DNA of 64,000 bases from Chaetoderma sp. LZ-2023a (lineage: Eukaryota; Mollusca; Caudofoveata; Chaetodermatida; Chaetodermatidae), in assembly GCA_034401795.1 (NCBI GenBank), contig CM067369.1, forward strand, positions 186,796,742-186,860,741, given 5' to 3'. Of this stretch, positions 1 through 64,000 are shown one piece after another (position 1 is the first letter of the stretch; every line of letters begins with the position of its first letter). The notes below the pieces were generated by a model. The model was given only the letters and a program-made list of their open reading frames with translations, was not told where the DNA came from and did no database searches. The position numbers and the translations under genes were made by a program.

Positions 1-2
1 TT

Positions 3-458
3 CTACCTAGGATTAATTTCTTGTCTAAAAATCAGTCATTGAAATATCCAGGTCAACCTATTTTTTTGCCATCTTTAACTAGATATGATCCTAATTCTAA
101 AGTATGGTGCCCCGTACGGGCGCTGCTCCGGTACAAACAGCGTACTTCGGAGTGGCGTACCGACCAGTCAGCGTTATGGTTGTCATATATTGAACCCCAT
201 GGTAGGGCGTCTAAGGACACCATTTCTAGGTGGATTGTGGAATGTATTCAATTTTGTCACAAATCCGCCACCGGGCGACAGGTTGACGTGGCCAAGGCTC
301 ACAGTGTCCGCGGTGTCGTGACATCCACTGCCCTTTTTAATGGGGTCCCTGTGGATGATATTATGTCAGTGGCTCAGTGGCACTGTGAGTCTAGTTTTAC
401 AGACCATTACCTCCGTGACACCTCTAACCCTCTCGCCTTGTCGATTTTGAAACAATAA
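3..458 (+). CDS. Tyrosine recombinase, C-terminal part (DIRS copy 1)
   Basis: This is the C-terminal catalytic part of the DIRS YR, which integrates the circular DNA form of the element. The frame is open from the window edge to the TAA at 456-458. It contains the HSVRG box (catalytic His and Arg), the QWHC segment in the position of the third basic residue, and the DHYL nucleophile tyrosine. The catalytic Arg box of the N-terminal half lies upstream of the window. No lesion is visible in this part. Confidence 0.9.
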   Translation, partial: LPRINFLSKNQSLKYPGQPIFLPSLTRYDPNSKVWCPVRALLRYKQRTSEWRTDQSALWLSYIEPHGRASKDTISRWIVECIQFCHKSATGRQVDVAKAHSVRGVVTSTALFNGVPVDDIMSVAQWHCESSFTDHYLRDTSNPLALSILKQ

Positions 459-591
459 CCGCTTTATGTTTGTGAAGAGTGCCTCCGCATTGCTTATATA
501 CTTCGCCATTCAGCGACGGTGACAACCACTTGTCGGGACTGTATCATCCTTCTCTGCTGGAGTCATGATGACAGCTTCCTAGGACAACAAG

Positions 592-687
592 GTCAGTCTT
601 GTTCATGTGTTGTTCATTGTTTGTATTGTCACGTTACCCAGTGTTATTAATATGGTGATGGTTTATGTGGGTTGTGGTTCTTTATAG
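592..687 (+). other. Putative 3' intron of DIRS copy 1
   Basis: A candidate 96-nt intron lies 133 nt after the recombinase stop, with donor AAG|GTCAGT and acceptor TTTATAG|AG. The same donor and acceptor positions occur in every copy and in the divergent family at 38279-38366. Confidence 0.5.
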
Positions 688-985
688 AGAGTATACGAAA
701 ATGGAGCCTTTTCGTCTCTGTCCTATAGTACTTAGCACTAGTACGAAGAGAGCGTGTAGGACATTGAGGTCATTTAATCTTCCTCCCAAGGGAGGGGGGG
801 GAGCGCATATGACAAATCGGTCATCTCTCAGGCATCGGTTGTGTTATCCGATGGTTTATCAAATCCTGACTGTGTTTTCACACAGTTTCAGACGTCATAA
901 GTGCCTTAAAACGCTTGAAAGCGTATAGGGAAGAGCTGGTCTTTTGACCTCGCCTCCCTCCCGCCAGATTCACTTTCGAATTCTG

Positions 986-1087
986 GCAATATCAAAAGTA
1001 TTAGGGAGGTAAGTATACTCTTGATGTGAAATAAACGAAATCTAGGATTTCTTTTTTCACGAGAGAGTTGATACTTACCTCCCTAGA
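986..1087 (+). repeat. ICR of DIRS copy 1
   Basis: Internal complementary region. Its left half is the reverse complement of the element's left end and its right half the reverse complement of the right end, so it mirrors the junction of a circularised element. The two halves meet at TGAAATAAACG. Confidence 0.85.
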
Positions 1088-1152
1088 TACTGACCCGGCC
1101 TCTCCGCCCCACAGAGGCTCGGTCTTCAGGCTCTTGGTAGTTGCATGTGTTA

Positions 1153-1368
1153 GCCAATAAATGAGCCAGAGGAAGTAGTAGTCGGCGCATGCGCGGTGGT
1201 GGGGCGAGCATCCGCCGGACTACCTCTGACTCCCTGCCCAGTAGGGGCACCTAACTGTTTTTAATCTGAGTGTTTTATTGAGTGAAAGCCGATATTTAGC
1301 AATATCAAAAGTATTAGGGAGGTAAGTATCAACTCTCTCGTGAAAAAAGAAATCCTAGATTTCGTTTA
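1153..1368 (+). repeat. Right inverted terminal repeat, DIRS copy 1
   Basis: Inverse of the left terminal repeat seen in the other copies, plus a unique tail of about 40 nt after GGTAAGTAT that is absent from the left repeat. It includes an AATAAA hexamer just inside its inner edge and the GCGCATGCGC palindrome. Confidence 0.9.
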
Positions 1369-2253
1369 GTTACGTAGTTGATTATGATGTCATATGTTTG
1401 ATGGATAAACTGGAAAGGTCCATTACATCACTTGTTAGCCAATGTCACAATCAACATCATGTAGCTGTGTCATTTGTACAGATTGTGAGTGATTTGTACA
1501 TGTACATCTTAGAAAAATTTACAATTTAATATCCCTGTCAAATTAGTTTCAAAATATTCAACAGCTTACACGTATAGTTACCGTGAAATTGGAATTCTGG
1601 GAATTCAGTGCTCATGGTGTATAAATTTATTCAAATACTTAGCGACGTTGGTGTAGCTTAGCTAGGAATGCTGTGGCATATCTAGAAAGTGGTGTGGCAA
1701 AATATAAATGATGTTGCATACCTAGAAATGGATCCCTCTGTTCCTGTAATGGCTTCTGTCATCAATGGTTTTGAGTGTCAGTAAACAGGAAGGTGCTTTT
1801 ATTGCACTGTGTGTTTGTGGTGTGTATACTATTCCTATTAGATAATCAGACTGCCTATGAACTGTTTGCATACATGTCTGTCAGGAGAGAATAATGAGAT
1901 AACACAAATACTATTTTTCTACCTGATTTATAAAGATTTACCACTTTCAACCTACCTACCAGGTATGACAATTTCTTTACGATGCGAGGATTATTTTGTT
2001 GAATATTTCAACATTAATTTGAATGGAAGCTGGTGTTGCCTATTTAGGCAGTAACGTGTTCCAGTCAAAATTATGCTCAAAATGTTTACCAGCACTCAAG
2101 CTTCTAGGAATGTCCAACCTATTGGATGGTTTCATGATTTCTCTGAACCGTCAATTCTTATTTGTGTGTGATTCCGGTGGAAGTGGATGTATATGGATTT
2201 CAATGTTGAAAATGTTAGTTATCACTGATGCTGACTGTTTATTGTTTGTCTAG
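1369..2253 (+). other. Host intron with decayed hairpin repeats
   Basis: No gene is seen. The stretch 1525-1760 holds one half of the common hairpin repeat (CAAAATATTCAACAG and its usual flank with TTAGCTAG). A decayed full hairpin lies at about 1999-2090. The segment 1381-1430 matches the repeat seen beside copy 4 at 39158. Confidence 0.6.
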
Positions 2254-2323
2254 GTACATGCTGTGACAGCTGCCGGTGTGGGAGAAGGAAGTGATATCCT
2301 TATTGTGAGAACAAGTATAGGAG
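2254..2323 (+). CDS. RPTP exon a: end of a fibronectin III repeat
   Basis: Acceptor TTTGTCTAG and donor GAG|GTAGGC define 70 nt, entered in phase 0 and left in phase 1. The peptide VHAVTAAGVGEGSD is the typical F-G strand of a fibronectin type III domain, with V-A-x-x-A-G-x-G-x-S spacing. This is the first exon of the host gene visible here. Upstream exons, which would carry the signal peptide and further ectodomain, lie before the window. The exon was found by joining phases with exon b rather than from an isolated ORF. Confidence 0.8.
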
Positions 2324-3578
2324 GTAGGCTTAAAAACAGATCATTGTTAATGTGCTACCTCAGTTTACAGGCTTGTTTTTAGATGATTGTATGATTACTG
2401 TTTTTTGCAGCTGTGGTAGTAGATCCCTCCTACAGCTGCAATCAGTCTTTGCGTTTGACTACTGTGTCTTGTCCTCAGCCATGTAGCTGGTGCTTTCTTA
2501 CCATTGTTAATCAGTTAGTCTCTGAACAATGATATGATCTGTATTAAATCCATACCTATAAGCAGTATTATCTGTTAAATTTTAATTAGGTATGTTGCTC
2601 TATTACATTTATGCACTTCTTTAATCTATTTAAATTTATAAACACTGATAAATATATGAACAAATTATATATTTCAATTAAATAAACAAGTGCATAAATG
2701 TACTAGAACATCATATTTAGTTTAAATTTAACAGTTATAAATATTATATGGGGTAAACAGGTGTATATGTTTGTTGATAAGCTGTGCTTTTCCTGAAAAC
2801 ATATTTATACCATTAAACCTTACAGTCCAAAAAGGAGAAATTCTATTTCATGTAAGGAATCTCTGGTGAATATTTTGAAACTAATTTGACTGGCCACTGT
2901 TGCAGAAGCTTTCTAGTATAGTTGTCTTGAAATCGAGACACTGGAATTTTATTTGTTAATTGTCTCGCCACTGATTTAGACCAAGGTCACAGTGACCCTG
3001 ACATTGTGACCTCAACGTTATTGTGATGCTTCTCAATGATATATTTAACCATATATCCAAAATTTAATTCCATATCATAAGGAATTGTGAAGGATAAGAT
3101 ATTTTGTTAAATGCAAAAACTTAATTTTTGCAAACAGAATTTGCTACAAGGTCACAGTAACCTTGCTCTTTGCTGTTGTGACATCAATGCCCCACCCATA
3201 CTGCTTCCTAAACAACGGAAAATTCATATTAATAGAGATAACTAATCGTGAAAAACAAGTTGATGTTTTGATAAGCGCAAAACCTTAATGTTGACAGAAA
3301 AGTTATATCTATGCTAATTTGATATCATTATTTTTTACTTTATGACCCGTAGATTTTAATAATTCATCAATTATTTTCATTAATCATCATCTTAGCATTA
3401 TTTCTGCTCCCCTTATGTTTCGGCTCCTGCTCATTTTGGAAATTGTGCTGCTGTAAGTTCTGCAAAGCAACAGCCTTCAACTGCACTATTTTATATATGG
3501 ACATGAGTTGTAAATCCGAATGTATTATGCTGATGCTTATCAACAGAAGGTGAATTTCAATGAAATTGTGTTTTAAAG
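2324..3578 (+). other. Host intron
   Basis: No gene is seen. It contains an inverted-repeat element at 2572-2734 and one arm of the common hairpin repeat near 2868-2905. The rest is AT-rich unique-looking intron. Confidence 0.6.
2572..2734. repeat. Long inverted repeat, MITE-like
   Basis: Arms of roughly 55 bp, from CTGTTAAATTT at the left to AAATTTAACAG at the right, share the core TACATTTATGCACTT in inverted form. A loop of about 50 nt separates them. No coding capacity is seen. A small non-autonomous DNA element is likely, but target duplications are not clear. Confidence 0.6.
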
Positions 3579-3685
3579 TTCCAGGTTCTGTATCATCTCT
3601 GAAGAACACAAGTCGAAATGAAGACGAAATAGAACTTAGCTGGAAGCCACCCAAACAACTCGGTCAAAGTTTGCTATATTATACA
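3579..3685 (+). CDS. RPTP exon b: start of a fibronectin III repeat
   Basis: The acceptor ends TTTTAAAG and the donor is ACA|GTAAGT. The 107 nt are entered in phase 1 and left in phase 0. The peptide runs from VPGSVSSL through IELSWKPP to LLYYT, a canonical fibronectin III A-to-C strand pattern with the core Trp and the Y-x-V/I position. The reading continues directly into exon c (YT then ITCRP). Copy 2 of the DIRS element lies in the intron that follows. Confidence 0.85.
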
Positions 3686-3790
3686 GTAAGTTTACTAGAA
3701 ACCAATGCCATAACTTATCCCTTACAACTAATTCGTATTTTGGACTAAGATCTTGGAGAGGTTAGGGGGCGAAGTCAAAAGGTTAACCCC

Positions 3791-3983
3791 TTTCACATCA
3801 AGAGTATACTTACCTCCCTAATACTTTTGATATTGCTAAATATCGGCTTTCACTCAATAAAACACTCAGATTAAAAACAGTTAGGTGCCCCTACTGGGCA
3901 GGGAGTCAGAGGTAGTCCGGCGGATGCTCGCCCCACCACCGCGCATGCGCCGACTACTACTTCCTCTTTGCTCATTTATTGGC
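3791..3983 (+). repeat. Left inverted terminal repeat, DIRS copy 2
   Basis: Reverse complement of the inner part of 10608-10823. It contains inverted TTAGGGAGGTAAGTAT near the tip, the block GGTGCCCCTACTGGGCAG, the NRF-1-like GCGCATGCGC at 3941-3950, and an ETS-like TTCC at 3961. It probably includes the promoter, since gag exon 1 starts 90 bp inside it. Confidence 0.92.
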
Positions 3984-4073
3984 AAAGGGTTACATGCGGT
4001 TTTGTGATTTTCATACTTTTCTGCGCGTTGCCTTGTTTTTCGCTCACGTTTGACGTTTATTTTTGGTGGAAGC

Positions 4074-4124
4074 ATGTCGGAAAGGGAGGATTCGCCTCTA
4101 GAAGGAGCGGGATCGCTTTATCAG
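4074..4124 (+). CDS. gag-like ORF, exon 1 (DIRS copy 2)
   Basis: A 17-codon first exon (MSEREDSPLEGAGSLYQ) ends at CAG|GTGAAT in phase 0. It joins in frame to the acceptor at 4892, giving a 4125-4892 intron. The intron holds no other supported exon, although it contains a CRE-like TGACGTCA and a second acceptor-like site near 4269. The peptide is unchanged in copies 3, 5 and 6. The divergent copy 4 has a different short peptide at the same place with the same phase, which supports real splicing. Confidence 0.65.
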
Positions 4125-4892
4125 GTGAATTCTTTGATATGCTAGCGTGTTTTGTCCCGGTTTAATGTATTTCCGGGACTCGCGCTTACCGTGATTAGCG
4201 CCTGATTATGTTGGGTTTTTACAACATGGTGCTTCATATGTCTCATTTCTCTTTGTGTTTTGTCCACAGGTATCGCATAGAAGCTTTGGTGGACTTTTCG
4301 GCACAAGAGGATATGTTTTCTCTCCACCACGGTTCCATTTCCTACTAATACTGTTAGGTTATCTAACCAAAAGATCTATGTTCAGTGAGTTGGAGGCCTG
4401 TTATAAAGGTCTTCTCACTTTGCCCTCTTGCTCCAATTCCTTCCCCTGAGGTGGAGAGAATGTAGAGGCGTACTATGGTGGAGTTCTCCGGTTCATCACG
4501 TTGGATGGTTTGTCTATACAAGGATCAGGTATCTAATTATAATGTAAACAAAAGGGGAGATAATTTCCCTTTTTGCCAATACTAGAATTGGAAGGAGTTA
4601 TCTCTGTATATCTGATTGTTGTGTACTCGAAATGCCAATTCAACGGAAATGTTCCGTTTTACTTATACAATTCGTTCTTGCTCTTGGTGCTTGTTGCGGA
4701 TCGATTAATTTGGTCACGAGAGTGATGACGTCATAATCGGCCTTGGCCTTTTTATTAACAATTAACGTTTTGTCCATGGCTGGTTCTTCTTGATTTCTGA
4801 TCTTGATGATCCTGTCCTCTCTTTTTAGTTGGTTTTGAGTTTGCTAACCTTAACTATCTTGCTCATTGTCCCTGTCCTTTGTCCTGTTTCAG

Positions 4893-6941
4893 AGACCTGG
4901 TTGCCCGTCCTGCGGGAGGTTTCTGAAAAGCCGCTTCGTCCCGCACTTGTGCTTCAGCTGCAGTCCCTGTGGACCGTTGCTGAAGTGCGACGTATGTAAG
5001 CTGTGGGGGGGCGAATTAATGTCTGATTTTCTCGCATTGCAGGCAAGGGAGAAGGTAATGGAGGAAGAGAGGAAGAAGAAGGAGAAAGTGTGTAAGAAGG
5101 GTAAGAAGAAGGCCTCATCCGCGGTGGATATGGAGGCCTTCAGGTCCGAAATGTTGCAAGAGATGCAGAGGACAATAAAGGATCTGGTCCCAGAGTTGCT
5201 TCGTGGCATGCTCCCTGGGCCAGCTCCTTTGTTGTCCTCGGCATCTGCTTACGAGCAGGTGATCCCCGCCTCTGAATCCGGTCTCTTTAGGTCCGGTCCG
5301 GTTGTGGATTCAGAGGTGGCCCCTTTGTTGGGGGCAGTCCAAGGCCCTGGCAGCAGGCATGGCGCCGCGCCGAGGGGCCGTGGACAACGGTTGTTGCTGG
5401 GACCCGCGGTCTGCTCATCAGACCCCGGGTATCCGCGCGCCGAAGGTGCCAAACCCTCCTATGGCACCTTTCCTGGCCAGTCCGGGTTAGCTTTCTTTGC
5501 TGACCCGGAGTCTAATCTTTCTGGCCAGGAAGAAGAGGATCTCCTGCTGGGGTCGCCTTCTGAGGACGTGGCCATGGAATACGACGTCTGTGCACCCCTC
5601 GCGGGGAATGCAGGCGACGTGTTCCATGGTTCTACTCACGCAGGAGTAGATTTCACGGTCCAGAGGGTGTCCCCGGGCGGTGCTGTTGACCACGGATACC
5701 GCATACCTCGGCTTGCCGATGGTATGGCTGGTGCTGGTCAGACCCGTGGTAGAGCGGTGTTTACCCCGCGCTCTGCCACGGCGCCTGCTCCTGGTCAAGC
5801 CGCGGATTTTAGCATGCCTGCTCTCTCGGGCCCGCATGCTTTTCCAGGCTTGCCAGGGGTATCAGCTTACCCGCCGTCGACATCAACTGCGAGTGCTCTG
5901 GAGGAAGACGAAGGCCCTCGTCTAGTAGAGCGCTCGCAGTTAGCCACGGAGGAGGATTGGTCGGACGCTTGCCAGTGGCTGGTAAGTGTTCGGCCAGATC
6001 TACCCGTGGAGCTGCCGGCTAGCCAGCGTGACCATAGGCCGTGGTTAGCTGGTAGGCCGGCGGCTACCGCTATGCCATCTCTGCCGCTTGCTGAGCATGT
6101 CGTGGACATGTTCGAAGCGGCAGAGGCGTCCATTAAGGTGAATGGACGTCTCGCGAAGGCCCCTCGCGAGGTGGCGAAGCGGTGCCGCATCGTGCCCCTG
6201 GATTACCAGCGGTACGGTGTGGTGCCAAAGCCGAGCGTTGATGATCGCGCGGCTTTGGGCGAAGATGCGCGGCCGGGCTCCCGTTCTGACACGGGAGTCT
6301 TGTGCTCGAACGCGTTGCGTTCGGCAAATGCCGCGCTGCGGGATGCGGAGGAGAGTGGGAGAGCGTCGATTGCCGCTCTATCCCACGTTTCCCAGCTGCT
6401 ACAAGGGGTGGTAGCGGCTTCCGCATCACGCCAACCTAGCCCGGTGACAGTCCAGAGAGCCATTCAGGATGGTATCAACCTGGCTTTGGACTGTTTGACG
6501 CGGGCGGTAACCAGAAGTGTCCGGGCGAGGCGCACGTTTGCGCTTGACAATCTGTGCCCGTCCCAGGACCTGTATAATAGGCTGCTGCGGACGCCTATGA
6601 CAGGTCCTGGTCTCTTTGGAGGTGAGGGATGCAGGCACCTCCAGGAGACGGTCACTCTGGTTAATAACCAGAGGGCGCTGCGGGAACAATTTGAGGTGCT
6701 CCGGCGGGAGCGTGTTCGCGCGGCACCCCCTGCGTATCGTCCTCTGCAGGCTCGAGGTGGTGCTGGCCAGGTCAGGGGCCAGCCACCGTCGCAACGTAGG
6801 CCTAGGCCACGGGCGATTCGGCCAGCAGTGAGGGGGGCGCAGGCTCCCCAGCCGCACCCAGCCAGACAGCAGCCCGCGCACCGTGGTGCGCGCGGCGCTG
6901 GGCGGGGCGCGCGGGGATCTGGTCGCGGTAATCGGGCCTGA
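4893..6941 (+). CDS. gag-like protein, exon 2 (DIRS copy 2)
   Basis: The main exon starts after TGTTTCAG. It encodes an N-terminal zinc-binding segment (CPSC, HLCFSC, CDVC), a Lys/Glu-rich coiled-coil-like stretch, a low-complexity acidic middle, a conserved C-terminal block (DNLCPSQ, GPGLFGGEGCRHLQ) and an Arg/Gly-rich tail. Such ORFs in DIRS elements are taken to be capsid or nucleic-acid-binding proteins. This is inferred from position and composition, not from a recognised domain. The frame is intact, with 7 G in the homopolymer after the zinc finger. The stop TGA is at 6939-6941, inside the start of the RT frame. Confidence 0.8.
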   Translation, partial: RPGCPSCGRFLKSRFVPHLCFSCSPCGPLLKCDVCKLWGGELMSDFLALQAREKVMEEERKKKEKVCKKGKKKASSAVDMEAFRSEMLQEMQRTIKDLVPELLRGMLPGPAPLLSSASAYEQVIPASESGLFRSGPVVDSEVAPLLGAVQGPGSRHGAAPRGRGQRLLLGPAVCSSDPGYPRAEGAKPSYGTFPGQSGLAFFADPESNLSGQEEEDLLLGSPSEDVAMEYDVCAPLAGNAGDVFHGSTHAGVDFTVQRVSPGGAVDHGYRIPRLADGMAGAGQTRGRAVFTPRSATAPAPGQAADFSMPALSGPHAFPGLPGVSAYPPSTSTASALEEDEGPRLVERSQLATEEDWSDACQWLVSVRPDLPVELPASQRDHRPWLAGRPAATAMPSLPLAEHVVDMFEAAEASIKVNGRLAKAPREVAKRCRIVPLDYQRYGVVPKPSVDDRAALGEDARPGSRSDTGVLCSNALRSANAALRDAEESGRASIAALSHVSQLLQGVVAASASRQPSPVTVQRAIQDGINLALDCLTRAVTRSVRARRTFALDNLCPSQDLYNRLLRTPMTGPGLFGGEGCRHLQETVTLVNNQRALREQFEVLRRERVRAAPPAYRPLQARGGAGQVRGQPPSQRRPRPRAIRPAVRGAQAPQPHPARQQPAHRGARGAGRGARGSGRGNRA

Positions 6942-9073
6942 TGGCCTGGTTACCGCGGTGGGAACCACTCCGGTGTTGCAGGCCGAGAGAACAGTGCCAC
7001 TCTGGCCCTCCTTATGTCCACCTCTATCCCTAGGTGGACCGGTGGGCGGCCGTTTGGCCGCCCGCTTGCCAGAGTGGAAGCGGTTGACTCAGGACCGTTT
7101 AGTCTTGCGATGGCTTTCGGTCGGGTATCGTCCCGACTGGGTGACAGGCCCGCCATCGCGACTGTCTCTCGCGCCGATCTGGACTCCCATTCCACGGGAT
7201 CCGGATCAGAGGTTGTGTATAGAGGAGGAAATAAATTCCCTCATACTAAAAGAAGCCATTCAGCCGGCACAGAGGTGCCCGGGCTTCTATTCAACCCTGT
7301 TCTTAGTAACAAAAAAACACCGGAGGGTGGAGGCCGATTCTCAACCTCAAGCCGTTGAACAAGTTCATCGAGACACCCAGTTTCAAGATGGAGACTGTGC
7401 GCTCGGTGTTGGCGGGGTTAGAACGAGGGATGTGGACAGCGTCGATAGATTTGAAGGATGCTTATTTCCACATTCCCATAGAGAGGAGTTTCCGTCGATT
7501 CCTGAGATTTGCATTTCAGGGCCGGCGGTGGGAATTCAGGGTGTTACCCTTCGGAATTTCCACGGCTCCTCGGGTCTTCACCCGTGTGGTTCTCGCGATC
7601 ACTGCATACCTCCGCAGGAGAAGCATAGCAGTCCACACGTACATAGACGACTGGCTATTGAAAGCACACACCCGGGAATCGTTGTCAGCCAATCTGGAGA
7701 TTGTTTTGAAAACTCTCTCGGACTTGGGCTGGATAATCAATTTCCCGAAATCAGAGCTAACTCCATCCCAGAAGTTTGTTTACCTGGGCATGTTCTTCGA
7801 TCTGGAGACGGGGTATGTGTACCCCACTCAGGAGAGGGTTCAAGTACTCATCTCGGTAATTCAGTCGGTGTGCGACAGTCGTCATGTCCTGGCACGGGTT
7901 TACTTGAGAATGCTGGGCTTGATGGTTTCTTTGGAACCAGTCATTCCACAGGCCGCCTTGCGCAGGCGTCCGATCCAGTTGTTTCTCATGACACAGTGGA
8001 CCCAGAGTTCAGGTTCGCTGGACTCGAACGTGCCGGTGTTGGCGCCTCTGATTCACCACCTGCAATGGTGGTTGAATACAGAGAATCTCTTGCTGGGGGT
8101 TTTGCTAACCCCTCCCCACCCTCAGGTGACTGTGTATACAGATGCATCGATGGAGGGGTGGGGAGCTTGTCTGGAAGAGTCCACAGTATCAGGGCTTTGG
8201 GATCTGGATCAGTCCAAGGAACATATCAATCTACTAGAGCTAAGAGCAGTAGTCCTGGGCCTGGAACATTTCTTACAGAAAGTTCAGGGCAAGATTGTTC
8301 TAATTCGTTCAGACAACTCAACAGTAGTGACTTACATAAACCGCCAGGGCGGAACGAAGTCGCCCAGTCTCTGTATGATGACATGGGGACTGCTTTGTTG
8401 GTGCCTGGATCATGGGATCACCTTGAAAGCAGTTCATATTCCGGGGAGGTTAAATCTGCTAGCAGACTCATTGAGCCGAAGGATGAGTGTTTTACCCACG
8501 GAATGGCAACTAAATCAATGTGTGGCGGATCGTCTGTTCGACCATTGGGGGAAACCCAACATAGATTTGTTCGCGATGAAGAAGAATGCGAAGATGACAA
8601 CGTACGTCTCTCCGATTCCAGACCCAAGCGCTTTCGCAACAGATGCGTTAGCTATCAGCTGGGAGGGAATGTATGCATACGCATTCCCCCCAGCAATCCT
8701 GATTCCAAAGGTGCTTCAGAAAATCAGGCAGCAGGAGTGCCAAGTGCTTCTGATCGCCCCGGATTGGCCAAGCCGATCGTGGTATACGGATCTGCTGGAC
8801 CTTCTGGTCTGCAATCCGGTTCCGCTGCCTCTGATGGACAACCTTATCTTCCAGGGCAAGGCCCTTCACGACAATCCGTCAATGTTCCGATTGACTGCGT
8901 GGATGTTGTCAAGGAATCTAGAATTAAGGAGGGCTTTTCTGAGCAAGCGGCCATGTTTATGGCCAAAGCCAGGAGGGGGTCAACCTCCAGAGCATATAAT
9001 TATAAAATCAACAGATTTGCAGAATGGTGCTCAAAAAGATGTATTGATCCAATGGAATCATCTATTCAGGTAG
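6883..9073 (+). pseudogene. RT-RNase H ORF with a frameshift (DIRS copy 2)
   Basis: Same ORF as 46171-48360, but the A-run at 7311-7317 has seven A where the 43079 and 54054 copies have six. The shift falls between FLVTK and NTGGWRP in the fingers of the RT, before the YIDD box. Downstream the correct frame is open from 7355 to 9073, with YIDDWLLKA and all RNase H acidic residues. Upstream, 6883 onward runs into the recombinase frame, making one artificial 1009-codon ORF to 9912. A sequencing error in the homopolymer cannot be excluded. Confidence 0.85.
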
Positions 9074-9912
9074 TGGCTGATTTCCTCTGTCACCTATATG
9101 ATGCCTATAGCCTCAAGCCTAACTCTATTGCTGGTTATAAGTCAGCTTTAATGACTGTTATTCCTTGCTTGGCTAATAGGGGGAGTGATGAAGTAAGTAC
9201 ATTAAATGTATTAATTAAAGGCATGGGCAATCTAAGACCAAGGAATCCTCCACTGATTCCGTCTTGGAGTTTATCACTGGTGCTCCAGGTACTAGGTGAT
9301 AAGCCTTTTGAACCACTTAGTTCCATTTCTATGAAAATGTTAACTCTTAAAACTGTATTTTTAATTGCTGCGGCCTCGGCTAGGCGTAGGAGTGAAATTC
9401 ACGCCTTATCAGCCGAGGTTGACCGTTTTGTGGTTACAGGGGAAGGCCTTAAGCTTCTACCTAGGATTAATTTCTTGTCTAAAAATCAGTCATTGAAATA
9501 TCCAGGTCAACCTATTTTTTTGCCATCTTTAACTAGATATGATCCTAATTCTAAAGTATGGTGCCCCGTACGGGCGCTGCTCCGGTACAAACAGCGTACT
9601 TCGGAGTGGCGTACCGACCAGTCAGCGTTATGGTTGTCATATATTGAACCCCATGGTAGGGCGTCTAAGGACACCATTTCTAGGTGGATTGTGGAATGTA
9701 TTCAATTTTGTCACAAATCCGCCACCGGGCGACAGGTTGACGTGGCCAGGGCTCACAGTGTCCGCGGTGTCGTGACATCCACTGCCCTTTTTAATGGGGT
9801 CCCTGTGGATGATATTATGTCAGTGGCTCAGTGGCACTGTGAGTCTAGTTTTACAGACCATTACCTCCGTGACACCTCTAACCCTCTCGCCTTGTCGATT
9901 TTGAAACAATAA
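8953..9912 (+). CDS. Tyrosine recombinase (DIRS copy 2)
   Basis: YR that integrates the element's DNA circle. From the ATG at 8953 (MFMAKARRGSTSRAYNYK) the ORF has an N-terminal DNA-binding domain and a C-terminal catalytic domain with ARRRSEI, HSVRG, QWHC and DHYL. The frame is also open far upstream through the RT region. I chose 8953 as the first in-frame Met before the conserved domain. It overlaps the end of the RT frame by about 120 bp. No lesion is seen. Confidence 0.85.
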   Translation: MFMAKARRGSTSRAYNYKINRFAEWCSKRCIDPMESSIQVVADFLCHLYDAYSLKPNSIAGYKSALMTVIPCLANRGSDEVSTLNVLIKGMGNLRPRNPPLIPSWSLSLVLQVLGDKPFEPLSSISMKMLTLKTVFLIAAASARRRSEIHALSAEVDRFVVTGEGLKLLPRINFLSKNQSLKYPGQPIFLPSLTRYDPNSKVWCPVRALLRYKQRTSEWRTDQSALWLSYIEPHGRASKDTISRWIVECIQFCHKSATGRQVDVARAHSVRGVVTSTALFNGVPVDDIMSVAQWHCESSFTDHYLRDTSNPLALSILKQ

Positions 9913-10045
9913 CCGCTTTATGTTTGTGAAGAGTGCCTCCGCATTGCTTATATACTTCGCCATTCAGCGACGGTGACAACCACTTGTCGGGACTGTATCA
10001 TCCTTCTCTACTGGATTCATGATGACAGCTTCCTAGGACAACAAG

Positions 10046-10141
10046 GTCAGTCTTGTTCATGTGTTGTTCATTGTTTGTATTGTCACGTTACCCAGTGTTA
10101 TTAATATGGTGATGGTTTATGTGGGTTGTGGTTCTTTATAG
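10046..10141 (+). other. Putative 3' intron of DIRS copy 2
   Basis: Donor AAG|GTCAGT and acceptor TTTATAG|AG enclose 96 nt in the untranslated region after the recombinase stop. The segment AATATGGTGATGGTT before the acceptor is also present in the divergent copy 4. Confidence 0.5.
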
Positions 10142-10440
10142 AGAGTATACGAAAATGGAGCCTTTTCGTCTCTGTCCTATAGTACTTAGCACTAGTACGA
10201 AGAGAGCGTGTAGGACATTGAGGTCATTTAATCTTCCTCCCAAGGGAGGGGGGGGGAGCGCATATGACAAATCGGTCATCTCTCAGGCATCGGTTGTGTT
10301 ATCCGATGGTTTATCAAATCCTGACTGTGTTTTCACACAGTTTCAGACGTCATAAGTGCCTTAAAACGCTTGAAAGCGTATAGGGAAGAGCTGGTCTTTT
10401 GACCTCGCCTCCCTCCCGCCAGATTCACTTTCGAATTCTG

Positions 10441-10542
10441 GCAATATCAAAAGTATTAGGGAGGTAAGTATACTCTTGATGTGAAATAAACGAAATCTAG
10501 GATTTCTTTTTTCACGAGAGAGTTGATACTTACCTCCCTAGA
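10441..10542 (+). repeat. ICR of DIRS copy 2
   Basis: Carries TTAGGGAGGTAAGTAT and, 56 nt on, its inverse. The segments in between match the reverse complements of the two element ends, joined at TGAAATAAACG. Confidence 0.88.
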
Positions 10543-10607
10543 TACTGACCCGGCCTCTCCGCCCCACAGAGGCTCGGTCTTCAGGCTCTTAGTAGTTGCA
10601 TGTGTTA

Positions 10608-10823
10608 GCCAATAAATGAGCCAGAGGAAGTAGTAGTCGGCGCATGCGCGGTGGTGGGGCGAGCATCCGCCGGACTACCTCTGACTCCCTGCCCAGTAGG
10701 GGCACCTAACTGTTTTTAATCTGAGTGTTTTATTGAGTGAAAGCCGATATTTAGCAATATCAAAAGTATTAGGGAGGTAAGTATCAACTCTCTCGTGAAA
10801 AAAGAAATCCTAGATTTCGTTTA
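10608..10823 (+). repeat. Right inverted terminal repeat, DIRS copy 2
   Basis: 216 nt, inverse of 3791-3983 except for the last ~43 nt, which are unique to the right end and include CTCTCGTGAAAAAAG. An AATAAA hexamer at 10611 could act in 3' end formation. Confidence 0.92.
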
Positions 10824-10933
10824 TATTCTGTCAACTTAACCCTTTAGTGGTCAAACTGACCAAAAAACAACTTTGCAGTGGTCTTCAGACATGGCTATTT
10901 GAAAGGCTTAGAGGAGAGTAGTTTTTAATATTT

Positions 10934-10980
10934 ACCACTAGAATGACTGGATCGGTAACCGAGCCAGTCATTTTAGTGGT
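10934..10980. repeat. TGACTGG-type hairpin repeat
   Basis: Inverted arms ACCACTAGAATGACTGG and CCAGTCATTTTAGTGGT meet around CGGTAACCG. Relatives lie at 13461-13530, 29672-29750, 29881-29940 and 51993-52070. Confidence 0.7.
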
Positions 10981-12400
10981 AAATTTTCAAAAATACTCTT
11001 CTCTCTGCTTGAGATAGACACTGGCTGAGTAAAAACTTTAATTTTCTTTACCATTACCCCCTTAATGGTCAAGCCAATGAAAAAGAAATTCTGTGATTAA
11101 TTTACAAAAATAGACTTATAAAATTAAAATATTCTGAAAAATATTGAGCATCAAAATGTTTAATTGATATATTGGGTAGTATTTTGAGTGCTTTGGGGCG
11201 CTGTTGACACAAGAGGGGATACAGTTGGTGAGACTGGGGATTTGTGATGGTGCACCACAGATATATTGTTCTAGTTTTCATATTAGAGCAAATAGTGAAG
11301 TACTCGGCTAACATATTTTGTATTCTTTTGAGCTGTTTTGGCCAAATATTTTCAGTTCAAATTGCTTTGTGAATTAAACAATAGAGCATGTAGGCTCAAC
11401 AGCTTTTAAACTTTTAAAGACGAAATATGAAATACAATAAATTGTTTTCAATGTAAGAAATATTATGTCAAATATTTTTTAACTGATTTGACTGGAAGCT
11501 GTTGTTGCTCCTGTCAAATTTGTTATAAAATATTCAATGGCTTATTTGTATGGTTCCCCTGAAATTGCGATAGTGTGACTAAGTGTCAAATGGTTATGTG
11601 TTAGCCCGGTGAGCGTCAATGTCTCTGGACTTCTTCTTTTAATCTTTTAGAGTAGATTCCCAGAAGTATTTACATGAAGGAGAAGAATAGAAAGTAATCT
11701 ATTGGCCGAAATTATTAGTTTATTATTACCTCACCTGGCCAGAATGGTTCGGCGGCCATCTTGGATGACCTAGTTTTCGTGAAAACGACTTATTCTGCAG
11801 AATCACGGAATGGATCGGGCTGAAATTTTGGGGATATGATTATGGACTAAGGGCCATTAAAGTTTGTTCAGGGGAAGTTGATAGGTAAGAAACATGGCCG
11901 CCATGGACTAATCAAATTTTAGCGTGTTTGGCTGCCATATTCAATTTTTTTATTTGATGGATTTTGAAGCCGAAATTGGTTTTCTTAACTCCGCTTACTT
12001 GTCAGTCAGCTGCCGTATAGCGATGACCCCATCCGTCTTCTGTATGTCCGTCCATCTGTCTGTCTGTCCATCACCAACTATGGCGGCTCATTTTGTTATT
12101 TCTTGACGGATTGACACCAAACTTGGTCACAATGTTAATGTCCGCATCTAATATCTGTGTTGTGAAAATGAAACTGATAGGACGTCAAATGCCAGAGTTT
12201 TCACTCCTTAAATATTTGCAGTCTCACTTTGATAGGGCTAATACAGGTTTGTTCCCACCGTCCATTGATTTATCACCATGTCAGATTTTATTGCCAAACT
12301 AGATATTAAATTCCAATTAACAGATTAACCGTTCCAATACTGCTGAAATATTTAAGATATGTATTATGTGCTCTGACATCTATGCTCTTAAAAATATTTT

Positions 12401-12477
12401 GATTGAAAGTTGTTGCTGCCTTAGGCAGCAATGAAAGTTGTTGCTGCCTAAGGCAGCAATGACTTTCAGTCAAATTA
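12401..12477. repeat. Nested tandem palindromes
   Basis: Two copies of GTTGCTGCCTWAGGCAGCAA lie side by side within outer inverted arms (GATTGAAAGT and ACTTTCAGTC). A related copy is at about 25555-25630. Confidence 0.65.
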
Positions 12478-12699
12478 TTTTTTAATCAACTCCAGCTCGC
12501 CCTACCCCTGCTGCTAACTTGGTGATTCAGCCAGATGCGCATGTGTTAAATGGATTGTATGGTGGTGGGGAATAACCTGCTATAAAGACCACCTACCTGC
12601 CTTTAGAGACCATTTTCTTCAATTGTATTTAAACCTCTAGTAACCATCTGAGTTTTTGCAGACGACATATTCCAAAGGTTATATCTCTGAACCTGATAA

Positions 12700-12785
12700 A
12701 TATTTTGAAAACAATTGGACTGAAAGTTATTCGTGGCTAAGCCGCCAACAACTTTCAGTCGAATTGTTTTCAAAATATTCAACAA
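12700..12785. repeat. Hairpin repeat, GTGGCTAAGCC subfamily
   Basis: Inverted arms of about 40 nt with a few mismatches. It is the paralogue of the perfect palindrome at 25847-25927. Confidence 0.7.
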
Positions 12786-13117
12786 GTCGAGAGCTTTTGA
12801 AAATTGAAATTATTGGCTGCATTGGCTTACAGCAGTGAGACAGTTAAGAAACCAGCTGTAGTTAGCACTGATATCATCTATTTTCAAAATCACTAATGCA
12901 AAAAAACCAGTCCAGAGATTGTTGTCAATATCTCGAAAACTAAACCATTTGACTGAAAGTCATTGGAAGTGACACCGATGGATGTAAAACTTAAGTAAGA
13001 TTAGTTGAAATGCCAATGTTCCAGATGAGCGATACAGGCCCATTGGGACTCTTGTGTTAATTTATGTACCTGTATCTCCATTCTTTTCTTTTCATATGCG
13101 TTTTTTTCGACCCTCAG

Positions 13118-13328
13118 ATAACATGTCGTCCTGTGAATGCCGTAGCCTTCAGTCAAAGACGACAAGATAATAAGCTGATCAGTACTGAAGAACGGGTGTC
13201 TAGAAATCTGAAGACGTATAAAGTGACTGGACTAAACCCTGCCACGCAGTACGTGTGTGGAATCAATGCAAGTAGCAGTCATGGTACAGGACCTAAAAGC
13301 ACTATACTGGTCTGGACGAAAGGTGCAG
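13118..13328 (+). CDS. RPTP exon c: rest of a fibronectin III repeat
   Basis: Acceptor CGACCCTCAG and donor GCAG|GTAGG define 211 nt, entered in phase 0 and left in phase 1. The peptide ITCRPVN through VTGLNPATQYVCGINASSS has the tyrosine-corner motif L-x-P-x-T-x-Y of fibronectin III and its G strand. It completes the domain opened by exon b. The two exons are separated by 9.4 kb of intron, most of it DIRS copy 2. Confidence 0.88.
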
Positions 13329-14359
13329 GTAGGTGGAAGAAAGAATGGTTTTGTTGCCCAATCCAGCCTCTTGTATGACCGTTTACTGGCCAAGACGGCC
13401 AAAACCAGCCTCTGCGGTGGTCCTGTAAAATGTTAATTTTCTGATCAAGAGAATGTCGTTTTTGAAAATTTACCACTAGAATGACTGTCTCAGTAACCAA
13501 GCCAGTAATTCCATTGGTGAATTTTCAATAATATTTTTGGAGCAGAACCCCAGTTTTTCTTGATCACTCATGATCAGTAAAGGGTTAATATTACCATGGT
13601 AACTCATTTCATCAGTTATTATATCAGCCATTATTAGCTCAACTAGGTCATGCCATAATGACTATTCACCCTCTGTTCATTGTCTGTCAACATTTTAAAA
13701 AGATTTATGGATTGTCTGATTGGGAAGAAACCTGGCTATTTCTCTATCATTGTATTTATTGGAACTTTATACAGAAATCTGATCAGTAAAATCTTCTGAC
13801 AGGCATCTTGGATTTTACAAAATCTTAATAAAATTCTGTAAAAGACTACTTCTCTTTTAACATGGGCAAATTTCAACTTAACTTTTTTGTGTAACGACTA
13901 TTGTCTATGAAGTTATGATTGATCAATTTCCTGGCAAATTTCAACTTAACTTTTTTGTGTAATGACTATTGTCTATGAAGTTATGATTGATCAATTTCCT
14001 GGCCATCTTTAGATTTTCACTAAACCATTTAAAAGACTGATCTTAGTATTTCTTGATCTCATTCAATAATTACATGTTATTTTAGCACTGTATTTTATTT
14101 ATAACGTGGAATGCCACGACTGGATTTGTATACCTGATGCTTGTCCTGAAGGTTCAGGAGGAAAGTCGCATGCCTGACACTTTGTTTGTGTCCCCCATTT
14201 ATAGCACTGGTATCATTCCTACATTTCAGTCATTTACTTGGAACCTGTCCTAACATTGTCTAATATTACCTTTCTGCATTCATATTATATTCAATTTTAT
14301 TAACATATTTCTGTTACATTATTATGTTGCATTCTGATTTTGATTCTTTGCCTTTGTAG
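13329..14359 (+). other. Host intron
   Basis: No gene is seen. A decayed TGACTGG-type hairpin lies at 13461-13530, and a 68-bp unit is tandemly duplicated at about 13865-14000. Confidence 0.6.
13865..14000. repeat. Tandem duplication of a 68-bp unit
   Basis: Two adjacent copies begin GGCAAATTTCAACTTAAC and differ by one base (AACGAC against AATGAC). It is a recent local duplication. Confidence 0.9.
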
Positions 14360-14450
14360 ATCCTCAGGTGCCAGAAGTACCACGCATTGTGCATGCTACT
14401 GGCCACACTATCACAGTAGATCTCCAGTCACCTGATGATGAACTCGTCAG
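14360..14450 (+). CDS. RPTP exon d: ectodomain after the fibronectin III repeat
   Basis: Acceptor CCTTTGTAG and donor TCAG|GTAGAT define 91 nt, entered in phase 1 and left in phase 2. The peptide DPQVPEVPRIVHATGHTITV opens a further fibronectin-like membrane-proximal domain and reads on into exon e (LVSFYRV). Confidence 0.82.
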
Positions 14451-14650
14451 GTAGATACATAATTCAAGCATAAAGCGATTGCACCAAATAAATCAATAGA
14501 GAGATCCATATGACATCATAATCAATTACATCACATGTATGCTGATGTTACAATCATAGTGCAGTAATATAACTCTGTCATGAAGTTTGAAATGTCTGTC
14601 AAGTTTAGGAATTGTTTGTCTTTGGTAAATTTGCAGTTAAAAATCTTTCT

Positions 14651-14733
14651 GTTGAATATTTTAAAACTAATTTAACTGGGCGCTGCCTATGGCAGCAACA
14701 GCACCCAGTGAAATTAGTCAAAATATTCAACAG
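14651..14733. repeat. Common hairpin repeat
   Basis: Arms GTTGAATATTTTAAAACTAA and its near inverse enclose the loop CTGCCTATGGCAGCAACAG. Confidence 0.75.
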
Positions 14734-15049
14734 CACCTGTATTTTTACCTTGAAATTAGGATTCTGCGAATTAAGAATTCAAACAAAATATATAAATTGA
14801 TTCCAACACTTGTATGGGATTGGTGGAGCTTAGCTAGAAATGGGAGAGACATAGCTAAAATGGGCGGAGCATAGCTAGAAATGGCTCCCTCTATTGTAAT
14901 ATCTAGTATATTGCTAGCAATAATGGCTTTTATAGACTTAAAACTGTGATGGTCAGATTGACCACAATTGCTTCTGCAGTGCTGTCAGGAAAGGTTCATT
15001 TGTAGGCCAAGAAAAGAATATTTTAGAAGACTCAGCGCAGGAATAGTTG

Positions 15050-15750
15050 AGCCAGTGATGAATTTTGATTGGTCAATTTTTTGGGTGGCCATCTTGAATT
15101 TTCCGAAAAAATGGTAGGAAATCGTTTAAAACGCTACTCATTAACTGCTTGAGCAATTTCAGCCATACTTAGCTGGGAGGATAGTACGCTGGTATGTTTC
15201 AGAACTTGCATACAGAATTTTGATGTGTAAATTTTTCTGACTGTCATCTTGGATTTTATGAAAATTTCTGGAAATCACTTAAAAGCCTACCACCCCTCAA
15301 TAACTGTTTGAACGAGTTCGAGCAAACTCGGCTGGAAGAACTTTGATTGGTCCATTTTTTCGGCGCTCATCTTGGATTTTCTGAACATTTGGGGAAATCA
15401 GTTAAAAGGCTACTCAATAACCACTTGAATGAGTTTAAGCAAACTCGGCTGGAAGAAGCGTTTCAGACCTTGTATATAGGATTTTGACGGCTTGATTTTG
15501 TTGGTGGCCATCTTGGATTTTCCGAAAAATGGGAATTTGTATAAAATGCTACTACTCATTAATCGCTTGGGAAACTTCAACCAGATTTGGCTAGAAGGAT
15601 CCTAGTGTCGTAGCCTCTAAAAATTCTATTCAGAATTTTGATAGGTCACTGTTTTGTCAGCCATCTCTGATTTTCTGAAAGTTTTCCGGAACCATTTAAA
15701 AACAGTACTCCTTCAACAAATGGTATCATTAAAATGAGATATGGGAAGTT
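15050..15750. repeat. Degenerate tandem array of ~120-155 bp units
   Basis: About five diverged units each contain GCCATCTTGGATTTTCYG, TTTAAAAnGCTACT and GCAAACTCGGCTGGAAGA. They start near 15085, 15239, 15362, 15502 and 15655. The units resemble part of the 17530-17900 repeat. Confidence 0.6.
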
Positions 15751-16223
15751 CATTTGTGAAAGGGTTAAGAAGCCACTTTGTTAGTTGAGGGATCTGATCT
15801 ATCACTCATGTATTTGACGTCATTGTCATAAATCGAAAAGTCTGTTATAAGAGAGTACAAATTGTATGTCTCTCATGAATTTACAATTTAGTAAACATTT
15901 TGTGGGCACTGGCAGCAACAAAGACAGTCAAATTAATTTCAAAATATTCAACAGCTTAACTATATAATTATCATGAGATTGGGATTCGTGGATTTCTGAT
16001 TTCAAAGCGTATAAATAGAATTACACGTGCATACAATATGACCGGAGCACAGCTAGAAGTGGGTGGGGCATAGGTGGAAATGAATCCCTTTGTTGGATTA
16101 TAAAGAAAGATTATATTATGCGACCTGAGGCGTCATAAATGTTTTTGTTTTATTATGCTTTTGTTTATATGTTTATTATGCTTATGTTAGAGATGCTGTG
16201 TTTTCTATTCATTTTATATTTAG

Positions 16224-16333
16224 CTTTTATCGTGTAATTATGGAAATTGTTTCTGAGTCGGACAGAACCAAAAGAGACGTTCCCGCTGCGCTGACTGATG
16301 TACACAGGGACTACCATAGGGCAATGAGAAAAG
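16224..16333 (+). CDS. RPTP exon e: ectodomain with furin-type site
   Basis: Acceptor TATATTTAG and donor AAAG|GTGAGA define 110 nt, entered in phase 2 and left in phase 1. The peptide SFYRVIMEIVSESDRTKRD has the FYRV strand typical of the membrane-proximal RPTP ectodomain, followed by RTKR, which fits the furin consensus R-X-K/R-R. Several RPTPs are cut by furin at such a site into two non-covalently held subunits. Cleavage here is inferred from position and motif. Confidence 0.82.
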
Positions 16334-17256
16334 GTGAGATGAGCGCAATTATCACAAGATTACGATTATCAGATTAGTCCAACTCTGAAATAAAGCAGTC
16401 CAATCTTTCAGTCAGGTATCTGACATCATAATCAAATATGTCGCATGTTAATTGATGTTGCAATCAAAATGACATGTCTGTCCGCAAAGTCGAAAAGTCT
16501 GTCACCAAATAGCACAAATTGTATGTGTTTTGTTAAATTTAATAAATATTCTGTTGAATATTTTGAGGCTAATTTGACTTGGAGCCGAGTTTACCTGTAC
16601 AGCTACATGTACCCTGAAATTTAGATTGTGCCAATTCAGATGTCAAAATCTTAATATTGATTCCATCACATGTGTTGTGAGAGCAGGGCTTTGCTACAAG
16701 TGAGCAGGCCATTAATCGACATTTCTAGTTTATACATCCATCATCTGATGTCATAATCAGCTATGTGACATGTAAGATGACGGCATGAATGATATAATTA
16801 AGTGTGTGTCACGAATGCATAATTTGTGATGGGCTAAAGCATTGTTGTATGAATTGTATATCTTAAGTATTTGATAAATATACTGTTGACTATTTTGAAA
16901 CTAATATGAATGGGAGCTGTTGCTGCCATTGGAAGCAACAGCACCCACTCAAATAGTTTCACAATATTCAACAGCTTACCTGTATAGTTTTCTGAAAATT
17001 AATATCAGGGAGTTCAGCGATCGATCAATCTCAGCATGAGCGAAGTGTCGGTGGAGGTTAGCTAGAGATGAGTGGGGAAAAGCTAAAACTGTATTTCTCA
17101 AAAGAGCTCAGTAGGGTGGGTCATCTAGCTAGTTAGCTAACCAGTCTTTGGTTAGCTAACCAGTCTTTGGCTAGGATTTAGTCAATGAATGTTAATGATG
17201 GCTTGCCAGTCAAACTTACCTAACATGTTGTCTGATATCTGAGTTTTGATATGCAG
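16334..17256 (+). other. Host intron
   Basis: No gene is seen. It holds one arm of the common hairpin near 16550, a fuller hairpin at 16883-16975 with its flanks, and a short tandem repeat of GGTTAGCTAACCAGTCTTT near 17125-17170. Confidence 0.6.
16883..16975. repeat. Common hairpin repeat
   Basis: Arms based on GTTGACTATTTTGAAACTAA and its inverse, with loop GCTGTTGCTGCC to GGAAGCAACAGC. A few mismatches are present in the arms. Confidence 0.7.
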
Positions 17257-17414
17257 GTGATCTGTTCTACGTGACGGCACAGCTGCAGCGGAGAGACGTT
17301 AACGCTCCATTTGTTGTTGGTGATAACCTGACTTACGGAGGATATTGTAACGTACCTTTGCAGAATCAGCATGAATACAACATCTGGTTTGGAGCTTATT
17401 CATCTGTGGACGGG
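17257..17414 (+). CDS. RPTP exon f: membrane-proximal ectodomain
   Basis: Acceptor ATATGCAG and donor GGG|GTGAGT define 158 nt, entered in phase 1 and left in phase 0. The peptide includes FYVTAQL, FVVGDNLTYGGYCNVPL and YNIWFGAYSSVDG. The pattern Y-V/I-T/A-A-x-L followed by G-D-x-x-x-Y-x-x-Y-x-N is characteristic of the membrane-proximal region of receptor PTPs. Together with exon e it supports the RPTP call independently of the catalytic domain. Confidence 0.88.
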
Positions 17415-18386
17415 GTGAGTAGTTAGTGATTATTAACCATTTTATGTGTCCACCCGGCAAGGAAGGGCTTGTACCATGATGATGAGAAATGTCCATTTGC
17501 TGACCAAGAGAACATTTTTAGCTCACCTGGCCAGAATGGCCAAGTGAGCTTATGCTATGGCGACCGTCCGGTGTCTGTCCGGTGTCCGTCCGTCCGTCCG
17601 TCTGTCCGTCCATCCGTCAACTCTTTCCTTTAAACGACTTCTTCTCAATAACCACTGGGCCGATTTCAATTATATTTGGCAGGAAGTATCCTTAGGGCAT
17701 AGGGATCCAAGTTTGTTCAAACAAAGCCGATTTGGCCGGTGGCCATCTTGGATTTTGGCCGATTTTAGGAAATGGCTTTAAAAATCTTCTCCGAAACCGA
17801 TTGGTGGATTGATTCAAAACTGACGAAATATCATATAGGGCAAGAGCTGAACCAAGTTTGTTCGAAGGAACTTGATTGGCCAAATGGTTTGGCGGCCATC
17901 TTGGATGACTTAGTTTTCGTAAAAACGACTTATTCTGCAGACCCGCTGAACGGATTGGGCTGAAATTTGGAGATATGATTATGGACTAAGGGCCATTAAA
18001 GTTTGTTCATGGGAAGTTGATAGGTAAAAAACATGGCCGCCGTGGACCAATCAAATTTTAGCGTGTTTGGCTGCCATATTCAATTTTTTTATTTGATGGA
18101 TTGAGAAGCCGAAATTGGTTTTCTTAACTCCGCTTACTTGTCAGTCAGCTATCGTATAGCGATAACCCTATCCGTCTTCTGTATGTCCGTCCATCCATCT
18201 GTTTGTCCGTCACCAACAATGACGGCTCATTTTGTTATTTCTTGACGGATTGACACCAAACTTGGTCACAACGTTAATGACGGCATCTAATATCTGTCTT
18301 GTGAAGATGAAACCGATAGGACGTCAAATGCCAGAGTTATCACTCCTTAAATATTTGCAGTCTCACTTTCATAGGGCAAATGGTTT
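17415..18386 (+). repeat. Bivalve-type intronic repeat, left part (interrupted by DIRS copy 3)
   Basis: Starts near 17521 with CTCACCTGGCCAGAATGG and a (GTCC)n stretch at about 17584-17620, followed by diverged 'GGCCATCTTGGAT' units. From about 17880 it matches 11730-12245. The repeat is cut at 18386 by DIRS copy 3 and resumes at 25403. No convincing gene is present. Confidence 0.75.
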
Positions 18387-18579
18387 TTTCACATCAAGAG
18401 TATACTTACCTCCCTAATACTTTTGATATTGCTAAATATCGGCTTTCACTCAATAAAACACTCAGATTAAAAACAGTTAGGTGCCCCTACTGGGCAGGGA
18501 GTCAGAGGTAGTCCGGCGGATGCTCGCCCCACCACCGCGCATGCGCCGACTACTACTTCCTCTTTGCTCATTTATTGGC
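18387..18579 (+). repeat. Left inverted terminal repeat, DIRS copy 3
   Basis: Inverse of the inner part of 25187-25402. All the short motifs noted for copy 2 are present. Confidence 0.92.
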
Positions 18580-18669
18580 TAATGGTTACATGCGGTTTTG
18601 TGCTACTCTACATTTTCTGCGCGTTTACCTTGTTTTTCACTTATTTGACGGTTGTTGTACGTTCGTGTC

Positions 18670-18720
18670 ATGTCGGAAAGAGAGGACTCACCTTTGGAAG
18701 GAGCTGGATCTCTTTATCAG
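18670..18720 (+). CDS. gag-like ORF, exon 1 (DIRS copy 3)
   Basis: Codes the same 17 residues as copy 2 despite several silent changes (for example GGAGCTGGATCT against GGAGCGGGATCG). This is consistent with selection on the peptide. The donor is CAG|GTGATT and the intron would run from 18721 to 19486. Confidence 0.62.
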
Positions 18721-19486
18721 GTGATTTCTATGATATTCTAGCGTGTTTTGTCCCGGTATAATGTGTTTCCGGGACTCGCGCTTACCGTGATTAGCGCCTA
18801 TTTGAGTTGGTTTTTTACAACATGGTGCTTCATAAGTCTCATTTCTCTTTGTGTTTTTGTCCACAGGTATCACGTAGAAGCTTTGATGGACTTCTCGGCA
18901 CAAGAGGATATGTTTCTCTCCACCACGGTTCCATTTCCTACTAATACTGTTAGGTTATCTAACCAAAAAATCTATGTTCAGTGAGTTGGAGGCTTGTTAT
19001 AAAGGTCTTCTCGCTTTGCCCTCTTGATCCAATTCCTTCCCCTTCGGTGGAGAGAGTGTAGAGGCGTACTATGGTGGAGTTCTCCGGTACATCACGTTGG
19101 ATGGTTTGTCTGTACAAGGTGTCAGGTATCTAATTATTGATAAACAAAAGAGGAGATAATTTCCTTTTTTGCCAATGCTAGAATTGGAAGGAGTTATCTC
19201 TGTATATCTGATTGTTGTGTACTCGAAATGCCAATTCAACTGGAATGTTCCGGTTACTTATACAATTCGTTCTTGCACTTGGTGCTTGTTGCGGATCGAT
19301 TATTTTTGTCACGGGATTGATGACGTCATAATCGGCCGTGGCCTTTATTAACATTTAACGTTTTGTCCAACGCTGGTTCTTCTTGACTTGCGATCTTTAG
19401 GATCCTGTCCCTCTCTTTTTAGTTGGTTTTGAGTTCGCTAACCTTAACTATCTTGCTCATTGTCCTTGTCCTTTGTCCTGTTTCAG

Positions 19487-21522
19487 AGACCTGGTTGCCC
19501 GTCCTGCGGGAGGTTTCTGAAGAATAGATTCGTACCGCACTTGTGCTTCAGCTGCAGTCCCTGTGGACCGTTGCTGAAGTGCGATGTATGTAAGCAGTGG
19601 GGGGGGGAGATCTAATGTCTGATTTTCTCTCATTGCAGGCGAGGGAGAAGGTGATGGAGGAAGAGAGGAAGAAGAAGGAGGGTAGTAAGAAGGGTAAGAA
19701 GAAGGCCTCATCCGCGGTGGATATGGAGGCCTTCAGGTCCGAAATGTTGGGAGAGATGCAGAGGACAATAACGGAGTTGGTCCCAGAGTTGCTTCGCAGC
19801 ATGCTTCCTGGGCCAGCTCCTTTGTTGTCCTCGGCATCTGCTTCCGAGCAGGTGATCCCCGCCTCTGAATCCGGTCTCTTTAGGTCCGGTCCGTTTGTGG
19901 ATTCAGAGGTGGCCCCTTTGTTGGGGGCAGTCCAAGACCCTGGCAGCAGGCATGGCGCCGCGCCGAGGGGCCGTGGACAACGGTTGTTGCTGGGACCAGC
20001 GGTCTGCTCATCAGACCCCGGGTATCCGCGCGCCGAAGGTGTCAAGGCCTCCTATGGCACCTTTCCTGGCCAGTCCGGGTTAGCTCTCTTTGCTGACCCG
20101 GAGTCTAATCTTTCTGGCCAGGAGGAAGAGGATCTCCTGCTAGGGTCGCCTTCTGAGGACGTGGACATGGAATACGACGTCTGTGCACCCCTCGCGGGGA
20201 ATACAGGCGACGTGTTCCGTGGTTCTACTCTCGCAGGAGTAGATTCCACGGTCCAGAAGGTGTCCCTGGGCGGTGCTGTTGACCACGGATACCGCATACC
20301 TCGGCTTGCCGATGGTGTCGCTGGTGCTGGCCGGGGCCGCGGTAGGGCGGTGTTTACCCCACGCTCTGCCACGGCGCCTGCTCCTGGTCAAGCCGCGGAG
20401 TTCAGCATGCCTGCTCTCTCGGGCCCGCATGCTTTTCCGGGCTTGCCAGGGGTATCAGCTTATCCGCCGTCGACGTCAACTGCGGGTGCTCTGGAGGAAG
20501 ACGAAGGCCCTCGTCTAGTAGAGCGCTCGCAGTTAGCCACGGAGGAGGATTGGTCGGACGCTTGCCAGTGGCTGGTAAGTGTTCGGCCCGATCTACCCGT
20601 GGAGCTGCCGGCTAGCCAGCGTGACCATAGGCCGTGGTTAGCTGGTAGGCCGGCGGCTACCGCTATGCCATCTCTGCCGCTGGCTGAGCATGTCGTGGAC
20701 ATGTTCGAAGCGGCGGAGGCGTCCATTAAGGTTAATGGACGTCTCGCGAAGGCCCCTCGCGAGGTGGCGAAGCGTTGCCGCATCATGCCCCTGGACTACC
20801 AGCGGTACGGTGTGGTGCCAAAGCCAAGCGTGGATGATCGCGCGGCTTTAGGCGAAGATGCGCGGCCGGGCTCCCGTTCTGACATGGGAGTCTTGTGCTC
20901 GAACGCGTTGCGTTCGGCGAATGCCGCGCTGCGTGATGGGGAGGAGAGTGGGAGGGCGTCGATTGCCGCTCTGTCCCACGTCTCCCAGCTGCTACAGGGG
21001 GTGGTAGCGGCCTCCGCATCACGCCAGCCAAGCCCGGTAACAGTCCAGAGAGCCATCCAGGATGGTATCAACCTGGCTTTGGACTGTTTGACGCGGGCGG
21101 TGACCAGAAGTGTCCGGGCGAGGCGCACGTTTGCCCTTGACAATCTGTGCCCGTCCCAGGACCTGTATAATAGGCTGCTGCGGACGCCTATGACAGGTCC
21201 TGGTCTCTTTGGAGGTGAGGGATGCAGGCACCTCCAGGAGACGGTCACTCTGGTTAACAACCAGAGGGCGCTGCGTGAACAATTTGAGGTGCTCCGGCGG
21301 GAGCGTGTTCGCGCGGCACCCCCTGCGTATCGTCCTCTGCAGGCTCGAGGTGGTGCTGGCCAGGTCAGAGGCCAGCCACCGTCGCAACGTAGGCCTAGGC
21401 CACGTGCGATTCGGCCAGCAGCGAGGGGGCCGCAGGCTCCCCAGCCGCACCCAGCCAGACAGCCGCCCGCGCACCGTGGTGCGCGCGGCGCGCGGGGATC
21501 TGGTCGCGGCAATCGGGCCTGA
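19487..21522 (+). pseudogene. gag-like protein, exon 2, frameshifted (DIRS copy 3)
   Basis: Opens with the zinc-binding segment after TGTTTCAG at 19486. The G-run at 19599-19607 has nine G instead of seven, so the zinc-finger frame hits TAA at once. The rest of gag is open in another frame from about 19597 to 21522. The C-terminal tail lacks 12 nt present in other copies, in frame. Recoding at the G-run could in principle rejoin the two parts, but a mutation is the simpler reading. Confidence 0.75.
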
Positions 21523-23653
21523 TGGGCTGGTTACCGCGGTGGGAACCACTCCGGTGTTTCACGCCGAGAGGACAGTGCCACTCTTGCACTCCTTATGTCC
21601 ACCTCTATCCCTAGGTGGACCGGTGGGCGGCCGTTTGGCCGGCCACTTGCCAGAGTGGAAGCGGTTGACTCAGGACCGTTTAGTCTTGCGATGGCTTTCA
21701 GTCGGGTATCGTCCCGACTGGATGACAGGCCCGCCATCGCGACTGTCTCTCGCGCCGATCTGGACTCCGATTCCACGGGATCCGGATCAGAGGTTGTGTA
21801 TAGAGGAGGAAATAAGTTCCCTCATACTAAAAGAAGCCATTCAGCCGGCACAGAGGTGCCCGGGCTTCTATTCAACCCTCTTCTTAGTGAAGAAAAACAC
21901 CGGAGGGTGGAGGCCGATTCTCAACCTCAAGCCTTTGAACAAGTTCATAGAGACGCCCAGTTTCAAGATGGAGACTGTGCGCTCGGTATTGGCGGGGTTG
22001 GAGCGAGGAATGTGGACCGCTTCCATAGATTTGAAGGATGCGTATTTCCACATTCCCATAGAGAGGAGTTTCTGTCACTTCCTGCGATTCGCATTTCAGG
22101 GCAGGCAGTGGGAATTCAGGGTGTTACCGTTCGGGATTTCCACGGCTCCTCGGGTCTTCACCCGTGTGGTTCTCGCGATCACTGCATACCTCCGCAGGAG
22201 AAGCATAGCAGTCCACACGTACATAGACGACTGGCTGTTGAAAGCACACACCCGGGAATCGTTGTCAGCCAATCTGGAGATTGTTTTGAAAACTCTCTCG
22301 GACTTGGGCTGGATGATCAATTTCCCGAAATCAGAGCTAACTCCATCCCAGAAGTTTGTTTACCTGGGCATGTTCTTCGATCTGGAGATGGGGTATGTGT
22401 ACCCCACTCAGGAGAGGGTTCAAATACTCATCTCGGTAATACAGTCGGTGTGCGACAGTCGTCATGTCCTGGCACGGGTTTACTTCAGAATGCTGGGCTT
22501 GATGGTTTCTTTGGAACCAGTCATTCCACAGGCCGCCTTGCGCAGGCGCCCGATCCAGTTGTTTCTCATGACACAGTGGACCCAGAGTTCGGGTTCGCTG
22601 GACTCGAGTGTGTCAGTGTTGGCGCCTCTGGTTCACCACTTGCAATGGTGGTTAGCTACAGAGAATCTCTTGCCGGGGGTTTTGCTGACCCCTCCCCACC
22701 CTCAGGTGACTCTGTATACAGATGCATCGATGGAGGGGTGGGGAGCTTGTCTGGAAGAGTCCACAGTATCAGGGCTTTGGGATCTGGATCAGTCCGAGGA
22801 ACATATCAATCTACTAGAGCTAAGAGCAGTAGTCCTGGGCCTGGAACATTTCTTAAAGAATGTTCAGGGCAAGATTGTTCTGATTCGTTCAGACAACTCG
22901 ACAGTAGTGACTTACATAAACCGCCAGGGCGGAACGAAGTCGCCCAGTCTCTGTATGATGACATGGAAACTGCTTTGTTGGTGCCTGGATCATGGGATCA
23001 CCTTGAAAGCAGTTCATATTCCGGGGAGGTTAAATCTGCTAGCAGACTCATTGAGCCGAAGGATGAGTGTTTTACCCACGGAATGGCAACTAAATCAATG
23101 TGTGGCGGATCGTCTGTTCGACCATTGGGGGAAACCCAACATAGATTTGTTCGCAACGAAGAAGAATGCGAAGATGACGACGTACGTCTCTCCGATTCCA
23201 GACCCAAGCGCTTTCGCAACAGATGCGTTAGCTATCAGCTGGGAGGGAATGTATGCATACGCATTCCCCCCAGCAATCCTGATTCCAAAGGTGCTTCAGA
23301 GAATCAGGCAGCAGGAGTGCCAAGTGCTTCTGATCGCCCCGGATTGGCCAAGCCGATCGTGGTATACGGATCTGCTGGACCTTCTGGTCTGCAATCCGGT
23401 TCCGCTGCCTCTGATGGACGACCTTATCTTCCAGGGCAAGGCCCTTCACGACAATCCGTCAATGTTCCGATTGACTGCGTGGATGTTGTCAAGGAATCTA
23501 GAATTAAGGAGGGCTTTTCTGAGCAAGCGGCCATGTTTATGGCCAAAGCCAGGAGGGGGTCAACCTCCAGAGCATATAATTATAAAATCAACAGATTTGC
23601 AGAGTGGTGCTCAAAAAGATGTATTGATCCAATGGAATCATCTATTCAGGTAG
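21476..23653 (+). CDS. RT-RNase H polyprotein (DIRS copy 3)
   Basis: Open and equivalent to 46171-48360. It has FLVKKNTGGWRP in the RT fingers, YIDDWLLKA in the palm, YTDASMEGWGA, LLELRA, RSDNSTVV and LADSLSRR for RNase H, then the methyltransferase-like region. The frame is also open further upstream because the TGA that precedes RT in the other copies is CGA here. No ATG lies near the start, so I used the GTG that matches the other copies as a boundary, not as a proven start. Confidence 0.82.
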   Translation: MVRAARGDLVAAIGPDGLVTAVGTTPVFHAERTVPLLHSLCPPLSLGGPVGGRLAGHLPEWKRLTQDRLVLRWLSVGYRPDWMTGPPSRLSLAPIWTPIPRDPDQRLCIEEEISSLILKEAIQPAQRCPGFYSTLFLVKKNTGGWRPILNLKPLNKFIETPSFKMETVRSVLAGLERGMWTASIDLKDAYFHIPIERSFCHFLRFAFQGRQWEFRVLPFGISTAPRVFTRVVLAITAYLRRRSIAVHTYIDDWLLKAHTRESLSANLEIVLKTLSDLGWMINFPKSELTPSQKFVYLGMFFDLEMGYVYPTQERVQILISVIQSVCDSRHVLARVYFRMLGLMVSLEPVIPQAALRRRPIQLFLMTQWTQSSGSLDSSVSVLAPLVHHLQWWLATENLLPGVLLTPPHPQVTLYTDASMEGWGACLEESTVSGLWDLDQSEEHINLLELRAVVLGLEHFLKNVQGKIVLIRSDNSTVVTYINRQGGTKSPSLCMMTWKLLCWCLDHGITLKAVHIPGRLNLLADSLSRRMSVLPTEWQLNQCVADRLFDHWGKPNIDLFATKKNAKMTTYVSPIPDPSAFATDALAISWEGMYAYAFPPAILIPKVLQRIRQQECQVLLIAPDWPSRSWYTDLLDLLVCNPVPLPLMDDLIFQGKALHDNPSMFRLTAWMLSRNLELRRAFLSKRPCLWPKPGGGQPPEHIIIKSTDLQSGAQKDVLIQWNHLFR

Positions 23654-24490
23654 TGGCTGATTTCCTCTGTCACCTATATGATGCCTATAGCCTCAAGCCT
23701 AACTCTATTGCTGGTTATAAATCAGCTTTAATGACTTATCCCTTGCTTGGCTAATAGGGGAAGTGATGAAGTAAGTACATTAAATGTATTAATTAAAGGC
23801 ATGGGCAATCTAAGACCAAGGAATCCTCCACTGATTCCGTCTTGGAGTTTATCACTGGTGCTCCAGGTACTAGGTGATAAGCCTTTTGAACCACTTAGTT
23901 CCATTTCTATGAAAATGTTAACTCTTAAAACTGTATTTTTAATTGCTGCGGCCTCGGCGAGGCGTAGGAGTGAGATTCACGCCTTATCAGCCGAGGTTGA
24001 CCGTTTTGTGGTTACAGGGGAAGGCCTTAAGCTTCTACCTAGGATTAATTTCTTGTCTAAAAATCAGTCATTGAAATATCCAGGTCAGCCTATTTTTTTG
24101 CCATCTTTAACTAGATATGATCCTGGTTCTAAAGTATGGTGTCCCGTCCGGGGGCTCCTCCGGTACAGACAGCGTACTTCGGAGTGGCGTACCGACCTAT
24201 CAGCTTTATGGTTGTCATATATTGAACCCCATGGTAGGGCGTCTAAGGACACCATTTCTAGGTGGATTGTGGAATGTATTCAATTTTGTCACAAATCCGC
24301 CACCGGGCGACAGGTTGACGTGGCCAAGGCTCACAGTGTCCGCGGTGTCGTGGCATCCACTGCCCTGTTTAGTGGGGTCCCTGTGGATGATATTATGTCA
24401 GTGGCTCAGTGGCACTGTGAGTCAAGTTTTACAGACCATTACCTCCGTGACACCTCTAACCCTCTCGCCTTGTCGATTTTGAAACAATAA
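21595..24490 (+). pseudogene. Tyrosine recombinase, frameshifted (DIRS copy 3)
   Basis: The recombinase frame is open from 21595 to about 23735, where the other copies read GACTGTTATTCC and this one reads GACTTATCCC, a loss of two bases. It resumes in another frame to 24490 with ARRRSEI, HSVRG, QWHC and DHYL intact. The break is in the N-terminal DNA-binding domain, so the enzyme should be non-functional. Confidence 0.82.
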
Positions 24491-24623
24491 CCGCTTTATG
24501 TTTGTGAAGAGTGCTTCCGCATTGCTTATATACTTCGCCATTCAGCGACGGTGACAACCACTTGTCGGGACTGTATCATCCTTCTCTACTGGATTCATGA
24601 TGACAGCTTCCTAGTACAACAAG

Positions 24624-24718
24624 GTCAGTCTTGTTCATGTGTTGTTCATTGTTTTATATTGTCACGTTACCCAGTGTTATTAATATGGTGATGGTTTATG
24701 TGGGTTGTGGTTCTTTAG
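24624..24718 (+). other. Putative 3' intron of DIRS copy 3
   Basis: Donor AAG|GTCAGT. The acceptor region reads TTCTTTAGAG, so the exact 3' site may be 24718 or 24720. Confidence 0.45.
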
Positions 24719-25019
24719 AGAGAGTATACGAAAATGGAGCCTTTTCGTCTCTGTCCTATAGTACTTGGCACTAGTACGAAGAGAGCGTGTAGGACATTGA
24801 GGTCATTTAATCTTCCTCCCAAGGGTGGGGGGGGGGAGCACATATGACAAATCGGTCATCTCTCAGGCATCGGTTGTGTTATCCGATGGTTTATCAAATC
24901 CTGACTGTGTTTTCACACAGTTTCAGACGTCATAAGTGCCTTAAACGCTTGAAAGCGTATAGGGAAGAGCTGGTCTTTTGACCTCGCCTCCCTCCTGCCA
25001 GATTCACTTTCGAATTCTG

Positions 25020-25121
25020 GCAATATCAAAAGTATTAGGGAGGTAAGTATACTCTTGATGTGAAATAAACGAAATCTAGGATTTCTTTTTTCACGAGAGA
25101 GTTGATACTTACCTCCCTAGA
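25020..25121 (+). repeat. ICR of DIRS copy 3
   Basis: Same 102-nt structure as in copies 1 and 2. Confidence 0.87.
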
Positions 25122-25186
25122 TACGGACCCGGCCTCTCCGCCCCACAGAGGCTCGGTCTTCAGGCTCTTGGTAGTTGCATGTGTTA

Positions 25187-25402
25187 GCCAATAAATGAGC
25201 CAGAGGAAGTAGTAGTCGGCGCATGCGCGGTGGTGGGGCGAGCATCCGCCGGACTACCTCTGACTCCCTGCCCAGTAGGGGCACCTAACTGTTTTTAATC
25301 TGAGTGTTTTATTGAGTGAAAGCCGATATTTAGCAATATCAAAAGTATTAGGGAGGTAAGTATCAACTCTCTAGTGAAAAAAGAAATCCTAGATTTCGTT
25401 TA
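25187..25402 (+). repeat. Right inverted terminal repeat, DIRS copy 3
   Basis: 216 nt ending CGTTTA. One difference from the other copies in the tail is CTCTAGTGAAAA in place of CTCTCGTGAAAA. Confidence 0.92.
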
Positions 25403-25846
25403 GTTCCCACCTTCTTATCACCATGTCAGATTTTATTGCCAAACTAGATATTAAATTCCAATTAACAGATTAACCTTTCCAATACTGCAGAAATATTTAA
25501 GATATGTATTATGTGCTCTGACATCTATGCTCTTAAAAATATTTGAAATGTATTTGATTGAAATTTGTTGCTGCCTTTGGCAGCAATGAATGTTGTTGCT
25601 GCCTAAGGCAGCAATGCCTTTCAGTCAAATTATTCCAGCTCACCCTACCCCTGCTGCTAACTTGGTGATTCAGCCAGATGTGCATGTGTTAAATGGATTG
25701 TGTGGTGGTGGGGAAAAACCTGCTATAAAGACCACCTACCTGCCTTTAGAGACCATTTTCTTCAAATTGTATTTAAACCTCTAGTAAGCGTCTGACTGAG
25801 TTTTTGCAGACAACATATTCCAAAGGTTATATCTCTGAACGTGATA

Positions 25847-25927
25847 AATATTTTGAAAACAATTGGACTGAAAGTTGTTGGTGGCTAAGCCACCAACAAC
25901 TTTCAGTCCAATTGTTTTCAAAATATT
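25847..25927. repeat. Perfect palindrome, 40-bp arms with 1-nt centre
   Basis: The left arm begins AATATTTTGAAAACAATTGG and ends GTTGGTGGCT. The right arm is its exact reverse complement, with a single A between them. It is the best-preserved member of the hairpin repeat family. Confidence 0.92.
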
Positions 25928-26323
25928 CAACAAGTCAAGAGCTTTTGAAAATTGAAATTATTGGCTGCACTGGCTTGCAGCAGTGAGACAGTTAAGAAAC
26001 CAGCTGTTGTTAGCACTGATATTATCTATTTTCACTTAAACATTGTTCAAAATCACTAATGCAAAAAAAAACCAGTCCAGAGATTGTTGTCAATATCTCG
26101 AAAACTAAATCATTTGACTGAAAGTCATTGGAAGTGACACCGATAGATGTAAAACTTAAGTAAGATTAGTTTGATATGCCAATGTTCCAGGTGAGCGATA
26201 CAGGCCCATTGGGCCTCTTGAAATTGTATCACTGGAATGATAATAAGTCCAGTACATTTTAAATGTCTGGCTGCTGCAAGCCACCGGGCAATAATTTCAA
26301 CGGGCAATAGCTGTGAACCTACT

Positions 26324-26406
26324 GAATATTTTGAAACAATTTGACTGAGAGTTGTTGGTGACTTAGCCACCAACAGCTTTCAGTCATATTGTTTTAAAAG
26401 TATTCA
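26324..26406. repeat. Hairpin repeat
   Basis: Arms related to AATATTTTGAAACAATTTGA, centre GGTGACTTAGCCACC. Confidence 0.7.
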
Positions 26407-28544
26407 GCATGTCCAGAGTTAATACCCATGGTAAATGTAGTTTGCAGAAATTGAACAGCCAGACAATTAAAAACACTTATCTAGGTCTGCAGATTGCCAT
26501 TTTCCATGAGGGAATTTTCTTGATTAAATGTTACTATTAAATGACTAGTACGTAAATACTTCTCATCTATTCATAAAAGATACATACTTAGATAAATTTG
26601 AGATTATTTGTTAGTTTATGGACACTAACTAACGAAGACTGTAGCCGTCACTTGAGATAGATATTTGCTCACGCCATTATTTCAGCTTCTATTGTCTTCG
26701 CCTGTGCGCAATTGTTTGTATAAAACCATTCTCATAACGCTAATGCTAGTCATTCTTCTGCTGGCTTACACGGTTAGCACATAGAAGTGCGATAGTATAG
26801 TGGTATAGTTCAATACCAGTTGTGTATATTTCCTGTGGTGCAAGTAACAACAAATATATTTATAACAAGTTTACTGAAAACTGTTGCTGCCTATAGCAGC
26901 AACAGCTTTCCATCAACTTTCTGTCAATATAATCAGGTGATAATACAATTGTCATTAGATAAAGATTTAATAACAATTTTGCTGAAAATCGTCAATGCAA
27001 CAACTTTCAATCAAATTGTTCTCAAAATAAGATTGATCAATTTTTTAGGTGAAAATCTTAGATTTTATGAAAAATGTACCGGAAATTGTCAAATTGCTTC
27101 TCATTAGCATTCTGAAAGGATCCTGTGATGATGGGCTCCAGAATTTCCATTCAGAATTTTGATTCATCAAATTTAAAAAAATTTAAATCTTACATTTTAT
27201 TAACAATTTACCCGCAAATTGTCAAATTGCTTCTTCTTGGATAAAATGATCCTATGATCATAGGCGCCAGAATTTCCATTTAGAATTTTGCTTGAAGTTT
27301 TTCCATCTTGTTTAGTGTAAAGAATCATGTGTATTTAAATGCAATGTTTCAAATGCTAATGGTCCAGATGAGCTTCACAGGCTCTTGGGCCTCTTGTCCT
27401 ATTCTCTTAAAGTGCCGCCATTATTTAAATTTTAGCCAATCAAAATATTTAGCTCTGTGCCTCAGGTATGGATATAGCCGTAATTATATTTTGTAGTGTG
27501 GTGTTAAAACAACGATCCAGGGAAGCCACTGTTGTCGACTTATGCAACAAACCTTCCACTCAAATTAGTTTCCAGATGTTCAACAGGACAGTTTTTACAT
27601 CACATAGAATTTGCTGTATCTGGTCCTACATGATATCGCCTAACGATGGATACAAAATGGTGGCATCCACAAGCCAACTTTAATGCTAGGTTCAATAGCA
27701 AATTAGTGTCATATAAATGTAGCACATCTAAAAGTGAATAATAAGATATTTGGGATGAGTATCCATTATCCATGATAATGCAGGTTACAGGGCCAATCAT
27801 GGACTGTATTGACCAGGTATTGGTCCAGTACCAGTCAGGTAAGCTGCATTATCACGGTATTGTTCTGCACCTGAAAGTCAAATTATGCACTAGCTAGCTT
27901 ATGGAAGGTCTGATGTTGATTTTGAGGATCACTCTGCTTTAAAGTGAAATTGAAGAAACATCATCTAGAAAATACATGTAGATGACACATGTTTGGTCAG
28001 AACCTGATTGGTTAATTGTTCCAGCAGTCATCTTTTTAGAAATTGTCTTCATAAAAACAACTCTGGGTCTGACAAATTTGGATCGGAAATGACGATATTT
28101 ATACCTTTCTGGCCTGCTAAATACAAATCACTTGAATCTACGATAATTGGGATTGTTGTTTAAACAAAGCTATTTTGTCAGTATTTGTCTTGGATTTTCT
28201 GTTCTTGATTGGAGAAGTCGGGAAATATCATAAACTTTGCCATATATCGGCCTACTTTACACAGTCCCTCTTTATCATGCATTACATGACCTCATTCCGA
28301 CATGCCTTGTCAATCATTCTCTATGCTACCCTATTGTACATTATGACCTATCCTACCTGCCATGCCGTGCCTCTAGGTTCTTTTGCCCTACCGACAACCC
28401 TGCTTTATTCCTTCGTATCCTACACTACTGTACCCTCAAAGCATCCCCTATTGTGGCAGCTACAACTCTGTAAAACAATTTGCATTGAATAAATAAAGGT
28501 GCTATTTTTGGCATCATATTAATTGTCCATGATGACTTTTTCAG

Positions 28545-28587
28545 GCACTGACAAATGCTTTCTCAAAAACAGAAGAACCAGTTATTG
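28545..28587 (+). CDS. RPTP exon g: short juxtamembrane ectodomain exon
   Basis: Acceptor CTTTTTCAG and donor TTG|GTAAGT define 43 nt, entered in phase 0 and left in phase 1, coding ALTNAFSKTEEPVI. It is too short to recognise alone. It is accepted because it joins f and h in frame and has strong splice sites. It follows an 11.1-kb intron holding DIRS copy 3. Confidence 0.7.
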
Positions 28588-29241
28588 GTAAGTTAAATTG
28601 GTTCTACGCTTGCTATAAAATAAACCTTTGTGTTGACATTTTAAGTTTTGGCCACTCATACTGGGTAAGCTTATAAACTGTTTCTCAAACGATACAGGCT
28701 TGTGGATAAGAGATCTTTATTTTAATAAATAGTTATTATGTTGCATTATTAAATTGTTATGTTATCATTTTGAAATATTTTGTTAATGCTTTGAATAAAA
28801 TTTTTATACGTCACCTATCAGTGTTTCCAATCAGTAGAAGGGATCTATTTCTAGCTGTGCCCTAGCCATTTCTAGCTAACCTCTGCCAAATGTTTGCACA
28901 TGTTGGAATCAATTTATTACTTTGCTGCCAGTCAAAATAGTTTCAAAATATTCAACCAAATGTTTATTAAATTCTAAATTTACTAAAGCTATCCTATTTG
29001 TGACTTCAATTTTTGTGAAGGAATTGTCCGTCATTTTGATTGTAACATCAGCTAGCATATGACGTATTTTATTACTATGTCAGATAGATGAGTGACAGAT
29101 CTGATCGCTCTATTCTCACTAAGAGTAATAGTGGGCGGGGCTTCGACCACAAAAGTGGATCCATGAATTAGTGATCAGATTTAATCCTTTCACCAATGAT
29201 TTCCCCATATCGAATCTTCAAGGCAACCATACAGGAAAACA

Positions 29242-29320
29242 GTTGAATATTTTGAAATTAATTTGACTGGAAGCCATTGCTCAATGTCTTCCAGCCAAAT
29301 TAATTTCAAAATATTCAACA
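29242..29320. repeat. Common hairpin repeat
   Basis: Arms GTTGAATATTTTGAAATTAA and its exact inverse, with loop CCATTGCTCAATGT. Confidence 0.78.
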
Positions 29321-29671
29321 GATTAAGTTTTATATTGTAAAGAATATACTTTTTCAAGGATTTGTCAGTGAAAGGGTTAATCCTTTCTTCATTGAAATTC
29401 CATTTGCAGTCCAAGACAATGTTATCTTTCAAAAAGTCTACTATTACTAGGTTATCGAAACAGCTATTCCAAAAGATCAATTGGGATTGTCATGCATACA
29501 GGTGACTATTTCTTTAGACCACTGCTGATTCTAAAGCCTTTTTTTGAAAGGCTGCCATTAGCAGGTTAATGTTTCAATGGTAGAATTTTTTGAAATGTTA
29601 ATATGAGCCTCTAACACCTTTACTGGTCAAGATACTAGTCGTATGAAATATCCAATTGCAGGTGAACGGAA

Positions 29672-29940
29672 GGCTATTTTAAATACTACCACTGGAATGA
29701 CTGGCTCGATAGCAGACCCAGTCATTCCAGTTATAAATATTTTTTAAAAGTCTTTTGGTCTGCAAATGGACATTTTCTATGAGAGAATTAATCATTTCAA
29801 ACCAGATTTGACCATTAATCATTTAACCCTCAAATCTGTTCAACAAAATTGAAATTTTCTCATAGAAAACGTTCATTTGCATGCCACTCGAATGACTGAC
29901 TCGGTTACCGAACCAGTCATTACAGTGGTAGATTTTCAAA
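29672..29940. repeat. Two TGACTGG-type hairpins, ~140 bp apart
   Basis: The first (29672-29750) is built on CCACTGGAATGACTGGCTCG, the second (29881-29940) on AATGACTGACTCGGTTACCG. Both sit in the same AAATTTTCAAAA / TCTGCAAATGGACA context as the copy at 10934. Confidence 0.68.
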
Positions 29941-30289
29941 ATTGTGTTCTCTTGGCATGCAAATAGACACTGACTAAGCAAAAATTTAGATCTCTTGACC
30001 ATTATCTAGTTAAAGACCAAGCCTTCCAAAGATTACCTCTTCAGTGTTCAAAAGAAATATTCATTTGTCGGACAATAGAAAGTGTTTCGTAAATTCCATT
30101 GCTAAATTTACAAAAATATTATCTTGGCCTGAAAATGGAGATTAACTGAGCAACAATTTCAATTTTCTTGGTAAACTTGTTTAATTGATTTGAATTTAAT
30201 TTAGTTAGTTGAGCATGTTTAGCGCTTTGCAGTGCTGTTGACACAGGAGGGGTTAAACCAATATTTATTATCAGTGTAATCTTTTTCAG

Positions 30290-30401
30290 TGCACGCTGTG
30301 GCCTCACCAGACAAGGGCAGTAAAACTGGTGTGATCGTCGGTGTGCTTCTTGCTTTCTTATTTCTGCTCATCATCATCGCTATTCTCATCTTTATCTGGA
30401 G
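30290..30401 (+). CDS. RPTP exon h: transmembrane helix
   Basis: Acceptor CTTTTTCAG and donor GAG|GTATCT define 112 nt, entered in phase 1 and left in phase 2. After SPDKGSKTG comes a hydrophobic run of about 24 residues (VIVGVLLAFLFL onward), ended by Trp-Arg and, in exon i, RRR as the stop-transfer signal. This fixes the single-pass topology with the fibronectin repeats outside and the PTP domain inside. Confidence 0.87.
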
Positions 30402-30412
30402 GTATCTCTAAT

Positions 30413-30448
<36 letters not shown>

Positions 30449-30924
30449 GTAATAATAATTTTAATTTTAATAATAATTATAATAATTTTAATAATAATTT
30501 TAATAATAATAATAAAAATAATGACAACAACAACAACAACAACGATGATAAGTTCTCGAAAATAGGATATTCACCAGACCTAAGATGCTAGTTACCCACA
30601 GGATACCAATTAAATATCTTTAACCCTATAACCCTTGGTACAATGATTGCTACTGTGATTTTGATGTTAATCGGCAAGCTCATGGTGCCCAAACTATAGA
30701 AATTCTCTTTACAGATTATAACTTGAGCGCTTTTGAAAATATCTTCACAACCCTTGTTATACATGTAGTCTTTGTCTGCTTGATGAACCCTGTTTGGTTT
30801 TTGCATCAAAGGTTGCGGTCAGAGTGCCACAATTATTGAAAGTATCCATTAGACAACAGAATGTAGAAATTCTGGAGAGCCTAACTCAACCACCTCTCAT
30901 TTTTATCCTTGTTATATTTTTCAG
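30402..30924 (+). other. Host intron with a trinucleotide microsatellite
   Basis: A (AAT)n-rich tract at about 30412-30546 ends in CAACAACAACAACAACAA. The rest is featureless. Confidence 0.75.
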
Positions 30925-31043
30925 ACGGCGTATGATTTCACGAGAAAATGAAAAGAATATTAGTACTTTTATCTCTGTTCCTCAACCAACATTTTTACCA
31001 GAGACTGAGAATTCACCGCCTTCATCACCACTGGCCATGTGTG
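30925..31043 (+). CDS. RPTP exon i: cytoplasmic juxtamembrane region
   Basis: Acceptor TTTTTCAG and donor TGTG|GTAAGA define 119 nt, entered in phase 2 and left in phase 1. It begins with RRRMISREN right after the membrane helix and continues through a Ser/Pro-rich stretch (NSPPSSPLAMC). No enzyme motif is present, as expected for the linker before the PTP domain. DIRS copy 4 lies in the next intron. Confidence 0.8.
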
Positions 31044-31188
31044 GTAAGAAAAGCATACTACAATTAGTGCAATGATAGAGGGGACCATTTATAACTGTTC
31101 CCCACCAATTTCTAGCTAAGCTCCTCCCACTTTGTACACGAGTTGGAATGGATTTTAAACTCTGAATACTGAATTCCCAGAATCTAAA
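31044..31188 (+). other. Host intron, short repeat fragment
   Basis: Part of the common hairpin repeat's flank (inverted TTAGCTAG and GAATTCCCAGAATC), cut by DIRS copy 4 at 31189. Confidence 0.6.
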
Positions 31189-31384
31189 TTTCACATCATG
31201 AGAACATACTTACCTCCCTAACACTCTTGATATACTAGTATATCGGCTCTAAATTCAATAATATTCAGAATTTTAAAACGTTAGGTGCCCCTAATGGGCA
31301 GGTGGAAGTACACAGTCATGCACATGACAAACACCACCCACTGCGCATGCGCACACCGGTACTTCCGTTTTCTAATATATTGGC
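31189..31384 (+). repeat. Left inverted terminal repeat, DIRS copy 4
   Basis: Inverse of the inner part of 38855-39072. It shares with the other family the tip ATACTTACCTCCCTAA, the block GTTAGGTGCCCCTAATGGG, TGCGCATGCGCA (31342-31353) and ACTTCC at 31361. Confidence 0.9.
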
Positions 31385-31457
31385 TGAGAAGCAACATGTG
31401 AAAATCTTCACAGGCTCTTTTCTGAACTCTACTAGAACAAAATCATCCCTATCCATC

Positions 31458-31505
31458 ATGGCTGATGCTAAACTGTTGGAGGAGTCCTCCTCGTCATCAT
31501 CTAAG
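31458..31505 (+). CDS. gag-like ORF, exon 1 (DIRS copy 4)
   Basis: A 16-codon exon (MADAKLLEESSSSSSK) ends at AAG|GTGGCA in phase 0, the same layout and phase as exon 1 of the other family, although the residues differ. It joins in frame to the acceptor at 32442 (KCPSC follows). The intron 31506-32442 holds a (CT)n run near 32247-32264 and no gene. Confidence 0.58.
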
Positions 31506-32442
31506 GTGGCATTGTTCCTTGTATTTATTTAAGACTTGTAACTTTTATTTGTTACCGGTTTTCGGCGCGCCCGTTTCGGCGGTACCGCGTTTTCAGGCGC
31601 TGGGAATCCTTGTAAAAAATGTTCCCAGCGCCTAGGGCTATTAATCTCTTGTGTTTTATGCTTACAGGTTTGTCTTGTGTCTGAACAAGGATTCCTGTTC
31701 TTCTCTCGAAGGTGTTCACGGTCCGGGTTTGACTTATCATCGTGATATGTCTAAGGGTTGGAGATATTAAATTAATAAATGAAATATCTCCTTCCTTTTG
31801 TCCCATCCCCCTCATCAGTTCTTCTGGAAGAGGAGTCTCGGCGGATGGATGGACGTGTTCTCCTGCACAAGAGGATGGTTGCCTGTGCTCAGGCTAAGGG
31901 AGTTTATTAATTATGGCGCATAATTATTTGAAAATAATCACAATATCCTGCTGCCTTTTGCTAATGCACTATATTCTCTCTTGCATGTGCACGGGTTCTC
32001 GAATATATATAATTTAATATTATATTATTCGGGAGGTTTGAATGTCTTTAATAGCTAGATATTTCTTGCATTCTTTCTGACATCCCCTCTCCTTGAAGGA
32101 GCTTTTGCATTGAGGTTTGATGTCATAATCAACCAGAGTTTTTCTCCTTCCTTGATGTCATAATCTTAGGTTTAGAGAAGTCTGTGATGTGTTCATCTCC
32201 CTTTTTATTAGGAGGATGTAGAGATATCTAGATAGTCATAATCTTTCTCTCTCTCTCTCTCTCTTAATTTGGGGTCCTGGTTGTGATTGGTTTTATTAAC
32301 TAGAGAAGTCAGCTGTCCCGTCAGGGTTGTCTGTCATAAAAGTGGATTTCTTCTCTCGAGTTTGGTTTGGTTTCTACTAATAGTCAATTAACAAGGCTTT
32401 GAAACTATCATACTCATTGTCTTCATATCCCTTCCCTTTCAG

Positions 32443-33480
32443 AAGTGTCCATCCTGTCTGAAGCCTATGAAGGCTAGATTCTTCCCCCACGCTTGCCATC
32501 TGTGTTCAGCTTGTAGGCTAACTAACAAATGTGTCATTTGTAAAGAGTTGGGGGGGGGGGGATCTAACCTCTGAATTCTTCTCTTTTCAGGCTAAGATGA
32601 TGGCTGAGGAGGGCAAGAAGTCTAAGAAGGAGGGTAAGAAGAAGGCCTCTGAGAAGGGTGGGCTCGAGGCCTTCACGGTTGAGTTAGTGAGTGAGATGCG
32701 CAGGACTTTTAAAGACCTGATGCCTGACATGCTTTGCAGCATGTTGCCTGGCACAGGTGTTTCAACTTCCTGCGCATCGACCTCAATGGACGACTGCGCC
32801 GCTCTGGGGGAAGATACGCGGCCGGGTTCCCATGCTGACACGGGTGCATTGTGCACGGGCGCTATGCGCTCGGCGAATGCCGCCTTGCGCGACACCGAGG
32901 AGAGCTCGCGAGCGGCGATTAGTGCGCTGTCGCATGTCTCTCAGCTGCTATTGGGGGTGGTAGCAGCGTCGGTGCAGCAACAGCCTAGTCCCGTGACAGT
33001 CCAACGAGCCATCCAGGATGGCATCAACCTGGGGTTGGACTGTCTGACTAGGTCGGTCACAAAGTCACTGAGAACGAGGCGCACTTTTGCATTGGACAAT
33101 TTGTGCCCGTCTCAGGAGCTCAAGTCGCGCTTGTTGCAAGCGCCGATGGTGGGACCTGGGCTCTTTGGAGGTGAAGGTTGTCGGCACCTCCAGGAGACAG
33201 TGACTTTGGTGAACAAGCAGAGGGTGCTGCGCGCACAGTTTGAAGTGCTGCGCAGAGAACACGTGTGTGTTCAGCCCTCGGCTGCTCGGCAGCAGTACGC
33301 TCGTGGCGGTGCTGGCAGTGTCAGGCCAGCAGGCCGGCCGGTTTCAGAGACCGCGTCGACTGCGCCAGCAGCAGCGTGCTGTTGTACGTCAGCCAGCGCC
33401 TCAAGCGCAGCCAGCCACACAGCAGCCCGCGCACCGTGGTGCATGTGGCGCTGGTCGCGGCGCGTGGTAACCGGGCCTGA
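32443..33480 (+). pseudogene. gag-like protein, exon 2, degraded (DIRS copy 4)
   Basis: Starts after CCCTTTCAG with a zinc-binding segment (CPSC, HACHLCSAC, CVIC). A run of twelve G at 32550-32561 then shifts the frame and a stop follows. The rest is open in another frame with the conserved block DNLCPSQ to GPGLFGGEGCRHLQ. A second indel near 33330 moves the Arg/Gly-rich tail out of frame and fuses gag to the RT frame, giving one long ORF (32531-35617). The acidic central region present in copies 2-6 is absent. Confidence 0.75.
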
Positions 33481-35617
33481 TGCAAGAACATTTTTTCCAG
33501 TTATCACAAGTACCACTCGGGTGTTGTCACTCGTACCAGAGACACTCCCACTTCTAAAATTTATGGCCACCCCGTCAACCCTAGGTGCACCAGTGGGAGG
33601 TCGTTTGACTTGCCACATTCAGAAGTGGGGGCGGTTAATTCAGGACTGCTTGGTCTTGCAACGGCTTTCGCACGAATACAGTCCAGAATGGATAAGAGGT
33701 CCGCCGTTGCATCTGTCTCTGGTACCGGTCTGGACTCAAATTCCAAGAGATCCAGACAAGCGGTTGTGCATAGAAGAGGAGATAGAATCTCTAATTCTAA
33801 AGGAGGCAATTCAACCGGCGCAGGATTGCCCGGGCTTCTATTCAACTGTGTTTCTTGTGACAAAGAACACCGGTGGGTGGAGACCAATTCTCAACCTCAA
33901 ACCTCTAAACAAGTTTATAGACACACCGAGTTTCAAAATGGAAACAGTAAGATCGGTGTTGTTGGGGTTAGAGAAGGGGATGTGGACAGCATCAATAGAT
34001 CTCAAGGATGCTTATTTCCACATTCCAATTGCAAGGAGTTTTCGTCGGTTCCTGAGATTTGCTTTTCAGAGACGCCAATGGGAATTCAAGGTTCTTCCAT
34101 TCGGCATCTTGATGGCTCCAAGGGTCTTCACTCGAGTGGTACTTGCTATCACGGCATACCTCCACAGGAGAAATATAGCTGTTCACACTTACATAGACGA
34201 CTGGTTGCTGAAAGCACACAACCCAGAAAGCTTGACAGCAAATCTGGAGATAGTTTTGAAAACTCTCACAGATTTAGGCTGGATAATCAACTTTCAGAAA
34301 TCAGAGCTGACTCCATCCCAGAAGTTTGTTTACCTGGGTAGTTTCTTCGATCTGGAAATAGTATATGTTTATCCATCCCAGGAGAGAGTGGAAAATCTCT
34401 CGCGCATTCAGTTGGTTTGCAACAGTCGTTATATTCTAGCACGAGTCTATCTGAGGATGTTAGGTCTGATGGTTTCAATGGAACCAGTCATTCCTCAGGC
34501 GGCCTTATGCAGGCGGCCGATTCAATTGTTTCTCATGGCTCAGTGGATGCAGAGTTCAGGATCACTGGACTTGCGCATTCAAGTGTTGGACCCTCTCATT
34601 CATCACCTTCATTGGTGGATGGAGAGAGGAAATCTGGTGGGGGTCATGCTGACCCCTCCCCACTCTCAAGTAACGATGTTTACGGATGCATCGATGGAGG
34701 GTTGGGGAGCTTGCCTGGAAGAAGCCACTATATCAGGGCTTTGGAATCTGGAACAGTCAAAGGAACATATCAACATGCTAGAATTGTGGGCTGTAATTCT
34801 GGGCCTGGAACACTTCTTAAAAGAAGTGGAGGGAAAATTTGTGATGATACGTTCAGACAACTCTACAGTAGTGAATTACATAAACCGCCAGGGCGGAATG
34901 AAGTCGCCCAGTCTCTGTATGATGACATGGAAGCTACTTTGCTGGTGCATGGATCATATGATCACCTTGAAAGCAGTTCATATTCGGGGAAGGCTGAATC
35001 TGTTAGCAGACTCATTGAGCCGAAGGATGAGCATTCTGCCTACGGAATGGCAACTAAATCAATGTGTGGCGGATCACCTGTTCAATCATTGGGGAAAGCC
35101 CAACATAGATTTGTTCGCAATGAAGAAGAATGCGAAGATGACGACGTACGTTTCTCCGATTCCAGATCCAAGCGCTATCGCAATAGATGCGCTAGCTATC
35201 AGTTGGAAGGGAATGTATGCATACGCATACCCTCCAACAATCCTGATTCCAGGGATTCTTCAGAAGATCAAACAAGAGGAATGCCAAGTGCTTCTGATCG
35301 CCCCGAATTGGCCAAGCCGATCATGGTTTACGGATCTGCTGGACCTTCTGGTTTGCAATCCGGTTCCTCTGCCTCTGATGGACAATATTATCTTCCAGGG
35401 CAAGACCCTTCACAACAATCCGTCAATGTTTCAATTGACTGCATGGATGTTGTCAAAAAATCCGCGATTAAGGGGAGCTTTTCTGAGCAAGCAGCCAATT
35501 TCATGGCCAGAGCCAGAAGGGGGTCAACCTCCAGAGCTTATAATTATAAAATCAACAGATTTGCAGAATGTTGCTCAAAGAGATGTATCAATCCGATGGA
35601 AGAATCTATTCAGGTAG
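33443..35617 (+). CDS. RT-RNase H polyprotein (DIRS copy 4)
   Basis: Open from an ATG at 33443, though continuous with the upstream gag frame. It contains FLVTKNTGGWRP, YIDDWLLKA, FTDASMEGWGA, MLELWA, RSDNSTVV and LADSLSRR, then the methyltransferase-like tail (DLFAMKKNAK, AYAYPP). All catalytic acidic residues of RT and RNase H are present. It differs from copies 2-6 at many positions yet stays open, which suggests fairly recent activity of this family. Confidence 0.85.
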   Translation: MWRWSRRVVTGPDARTFFPVITSTTRVLSLVPETLPLLKFMATPSTLGAPVGGRLTCHIQKWGRLIQDCLVLQRLSHEYSPEWIRGPPLHLSLVPVWTQIPRDPDKRLCIEEEIESLILKEAIQPAQDCPGFYSTVFLVTKNTGGWRPILNLKPLNKFIDTPSFKMETVRSVLLGLEKGMWTASIDLKDAYFHIPIARSFRRFLRFAFQRRQWEFKVLPFGILMAPRVFTRVVLAITAYLHRRNIAVHTYIDDWLLKAHNPESLTANLEIVLKTLTDLGWIINFQKSELTPSQKFVYLGSFFDLEIVYVYPSQERVENLSRIQLVCNSRYILARVYLRMLGLMVSMEPVIPQAALCRRPIQLFLMAQWMQSSGSLDLRIQVLDPLIHHLHWWMERGNLVGVMLTPPHSQVTMFTDASMEGWGACLEEATISGLWNLEQSKEHINMLELWAVILGLEHFLKEVEGKFVMIRSDNSTVVNYINRQGGMKSPSLCMMTWKLLCWCMDHMITLKAVHIRGRLNLLADSLSRRMSILPTEWQLNQCVADHLFNHWGKPNIDLFAMKKNAKMTTYVSPIPDPSAIAIDALAISWKGMYAYAYPPTILIPGILQKIKQEECQVLLIAPNWPSRSWFTDLLDLLVCNPVPLPLMDNIIFQGKTLHNNPSMFQLTAWMLSKNPRLRGAFLSKQPISWPEPEGGQPPELIIIKSTDLQNVAQRDVSIRWKNLFR

Positions 35618-36456
35618 TAGCTGATTTTCTCTGTCACCTGTATGATGCCTTTAGTCTTAAGCCTAATTCTATTGCGGGATACAAATCAGCATTAATGACT
35701 GTTATCCCTTGCTTGGCAAAGAGGGGAAGTGATGAAGTAAGTGTTTTAAATACTCTTATTAAAGGTATGGGCAATCTCAGACCAAGAAATCCTCCACTGA
35801 CACCGTCATGGAGTCTTTCTCTGGTTCTGCAGGTTTTGAGTGATAAACCTTTTGAACCACTTAGTGCTATATCTGTAAAATTATTGACACTTAAAACTGT
35901 ATTTTTAGTTGCGGCAGCATCAGCCTGATGCAGGAGTGAAATTCATGCCTTGTCTGCTGAGCCTGGCCGTTATATAGTTACAGGTGAAGACCTTAAGCTT
36001 CTACCAAGATTGAATTTCTTGGCTAAGAATCAATCTTTAATATATCCGGGTAAACCTATTATTTTACCTGCCTTAACCAGATATGATCCTGGTGCTAAAG
36101 TATGGTGTCCTGTCCGTGCTTTAAATAAGTACAAGAGAAGAACTCAGGTTTGTCGGACGGACCCATGTTCCCTATGGTTGTCATATATTGAACCCCATGG
36201 TAGGGCGTCAAGAGACACTATTTCCAGATGGATAGTAGAATGTATTCAATTCTGTCATAAGACAGCCACAGGAATCCAAGTAGATAGAGCCAAGGCTCAT
36301 AGTGTCTGTGGTGTGGTAACTTGCACGGCATTATTTAATGGTGTTTCTATTGAAGACATTATGTCAGTAGCCCAGTGGCACTGTGAATCAAGTTTTACCG
36401 ACCATTACCTTCGTGACACTTCTAACCCGCTCGCCGTCTCAGTCCTCAGAAAATAA
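35503..36456 (+). pseudogene. Tyrosine recombinase with stop codon (DIRS copy 4)
   Basis: The recombinase frame runs from MARARRGSTSRAYNYK to LRK at 36456 but has TGA at 35926-35928, directly before the catalytic arginine position. The other family reads ARRRSEI there; this copy reads A-stop-C-R-S-E-I. Both changes fit C-to-T transitions at CpG sites (CGA to TGA, CGC to TGC). The HSVCG box also has Cys in place of its Arg (HSVRG elsewhere). The enzyme is dead. Confidence 0.85.
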
Positions 36457-36475
36457 AATAATGTAGAGGTTTATA

Positions 36476-36502
36476 TACACCTGTGCAAAAGTTAAGCACC
36501 AG
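36476..36502 (+). repeat. Left terminal inverted repeat of the Tc1 element
   Basis: About 27 bp; matches 38110-38136 in inverse orientation with one mismatch. Confidence 0.9.
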
Positions 36503-36786
36503 CAAAAACAATAGAACGTAGAAACATGATGGTACAACTAGGCTGCCATACTTTTTGTCCCCGCGTTAGCTGACATAATTCCAAGTACGAAATGCACATG
36601 CATGCATGACTTCACGCCGCTTGATGTCCGTGCGTGGCGGGAAACAGCACACGTGTTCAGTTATGTAAAAGTCCAGTTTGAGGTGTAGAACATTACATAC
36701 AGATTTAGGCGACAAGATTAGGAATTTTGTGTTCATGACCGTGGTTTATTTGTACAGAGAGAATTAGCTCTTGATTGTGAATCGCT

Positions 36787-37812
36787 ATGGCAAGACGAAG
36801 GTTAAGTGATCGTGTGAAATGGCAAATCATAGGCATGCATACCACTGGTATGTCATGCAGAGAGATTGGCAGACAGCTGAACATTAACCATACTGTAATC
36901 AGTCGTTTGATTGCAAAACATGGGCAAACTAACGAGGTGAAGGACAGGCCTAGATCTGGAAGACCGAAGAAGACTACTGCCCGTGATGATCGAGCCCTAG
37001 TACGCCTTGTTAGGAGATCTCCATTCACCAACAGCAGAGTGCTCAGCCAGCAATGGGAAACGCGCAATAGAGTGTCAATGTCTACCGTCAAAAGGAGACT
37101 GTATGCTGCTGGCATGAAAGCTAGGAGACCTGTCAGACGTCCTCTCCTCACTGCACACCACAAAGAGGAGCGTCTGAGGTGGTGCAACGAAAGAAGACGC
37201 TGGAACATGAGATCCTGGAGACGGGTACACTGGTCCGATGAAAGTCGGTTCCTGCTTCATGCCACAGATGGTCGAACTCGTGTATGGAGGTCCAGACGCA
37301 CGGCGTACGACCAACGTAACATCATGGAAGAAGTTCCATTTGGTGGAGGTTCCGTTATGATATGGGGGTGCATCTCATTTGATTGTAAGCTGGATCTGTT
37401 GACTGTACCTGGAACACTAAATGGACAAAGATATCAAGATTCCATACTGGATAGAGTTGTGGTCCCTCATTTTGGAAATCATGCACCTGGAACCCACCCT
37501 ATATTCATGGATGACAACGCCCGACCACATCGTGCTAGAGCTGTGCATGAATACCTCCGCCAGAATGCCATCGAAACCCTACCATGGCCAGCAAGGAGCC
37601 CTGACATGAACCCTATTGAGCATATCTGGGACATTCTGGGAAACATGGTGAGAAGGAGGGATCCTCCTGTGCAGAACCTACAGGAATTAACAGACGCACT
37701 CCATCTTGAATGGCAACGAATACCACAATGGCGTATCAGTCGGTTGGTGACCAGCATGAGACGTCGTGTCCAGGCCGTCATCCAGGCACAAGGTGGATAT
37801 ACCCGGTATTAA
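36787..37812 (+). CDS. Tc1-like transposase, DD34E
   Basis: A 341-residue transposase, full length for the family. Its N-terminal helix-turn-helix pair (about residues 6-45 and 78-115) is linked by a GRPKK motif and would bind the terminal repeats. The catalytic domain has D151 (HWSDES), D243 (MDDNARPH) and E278 (MNPIEHIW), with exactly 34 residues between the second and third. GGGSVMIWGCIS is the usual conserved stretch. No stop or frameshift is present, so it is probably young. The ATG follows the left terminal repeat by about 285 bp. It catalyses cut-and-paste transposition at TA. Confidence 0.95.
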   Translation: MARRRLSDRVKWQIIGMHTTGMSCREIGRQLNINHTVISRLIAKHGQTNEVKDRPRSGRPKKTTARDDRALVRLVRRSPFTNSRVLSQQWETRNRVSMSTVKRRLYAAGMKARRPVRRPLLTAHHKEERLRWCNERRRWNMRSWRRVHWSDESRFLLHATDGRTRVWRSRRTAYDQRNIMEEVPFGGGSVMIWGCISFDCKLDLLTVPGTLNGQRYQDSILDRVVVPHFGNHAPGTHPIFMDDNARPHRARAVHEYLRQNAIETLPWPARSPDMNPIEHIWDILGNMVRRRDPPVQNLQELTDALHLEWQRIPQWRISRLVTSMRRRVQAVIQAQGGYTRY

Positions 37813-38109
37813 TAATGACAGTCTCAAACTCGTGCACAGATGTTAAACTTCGTTTTCAGACACCATTAATGACAATCTAGCCACGTGTGTCAACTGTAGG
37901 GCAATAGTTGTCAGTTGTGTCAACGTAACCATATTCAGGGCTCGTTTTCAAGTTCAAACAAAAACATACAGTGTTTCCCCACCATCATAATCAGCATTCC
38001 TCTAGTTGCATTATTACCTCTTGCACTAAGATGGATGGGTACATAAATGTTTATGCTATTGCTTTCTTCATAGCACATGAATATACCCTCGCATGTGCGT
38101 AAAAATAGG

Positions 38110-38136
38110 GTGGTGCTTAACTTTTGCACAGATGTA
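38110..38136 (-). repeat. Right terminal inverted repeat of the Tc1 element
   Basis: Inverse of 36476-36502; followed by the TA duplication. Confidence 0.9.
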
Positions 38137-38278
38137 TATTTGTAATTAGTTTCTTCCTCTGCTATTTACAAATATCACATTTGTTGGTCGGGTATCCCTA
38201 CTATTAGCTGGTACAATTCTCTTCATCCAGTGGGGGAAGAGATGAGTGCCGCGTCCAAGACATCAGAGGTCAGTATAT

Positions 38279-38366
38279 ATGACCATTTTGTTTTTTGTCT
38301 TGCTGATGGTGTCATTTTTTATTTAATATGGTGATGGTTAATGTCTCTTAATTGTGGTTTTTTCAG
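38279..38366 (+). other. Putative 3' intron of DIRS copy 4
   Basis: Donor GAG|GTCAGT and acceptor TTTTTTCAG|AG, 88 nt. Position, splice sites and the internal AATATGGTGATGGTT are shared with the other family, although the rest of the intron is diverged. Confidence 0.52.
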
Positions 38367-38686
38367 AGAGTTTTGAAATTGAAGCAATTCTTCTTTTTCC
38401 AATGTCTAGTAATACTTTTCATTAAGTATTAGAGAATGTGCTAGTCATTTAGAGCAGCGTTTTTTCCTAACCTTCCTCATAAATAGGGGGAGAGCACATT
38501 TGCCTTTTGATCAATCTCTCTTCATCGGTCGATTATCCGATGCAAAATTCTACTCCTGGTTGTGTTTCAGTCACAGTTTCAGATCTTTTAAATCTCTTGA
38601 AAAAGAGCCTAGTCTCTTCGAGGGTGTGCTGGTTTTCAGGACCTTGCCTCCCTCCCACCAAAATTTACTTTCAAATTCTGGTTTTT

Positions 38687-38786
38687 ATCAAGAGTGTTAG
38701 GGAAGTAAGTATGTTCTCATGATGTGAAATAAGAAGATTTATTCAATTTCTTTTTCACGAGTGAGATGACATACTTACCTCCCTAA
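38687..38786 (+). repeat. ICR of DIRS copy 4
   Basis: Contains the joined reverse complements of this element's own two ends, with TTAGGGAAGTAAGTAT and ATACTTACCTCCCTAA as outer arms. Confidence 0.87.
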
Positions 38787-38854
38787 CAGGATCCCGGCAT
38801 CACCACCCCACGGAGGCCTGGTCTTTGGTTATTTGAATAGTTGCTTATATGTCA

Positions 38855-39072
38855 GCCAATATTTAGTAACGGAAGTACCGGTATGCACATGCGCAGTGGG
38901 TGGGGTCTGTCATGTGCATGACTGTGTACTTCCACCTGCCCATTAGGGGCACCTAACTTTTTATAATTCTGAATGTTATTGAATTTAGAGCCGATATACT
39001 AGTATATCAAGAGTGTTAGGGAGGTAAGTATGTCATCTCACTCGTGAAAAAGAAATTTGATATATTTTCTTA
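38855..39072 (+). repeat. Right inverted terminal repeat, DIRS copy 4
   Basis: Inverse of 31189-31384 plus a unique right tail with CTCACTCGTGAAAAAG. The NRF-1-like site is mutated here (TGCACATGCGCA). Confidence 0.9.
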
Positions 39073-39388
39073 GTCTGTGTTCAATTAAGCATTTGTGACA
39101 TACTTATCTACGTCATTCATGATGTCATTGACTATGACATCATCCTGCATGTCACCTTAGTTGATTATGACGTCATATGATGGATGGATAAACTGGAAAG
39201 GTCCAATCAGACACTTTCGTGATGAGCCATTCATTGTCACTTTCGTGGTTGACCCATGTCATTTTGATTGTGATGTCAGGTACTTGAGTGACAGATAGAG
39301 TCCTGTCATTGTATGAAGTGTCTAACCACATACACTATATCATGCCCATCTTCAGATGCTGCCTTTGTTGTTAGTCTTGATTGAGATG

Positions 39389-39887
39389 TAGTGGTGTTCC
39401 AATTAATCGATTTGATCGATGATTGATTGGTTTGCATGTCCAACCAACAGATCGATCATGATTTCAGAAATCGATTTTGACTGCTTATAAATTTATGATA
39501 TTAAAACTGAAGAAGATGTTTACTTTTTAGCAATACCATTTTAATTTCATTTTTACAACTATATAACATAGTATTACTCCATACGAGTCCATAGTCAAAG
39601 AAATTAACCCTCTCAACACTGAAATAGTATGCTAATTTCAAAACCACCATAGCAATAACCTGTTGAATATTTTGAAACTTATTTGACTGGAAACTGTTGC
39701 TGCCTAGGGCAGCAACAGCTTCCAATCAAATTATTGAAGTTAAATAAATATACATGCAATAATTATTGCATTCAAAATTTCAGAATTGGGAGAAATGAGA
39801 AAATGTTATGATCGATCATTAATTGATCATCGGTTAGTATGTAAAACCAATCATCGATCACAAAAATAGTACCAGTTCCCAACACTA
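39389..39887. mobile_element. hAT-like non-autonomous element (499 bp)
   Basis: Ends TAGTGGTGTTCC and, inverted, TAGTGTTGGGAACT, with a shared inner block GATCGATGATTG. The 8-bp flanks TTGAGATG and ATGAGATG match at 7 of 8 positions. Terminal TAGnG and 8-bp duplications are hAT features. There is no transposase ORF. A common hairpin repeat sits inside at 39661-39735. Confidence 0.75.
39661..39735. repeat. Common hairpin repeat
   Basis: Arm GTTGAATATTTTGAAACTTA, loop CTGTTGCTGCCTAGGGCAGC, and a shortened right arm. Confidence 0.68.
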
Positions 39888-40320
39888 ATGAGATGTAACT
39901 ACTTTATGTCTTGAATTTCTCAAGCGCTCCTATCGCTATGATGCTACAGTACTGAAATAACCAGAAATAACCTAACATGTTTGTAAAACAAAATAAAGCG
40001 TACTGTTGAGTATTTTGAGCATAACTAGATTTGAAGGCATTGATGGCTAAGGCAGAAATTGATCCCTCATAGATCACCATGTAGCATTTACCTGTTGGGT
40101 GGTCGCATTAAATGCAAGCTCTAGGTAGTGAGCAAATCCTCCTAGGGTGGGTGAGGATTGTTAATAGAGAAATCTGGTTTATCGATCAATCATATGACAT
40201 CATAATCAACTAGTCACATGTAGGCTGATGTCATAATCAATTACATCATGAATGACGCGATTTAAATGCTTAATGTCAAGTTGTACGTATTGTATGTCTT
40301 TACTATTTAATAAACGTGCG

Positions 40321-40408
40321 GTTGAATATTTTGAAAAATAATTTTGCTGCACTGTTGCTGCCATACAGCAACAGCACCCAAGCAAATTAGTTTCAAAATA
40401 TTCAACAG
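40321..40408. repeat. Common hairpin repeat
   Basis: Arms GTTGAATATTTTGAAAAATA and inverse of TTAGTTTCAAAATATTCAAC, centre TGTTGCTGCCATACAGCAAC. Confidence 0.72.
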
Positions 40409-40572
40409 CTTACCTATATAGTTTCCTGTAAATTGAGATTCAGAGAGTGCAGGGATCGATCAATCCCAACATGGGAAAAGTGTGGATAGAGCTTAGCTAG
40501 GGATGGGCGGGGAATAGCTAAAACTGGATTCATCCTTTGAGTCTTTTACCCGAAATTTTGTTATTTTAACAG

Positions 40573-40748
40573 ACCACATAGAGGAGCAGCCATTATTGGA
40601 CAGATCCACCTCTGTGTATGGTGACGATGGTGAGCCGATTTATGGAAACTTGGTTCAAACAATTCTACCAATCCGTGTCGAGGATTTGTGGGATTATGTG
40701 AAACAACAGAAAGAGAATGATATGGATGGACTAAGACAGGAATATAAA
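40573..40748 (+). CDS. RPTP exon j: start of the PTP domain region
   Basis: Acceptor TTTTAACAG and donor AAA|GTGAGT define 176 nt, entered in phase 1 and left in phase 0. The peptide includes QPLLDRSTSVYGDDGEPIYG, then ILPIRVEDLWDYV and LRQEYK. The segment I-x-V-x-x-L-x-x-Y-V ending in F/R-x-E-Y is the helical entry to receptor PTP catalytic domains. SVYGDD and EPIYGN contain tyrosines that could be phosphosites, which is an inference. Confidence 0.88.
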
Positions 40749-41272
40749 GTGAGTGTTTATTGGCAAATGAGAGACTGAGTGATTGTATAACATCTTATAT
40801 CTACGGGGAAGAGGGAATCATTATAGGTAATCATTTTGTCTGTATTAGAACTGAATTTTAAAGGACTATATAACTATCTGGCTGCTGAATTTCAGCAACC
40901 TACATTCTCCATGGGGTTTAACTCTGAATATGCTTAATAGTTTGAAAACAATTTGACTGAAAGTTGTTGGTGGCTAAGCCACCAACAACTTTCAGTTAAA
41001 TTGTTTTCAAAATATTCAGCCATTCCTGAGTTATTGGCCCATTAAAATTATTGTCTGGTGGCTTGCAGCAGTCAAACAGTTAACAGCTTGAATATTAGAG
41101 TCATGTTTTAGAATATGTCATGTGTATGTAAATGAGGCGTGATGTTTTAAGATCTTACTGCAGTAAAGAAAGATATTCAGTTTTGGAATAATCTACATGC
41201 ACCACCTTGACTATTTTATTCTCTCGGACTTGTATACATTCACGCTTAATTTTCCTTTGTTATTTATTTCAG
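40749..41272 (+). other. Host intron with one hairpin repeat
   Basis: A near-perfect hairpin of the GTGGCTAAGCC subfamily lies at about 40943-41010. Nothing else is recognised. Confidence 0.65.
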
Positions 41273-41360
41273 CTTATACCTGCTGGCCTGACAGCAAACT
41301 TCAGTGTCGCTAAAAAACCAGCAAATAAAACAAAAAATAGATATGTAAATATAATAGCAT
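41273..41360 (+). CDS. RPTP exon k: PTP catalytic domain, KNRY motif
   Basis: Acceptor TATTTCAG and donor CAT|GTAAGT define 88 nt, entered in phase 0 and left in phase 1. The peptide ends NKTKNRYVNIIA, the first conserved PTP motif; the KNRY tyrosine is part of the phosphotyrosine recognition loop. The last codon is completed by exon l to give Tyr-Asp. Confidence 0.92.
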
Positions 41361-43078
41361 GTAAGTATATCAGGAACTTTCTCAATGCATTCGTTTTTTA
41401 CTCACTTGCAATATTGTCTCTACTTTGAGGCAGTAAGTAAAACTTAGCTACAAAGGCCTAGCTTCTCATATTTGCCACCATCAATGTTAATTTTATTTAG
41501 GTACTGGATCAAAGGTTGTGGTAGTTAGAAGTAGAGTACAGTGCATAGTTACCTTAATCAAAGGTGCAACAAATGTGAAACATTTGCGTATTCATGTGTG
41601 GGTGCCATTTTGATGTTATGCCACATATTGCACTTCGTGAAGCGGACAAATTTTTTTCAGGCTCGCCTAAAATTATATCTGGCTTGCTTAAATTATTTGC
41701 TGGTTTGACTAAAATGATTTTATTCTGCCAGAAAATGTAATTGAAAAATATTTTATCATTTCACTTGGCGAGCCTAATGGTTTATGCGTGCATAACCTAT
41801 GAATATTTTATGATAACTTATTGGTCCTCCCACTTGCAGAATTTCCTGAGAAAAATAAAACAAAATGAGATTTTGTTTTGTAACACTTTTGGGAAATTAA
41901 GTTGGTGCTTTCTGGCTCGCCTAGAAATATTTTTGGCATGCTAAATATATTTTTTGGCGAGCTCAATTCTTTTTCTGACACGCTTCATGCTCACCATAGA
42001 GTGCCAAAATTATTTTTGCCGTCGAGAAACAGTCACGGTTTTAGTGCACAGATTGTGAGCATGAATATTAAAGTAACTCAGGACTGTACTGTAAATATAG
42101 ACGTGTTGTTATCTTTCCAGAAAGGAGACATCATGCTGACATTTAGGTTAAGTGGGCTAGGGTCACGGTCATTTGTGAGTTGCTCTGTGTTATCAATAGT
42201 GAGCTTTTGCGTTTTGCTTCAACTCATGCCTATGTAGTCAATTTTATTGGCTCCTTGCAACATTTTCTTAAATATTTGAGCCAATGAGTGTATAATTCTT
42301 TCGTGGCATTTTCTGTCATATCTAGAGGTATTGACATCTAATTTGTTGGGTTAGTACCTCTGTATGTATAAGCTGCCACTCATATAAGAACTATGTGAGT
42401 CTGACCCAATTTCTGGAGAACATAGGTAAAAGATTGATTTCTCCATTGGAATCTGTGATAAACTATTTAGTGAGCATGTGATATTTATGGCTTGTCAGTA
42501 TGATCCTATAGACATCTAATATCTGCAATGAGGTATATTTGATATCAGGCTGTGAATATAGGGCGCTTGAAATTTGTTATTGTGTAAGAGCCATGGTTAA
42601 TGATAAATACTTCAGTTTTTCATCATTGATAGAGCTATTAACTTGTAACTTGGACAATGGTTGGTTACAGACAGCCATAGGCTTTCACCCATAACTCAAT
42701 CTGGCCTAATTTCTAGTGAATCTCTAGCTTAGCTCCACCCATGCTTTGTCTGTGTTGAAATCGATTTATATAATTTGAATCCTGAATTCTCAGAATCCCA
42801 ATTTCATGGTAACTATACAGCTAACCTGTTGAATATTTTGAAAATAATTTGACTGGGGATATTGCCTATGGCAGCAACAGTGCCCAGTCAAATTAGTTTC
42901 AAAATGTTCAACAGAACGTTTATTAAATAGTAAAGCCATACAATTTATACAACTGATGGACTATTCAAGGTTCAAGACTGACATAATTATGTCATACATT
43001 ACATATTTTGATTATGATATCACTTACATGTGCCTTAATTGATTATGACATCATATAGATGAGTGACAGATTGGATTC
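41361..43078 (+). other. Host intron
   Basis: No gene is seen. Between 41640 and 42020 there are several diverged copies of a GGCTCGCCTAAAAT-like motif in both orientations. A hairpin lies at 42828-42914 with its flanks. A 111-codon ORF at 41902-42237 has no recognisable feature and looks random. Confidence 0.55.
42828..42914. repeat. Common hairpin repeat
   Basis: Arms GTTGAATATTTTGAAAATAA and inverse; the centre is TTGCCTATGGCAGCAACAG, with the left loop shortened. Confidence 0.72.
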
Positions 43079-43271
43079 TTTCACATCAAGAGTATACTTA
43101 CCTCCCTAATACTTTTGATATTGCTAAATATCGGCTTTCACTCAATAAAACACTCAGATTAAAAACAGTTAGGTGCCCCTACTGGGCAGGGAGTCAGAGG
43201 TAGTCCGGCGGATGCTCGCCCCACCACCGCGCATGCGCCGACTACTACTTCCTCTTTGCTCATTTATTGGC
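43079..43271 (+). repeat. Left inverted terminal repeat, DIRS copy 5
   Basis: Identical in layout to 3791-3983. Confidence 0.92.
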
Positions 43272-43361
43272 AAAGGGTTACATGCGGTTTTGTTATTTTC
43301 ATACTTTTCTGCGCGTTGCCTTGTTTTTCGCTCACGTTTGACGTTTATTTTTGGTGGAAGC

Positions 43362-43412
43362 ATGTCGGAAAGGGAGGATTCGCCTCTAGAAGGAGCGGGA
43401 TCGCTTTATCAG
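43362..43412 (+). CDS. gag-like ORF, exon 1 (DIRS copy 5)
   Basis: Same peptide and donor as copy 2. The predicted intron is 43413-44180; splicing would give a 699-residue gag-like protein that starts with MSERED instead of the unspliced MSLSFVLFQ. Confidence 0.65.
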
Positions 43413-44180
43413 GTGAATTCTTTGATATGCTAGCGTGTTTTGTCCCGGTTTAATGTATTTCCGGGACTCGCGCTTACCGTGATTAGCGCCTGATTATGTT
43501 GGGTTTTTACAACATGGTGCTTCATATGTCTCATTTCTCTTTGTGTTTTGTCCACAGGTATCGCATAGAAGCTTTGGTGGACTTTTCGGCACAAGAGGAT
43601 ATGTTTTCTCTCCACCACGGTTCCATTTCCTACTAATACTGTTAGGTTATCTAACCAAAAGATCTATGTTCAGTGAGTTGGAGGCCTGTTATAAAGGTCT
43701 TCTCACTTTGCCCTCTTGCTCCAATTCCTTCCCCTGAGGTGGAGAGAATGTAGAGGCGTACTATGGTGGAGTTCTCCGGTTCATCACGTTGGATGGTTTG
43801 TCTATACAAGGATCAGGTATCTAATTATAATGTAAACAAAAGGGGAGATAATTTCCCTTTTTGCCAATACTAGAATTGGAAGGAGTTATCTCTGTATATC
43901 TGATTGTTGTGTACTCGAAATGCCAATTCAACGGAAATGTTCCGTTTTTACTTATACAATTCGTTCTTGCTCTTGGTGCTTGTTGCGGATCGATTAATTT
44001 GGTCACGAGAGTGATGACGTCATAATCGGCCTTGGCCTTTTTATTAACAATTAACGTTTTGTCCATGGCTGGTTCTTCTTGATTTCTGATCTTGAGATCC
44101 TGTCCTCTCTTTTTAGTTGGTTTTGAGTTTGCTAACCTTAACTATCTTGCTCATTGTCCCTGTCCTTTGTCCTGTTTCAG

Positions 44181-46229
44181 AGACCTGGTTGCCCGTCCTG
44201 CGGGAGGTTTCTGAAAAGCCGCTTCGTCCCGCACTTGTGCTTCAGCTGCAGTCCCTGTGGACCGTTGCTGAAGTGCGACGTATGTAAGCTATGGGGGGGC
44301 GAATTAATGTCTGATTTTCTCGCATTGCAGGCAAGGGAGAAGGTAATGGAGGAAGAGAGGAAGAAGAAGGAGAAAGTGTGTAAGAAGGGTAAGAAGAAGG
44401 CCTCATCCGCGGTGGATATGGAGGCCTTCAGGTCCGAAATGTTGCAAGAGATGCAGAGGACAATAAAGGATCTGGTCCCAGAGTTGCTTCGTGGCATGCT
44501 CCCTGGGCCAGCTCCTTTGTTGTCCTCGGCATCTGCTTACGAGCAGGTGATCCCCGCCTCTGAATCCGGTCTCTTTAGGTCCGGTCCGGTTGTGGATTCA
44601 GAGGTGGCCCCTTTGTTGGGGGCAGTCCAAGGCCCTGGCAGCAGGCATGGCGCCGCGCCGAGGGGCCGTGGACAACGGTTGTTGCTGGGACCCGCGGTCT
44701 GCTCATCAGACCCCGGGTATCCGCGCGCCGAAGGTGCCAAACCCTCCTATGGCACCTTTCCTGGCCAGTCCGGGTTAGCTTTCTTTGCTGACCCGGAGTC
44801 TAATCTTTCTGGCCAGGAAGAAGAGGATCTCCTGCTGGGGTCGCCTTCTGAGGACGTGGCCATGGAATACGACGTCTGTGCACCCCTCGCGGGGAATGCA
44901 GGCGACGTGTTCCATGGTTCTACTCACGCAGGAGTAGATTTCACGGTCCAGAGGGTGTCCCCGGGCGGTGCTGTTGACCACGGATACCGCATACCTCGGC
45001 TTGCCGATGGTATGGCTGGTGCTGGTCAGACCCGTGGTAGAGCGGTGTTTACCCCGCGCTCTGCCACGGCGCCTGCTCCTGGTCAAGCCGCGGATTTTAG
45101 CATGCCTGCTCTCTCGGGCCCGCATGCTTTTCCAGGCTTGCCAGGGGTATCAGCTTACCCGCCGTCGACATCAACTGCGAGTGCTCTGGAGGAAGACGAA
45201 GGCCCTCGTCTAGTAGAGCGCTCGCAGTTAGCCACGGAGGAGGATTGGTCGGACGCTTGCCAGTGGCTGGTGAGTGTTCGGCCAGATCTACCCGTGGAGC
45301 TGCCGGCTAGCCAGCGTGACCATAGGCCGTGGTTAGCTGGTAGGCCGGCGGCTACCGCTATGCCATCTCTGCCGCTTGCTGAGCATGTCGTGGACATGTT
45401 CGAAGCGGCAGAGGCGTCCATTAAGGTGAATGGACGTCTCGCGAAGGCCCCTCGCGAGGTGGCGAAGCGGTGCCGCATCGTGCCCCTGGATTACCAGCGG
45501 TACGGTGTGGTGCCAAAGCCGAGCGTTGATGATCGCGCGGCTTTGGGCGAAGATGCGCGGCCAGGCTCCCGTTCTGACACGGGAGTCTTGTGCTCGAACG
45601 CGTTGCGTTCGGCAAATGCCGCGCTGCGGGATGCGGAGGAGAGTGGGAGAGCGTCGATTGCCGCTCTATCCCACGTTTCCCAGCTGCTACAAGGGGTGGT
45701 AGCGGCTTCCGCATCACGCCAACCTAGCCCGGTGACAGTCCAGAGAGCCATTCAGGATGGTATCAACCTGGCTTTGGACTGTTTGACGCGGGCGGTAACC
45801 AGAAGTGTCCGGGCGAGGCGCACGTTTGCACTTGACAATCTGTGCCCGTCCCAGGACCTGTATAATAGGCTGCTGCGGACGCCTATGACAGGTCCTGGTC
45901 TCTTTGGAGGTGAGGGATGCAGGCACCTCCAGGAGACGGTCACTCTGGTTAATAACCAGAGGGCGCTGCGGGAACAATTTGAGGTGCTCCGGCGGGAGCG
46001 TGTTCGCGCGGCACCCCCTGCGTATCGTCCTCTGCAGGCTCGAGGTGGTGCTGGCCAGGTCAGGGGCCAGCCACCGTCGCAACGTAGGCCTAGGCCACGG
46101 GCGATTCGGCCAGCAGTGAGGGGGGCGCAGGCTCCCCAGCCGCACCCAGCCAGACAGCAGCCCGCGCACCGTGGTGCGCGCGGCGCTGGGCGGGGCGCGC
46201 GGGGATCTGGTCGCGGTAATCGGGCCTGA
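44181..46229 (+). CDS. gag-like protein, exon 2 (DIRS copy 5)
   Basis: Intact. The first 40 residues hold a probable zinc-binding array: CPSC, then HLCFSCSPC, then CDVC. A Lys/Glu-rich helix follows (EKVMEEERKKKEK), then an acidic Gly/Pro-rich middle, then the conserved block RAIQDGINLALDCLTRAV to GPGLFGGEGCRHLQ, and a basic Arg/Gly/Pro tail ending GRGNRA. The unspliced frame opens slightly upstream at 44154. The role is presumed to be RNA packaging; no named domain is recognised. The stop is 46227-46229, and the RT frame is +1 relative to it. Confidence 0.85.
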   Translation, partial: RPGCPSCGRFLKSRFVPHLCFSCSPCGPLLKCDVCKLWGGELMSDFLALQAREKVMEEERKKKEKVCKKGKKKASSAVDMEAFRSEMLQEMQRTIKDLVPELLRGMLPGPAPLLSSASAYEQVIPASESGLFRSGPVVDSEVAPLLGAVQGPGSRHGAAPRGRGQRLLLGPAVCSSDPGYPRAEGAKPSYGTFPGQSGLAFFADPESNLSGQEEEDLLLGSPSEDVAMEYDVCAPLAGNAGDVFHGSTHAGVDFTVQRVSPGGAVDHGYRIPRLADGMAGAGQTRGRAVFTPRSATAPAPGQAADFSMPALSGPHAFPGLPGVSAYPPSTSTASALEEDEGPRLVERSQLATEEDWSDACQWLVSVRPDLPVELPASQRDHRPWLAGRPAATAMPSLPLAEHVVDMFEAAEASIKVNGRLAKAPREVAKRCRIVPLDYQRYGVVPKPSVDDRAALGEDARPGSRSDTGVLCSNALRSANAALRDAEESGRASIAALSHVSQLLQGVVAASASRQPSPVTVQRAIQDGINLALDCLTRAVTRSVRARRTFALDNLCPSQDLYNRLLRTPMTGPGLFGGEGCRHLQETVTLVNNQRALREQFEVLRRERVRAAPPAYRPLQARGGAGQVRGQPPSQRRPRPRAIRPAVRGAQAPQPHPARQQPAHRGARGAGRGARGSGRGNRA

Positions 46230-48360
46230 TGGCCTGGTTACCGCGGTGGGAACCACTCCGGTGTTGCAGGCCGAGAGAACAGTGCCACTCTGGCCCTCCT
46301 TATGTCCACCTCTATCCCTAGGTGGACCGGTGGGCGGCCGTTTGGCCGCCCGCTTGCCAGAGTGGAAGCGGTTGACTCAGGACCGTTTAGTCTTGCGATG
46401 GCTTTCGGTCGGGTATCGTCCCGACTGGGTGACAGGCCCGCCATCGCGACTGTCTCTCGCGCCGATCTGGACTCCCATTCCACGGGATCCGGATCAGAGG
46501 TTGTGTATAGAGGAGGAAATAAATTCCCTCATACTAAAAGAAGCCATTCAGCCGGCACAGAGGTGCCCGGGCTTCTATTCAACCCTGTTCTTAGTAACAA
46601 AAAACACCGGAGGGTGGAGGCCGATTCTCAACCTCAAGCCGTTGAACAAGTTCATCGAGACACCCAGTTTCAAGATGGAGACTGTGCGCTCGGTGTTGGC
46701 GGGGTTAGAGCGAGGGATGTGGACAGCGTCGATAGATTTGAAGGATGCTTATTTCCACATTCCCATAGAGAGGAGTTTCCGTCGATTCCTGAGATTTGCA
46801 TTTCAGGGCCGGCGGTGGGAATTCAGGGTGTTACCCTTCGGAATTTCCACGGCTCCTCGGGTCTTCACCCGTGTGGTTCTCGCGATCACTGCATACCTCC
46901 GCAGGAGAAGCATAGCAGTCCACACGTACATAGACGACTGGCTATTGAAAGCACACACCCGGGAATCGTTGTCCGCCAATCTGGTGATTGTTTTGAAAAC
47001 TCTCTCGGACTTGGGCTGGATAATCAATTTCCCGAAATCAGAGCTAACTCCATCCCAGAAGTTTGTTTACCTGGGCATGTTCTTCGATCTGGAGACGGGG
47101 TATGTGTACCCCACTCAGGAGAGGGTTCAAGTACTCATCTCGGTAATTCAGTCGGTGTGCGACAGTCGTCATGTCCTGGCACGGGTTTACTTGAGAATGC
47201 TGGGCTTGATGGTTTCTTTGGAACCAGTCATTCCACAGGCCGCCTTGCGCAGGCGTCCGATCCAGTTGTTTCTCATGACACAGTGGACCCAGAGTTCAGG
47301 TTCGCTGGACTCGAACGTGCCGGTGTTGGCGCCTCTGATTCACCACCTGCAATGGTGGTTGAATACAGAGAATCTCTTGCTGGGGGTTTTGCTAACCCCT
47401 CCCCACCCTCAGGTGACTGTGTATACAGATGCATCGATGGAGGGGTGGGGAGCTTGTCTGGAAGAGTCCACAGTATCAGGGCTTTGGGATCTGGATCAGT
47501 CCAAGGAACATATCAATCTACTAGAGCTAAGAGCAGTAGTCCTGGGCCTGGAACATTTCTTACAGAAAGTTCAGGGCAAGATTGTTCTAATTCGTTCAGA
47601 CAACTCAACAGTAGTGACTTACATAAACCGCCAGGGCGGAACGAAGTCGCCCAGTCTCTGTATGATGACATGGGGACTGCTTTGTTGGTGCCTGGATCAT
47701 GGGATCACCTTGAAAGCAGTTCATATTCCGGGGAGGTTAAATCTGCTAGCAGACTCATTGAGCCGAAGGATGAGTGTTTTACCCACGGAATGGCAACTAA
47801 ATCAATGTGTGGCGGATCGTCTGTTCGACCATTGGGGGAAACCCAACATAGATTTGTTCGCAATGAAGAAGAATGCGAAGATGACGACGTACGTCTCTCC
47901 GATTCCAGACCCAAGCGCTTTCGCAACAGATGCGTTAGCTATCAGCTGGGAGGGAATGTATGCATACGCATTCCCCCCAGCAATCCTGATTCCAAAGGTG
48001 CTTCAGAAAATCAGGCAGCAGGAGTGCCAAGTGCTTCTGATCGCCCCGGATTGGCCAAGCCGATCGTGGTATACGGATCTGCTGGACCTTCTGGTCTGCA
48101 ATCCGGTTCCGCTGCCTCTGATGGACAACCTTATCTTCCAGGGCAAGGCCCTTCACGACAATCCGTCAATGTTCCGATTGACTGCGTGGATGTTGTCAAG
48201 GAATCTAGAATTAAGGAGGGCTTTTCTGAGCAAGCGGCCATGTTTATGGCCAAAGCCAGGAGGGGGTCAACCTCCAGAGCATATAATTATAAAATCAACA
48301 GATTTGCAGAATGGTGCTCAAAAAGATGTATTGATCCAATGGAATCATCTATTCAGGTAG
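46171..48360 (+). CDS. RT-RNase H-methyltransferase-like polyprotein (DIRS copy 5)
   Basis: 729 codons. RT fingers include FLVTKNTGGWRPILNLKPLN, the palm has SIDLKDAYFHI and YIDD at about residues 253-256. RNase H has D420 (YTDASMEG), E452 (LLELRA), D477 (RSDNST) and D528 (LADSLS). The C-terminal part (DLFAMKKNAK, ISWEGMYAYAFPPAILIP) fits the Dam-like methyltransferase-related region known in DIRS proteins, though its NPPY-type motif reads FPPA. No ATG lies before residue ~163; the reading opens at a GTG and overlaps the end of gag. Translation by +1 recoding from gag is therefore likely. The enzyme makes DNA copies of the element RNA. Confidence 0.92.
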   Translation: MVRAALGGARGDLVAVIGPDGLVTAVGTTPVLQAERTVPLWPSLCPPLSLGGPVGGRLAARLPEWKRLTQDRLVLRWLSVGYRPDWVTGPPSRLSLAPIWTPIPRDPDQRLCIEEEINSLILKEAIQPAQRCPGFYSTLFLVTKNTGGWRPILNLKPLNKFIETPSFKMETVRSVLAGLERGMWTASIDLKDAYFHIPIERSFRRFLRFAFQGRRWEFRVLPFGISTAPRVFTRVVLAITAYLRRRSIAVHTYIDDWLLKAHTRESLSANLVIVLKTLSDLGWIINFPKSELTPSQKFVYLGMFFDLETGYVYPTQERVQVLISVIQSVCDSRHVLARVYLRMLGLMVSLEPVIPQAALRRRPIQLFLMTQWTQSSGSLDSNVPVLAPLIHHLQWWLNTENLLLGVLLTPPHPQVTVYTDASMEGWGACLEESTVSGLWDLDQSKEHINLLELRAVVLGLEHFLQKVQGKIVLIRSDNSTVVTYINRQGGTKSPSLCMMTWGLLCWCLDHGITLKAVHIPGRLNLLADSLSRRMSVLPTEWQLNQCVADRLFDHWGKPNIDLFAMKKNAKMTTYVSPIPDPSAFATDALAISWEGMYAYAFPPAILIPKVLQKIRQQECQVLLIAPDWPSRSWYTDLLDLLVCNPVPLPLMDNLIFQGKALHDNPSMFRLTAWMLSRNLELRRAFLSKRPCLWPKPGGGQPPEHIIIKSTDLQNGAQKDVLIQWNHLFR

Positions 48361-49199
48361 TGGCTGATTTCCTCTGTCACCTATATGATGCCTATAGCCT
48401 CAAGCCTAACTCTATTGCTGGTTATAAGTCAGCTTTAATGACTGTTATTCCTTGCTTGGCTAATAGGGGGAGTGATGAAGTAAGTACATTAAATGTATTA
48501 ATTAAAGGCATGGGCAATCTAAGACCAAGGAATCCTCCACTGATTCCGTCTTGGAGTTTATCACTGGTGCTCCAGGTACTAGGTGATAAGCCTTTTGAAC
48601 CACTTAGTTCCATTTCTATGAAAATGTTAACTCTTAAAACTGTATTTTTAATTGCTGCGGCCTCGGCTAGGCGTAGGAGTGAAATTCACGCCTTATCAGC
48701 CGAGGTTGACCGTTTTGTGGTTACAGGGGAAGGCCTTAAGCTTCTACCTAGGATTAATTTCTTGTCTAAAAATCAGTCATTGAAATATCCAGGTCAACCT
48801 ATTTTTTTGCCATCTTTAACTAGATATGATCCTAATTCTAAAGTATGGTGCCCCGTACGGGCGCTGCTCCGGTACAAACAGCGTACTTCGGAGTGGCGTA
48901 CCGACCAGTCAGCGTTATGGTTGTCATATATTGAACCCCATGGTAGGGCGTCTAAGGACACCATTTCTAGGTGGATTGTGGAATGTATTCAATTTTGTCA
49001 CAAATCCGCCACCGGGCGACAGGTTGACGTGGCCAAGGCTCACAGTGTCCGCGGTGTCGTGACATCCACTGCCCTTTTTAATGGGGTCCCTGTGGATGAT
49101 ATTATGTCAGTGGCTCAGTGGCACTGTGAGTCTAGTTTTACAGACCATTACCTCCGTGACACCTCTAACCCTCTCGCCTTGTCGATTTTGAAACAATAA
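46302..49199 (+). CDS. Tyrosine recombinase ORF (DIRS copy 5)
   Basis: A 965-codon frame whose first two thirds overlap RT in a different frame. The recognisable recombinase starts near 48150-48240 (MFMAKARRGSTSRAYNYK at 48240) with an N-terminal DNA-binding domain and a catalytic domain. Likely active residues are R791 (ARRRSEI), H914 and R917 (HSVRG), the QWHC segment, and Y950 (DHYL). It would integrate the circular DNA by strand exchange, which explains the lack of target duplications. Whether the upstream 600 codons are translated is unknown; the real start may be the internal Met at 48240. Confidence 0.9.
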   Translation: MSTSIPRWTGGRPFGRPLARVEAVDSGPFSLAMAFGRVSSRLGDRPAIATVSRADLDSHSTGSGSEVVYRGGNKFPHTKRSHSAGTEVPGLLFNPVLSNKKHRRVEADSQPQAVEQVHRDTQFQDGDCALGVGGVRARDVDSVDRFEGCLFPHSHREEFPSIPEICISGPAVGIQGVTLRNFHGSSGLHPCGSRDHCIPPQEKHSSPHVHRRLAIESTHPGIVVRQSGDCFENSLGLGLDNQFPEIRANSIPEVCLPGHVLRSGDGVCVPHSGEGSSTHLGNSVGVRQSSCPGTGLLENAGLDGFFGTSHSTGRLAQASDPVVSHDTVDPEFRFAGLERAGVGASDSPPAMVVEYRESLAGGFANPSPPSGDCVYRCIDGGVGSLSGRVHSIRALGSGSVQGTYQSTRAKSSSPGPGTFLTESSGQDCSNSFRQLNSSDLHKPPGRNEVAQSLYDDMGTALLVPGSWDHLESSSYSGEVKSASRLIEPKDECFTHGMATKSMCGGSSVRPLGETQHRFVRNEEECEDDDVRLSDSRPKRFRNRCVSYQLGGNVCIRIPPSNPDSKGASENQAAGVPSASDRPGLAKPIVVYGSAGPSGLQSGSAASDGQPYLPGQGPSRQSVNVPIDCVDVVKESRIKEGFSEQAAMFMAKARRGSTSRAYNYKINRFAEWCSKRCIDPMESSIQVVADFLCHLYDAYSLKPNSIAGYKSALMTVIPCLANRGSDEVSTLNVLIKGMGNLRPRNPPLIPSWSLSLVLQVLGDKPFEPLSSISMKMLTLKTVFLIAAASARRRSEIHALSAEVDRFVVTGEGLKLLPRINFLSKNQSLKYPGQPIFLPSLTRYDPNSKVWCPVRALLRYKQRTSEWRTDQSALWLSYIEPHGRASKDTISRWIVECIQFCHKSATGRQVDVAKAHSVRGVVTSTALFNGVPVDDIMSVAQWHCESSFTDHYLRDTSNPLALSILKQ

Positions 49200-49332
49200 C
49201 CGCTTTATGTTTGTGAAGAGTGCCTCCGCATTGCTTATATACTTCGCCATTCAGCGACGGTGACAACCACTTGTCGGGACTGTATCATCCTTCTCTGCTG
49301 GAGTCATGATGACAGCTTCCTAGGACAACAAG

Positions 49333-49428
49333 GTCAGTCTTGTTCATGTGTTGTTCATTGTTTGTATTGTCACGTTACCCAGTGTTATTAATATGGTGAT
49401 GGTTTATGTGGGTTGTGGTTCTTTATAG
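49333..49428 (+). other. Putative 3' intron of DIRS copy 5
   Basis: Donor AAG|GTCAGT, acceptor TTTATAG|AG; 96 nt. Confidence 0.5.
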
Positions 49429-49728
49429 AGAGTATACGAAAATGGAGCCTTTTCGTCTCTGTCCTATAGTACTTAGCACTAGTACGAAGAGAGCGTGTAG
49501 GACATTGAGGTCATTTAATCTTCCTCCCAAGGGAGGGGGGGGGGAGCGCATATGACAAATCGGTCATCTCTCAGGCATCGGTTGTGTTATCCGATGGTTT
49601 ATCAAATCCTGACTGTGTTTTCACACAGTTTCAGACGTCATAAGTGCCTTAAAACGCTTGAAAGCGTATAGGGAAGAGCTGGTCTTTTGACCTCGCCTCC
49701 CTCCCGCCAGATTCACTTTCGAATTCTG

Positions 49729-49830
49729 GCAATATCAAAAGTATTAGGGAGGTAAGTATACTCTTGATGTGAAATAAACGAAATCTAGGATTTCTTTTTT
49801 CACGAGAGAGTTGATACTTACCTCCCTAGA
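49729..49830 (+). repeat. ICR of DIRS copy 5
   Basis: 102 nt; same structure as in copy 2. Confidence 0.88.
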
Positions 49831-49895
49831 TACTGACCCGGCCTCTCCGCCCCACAGAGGCTCGGTCTTCAGGCTCTTGGTAGTTGCATGTGTTA

Positions 49896-50111
49896 GCCAA
49901 TAAATGAGCCAGAGGAAGTAGTAGTCGGCGCATGCGCGGTGGTGGGGCGAGCATCCGCCGGACTACCTCTGACTCCCTGCCCAGTAGGGGCACCTAACTG
50001 TTTTTAATCTGAGTGTTTTATTGAGTGAAAGCCGATATTTAGCAATATCAAAAGTATTAGGGAGGTAAGTATCAACTCTCTCGTGAAAAAAGAAATCCTA
50101 GATTTCGTTTA
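49896..50111 (+). repeat. Right inverted terminal repeat, DIRS copy 5
   Basis: 216 nt ending CGTTTA, followed by host sequence ATCCATAAG. Confidence 0.92.
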
Positions 50112-50307
50112 ATCCATAAGATAAAATTTTGAACTGCCATTTCTTAACCTAGGGCATTTAGGCTCAGGAGCTTAAGATTTAGGCAACTGTGCATAATTTA
50201 CTGCCCTTGGACCTCTTGTTAATAATAACAGCGATGTGGAAATTCACGGTATCAATTTCTAACATTGTATTTGAGTATACTAGTGTATAATTGGTTTTGT
50301 GTTTCAG

Positions 50308-50384
50308 ATGACCACACACGTGTGATACTCAAACGACTAGATGGTGACCCATACTCAGATTATGTCAATGCTAATTATATAGAT
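50308..50384 (+). CDS. RPTP exon l: PTP catalytic domain
   Basis: Acceptor GTGTTTCAG and donor GAT|GTAAGT define 77 nt, entered in phase 1 and left in phase 0. The peptide [12 protein letters not shown] then [11 protein letters not shown] carries the D-x-x-R-V-x-L and D-Y-V/I-N-A-N-Y-I motifs of tyrosine phosphatases. The join to exon k across DIRS copy 5 restores IIAYDHTRV. Confidence 0.95.
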
Positions 50385-50981
50385 GTAAGTCAAATAGTCA
50401 TGCTTTAAACATTTGTCCCTTATGGACCAGAAAGAGGAATTATCATCTAAGAATATTTAGTATTTTAATAAATACTGTGCTAAATATTTTGAAACTAATT
50501 GAAATTGAAGCTGTTGCTGTTATATTAAGCAACAGGGTCTCGTCAAATTCATTTCAAAATCTTCATCAACATTCTTGTATGATTATCTTTAAATTTGGAC
50601 TCTGCAATGTCAGGGTTTAAAGGGTTAATCTGTTTGGCTGTGGAATCTACACGACCAGCAGTGGTCTTTCAGATTATTATACAAACTACACTAGGTTTAA
50701 GCTAGTATAGTCCCAGTTACTGCCACTTCTAGTCATTTATCAGTCTAGTATTGTTGCAAACAGATGGCGGCATCCGCTTTTAGACTCCATTATTGAAAAG
50801 CCAAGAAGAATTTAAATCAGGGCATTATAAAATTAAAATATAAAATTAATCAAATCATGTGTACAACACTTCAACGTATTCTTTACAATAATTTAGAACT
50901 GTACCGAGCAATGAAAATGAGATTTTCTCTTCCAGTCGCATCTGCATTTTTCTATTGTATTCATCTGACTTCTGTTTTCAG
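50385..50981 (+). other. Host intron with a decayed hairpin
   Basis: A worn hairpin repeat lies at about 50478-50575; nothing else is seen. Confidence 0.6.
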
Positions 50982-51018
50982 GGATACTTAAAAAGCAAAG
51001 CATATGTTGCAGCACAAG
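50982..51018 (+). CDS. RPTP exon m: PTP catalytic domain, short exon
   Basis: Acceptor TGTTTTCAG and donor AAG|GTAGGA define 37 nt, entered in phase 0 and left in phase 1, coding GYLKSKAYVAAQ. It joins exon l (NANYID) and exon n (GPTKA) to give the invariant NANYIDGY and AAQGP motifs. Confidence 0.93.
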
Positions 51019-51216
51019 GTAGGATTTGTAATATACTAAACGTTTATTTGTGGTATCCTATGCTTTGTATATAGGTAATTTTGGTTGTAATATAGAATGG
51101 AGAAATCCAGTTTTAGCTATACCCCGCCCATCTCTAGCTAAGCTCCGCCTGTGTTGGGATCGATCGATACCCACACACTCTGAATCTCAATTTCCAGAAA
51201 ACTATACAGGTAAGCT

Positions 51217-51323
51217 TTTGAATATTTTGAAACTAATTTGACTAGGTGCTGTTGCTGCCATATGCTGTTGCTGCCTATGGCAGCAACAGTGCCCAGTCAA
51301 ATTAGTTTCAAAATATTCAACAG
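51217..51323. repeat. Common hairpin repeat with duplicated loop
   Basis: Outer arms match the family. The loop has GCTGTTGCTGCC twice before TATGGCAGCAACAG, a small internal duplication. Confidence 0.75.
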
Positions 51324-51992
51324 CATATTTATTAAATAGTAAAAACATAGAATTCATACAACAACACGCATCATCAATTAAGCCTTCATGACGAACTTAT
51401 CTATGTTATTCATGACATAATTGATTGTGATGTCAGCCTACACGTCATGTAGTTGATTATGATGTCATAAGATTGATATATAAACTGGAATCCTCCATTG
51501 CCACATGAGATTCATCCACTCCACGACCAGTGTGAAACCAGTTATGGCACAGATGAGCATCATGGTGGGTGAATAATTCATTAATCCTATGCTTTGTAAG
51601 AGATAAGTGCTATGTTCTGTGAAGATAGATTTAGTGTGACTGAAACATTAGCATGATCATGATTTTGAATTTTGAACTAAATGCAGTGTTGCCCACAACA
51701 TCTGATTTTTGGGGGTCCCAAGGACCCCACACTCAGATTTGGTGGTCCCACTGTAAAATCTGGGGGTCCCATGCGGTCCTCATCTGAAATATGGGGGTCC
51801 CATGTTTTTTTCTTAAAATAAACACAACACATTGATCTAATTATAAAGCACTTTATTAAACATGGTGAAAGCACTAGGTATGACATTGTGTAAATAATGT
51901 TAATGTGTATATAGAGAATATTAACTATGCATAGTTTATTAACCTTTAGCACTTAACACTTTTGACCACTATTGTAGATCACCAAAATACCT

Positions 51993-52070
51993 ATTTTTGA
52001 AAGTTTAACACTGGAATGACTGGCTCTAAGCAGTGCCAGTCATTCCAGTGGTAAATTTTCAAAAATATGT
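51993..52070. repeat. TGACTGG-type hairpin repeat
   Basis: AACACTGGAATGACTGGC and its near inverse around TCTAAGCAGT. Confidence 0.7.
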
Positions 52071-53585
52071 ATTCTGTGATCTACAATCGTGGCTAAAATT
52101 GATATATTGAAATGGCCATTGTATATTTAACTAATGACATTTGAACTGCATATCAATAAACAATAACTTAAAGCACTGTACTTGTTTTTTGTCTGATAAA
52201 CCAACCAACCTACATTGACAACCTTGTATGATCAACATTCCCAAAGACCACTATATTAGTAATTAGCTAAGACCACTGCATTAGTTTTTCTATAAAACCC
52301 TAACTTGACTTTGGACGAATTGAAAAATTACGAGTACCTGTGGCGAGTTTGCTCAAGGACGACTTAACCTACTTCGATATAATGCGCGCGTATTTTTTGA
52401 TAATGTAACTGGAACGACTAAATATAGTGGAATACATAGGCTAAGATCAGACAAAACAATAATTTATCAAAAATAATCTGTATAAATCAGATTAAATACG
52501 TAATTAGTGAAAATATATCAGCCAACAACCTGATATGTCTAATTCATAGGGAGTAACTATGTAACGCCATTGCTGATTGGTTGAAGCATAAATAGCGCAT
52601 TAGCGTGTATCCAATAAGGACGCTTGTATCAGAGAGCTTTGAGCTATACGCTGTTTGGGAAAATGACGATATCGTTGAACATCATTGCTGGATGAGCTTT
52701 TGAGTTGAGAAATTGGGAACACCTAACGATCGAGTATTGTTAAACATTATAAACACTAATCCATCAGTCAATCAATCAGCCGCTATTGCTAAATAAAAGA
52801 CGGCTTATAGCGCTTATTGATACCGTTATTCAAACAGCAATACACAGACACCGCCGCTAATCCGTCAAATGACCATTCAAATGTAAAAGATATCACAATA
52901 TCTTCCATATATTCCTTCATCCATTTAGATACTTTGATAAGTAAATGGAAAAACATATTTTGGCTGTAGTCGTTACTGCTTTAGGCGGCAAGTAGGCATG
53001 CACAAATTAATTTCGAAATATTCAGCATATTAGTTATAACAGCTTTGTGATCTGTCCAATGTTCTGAGATGTGAAACGATTAAGATGCCCAGACACATTT
53101 GTATACGCTTGATCAGTTGTATTGGATTTCTCAAGCATGAGTTCCGCTGTTATCCAATCAAATACTGACGCATCACACTGACGTTTAGCACAACAGACAG
53201 AAACATGGCGGGTATTTTTTGCAATTTGTAGGCCAAGCAAGGCGACTAACATCGGGCTTGTAAACTAATTATTTATCAGAATTAGATCGAATAGAATACT
53301 AAGGATGATTTGTTTGCAATTAAATGTGGTGGTTGAATCTGTTTTATGGGCATTAACAACTTTGAGTTGTGCAAGAAAACATACAACAAATCATAGTCTT
53401 AAACAACACAGTAAGTTCATTTTTATTGAGCACAATGCATTAGGTATATTTCTTAAAGTAAACACATGCACAAATAAATATACACACACGATAATATAAT
53501 CGATAATTAAGCACACGCAAAGTTACCAGTTTCTGTTACACTCACTGCGTCCCTCGTGCGTACTCGGGGACGCAGAGGGTTAATT

Positions 53586-53640
53586 CTTATGCATCCCTCT
53601 GCCATTTTTATGCATATATACGCGCAAAAGGATGCATAAG
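53586..53640. repeat. Small inverted repeat
   Basis: CTTATGCATCC at 53586-53596 and GGATGCATAAG at 53630-53640, a perfect 11-bp inverted pair with a 33-nt spacer. A second stem, GCGTCCC with GGGGACGC, lies just upstream at 53547-53573. Confidence 0.6.
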
Positions 53641-53773
53641 GGCAACTCTGACTAAATGGGCCACCTAAAAGACATTCCATTCTGTAATTTGCCGTGCATG
53701 CATGTGTTTGTCCAGTCATGATATCACTGTTGTTTGTATGATAATGATGATGATGATTCTTGTTCTTTGATAG

Positions 53774-53871
53774 GTCCAACAAAGGCCACATTAAATGATA
53801 TTTGGAGAATGGTCTGGCAGGAGAATTCAAAGACAGTTATTATGCTTACAAATCCAACAGAAACTGGAAGG
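53774..53871 (+). CDS. RPTP exon n: PTP catalytic domain, WRMVW motif
   Basis: Acceptor TTTGATAG and donor AGG|GTAAGT define 98 nt, entered in phase 1 and left in phase 0. The peptide [18 protein letters not shown] then [13 protein letters not shown] matches the Q-G-P and F/I-W-R-M-V-W motifs and the following beta strand of the PTP fold. The WPD loop and the HC-X5-R catalytic loop must be in exons beyond the window; the intron after this exon is at least 10 kb. Confidence 0.95.
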
Positions 53872-54053
53872 GTAAGTGAACATTTTAGTTTTGTTTTCTT
53901 GTTTTCACGGAATCTTCTTATTTGGAAATCTTAACCATTTAATTCTTGAATTGCCTGAGTATCATTTCAAGACACATACTATATATACAGGAAAGGTGCT
54001 GACTATTTTGAAACTAATTCAACTTAAATCTGTTGTTAACATAGGCGGCAACA

Positions 54054-54246
54054 TTTCACATCAAGAGTATACTTACCTCCCTAATACTTTTGATATTGCT
54101 AAATATCGGCTTTCACTCAATAAAACACTCAGATTAAAAACAGTTAGGTGCCCCTACTGGGCAGGGAGTCAGAGGTAGTCCGGCGGATGGTCGCCCCACC
54201 ACCGCGCATGCGCCGACTACTACTTCCTCTTTGCTCATTTATTGGC
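54054..54246 (+). repeat. Left inverted terminal repeat, DIRS copy 6
   Basis: Matches the other left repeats; one shared change (GGATGGTCGCC against GGATGCTCGCC) is mirrored in its right repeat. Confidence 0.92.
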
Positions 54247-54337
54247 AAAGGGTTACATGCGGTTTTGTGTTCTCTATACTTTTCTGCGCGTTACCTTGTG
54301 TTTTACTCAAATTTGACGGTTCTTGTTCGTGGGAAGC

Positions 54338-54388
54338 ATGTCGGAAAGGGAGGATTCACCTTTAGAAGGAGCGGGATCTCTTTATCAG
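54338..54388 (+). CDS. gag-like ORF, exon 1 (DIRS copy 6)
   Basis: Same 17 residues as copies 2, 3 and 5. Donor CAG|GTGACT; predicted intron 54389-55153. Confidence 0.63.
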
Positions 54389-55153
54389 GTGACTTCTTTG
54401 ATATGCTAGCGTGTTTTGTCCCGGTTTAATGTATTTCCGGGACTCGCGCTTACCGTGATTAGCGCCTGTTTGTGTTGGTTTTTTACAACATGGTGCTTCA
54501 TAAGTCTCATTTCTCTTTGTGTTTTGTCCACAGGTATCACGTAGAAGCTTTGATGGACTTCTCGGCACAAGAGGATATGTTTTCTCTCCACCACGGTTCC
54601 ATTTCCTACTAATACTGTTAGGTTATCTAACCAAAAGAATATGTTCAGTGAGTTGGAGGCCTGTTATAAAGGTCTTCTCACTTTGCCCTCTTGATCCAAT
54701 TCCTTTCCCTTCGGTGGAGAGAATGTAGAGGCGTACTATGGTGGAGTTCTCCGGTACATCGCGTTGGATGGTTTGTCTGTACAAGTGTCAGGTATCTAAT
54801 TATTGATAAACAAAAGGGGAGATAATTTCCCTTTTTGCCAATGCTAGAATTGGAAGGAGTTATCTCTGTATATCTGATTGTTGTGTACTCGATATGCCTA
54901 TTCAACGGGAATGTTCCGGTTACTTATACAATTCGTTCTTGCACTTGGTGCTTGTTGCGGATCGATTAATTTGGTCACAGGAGTGATGACGTCATAATCG
55001 GCCTTGGCCTTTATTAACATTTAACGTTTTGTCCAAGGCTGGTTCTTCTTGATTTGCGATCTTGAGGATCCTGTCCCTCTCTTTTTTAGTTGGTTTTGAG
55101 TTCGCTAACCTTAACTATCTTGCTCATTGTCCCTGTCCTTTGTCCTGTTTCAG

Positions 55154-57202
55154 AGACCTGGTTGCCCGTCCTGCGGGAGGTTTTTGAAAAACCGTTTCGT
55201 TCCGCACTTGTGCTTCAGCTGCAGTCCCTGTGGACCGTTGCTGAAGTGCGACGTATGTAAGCAGTGGGGGGGAGACCTAATGTCTGAGTTTTTATCTTTG
55301 CAGGCAAGGGAGAAGGTGATGGAGGAAGAGAGGAAGAAGAAGAAGGAGGGTTGTAAGAAGGGTAAGAGGAAGGCCTCATCCGCGGTGGATATGGAGGCCT
55401 TCCGGTCCGAAATGTTACAAGAGATGCAGAGGACAATAAAGGATTTGGTCCCAGAGTTGCTTCGCGGCATGCTCCCTGGGCCAGCTCCTTTGTTGTCCTC
55501 GGCATCTGCTTGCGAGCAGGTGATCCCCGCCTCTGAATCCGGTCTCTTTAGGTCCGGTCCGTTTGTGGATTCAGAGGTGGCCCCTTTGTTGGGGGCAGTC
55601 CACGACCCTGGCAGCAGGCATGGCGCCGCGCCGAGGGGCCGTGGACAACGGTTGTTGCTGGGACCCGCGGTCTGCTCATCAGACCCCGGGTATCCGCGCG
55701 CCGAAGGTGTCAAAGCCTCCTATGGCACCTTCCCTGGCCAGTCCGGGTTAGCTCTCTTTGCTGACCCGGATTCTAATCTTTCTGGCCAGGAGGAAGAGGA
55801 TCTCCTGCTGGGGTCGCCTTCTGAGGACGTGGCCATGGAATACGACGTCTGTGCACCCCTCGCGGGGAATACAGGCGACGTGTTCCGTGGTTCTACTCTC
55901 GCAGGAGTAGATTTCACGGTCCAGAAGGTGTCCCCGGGCGGTGCTGTTGACCACGGATACCGCATACCTCGGCTTGCCGATGGTATCGCTGGTGCTGGTC
56001 AGACCCGTGGTAGAGCGGTGTTTACCCCACGCTCTGCCACGGCGCCTGCTCCTGGTCAAGCCGCGGAGTTTAGCATGCCTGCTCTCTCGGGCCCGCATGC
56101 TTTTCCAGGCTTGCCAGGGGTATCAGCTTACCCGCCGTCGACGTCAACTGCGAGTGCTCTGGAGGAAGACGAAGGCCCTCGTCTAGTAGAGCGCTCGCAG
56201 TTAGCCACGGAGGAGGATTGGTCGGACGCTTGCCAATGGCTGGTAAGTGTTCGGCCCGATCTACCCGTGGAGCTGCCGGCTAGCCAGCGTGACCATAGGC
56301 CGTGGTTAGCTGGTAGGCCGGCGGCTACTGCTATGCCATCTCTGCCGCTGGCTGAACATGTCGTGGACATGTTCGAAGCGGCGGAGGCATCCATTAAGGT
56401 TAATGGACGTCTCGCGAAGGCCCCTCGCGAGGTGGCTAAGCGTTGCCGCATCGTGCCCCTGGATTACCAGCGGTACGGTGTGGTGCCGAAGCCAAGCGTT
56501 GATGATCGCGCGGCTTTAGGCGAAGATGCGCGGCCGGGCTCCCGTTCTGACACGGGAGTCTTGTGCTCGAACGCGTTGCGTTCGGCGAATGCCGCGCTGC
56601 GTGATGCGGAGGAGAGTGGGAGAGCGTCGATTGCCGCTCTGTCCCACGTCTCCCAGCTGCTACAGGGGGTGGTAGCGGCCTCCGCATCACGCCAGCCAAG
56701 CCCGGTAACAGTTCAGAGAGCCATTCAGGATGGTATCAACCTGGCTTTGGACTGTTTGACGCGGGCGGTGACCAGAAGTGTCCGGGCGCGGCGCACGTTT
56801 GCACTTGACAATCTGTGCCCGTCCCAGGACCTGTATAATAGGCTGCTGCGGACGCCTATGACAGGTCCTGGTCTCTTTGGAGGTGAGGGATGCAGGCACC
56901 TCCAGGAGACGGTCACTCTGGTTAACAACCAGAGGGCGCTGCGTGAGCAATTTGAGGTGCTCCGGCGGGAGCGTGTTCGCGCGGCACCCCCTGCGTTTCG
57001 TCCTCTGCAGGCTCGAGGTGGTGCTGGCCAGGTCAGAGGCCAGCCACCGTCGCAACGTAGGCCTAGGCCACGGGCGATTCGGCCAGCAGTGAGGGGGGCG
57101 CAGGCTCCTCAGCCGCACCCAGCCAGACAGCCGCCCGCGTACCGTGGTGCGCGCGGCGCTGGGCGGGGCGCGCGGGGATCTGGTCGCGGTAATCGGGCCT
57201 GA
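55154..57202 (+). CDS. gag-like protein, exon 2 (DIRS copy 6)
   Basis: Intact, with 7 G in the run after the zinc-binding segment (WGGDLMSEF). It differs from copy 5 by scattered substitutions and ends at TGA 57200-57202 in the same place relative to RT. Confidence 0.84.
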   Translation, partial: RPGCPSCGRFLKNRFVPHLCFSCSPCGPLLKCDVCKQWGGDLMSEFLSLQAREKVMEEERKKKKEGCKKGKRKASSAVDMEAFRSEMLQEMQRTIKDLVPELLRGMLPGPAPLLSSASACEQVIPASESGLFRSGPFVDSEVAPLLGAVHDPGSRHGAAPRGRGQRLLLGPAVCSSDPGYPRAEGVKASYGTFPGQSGLALFADPDSNLSGQEEEDLLLGSPSEDVAMEYDVCAPLAGNTGDVFRGSTLAGVDFTVQKVSPGGAVDHGYRIPRLADGIAGAGQTRGRAVFTPRSATAPAPGQAAEFSMPALSGPHAFPGLPGVSAYPPSTSTASALEEDEGPRLVERSQLATEEDWSDACQWLVSVRPDLPVELPASQRDHRPWLAGRPAATAMPSLPLAEHVVDMFEAAEASIKVNGRLAKAPREVAKRCRIVPLDYQRYGVVPKPSVDDRAALGEDARPGSRSDTGVLCSNALRSANAALRDAEESGRASIAALSHVSQLLQGVVAASASRQPSPVTVQRAIQDGINLALDCLTRAVTRSVRARRTFALDNLCPSQDLYNRLLRTPMTGPGLFGGEGCRHLQETVTLVNNQRALREQFEVLRRERVRAAPPAFRPLQARGGAGQVRGQPPSQRRPRPRAIRPAVRGAQAPQPHPARQPPAYRGARGAGRGARGSGRGNRA

Positions 57203-59333
57203 TGGCCCGGTTACCGCGGTGGGAACCACTCCGGTGTTTCACGCCGAGAGAACAGTGCCACTCTGGCACTCCTTATGTCCACCTCTATCCCTAGGTGGAC
57301 CGGTGGGCGGCCGTTTGGCCGGCCACTTGCCAGAGTGGAAACGGTTGACTCAGGACCGTTTAGTCTTGCGATGGCTTTCAGTCGGGTATCGTCCCGACTG
57401 GGTGACAGGCCCGCCATCGCGACTGTCTCTCGCGCCGATCTGGACTCCTATTCCACGGGATCCGGATCAGAGGTTGTGTATAGAGGAGGAAATAAATTCC
57501 CTCATACTAAAAGAAGCCATTCAGCCGGCACAGAGGTGCCCGGGCTTCTATTCAACCCTGTTCTTAGTAACAAAAAACACCGGAGGGTGGAGGCCGATTC
57601 TCAACCTCAAGCCATTGAACAAGTTCATAGAGACGCCCAGTTTCAAGATGGAGACTGTGCGCTCGGTGTTGGCGGGGTTAGAGCGAGGAATGTGGACAGC
57701 GTCGATAGATTTGAAGGATGCTTATTTCCACATTCCCATAGAGAGGAGTTTCCGTCGCTTCCTGAGATTTGCATTTCAGGGCCGGCGGTGGGAATTCAGG
57801 GTGTTACCCTTCGGGATTTCCACGGCTCCTCGGGTCTTCACCCGTGTGGTTCTCGCGATCACTGCATACCTCCGCAGGAGAAGCATAGCAGTCCACACGT
57901 ACATAGACGACTGGCTGTTGAAAGCACACACCCGGGAATCATTGTCAGCCAATCTGGAGATTGTTTTGAAAACTCTCTCGGACTTGGGCTGGATGATCAA
58001 TTTCCCGAAATCAGAGCTAACTCCATCCCAGAAGTTTGTTTACCTGGGCATGTTCTTCGATCTGGAGACGGGGTATGTGTACCCCACTCAGGAGAGGGTT
58101 CAAATACTCATCTCGGTAATACAGTCGGTGTGCGACAGTCGTCATGTCCTGGCACGGGTTTACTTGAGAATGCTGGGCTTGATGGTTTCTTTGGAACCAG
58201 TCATTCCGCAGGCCGCCTTACGCAGGCGCCCGATCCAGTTGTTTCTCATGACACAGTGGACCCAGAGTTCAGGTTCGCTGGACTCGAACGTGTCAGTATT
58301 GGCGCCTCTGATTCACCACCTGCAATGGTGGTTGAATACAGAGAATCTCTTGCCGGGGGTTTTGCTAACCCCTCCCCACCCTCAGGTGACTGTGTATACA
58401 GATGCATCGATGGAGGGGTGGGGAGCTTGTCTGGAAGAGTCCACAGTATCAGGGCTTTGGGATCTGGATCAGTCCAAGGAACATATCAATCTACTAGAGC
58501 TAAGAGCAGTAGTCCTGGGCCTGGAACATTTCTTACAGAAAGTTCAGGGCAAGATTGTTCTAATTCGTTCAGACAACTCAACAGTAGTGACTTACATAAA
58601 CCGCCAGGGCGGAACGAAGTCGCCCAGTCTCTGTATGATGACATGGAAACTGCTTTGTTGGTGCCTGGATCATGGGATCACCTTGAAAGCAGTTCATATT
58701 CCGGGGAGGTTAAATCTGCTAGCAGACTCATTGAGCCGAAGGATGAGTGTTTTACCCACGGAATGGCAACTAAATCAATGTGTGGCGGATCGTCTGTTCG
58801 ACCATTGGGGGAAACCCAACATAGATTTGTTCGCGATGAAGAAGAATGCGAAGATGACGACGTACGTCTCTCCGATTCCAGACCCAAGCGCTTTCGCAAC
58901 AGATGCGTTAGCTATCAGCTGGGAGGGAATGTATGCATACGCATTCCCCCCAGCAATCCTGATTCCAAAGGTGCTTCAGAAAATCAGGCAGCAGGAGTGC
59001 CAAGTGCTTCTGATCGCCCCGGATTGGCCAAGCCGATCGTGGTATACGGATCTGCTGGACCTTCTGGTCTGCAATCCGGTTCCGCTGCCTCTGATGGACA
59101 ACCTTATCTTCCAGGGCAAGGCCCTTCACGACAATCCGTCAATGTTCCGATTGACTGCGTGGATGTTGTCAAGGAATCTAGAATTAAGGAGGGCTTTTCT
59201 GAGCAAGCGGCCATGTTTATGGCCAAAGCCAGGAGGGGGTCAACCTCCAGAGCATATAATTATAAAATCAACAGATTTGCAGAATGGTGCTCAAAAAGAT
59301 GTATTGATCCAATGGAATCATCTATTCAGGTAG
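57144..59333 (+). CDS. RT-RNase H-methyltransferase-like polyprotein (DIRS copy 6)
   Basis: 729 codons, colinear with copy 5 and without lesions. The six-A run in FLVTKNTGG is preserved, and YIDD and the four RNase H acidic residues are present. As in copy 5 the reading opens without ATG in the overlap with gag. Confidence 0.91.
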   Translation: MVRAALGGARGDLVAVIGPDGPVTAVGTTPVFHAERTVPLWHSLCPPLSLGGPVGGRLAGHLPEWKRLTQDRLVLRWLSVGYRPDWVTGPPSRLSLAPIWTPIPRDPDQRLCIEEEINSLILKEAIQPAQRCPGFYSTLFLVTKNTGGWRPILNLKPLNKFIETPSFKMETVRSVLAGLERGMWTASIDLKDAYFHIPIERSFRRFLRFAFQGRRWEFRVLPFGISTAPRVFTRVVLAITAYLRRRSIAVHTYIDDWLLKAHTRESLSANLEIVLKTLSDLGWMINFPKSELTPSQKFVYLGMFFDLETGYVYPTQERVQILISVIQSVCDSRHVLARVYLRMLGLMVSLEPVIPQAALRRRPIQLFLMTQWTQSSGSLDSNVSVLAPLIHHLQWWLNTENLLPGVLLTPPHPQVTVYTDASMEGWGACLEESTVSGLWDLDQSKEHINLLELRAVVLGLEHFLQKVQGKIVLIRSDNSTVVTYINRQGGTKSPSLCMMTWKLLCWCLDHGITLKAVHIPGRLNLLADSLSRRMSVLPTEWQLNQCVADRLFDHWGKPNIDLFAMKKNAKMTTYVSPIPDPSAFATDALAISWEGMYAYAFPPAILIPKVLQKIRQQECQVLLIAPDWPSRSWYTDLLDLLVCNPVPLPLMDNLIFQGKALHDNPSMFRLTAWMLSRNLELRRAFLSKRPCLWPKPGGGQPPEHIIIKSTDLQNGAQKDVLIQWNHLFR

Positions 59334-60172
59334 TGGCTGATTTCCTCTGTCACCTATATGATGCCTATAGCCTCAAGCCTAACTCTATTGCTGGTTATAA
59401 GTCAGCTTTAATGACTGTTATTCCTTGCTTGGCTAATAGGGGGAGTGATGAAGTAAGTACATTAAATGTATTAATTAAAGGCATGGGCAATCTAAGACCA
59501 AGGAATCCTCCACTGATTCCGTCTTGGAGTTTATCACTGGTGCTCCAGGTACTAGGTGATAAGCCTTTTGAACCACTTAGTTCCATTTCTATGAAAATGT
59601 TAACTCTTAAAACTGTATTTTTAATTGCTGCGGCCTCGGCGAGGCGTAGGAGTGAAATTCACGCCTTATCAGCCGAGGTTGACCGTTTTGTGGTTACAGG
59701 GGAAGGCCTTAAGCTTCTACCTAGGATTAATTTCTTGTCTAAAAATCAGTCATTGAAATATCCAGGTCAGCCTATTTTTTTGCCATCTTTAACTAGATAT
59801 GATCCTAATTCTAAAGTATGGTGCCCCGTATGGGCGCGGCTCCGGTACAAACAGCGTACTTCGGAGTGGCGTACCGACCAGTCAGCGTTATGGTTGTCAT
59901 ATATTGAACCCCATGGTAGGGCGTCTAAGGACACCATTTCTAGGTGGATTGTGGAATGTATTCAATTTTGTCACAAATCCGCCACCGGGCGACAGGTTGA
60001 CGTGGCCAAGGCTCACAGTGTCCGCGGTGTCGTGACATCCACTGCCCTTTTTAATGGGGTCCCTGTGGATGATATTATGTCAGTGGCTCAGTGGCACTGT
60101 GAGTCAAGTTTTACAGACCATTACCTCCGTGACACCTCTAACCCTCTCGCCTTGTCGATTTTGAAACAATAA
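57275..60172 (+). CDS. Tyrosine recombinase ORF (DIRS copy 6)
   Basis: 965 codons as in copy 5, with the ARRRSEI, HSVRG, QWHC and DHYL boxes. One notable change is CPVWARLRY where the other copies have CPVRALLRY, from two base changes. It lies between the catalytic Arg and the His box, so its effect is unclear. Confidence 0.89.
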   Translation: MSTSIPRWTGGRPFGRPLARVETVDSGPFSLAMAFSRVSSRLGDRPAIATVSRADLDSYSTGSGSEVVYRGGNKFPHTKRSHSAGTEVPGLLFNPVLSNKKHRRVEADSQPQAIEQVHRDAQFQDGDCALGVGGVRARNVDSVDRFEGCLFPHSHREEFPSLPEICISGPAVGIQGVTLRDFHGSSGLHPCGSRDHCIPPQEKHSSPHVHRRLAVESTHPGIIVSQSGDCFENSLGLGLDDQFPEIRANSIPEVCLPGHVLRSGDGVCVPHSGEGSNTHLGNTVGVRQSSCPGTGLLENAGLDGFFGTSHSAGRLTQAPDPVVSHDTVDPEFRFAGLERVSIGASDSPPAMVVEYRESLAGGFANPSPPSGDCVYRCIDGGVGSLSGRVHSIRALGSGSVQGTYQSTRAKSSSPGPGTFLTESSGQDCSNSFRQLNSSDLHKPPGRNEVAQSLYDDMETALLVPGSWDHLESSSYSGEVKSASRLIEPKDECFTHGMATKSMCGGSSVRPLGETQHRFVRDEEECEDDDVRLSDSRPKRFRNRCVSYQLGGNVCIRIPPSNPDSKGASENQAAGVPSASDRPGLAKPIVVYGSAGPSGLQSGSAASDGQPYLPGQGPSRQSVNVPIDCVDVVKESRIKEGFSEQAAMFMAKARRGSTSRAYNYKINRFAEWCSKRCIDPMESSIQVVADFLCHLYDAYSLKPNSIAGYKSALMTVIPCLANRGSDEVSTLNVLIKGMGNLRPRNPPLIPSWSLSLVLQVLGDKPFEPLSSISMKMLTLKTVFLIAAASARRRSEIHALSAEVDRFVVTGEGLKLLPRINFLSKNQSLKYPGQPIFLPSLTRYDPNSKVWCPVWARLRYKQRTSEWRTDQSALWLSYIEPHGRASKDTISRWIVECIQFCHKSATGRQVDVAKAHSVRGVVTSTALFNGVPVDDIMSVAQWHCESSFTDHYLRDTSNPLALSILKQ

Positions 60173-60305
60173 CCGCTTTATGTTTGTGAAGAGTGCCTCC
60201 GCATTGCTTATATACTTCGCCATTCAGCGACGGTGACAACCACTTGTCGGGACTGTATCATCCTTCTCTACTGGATTCATGATGACAGCTTCCTAGTACA
60301 ACAAG

Positions 60306-60400
60306 GTCAGTCTTGTTCATGTGTTGTTCATTGTTTTGTATTGTCACGTTACCCAGTGTTATTAATATGGTGATGGTTTATGTGGGTTGTGGTTCTTTAG
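60306..60400 (+). other. Putative 3' intron of DIRS copy 6
   Basis: Donor AAG|GTCAGT and acceptor TTCTTTAG|AG; 95 nt. Confidence 0.48.
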
Positions 60401-60697
60401 AGAGAGTATACGAAAATGGAGCCTTTTCGTCTCTGTCCTATAGTACTTAGCACTAGTACGAAGAGAGCGTGTAGGACATTGCGGTCATTTAATCTTCCTC
60501 CCAAGGGAGGGGGGAGCGCATATGACAAATCGGTCATCTCTCAGGCATCGGTTGTGTTATCCGATGGTTTATCAAATCCTGACTGTGTTTTCACACAGTT
60601 TCAGACGTCATAAGTGCCTTAAACGCTTGAAAGCGTATAGGGAAGAGCTGGTCTTTTGACCTCGCCTCCCTCCCGCCAGATTCACTTTCGAATTCTG

Positions 60698-60799
60698 GCA
60701 ATATCAAAAGTATTAGGGAGGTAAGTATACTCTTGATGTGAAATAAACGAAATCTAGGATTTCTTTTTTCACGAGAGAGTTGATACTTACCTCCCTAGA
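60698..60799 (+). repeat. ICR of DIRS copy 6
   Basis: 102 nt; same structure as in copy 2. Confidence 0.88.
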
Positions 60800-60863
60800 T
60801 ACTGACCCGGCCTCTCGCCCCACAGAGGCTCGGTCTTCAGGCTCTTGGTAGTTGCATGTGTTA

Positions 60864-61079
60864 GCCAATAAATGAGCCAGAGGAAGTAGTAGTCGGCGCA
60901 TGCGCGGTGGTGGGGCGACCATCCGCCGGACTACCTCTGACTCCCTGCCCAGTAGGGGCACCTAACTGTTTTTAATCTGAGTGTTTTATTGAGTGAAAGC
61001 CGATATTTAGCAATATCAAAAGTATTAGGGAGGTAAGTATCAACTCTCTCGTGAAAAAAGAAATCCTAGATTTCGTTTA
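60864..61079 (+). repeat. Right inverted terminal repeat, DIRS copy 6
   Basis: 216 nt ending CGTTTA; then host repeat GATTCCAGG. Confidence 0.92.
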
Positions 61080-62219
61080 GATTCCAGGCAAATTAATTTC
61101 CAAATTTTCAACTGAATATGCCTCGCATAATAAAGAATTTGTCATTGTTTTGCTCTGTGAGTGTTAAAGTGTTAATGTACTAGGTAAAGGAGGATTCCAG
61201 TTTATCCGTCAATCATATGACGTCTAGGATGATGCCATAAGCAATTCACCTTTCCAGAGTATCCATCTCTCAATCTAACGTCATATAATGTCATAATCAG
61301 CTAAGTGGCGTGTAGGATGACGTCATAATCATTACACCATAGATGATTCTATTTGGCCCGTCTTTAACTCTTAATAGTCTGACACGTTGTACGAATTGTA
61401 TTTCTACTTCGAATAATACTTACCAGATGTACTATTATGATAATGTCTATTAGCTAGTCTAGCTCAAAATAAACAATTAAAACTCCGCACTCTCCTGGTC
61501 CTGCCCATACTGTGTCCGGGAATAGCATAGCCGCAGGTACCGAATCAATTCCCAATCACAGTCAGATTCGTCTATTTTGCGCTCTTGGAAAGTCGCATGT
61601 TTTGTTAGCTCAAAATTGTGCAATTTTAAGCGGATTTAAGCATGTTATTCGTGAATCATCGTTGGCTTCTTGGAGGAAAAAGGAAAATCATCACGGGGGC
61701 AGGTTGTATCAATCTAGAATTTATACATTCGTGCCATAATGACTGTTTGAAATTTCCTTAAATTGGCACATTATTCTAAAATGGTAGCCATTGTTGGAGT
61801 CGCTCTGTACCCGTTAACTCTTTAGTTTTAATCCGGGTACTGGGTTAATTTCTCTTGCGACTCGGTTCCTTCCAAGATGAATGCGCCCTTAGCCAAGATG
61901 GCAGCACCCATGATTAATATTTCGCTTGGCTTGGCGTGTCTATGCACTCTGTTTTACACTGATTTTAGCTCTCGCTTCATTGTCGAGGGTGTTTGTAGCG
62001 ATCAGCATTTATTTCTTGGCTGTTTTAACGTTAGTTAACTTCCAAGTTGTCTTTTGACTCAAAAAGTTTGAAATATTTCCTGCCTAAAGGCTTGATTATC
62101 ATTAATTTAAAAGAAAGCTAATGTTTCTAAGTAATTCTATTTTACAATCAAGTCAATTGTGCGTATTGCTCGTCATCGTTTGTCATGTGCAGCGTTTTAA
62201 TTCTTCTCTGTGTTTGCAG
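61080..62219 (+). other. Host intron and 5' region of a third DIRS-like relic
   Basis: 61080-61400 is the remaining half of the hairpin repeat interrupted by copy 6 plus its flank (TGACGTCATAATCA-like blocks). From about 61490 the base composition changes. This part may belong to the relic that follows, but no terminal repeat or first exon was identified. An ATG at 61878 opens a frame of about 50 codons with no recognised feature. Confidence 0.5.
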
Positions 62220-64000
62220 AAAGCCAAAGACCAGGACACATTGTGCCACAAATGCAACAGGTTCATGAAGCACAAGTACTCAGGCCATCATTGTGTGGCT
62301 TGCGCTAAGTGCAAGGTGGGAAGTCCCTGTGATGTGTGCGCCAAGTGGTCGTCGGAAATGGTGGCGGAATTCGATCGTGATCGTCGTGCGCGCTTGGAGA
62401 GGATCGCGAGGGACAAGGCGGCCAAGCTGGATCAGGCGTCGATGAGAGGACTGGAACGTCGTCTGAATGAACGTATGGATTCAGCACTGGGTGTAAGGGA
62501 TGCCCAGTTCAAGGCAATGTTTGAGTCCTTGCAGTCCACGATCCTGACGATGCAAGCTGGTGCAGGGCAACCTTTAGGTGGTCCGGCTAGTTCTGCGGAG
62601 GGATGAGCACCTGTCCCTTCTCTGACCTTGGCTCAAGAGCCGACGGCGGAGGAGGAAGATCTTCTAATGGAAGATGCCGGATATCTCGCTGACGGCTATG
62701 CCTAGTACATCCCAGGGATCTCCCTCGGGATTTGTACGGGTTTGCCAAGCAGGTGGTGATGTCGACGTTCCGTCAGGCATTTTCCACCCGGATTTCGTGC
62801 AACCTGTGTTGTCTGTGAAGCCATGTTTTACGGTTCCTAGCGGAATCCCGGCGGCGTTAGGTGCGGCTCCTCTCGGAATGCCGGCACCTACCGTAGTAAA
62901 AGCGGCTGTGGTCCCGGCTCCCGTGCTGGAGTCGATGGACTGCGGTGAATCCGTGTCCGGCGATCCGTTGGACACTGGTGCTGCTAGTAGTCGGGCTATG
63001 GACATGCCTCATGTTGGCAGAAGTGCCTGCCATAGCTCTCAGCATAGATCGTCAGTGGCCTACTCATCCAAGGGTGAGAAGGAGGATGAAAACGGTAGGC
63101 CTTTGATGGACGAATCCGCTTTCTGCACCGAAGCTGAATGGGTGCAGGTCCTTGGTGGATGTCCGACCATCTCGGGTTGGCATCGGATCTAGGATCTCAG
63201 CGCGATCCGGCGATGGAACGGATGTCAGAGCGAGCGGCTAGCGCTCTGTCAAGTGGCTCTTCGGCCATGCCGACGCTCCCTTTGGACACGCAGACTTCCG
63301 ACATGTTGGAGGTTGCAGCATATTGTCTGGTTCAGCCAGAGTATGCGTTGCCCAAGGCCCCGAAGGGGATAAGGAGTAGGGTCCGTTTTCCTGAGCAGGC
63401 CTACCATCAGTATGCCCGGGTTCCACGGCTTTCCATCGGGGAGCGAGAGGCGCTGAATAGGCCGTTGGCTGGAAAACCTAAGGGGCGTACTCGTCCTTTA
63501 GTTTCCCAAGCCAATAAAGATCTGTTCAATGAGCTGACACTCATTGAAGATGCGGCGAGGGCAGCCATGGCTGCGCTCTCGCACGGATGTACCATCCCTT
63601 GCTGACCTGCGCGGCGGAAGCTGGACAAGTGCCAGAGGCTGCTCCGAGAGTTGTTCGGACACCATGCGCTTGTCCCAAGATTGCTAGACCAGTGTGATCA
63701 CCAGATCATTGGCAGAGCGACAGAGAATGGTTCTCGATTGTGTAGAACCAGGACCTGAGATACGGACTGCGTTATCTTCTGCGCCTTTCATTGGTCCAGG
63801 CTTGTTCGGCAGCTCGGCACGACAAGCCTTATCCAAGGTCGCGTCAATGGTTGCTGAACAGGAAGTAGTCGGCAAGTCGTGGAAGTCGACTAAGAGGACA
63901 CAGCCACTGCAGTCCTATAAACAGCATCGGCACGAGCAGCAGAGGCGGCGCCAAAGATCGCCCTTCTGGCCGTGATGCCTATCGGGAATCCGGATCTCAG
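62121..64000 (+). mobile_element. Third-family DIRS-like element, degraded, cut by the window end
   Basis: Identified by its gag-like region, which shares the zinc-binding opening and the GPGLFG block with copies 2-6 but is strongly diverged. The 5' boundary is uncertain and RT/YR lie beyond the window, so the assignment rests on gag alone. Confidence 0.7.
62220..63975 (+). pseudogene. gag-like pseudogene of a third DIRS-like family
   Basis: Begins after TGTGTTTGCAG, again a phase-0 acceptor just before a zinc-binding segment (CHKC, HHCVACAKC, CDVC). An Arg/Lys-rich helix follows, and the frame stops at TGA 62604-62606. Later parts match the other gags in changing frames: EEEDLLMEDAG near 62660, TEAEWVQVLG near 63130, MLEVAAYCL to VPRLSIGEREALN near 63300-63460, IEDAARAAMAALSH near 63545, and PFIGPGLFG near 63790. 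At least one stop and two or three frameshifts are needed to join them, so it is non-functional. Confidence 0.75.

Follow-up and report, generated by a model that had tools for sequence, protein, structure and literature searches.

Genomic copies of retroviruses and Penelope-like elements keep introns, in retroviruses because the unspliced RNA is the one that is copied. The division of transcripts between translation and copying is a major question for retroelements according to excerpts of PMC3735527, in which separate RNA pools are described for the barley Copia element BARE1: a spliced RNA is used for Gag synthesis, and packaging and reverse transcription use a different one. The Arabidopsis Ty1/Copia element EVADE produces a spliced short GAG RNA, which is cytosolic and translated, and an intron-retaining full-length RNA, which is mostly nuclear and represents the reverse-transcription template (excerpts of PMC8892269).

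Introns in retroelements and spliced gag RNAs are already known. In a recent survey, exons and introns are given for DNA transposons and only the coding sequence for retrotransposons (excerpts of PMC12477816). The strings "intron" and "splic-" are absent from the texts of two DIRS papers (PMC3266345 and, for Xenopus DIRS, PMC9210276). Text searches of PMC3783388, PMC9004415, PMC5633606 and PMC8547959 returned no report of a DIRS intron, and none occurs in passages of PMC5718144, PMC5890265 and PMC3212892. No DIRS intron thus came up in the literature searched; the founding DIRS papers and Repbase entries, which lay outside it, could hold one. A conserved DIRS gag intron that precedes the gag body and is retained in nearly two thousand copies is apparently new within this partial coverage of the literature.

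DIRS1-like elements in the window

The window, i.e., the whole 64,000-nucleotide stretch analyzed here, derives from a Chaetoderma sp. LZ-2023a assembly of 2.44 Gb in 2,753 contigs, all of which was covered by the genome-wide counts. It contains a DIRS remnant at the left edge, copies 2, 3, 5 and 6 of one family (family 1), the divergent copy 4 and a third-family element:

3791-10828, copy 2 (family 1), approximate element extent
18387-25406, copy 3 (family 1), element extent
31189-39056, copy 4 (divergent, second family), element extent
43078-50111, copy 5 (family 1), element extent
54054-61084, copy 6 (family 1), element extent
~61402 to ~68087, third-family element, right end outside the window (stretch L029)
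3791..3986, + strand, left inverted terminal repeat of copy 2 (repeat comparison)
61402..61580, + strand, left inverted terminal repeat of the third-family element (repeat comparison)

Inverted terminal repeats and an internal complementary region, a DIRS1-like trait, are present, and the terminal repeat arms of copy 2 (3806-3967 and 10623-10784) are 100% complementary. DIRS1-like elements are not known to produce target-site duplications. In the RT frame Pfam RVT_1 is matched at 5.9e-23, above the cut-off, and RT_RNaseH (3e-4) and Dam (1.6e-3) are matched weakly, each under its curated cut-off; by these matches RT, RNase H and a Dam-like methyltransferase appear to share one frame, as in DIRS1-like elements, the assignment being weak for the latter two. 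The putative recombinase frame gives only weak N-terminal phage-integrase matches (0.012 and 0.018, below the cut-off), and its position and overlap with the RT frame are compatible with a DIRS1-like recombinase. A comparison of the RT protein with viral contigs found no relative. The RT of copy 4 is 79% identical to that of family 1; the third-family RT reaches 59-64% over its two main stretches and 42% over a short one at the N terminus.

Several features of individual copies were observed. In copy 5 (46230-49199) the recombinase frame lies in the gag reading frame, opens right after the gag stop with no further stop and extends through the RT frame. An open frame of 341 residues (36787-37812), Tc1/mariner transposase-like by eye, sits between the recombinase frame of copy 4 and its right end. 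In a third-family copy (L062) the 5' end just before exon 1 is, by eye, swapped for family-1-type terminal-repeat sequence, probably by a nested insertion. Gag contains a G run of 7 nt in copies 2 (5005-5011), 5 (44293-44299) and 6 (55266-55272), of 9 nt in copy 3 (19599-19607) and of 12 nt in copy 4 (32550-32561); at this run the gag frame of copies 3 and 4 starts, by eye, only behind or inside another frame.

A putative gag intron in three families

The following gag features were delimited, slashes marking exon borders:

4074..4124, + strand, copy 2 gag exon 1, MSEREDSPLEGAGSLYQ, 51 nt, 17 codons, phase 0
4125..4892, + strand, copy 2 intron, CAG/GTGAAT ... TTTCAG, 768 nt
4893..6941, + strand, copy 2 gag exon 2, opening with the Cys/His segment (frames, alignment)
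18670..18720, + strand, copy 3 exon 1 (family alignment)
18721..19486, + strand, copy 3 intron, 766 nt
31458..31505, + strand, copy 4 exon 1, MADAKLLEESSSSSSK, 16 codons
31506..32442, + strand, copy 4 intron, 937 nt
32443..32554, + strand, copy 4 exon 2 start, Cys/His segment (alignment)
43362..43412, + strand, copy 5 exon 1 (family alignment)
43413..44180, + strand, copy 5 intron, 768 nt
44181..46229, + strand, copy 5 gag exon 2 (open frame)
54338..54388, + strand, copy 6 exon 1 (family alignment)
54389..55153, + strand, copy 6 intron, 765 nt
61670..61702, + strand, third-family exon 1, 33 nt, 11 codons, start codon lost in the window copy
61703..62219, + strand, third-family intron, 517 nt
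62220..62606, + strand, third-family gag exon 2 start, Cys/His segment (open frame, alignment)

An earlier note on this DNA had proposed a short phase-0 exon with a GT donor in copies 2, 3, 5 and 6, and its coordinates are exact. The layout it gave for copy 4 (31458-31505 joined to 32443) is likewise exact and recurs in relatives, and its phase-0 acceptor at 62219 in the third-family relic is correct, the corresponding exon 1 now having been found. Its exon length of 16-17 codons is corrected to 17 for family 1, 16 for the family of copy 4 and 11 for the third family.

The family-1 sample comprised 34 exon-1 places in 29 records (the window and L001-L028); the acceptor lies within the sequence for 33 places, and the remaining one is cut by the end of L026. 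In all 33 copies covering both borders the intron is 764-769 nt long and of the GT..AG type, with the borders CAG/GTGA (donor) and CAG/AGAC (acceptor). The peptide MSEREDSPLEGAGSLYQ is found in 34/34 places; conservation of exon 1 and the donor is partly built in, since 30 places were chosen by a match there, 22 by an exact match to a pattern of the last 6 codons of exon 1 plus the donor and 8 by an exact match to 4074-4400. The remaining 4 are the window copies, chosen without such a match, and all seven variable exon-1 sites already differ among them.

For the second family, 3,571 first-look candidates were obtained, 40 were scored and 30 loci including copy 4 were taken. Exon 1 was found in 27 of the 30 loci, its length being a multiple of 3 in all 27 and its majority peptide being MADAKLLEESSSSSSK; a GT donor is present in 26 of the 27, and intron length varies freely (868-1000 nt). 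The three loci lacking exon 1 (L034, L040, L046) terminate or are rearranged within the intron, whose 3' part is kept. The donor GTGGCA of copy 4 is a private variant: among its 26 relatives with exon 1, 25 have GTGACA and one is without GT. Twelve stretches were sampled from 3,755 third-family candidates. The exon-1 ATG is intact in 12/12 sampled copies other than the window copy, and the peptide MEEKGKSSQGQ occurs in 6/12. With the window copy included, exon-1 length is a multiple of 3 in 11/13, GT is present in 13/13 and AG in 12/13.

Exon 1 starts 283 nt (family 1), 269 nt (second family) and 268 nt (third family) from the element 5' end, and the 3'-terminal 64 nt of the family-1 and family-2 introns give an alignment that beats all 1,000 shuffles. 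Three families whose RT sequences are 59-79% identical thus have the position of the putative intron in common. Position, phase and spacing common to such distant families indicate an old intron.

Exon 1 of family 1 has seven variable sites, of which none is nonsynonymous in the gag frame and 6 and 7 are in the other frames; the chance of an all-synonymous exon is ~9e-5 assuming independent changes, which copies of the same family do not strictly provide. Of the 18 shared variants between the acceptor and the first in-frame ATG, 14 are synonymous against an expected fraction of 0.25 (p 4.8e-6; 32 of the 33 family-1 copies, one gapped copy being omitted). Variable sites at codon positions one, two and three number 1/0/6 in exon 1 and 13/6/22 in exon 2, with an excess at the third position in each. 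The intron has no codon pattern (22/17/24, p 0.54). Gap columns common to at least two family-1 copies are absent from exon 1 and number 18 in the intron, 9 in exon 2 and 15 upstream.

Some observations count against splicing. The family-1 intron does not change faster than the exons (variable sites make up 8.2% of the intron, against 13.7% of exon 1, 9.8% of the initial 420 nt of exon 2 and 12.8% of the upstream region). Among the old copies of the second family, exon 1 bears little mark of selection (of its shared variants, 3 are synonymous and 2 nonsynonymous), and the third-family donor CAG/GTTGTA is a weak consensus match; the donors of copy 2, copy 4 and the third family agree with the consensus at 8/9, 6/9 and 5/9 positions, respectively.

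Other candidates were discarded. A second tiny intron in exon 2 of copy 2 (GTATGT ... TTGCAG) was ruled out by eye, because copy 4 has no GT at this site and the Cys pattern within the segment is shared. A further coding exon, beginning at an internal acceptor at 4270, was dropped by eye because its length and amino acids are not the same in copies 3 and 6. A PDB sequence search with the Cys/His segment gave one match (E 0.66), and a Pfam PHF5 match (0.0036) to this segment of copy 4, below the cut-off, was regarded as chance. Rfam gave 2 matches at E up to 1, neither reaching the gathering score.

Intron retention and the origin of Gag

The family-1 unspliced donor pattern, with up to 3 mismatches, has 1,919 matches in the whole assembly (964 and 955 by strand); its reversed control has 0. 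The same whole-assembly search for the family-1 spliced junction gave 0 matches. Zero matches alone do not prove rarity; the 1,919 donor matches serve as the positive control, and the junction pattern would detect 33/33 two-exon copies if they were spliced. Spliced family-1 copies thus have an upper bound near 0.16% (rule of three). The third-family spliced junction also has 0 matches in the whole assembly, 11 of 13 sampled copies being detectable if spliced. In the second family 30/30 sampled loci have intron sequence before the acceptor, and none looks spliced. Retention of the intron in genomic copies, as claimed earlier, is borne out in this way, and the search for intronless copies that the earlier note had called for returned none for families 1 and 3.

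Gag is very probably translated from an RNA spliced after the tiny first exon, with the unspliced RNA serving as the reverse-transcription template. On the DNA, the exon borders, their phase, protein-level selection on both sides and the three-family layout are observed, and no intronless copy was found. Splicing of gag at the RNA level, as deduced from these data, is the only reading found that covers the selected exon 1, the selected pre-ATG stretch, the phase-0 borders in three families and the intervening stops, and it is supported by them. The full-length transcript would start upstream of exon 1. In the spliced RNA, exon 1 would be in frame with the Cys/His segment, and Gag would be produced. 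The unspliced RNA, which cannot encode Gag because of the intron stops, would enter reverse transcription; new genomic copies would keep the intron since it is the unspliced RNA that is copied. If the spliced RNA were copied, some dead intronless insertions would be expected, because both ends and the internal complementary region remain in it. Splicing spares the terminal repeats and the internal complementary region, so end loss cannot explain the exclusion; therefore, if copies come from RNA, another sorting step must act. Packaging, nuclear retention or a separate start site could exclude the spliced RNA from reverse transcription.

Gag synthesis without splicing, from the first exon-2 ATG (position 5019 in copy 2) or from a non-AUG codon, with exon 1 as a short upstream frame, is highly improbable. 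An unspliced frame from TTG at 4866 does exist, and in the third family one ATG follows the upstream stop ahead of the acceptor. However, the Cys/His pattern already lies ahead of the first exon-2 ATG in three families, and in family 1 this stretch shows protein-level selection, as does exon 1 itself. Upstream of the acceptor the frame stays open for no more than 39 nt in copy 2 and 51 nt in copy 4; this segment has no ATG and includes the pyrimidine tract. A downstream or non-AUG start was rejected, as protein selection precedes the first ATG.

Splicing could be real and the intron kept because most copies arose as DNA, through recombinase circles or tandem and segmental duplication; complete intron retention is also expected in this case, which counts against the preferred reading. 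A putative recombinase frame is present in these elements, and DNA circles are substrates of tyrosine recombinases. In L026 a unit made up of exactly the first 3,207 nt of the element is repeated head to tail (250-7601, C2:3398000-3405600; two complete units plus a partial one truncated at the stretch end, 99.4% like copy 6), but this array is one of 20 sampled stretches and was chosen for its spacing. The 1,919 donor matches (the listed ones are scattered over many places) and the 729-residue RT-RNase H frames in copies 5 and 6 fit RNA-mediated spread, and origin as DNA is improbable for most copies. Two start sites, one for messenger and one for template RNA, could leave splicing without a sorting role. 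BARE provides a precedent, with capped and uncapped RNAs from two TATA boxes (excerpts of PMC3735527); the template must nevertheless contain the intron and the upstream terminal repeat, because genomic copies have both, and this arrangement is considered rather unlikely.

Candidate signals and comparison with known systems

Within the preferred reading, splicing of gag with the unspliced RNA as template, it is a tentative proposal that the intron acts as a sorting device: it would hold a signal admitting RNA to reverse transcription, and splicing would irreversibly turn the template into a Gag messenger. Parts of such a device would be a GC-rich hairpin (three families), an overlapping acceptor-donor (two families) and U1-like terminal-repeat sequences. 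The former two are located as follows:

4154..4179, + strand, copy 2, GC-rich hairpin after the donor, GTCCCGG / CCGGGAC, candidate signal only
31595..31633, + strand, copy 4, 12-bp perfect hairpin after the donor, candidate signal only
4265..4274, + strand, copy 2, overlapping acceptor and donor CACAG/GTATC inside the intron, kept in 33/33 sampled copies

A GC-rich hairpin lies 29-104 nt past the donor in three families. The best hairpin in the first 160 nt of one copy per family has p values of 0.0075, 0.0025 (floor) and 0.012 from 400 dinucleotide shuffles, values that are not independent since the families are related. These introns are rich in short inverted repeats (8 to 15 pairs per region), and within-family changes do not prove the pairing. 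A paired change in the third-family hairpin of one copy (L060) was not counted, because, by eye, the two changes fall on CpG sites and pairs are broken in other copies. The hairpin is a lead only as a sorting signal.

The first base after AG of the overlapping acceptor-donor is at 4270, 18867, 43558 and 54534 in family 1 and at 31668 in copy 4 (TTACAG/GTTTG). The site lies 145-146 nt past the donor in family 1 and mostly 161 nt (range 94-170) in the second family, its AG/GT being unchanged in 33/33 and 27/27 copies, respectively; the single third-family intron scanned has none. By its sequence it looks like a recursive or decoy splice site.

In all three families, GTAAGTAT is found in sense orientation in both the internal complementary region and the right terminal repeat, with differing flanks: at window positions 10464, 10777, 25043, 25356, 38705, 39024, 49752, 50065, 60721 and 61033 and, beyond the window, at 67736 and 68034 of the third family. 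Its complement is found near the left end of the element. It fits the 5' splice-site consensus (the complement of the U1 RNA 5' end), and splicing, polyadenylation control or recombinase binding are possible roles.

The count of 0 spliced family-1 copies against 1,919 unspliced ones puts a number on the split between translation and copying. In annotation, gag models starting from the first exon-2 ATG miss the Cys/His segment, and the same intron may hide in DIRS annotations elsewhere.

The elements resemble DIRS1-like elements (PMC3266345, PMC9210276) in having gag, RT-RNase H-methyltransferase, a putative recombinase frame, inverted terminal repeats and an internal complementary region. Retroviral gag is produced from unspliced RNA, in contrast to the DIRS gag described here, for which spliced RNA would be used. 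BARE and EVADE are the nearest working analogues of the proposed scheme, belonging to another order of elements. As in BARE1, separate RNAs would be used for Gag and for copying; BARE1, however, belongs to the LTR order, and its spliced subgenomic RNA encodes only Gag from one long frame. The DIRS intron precedes the gag body, so that unspliced RNA cannot make Gag. As in EVADE, spliced RNA would give Gag and intron-retaining RNA would be the template, whereas splicing in EVADE is coupled to premature cleavage and polyadenylation and DIRS splicing would join a start exon to gag.
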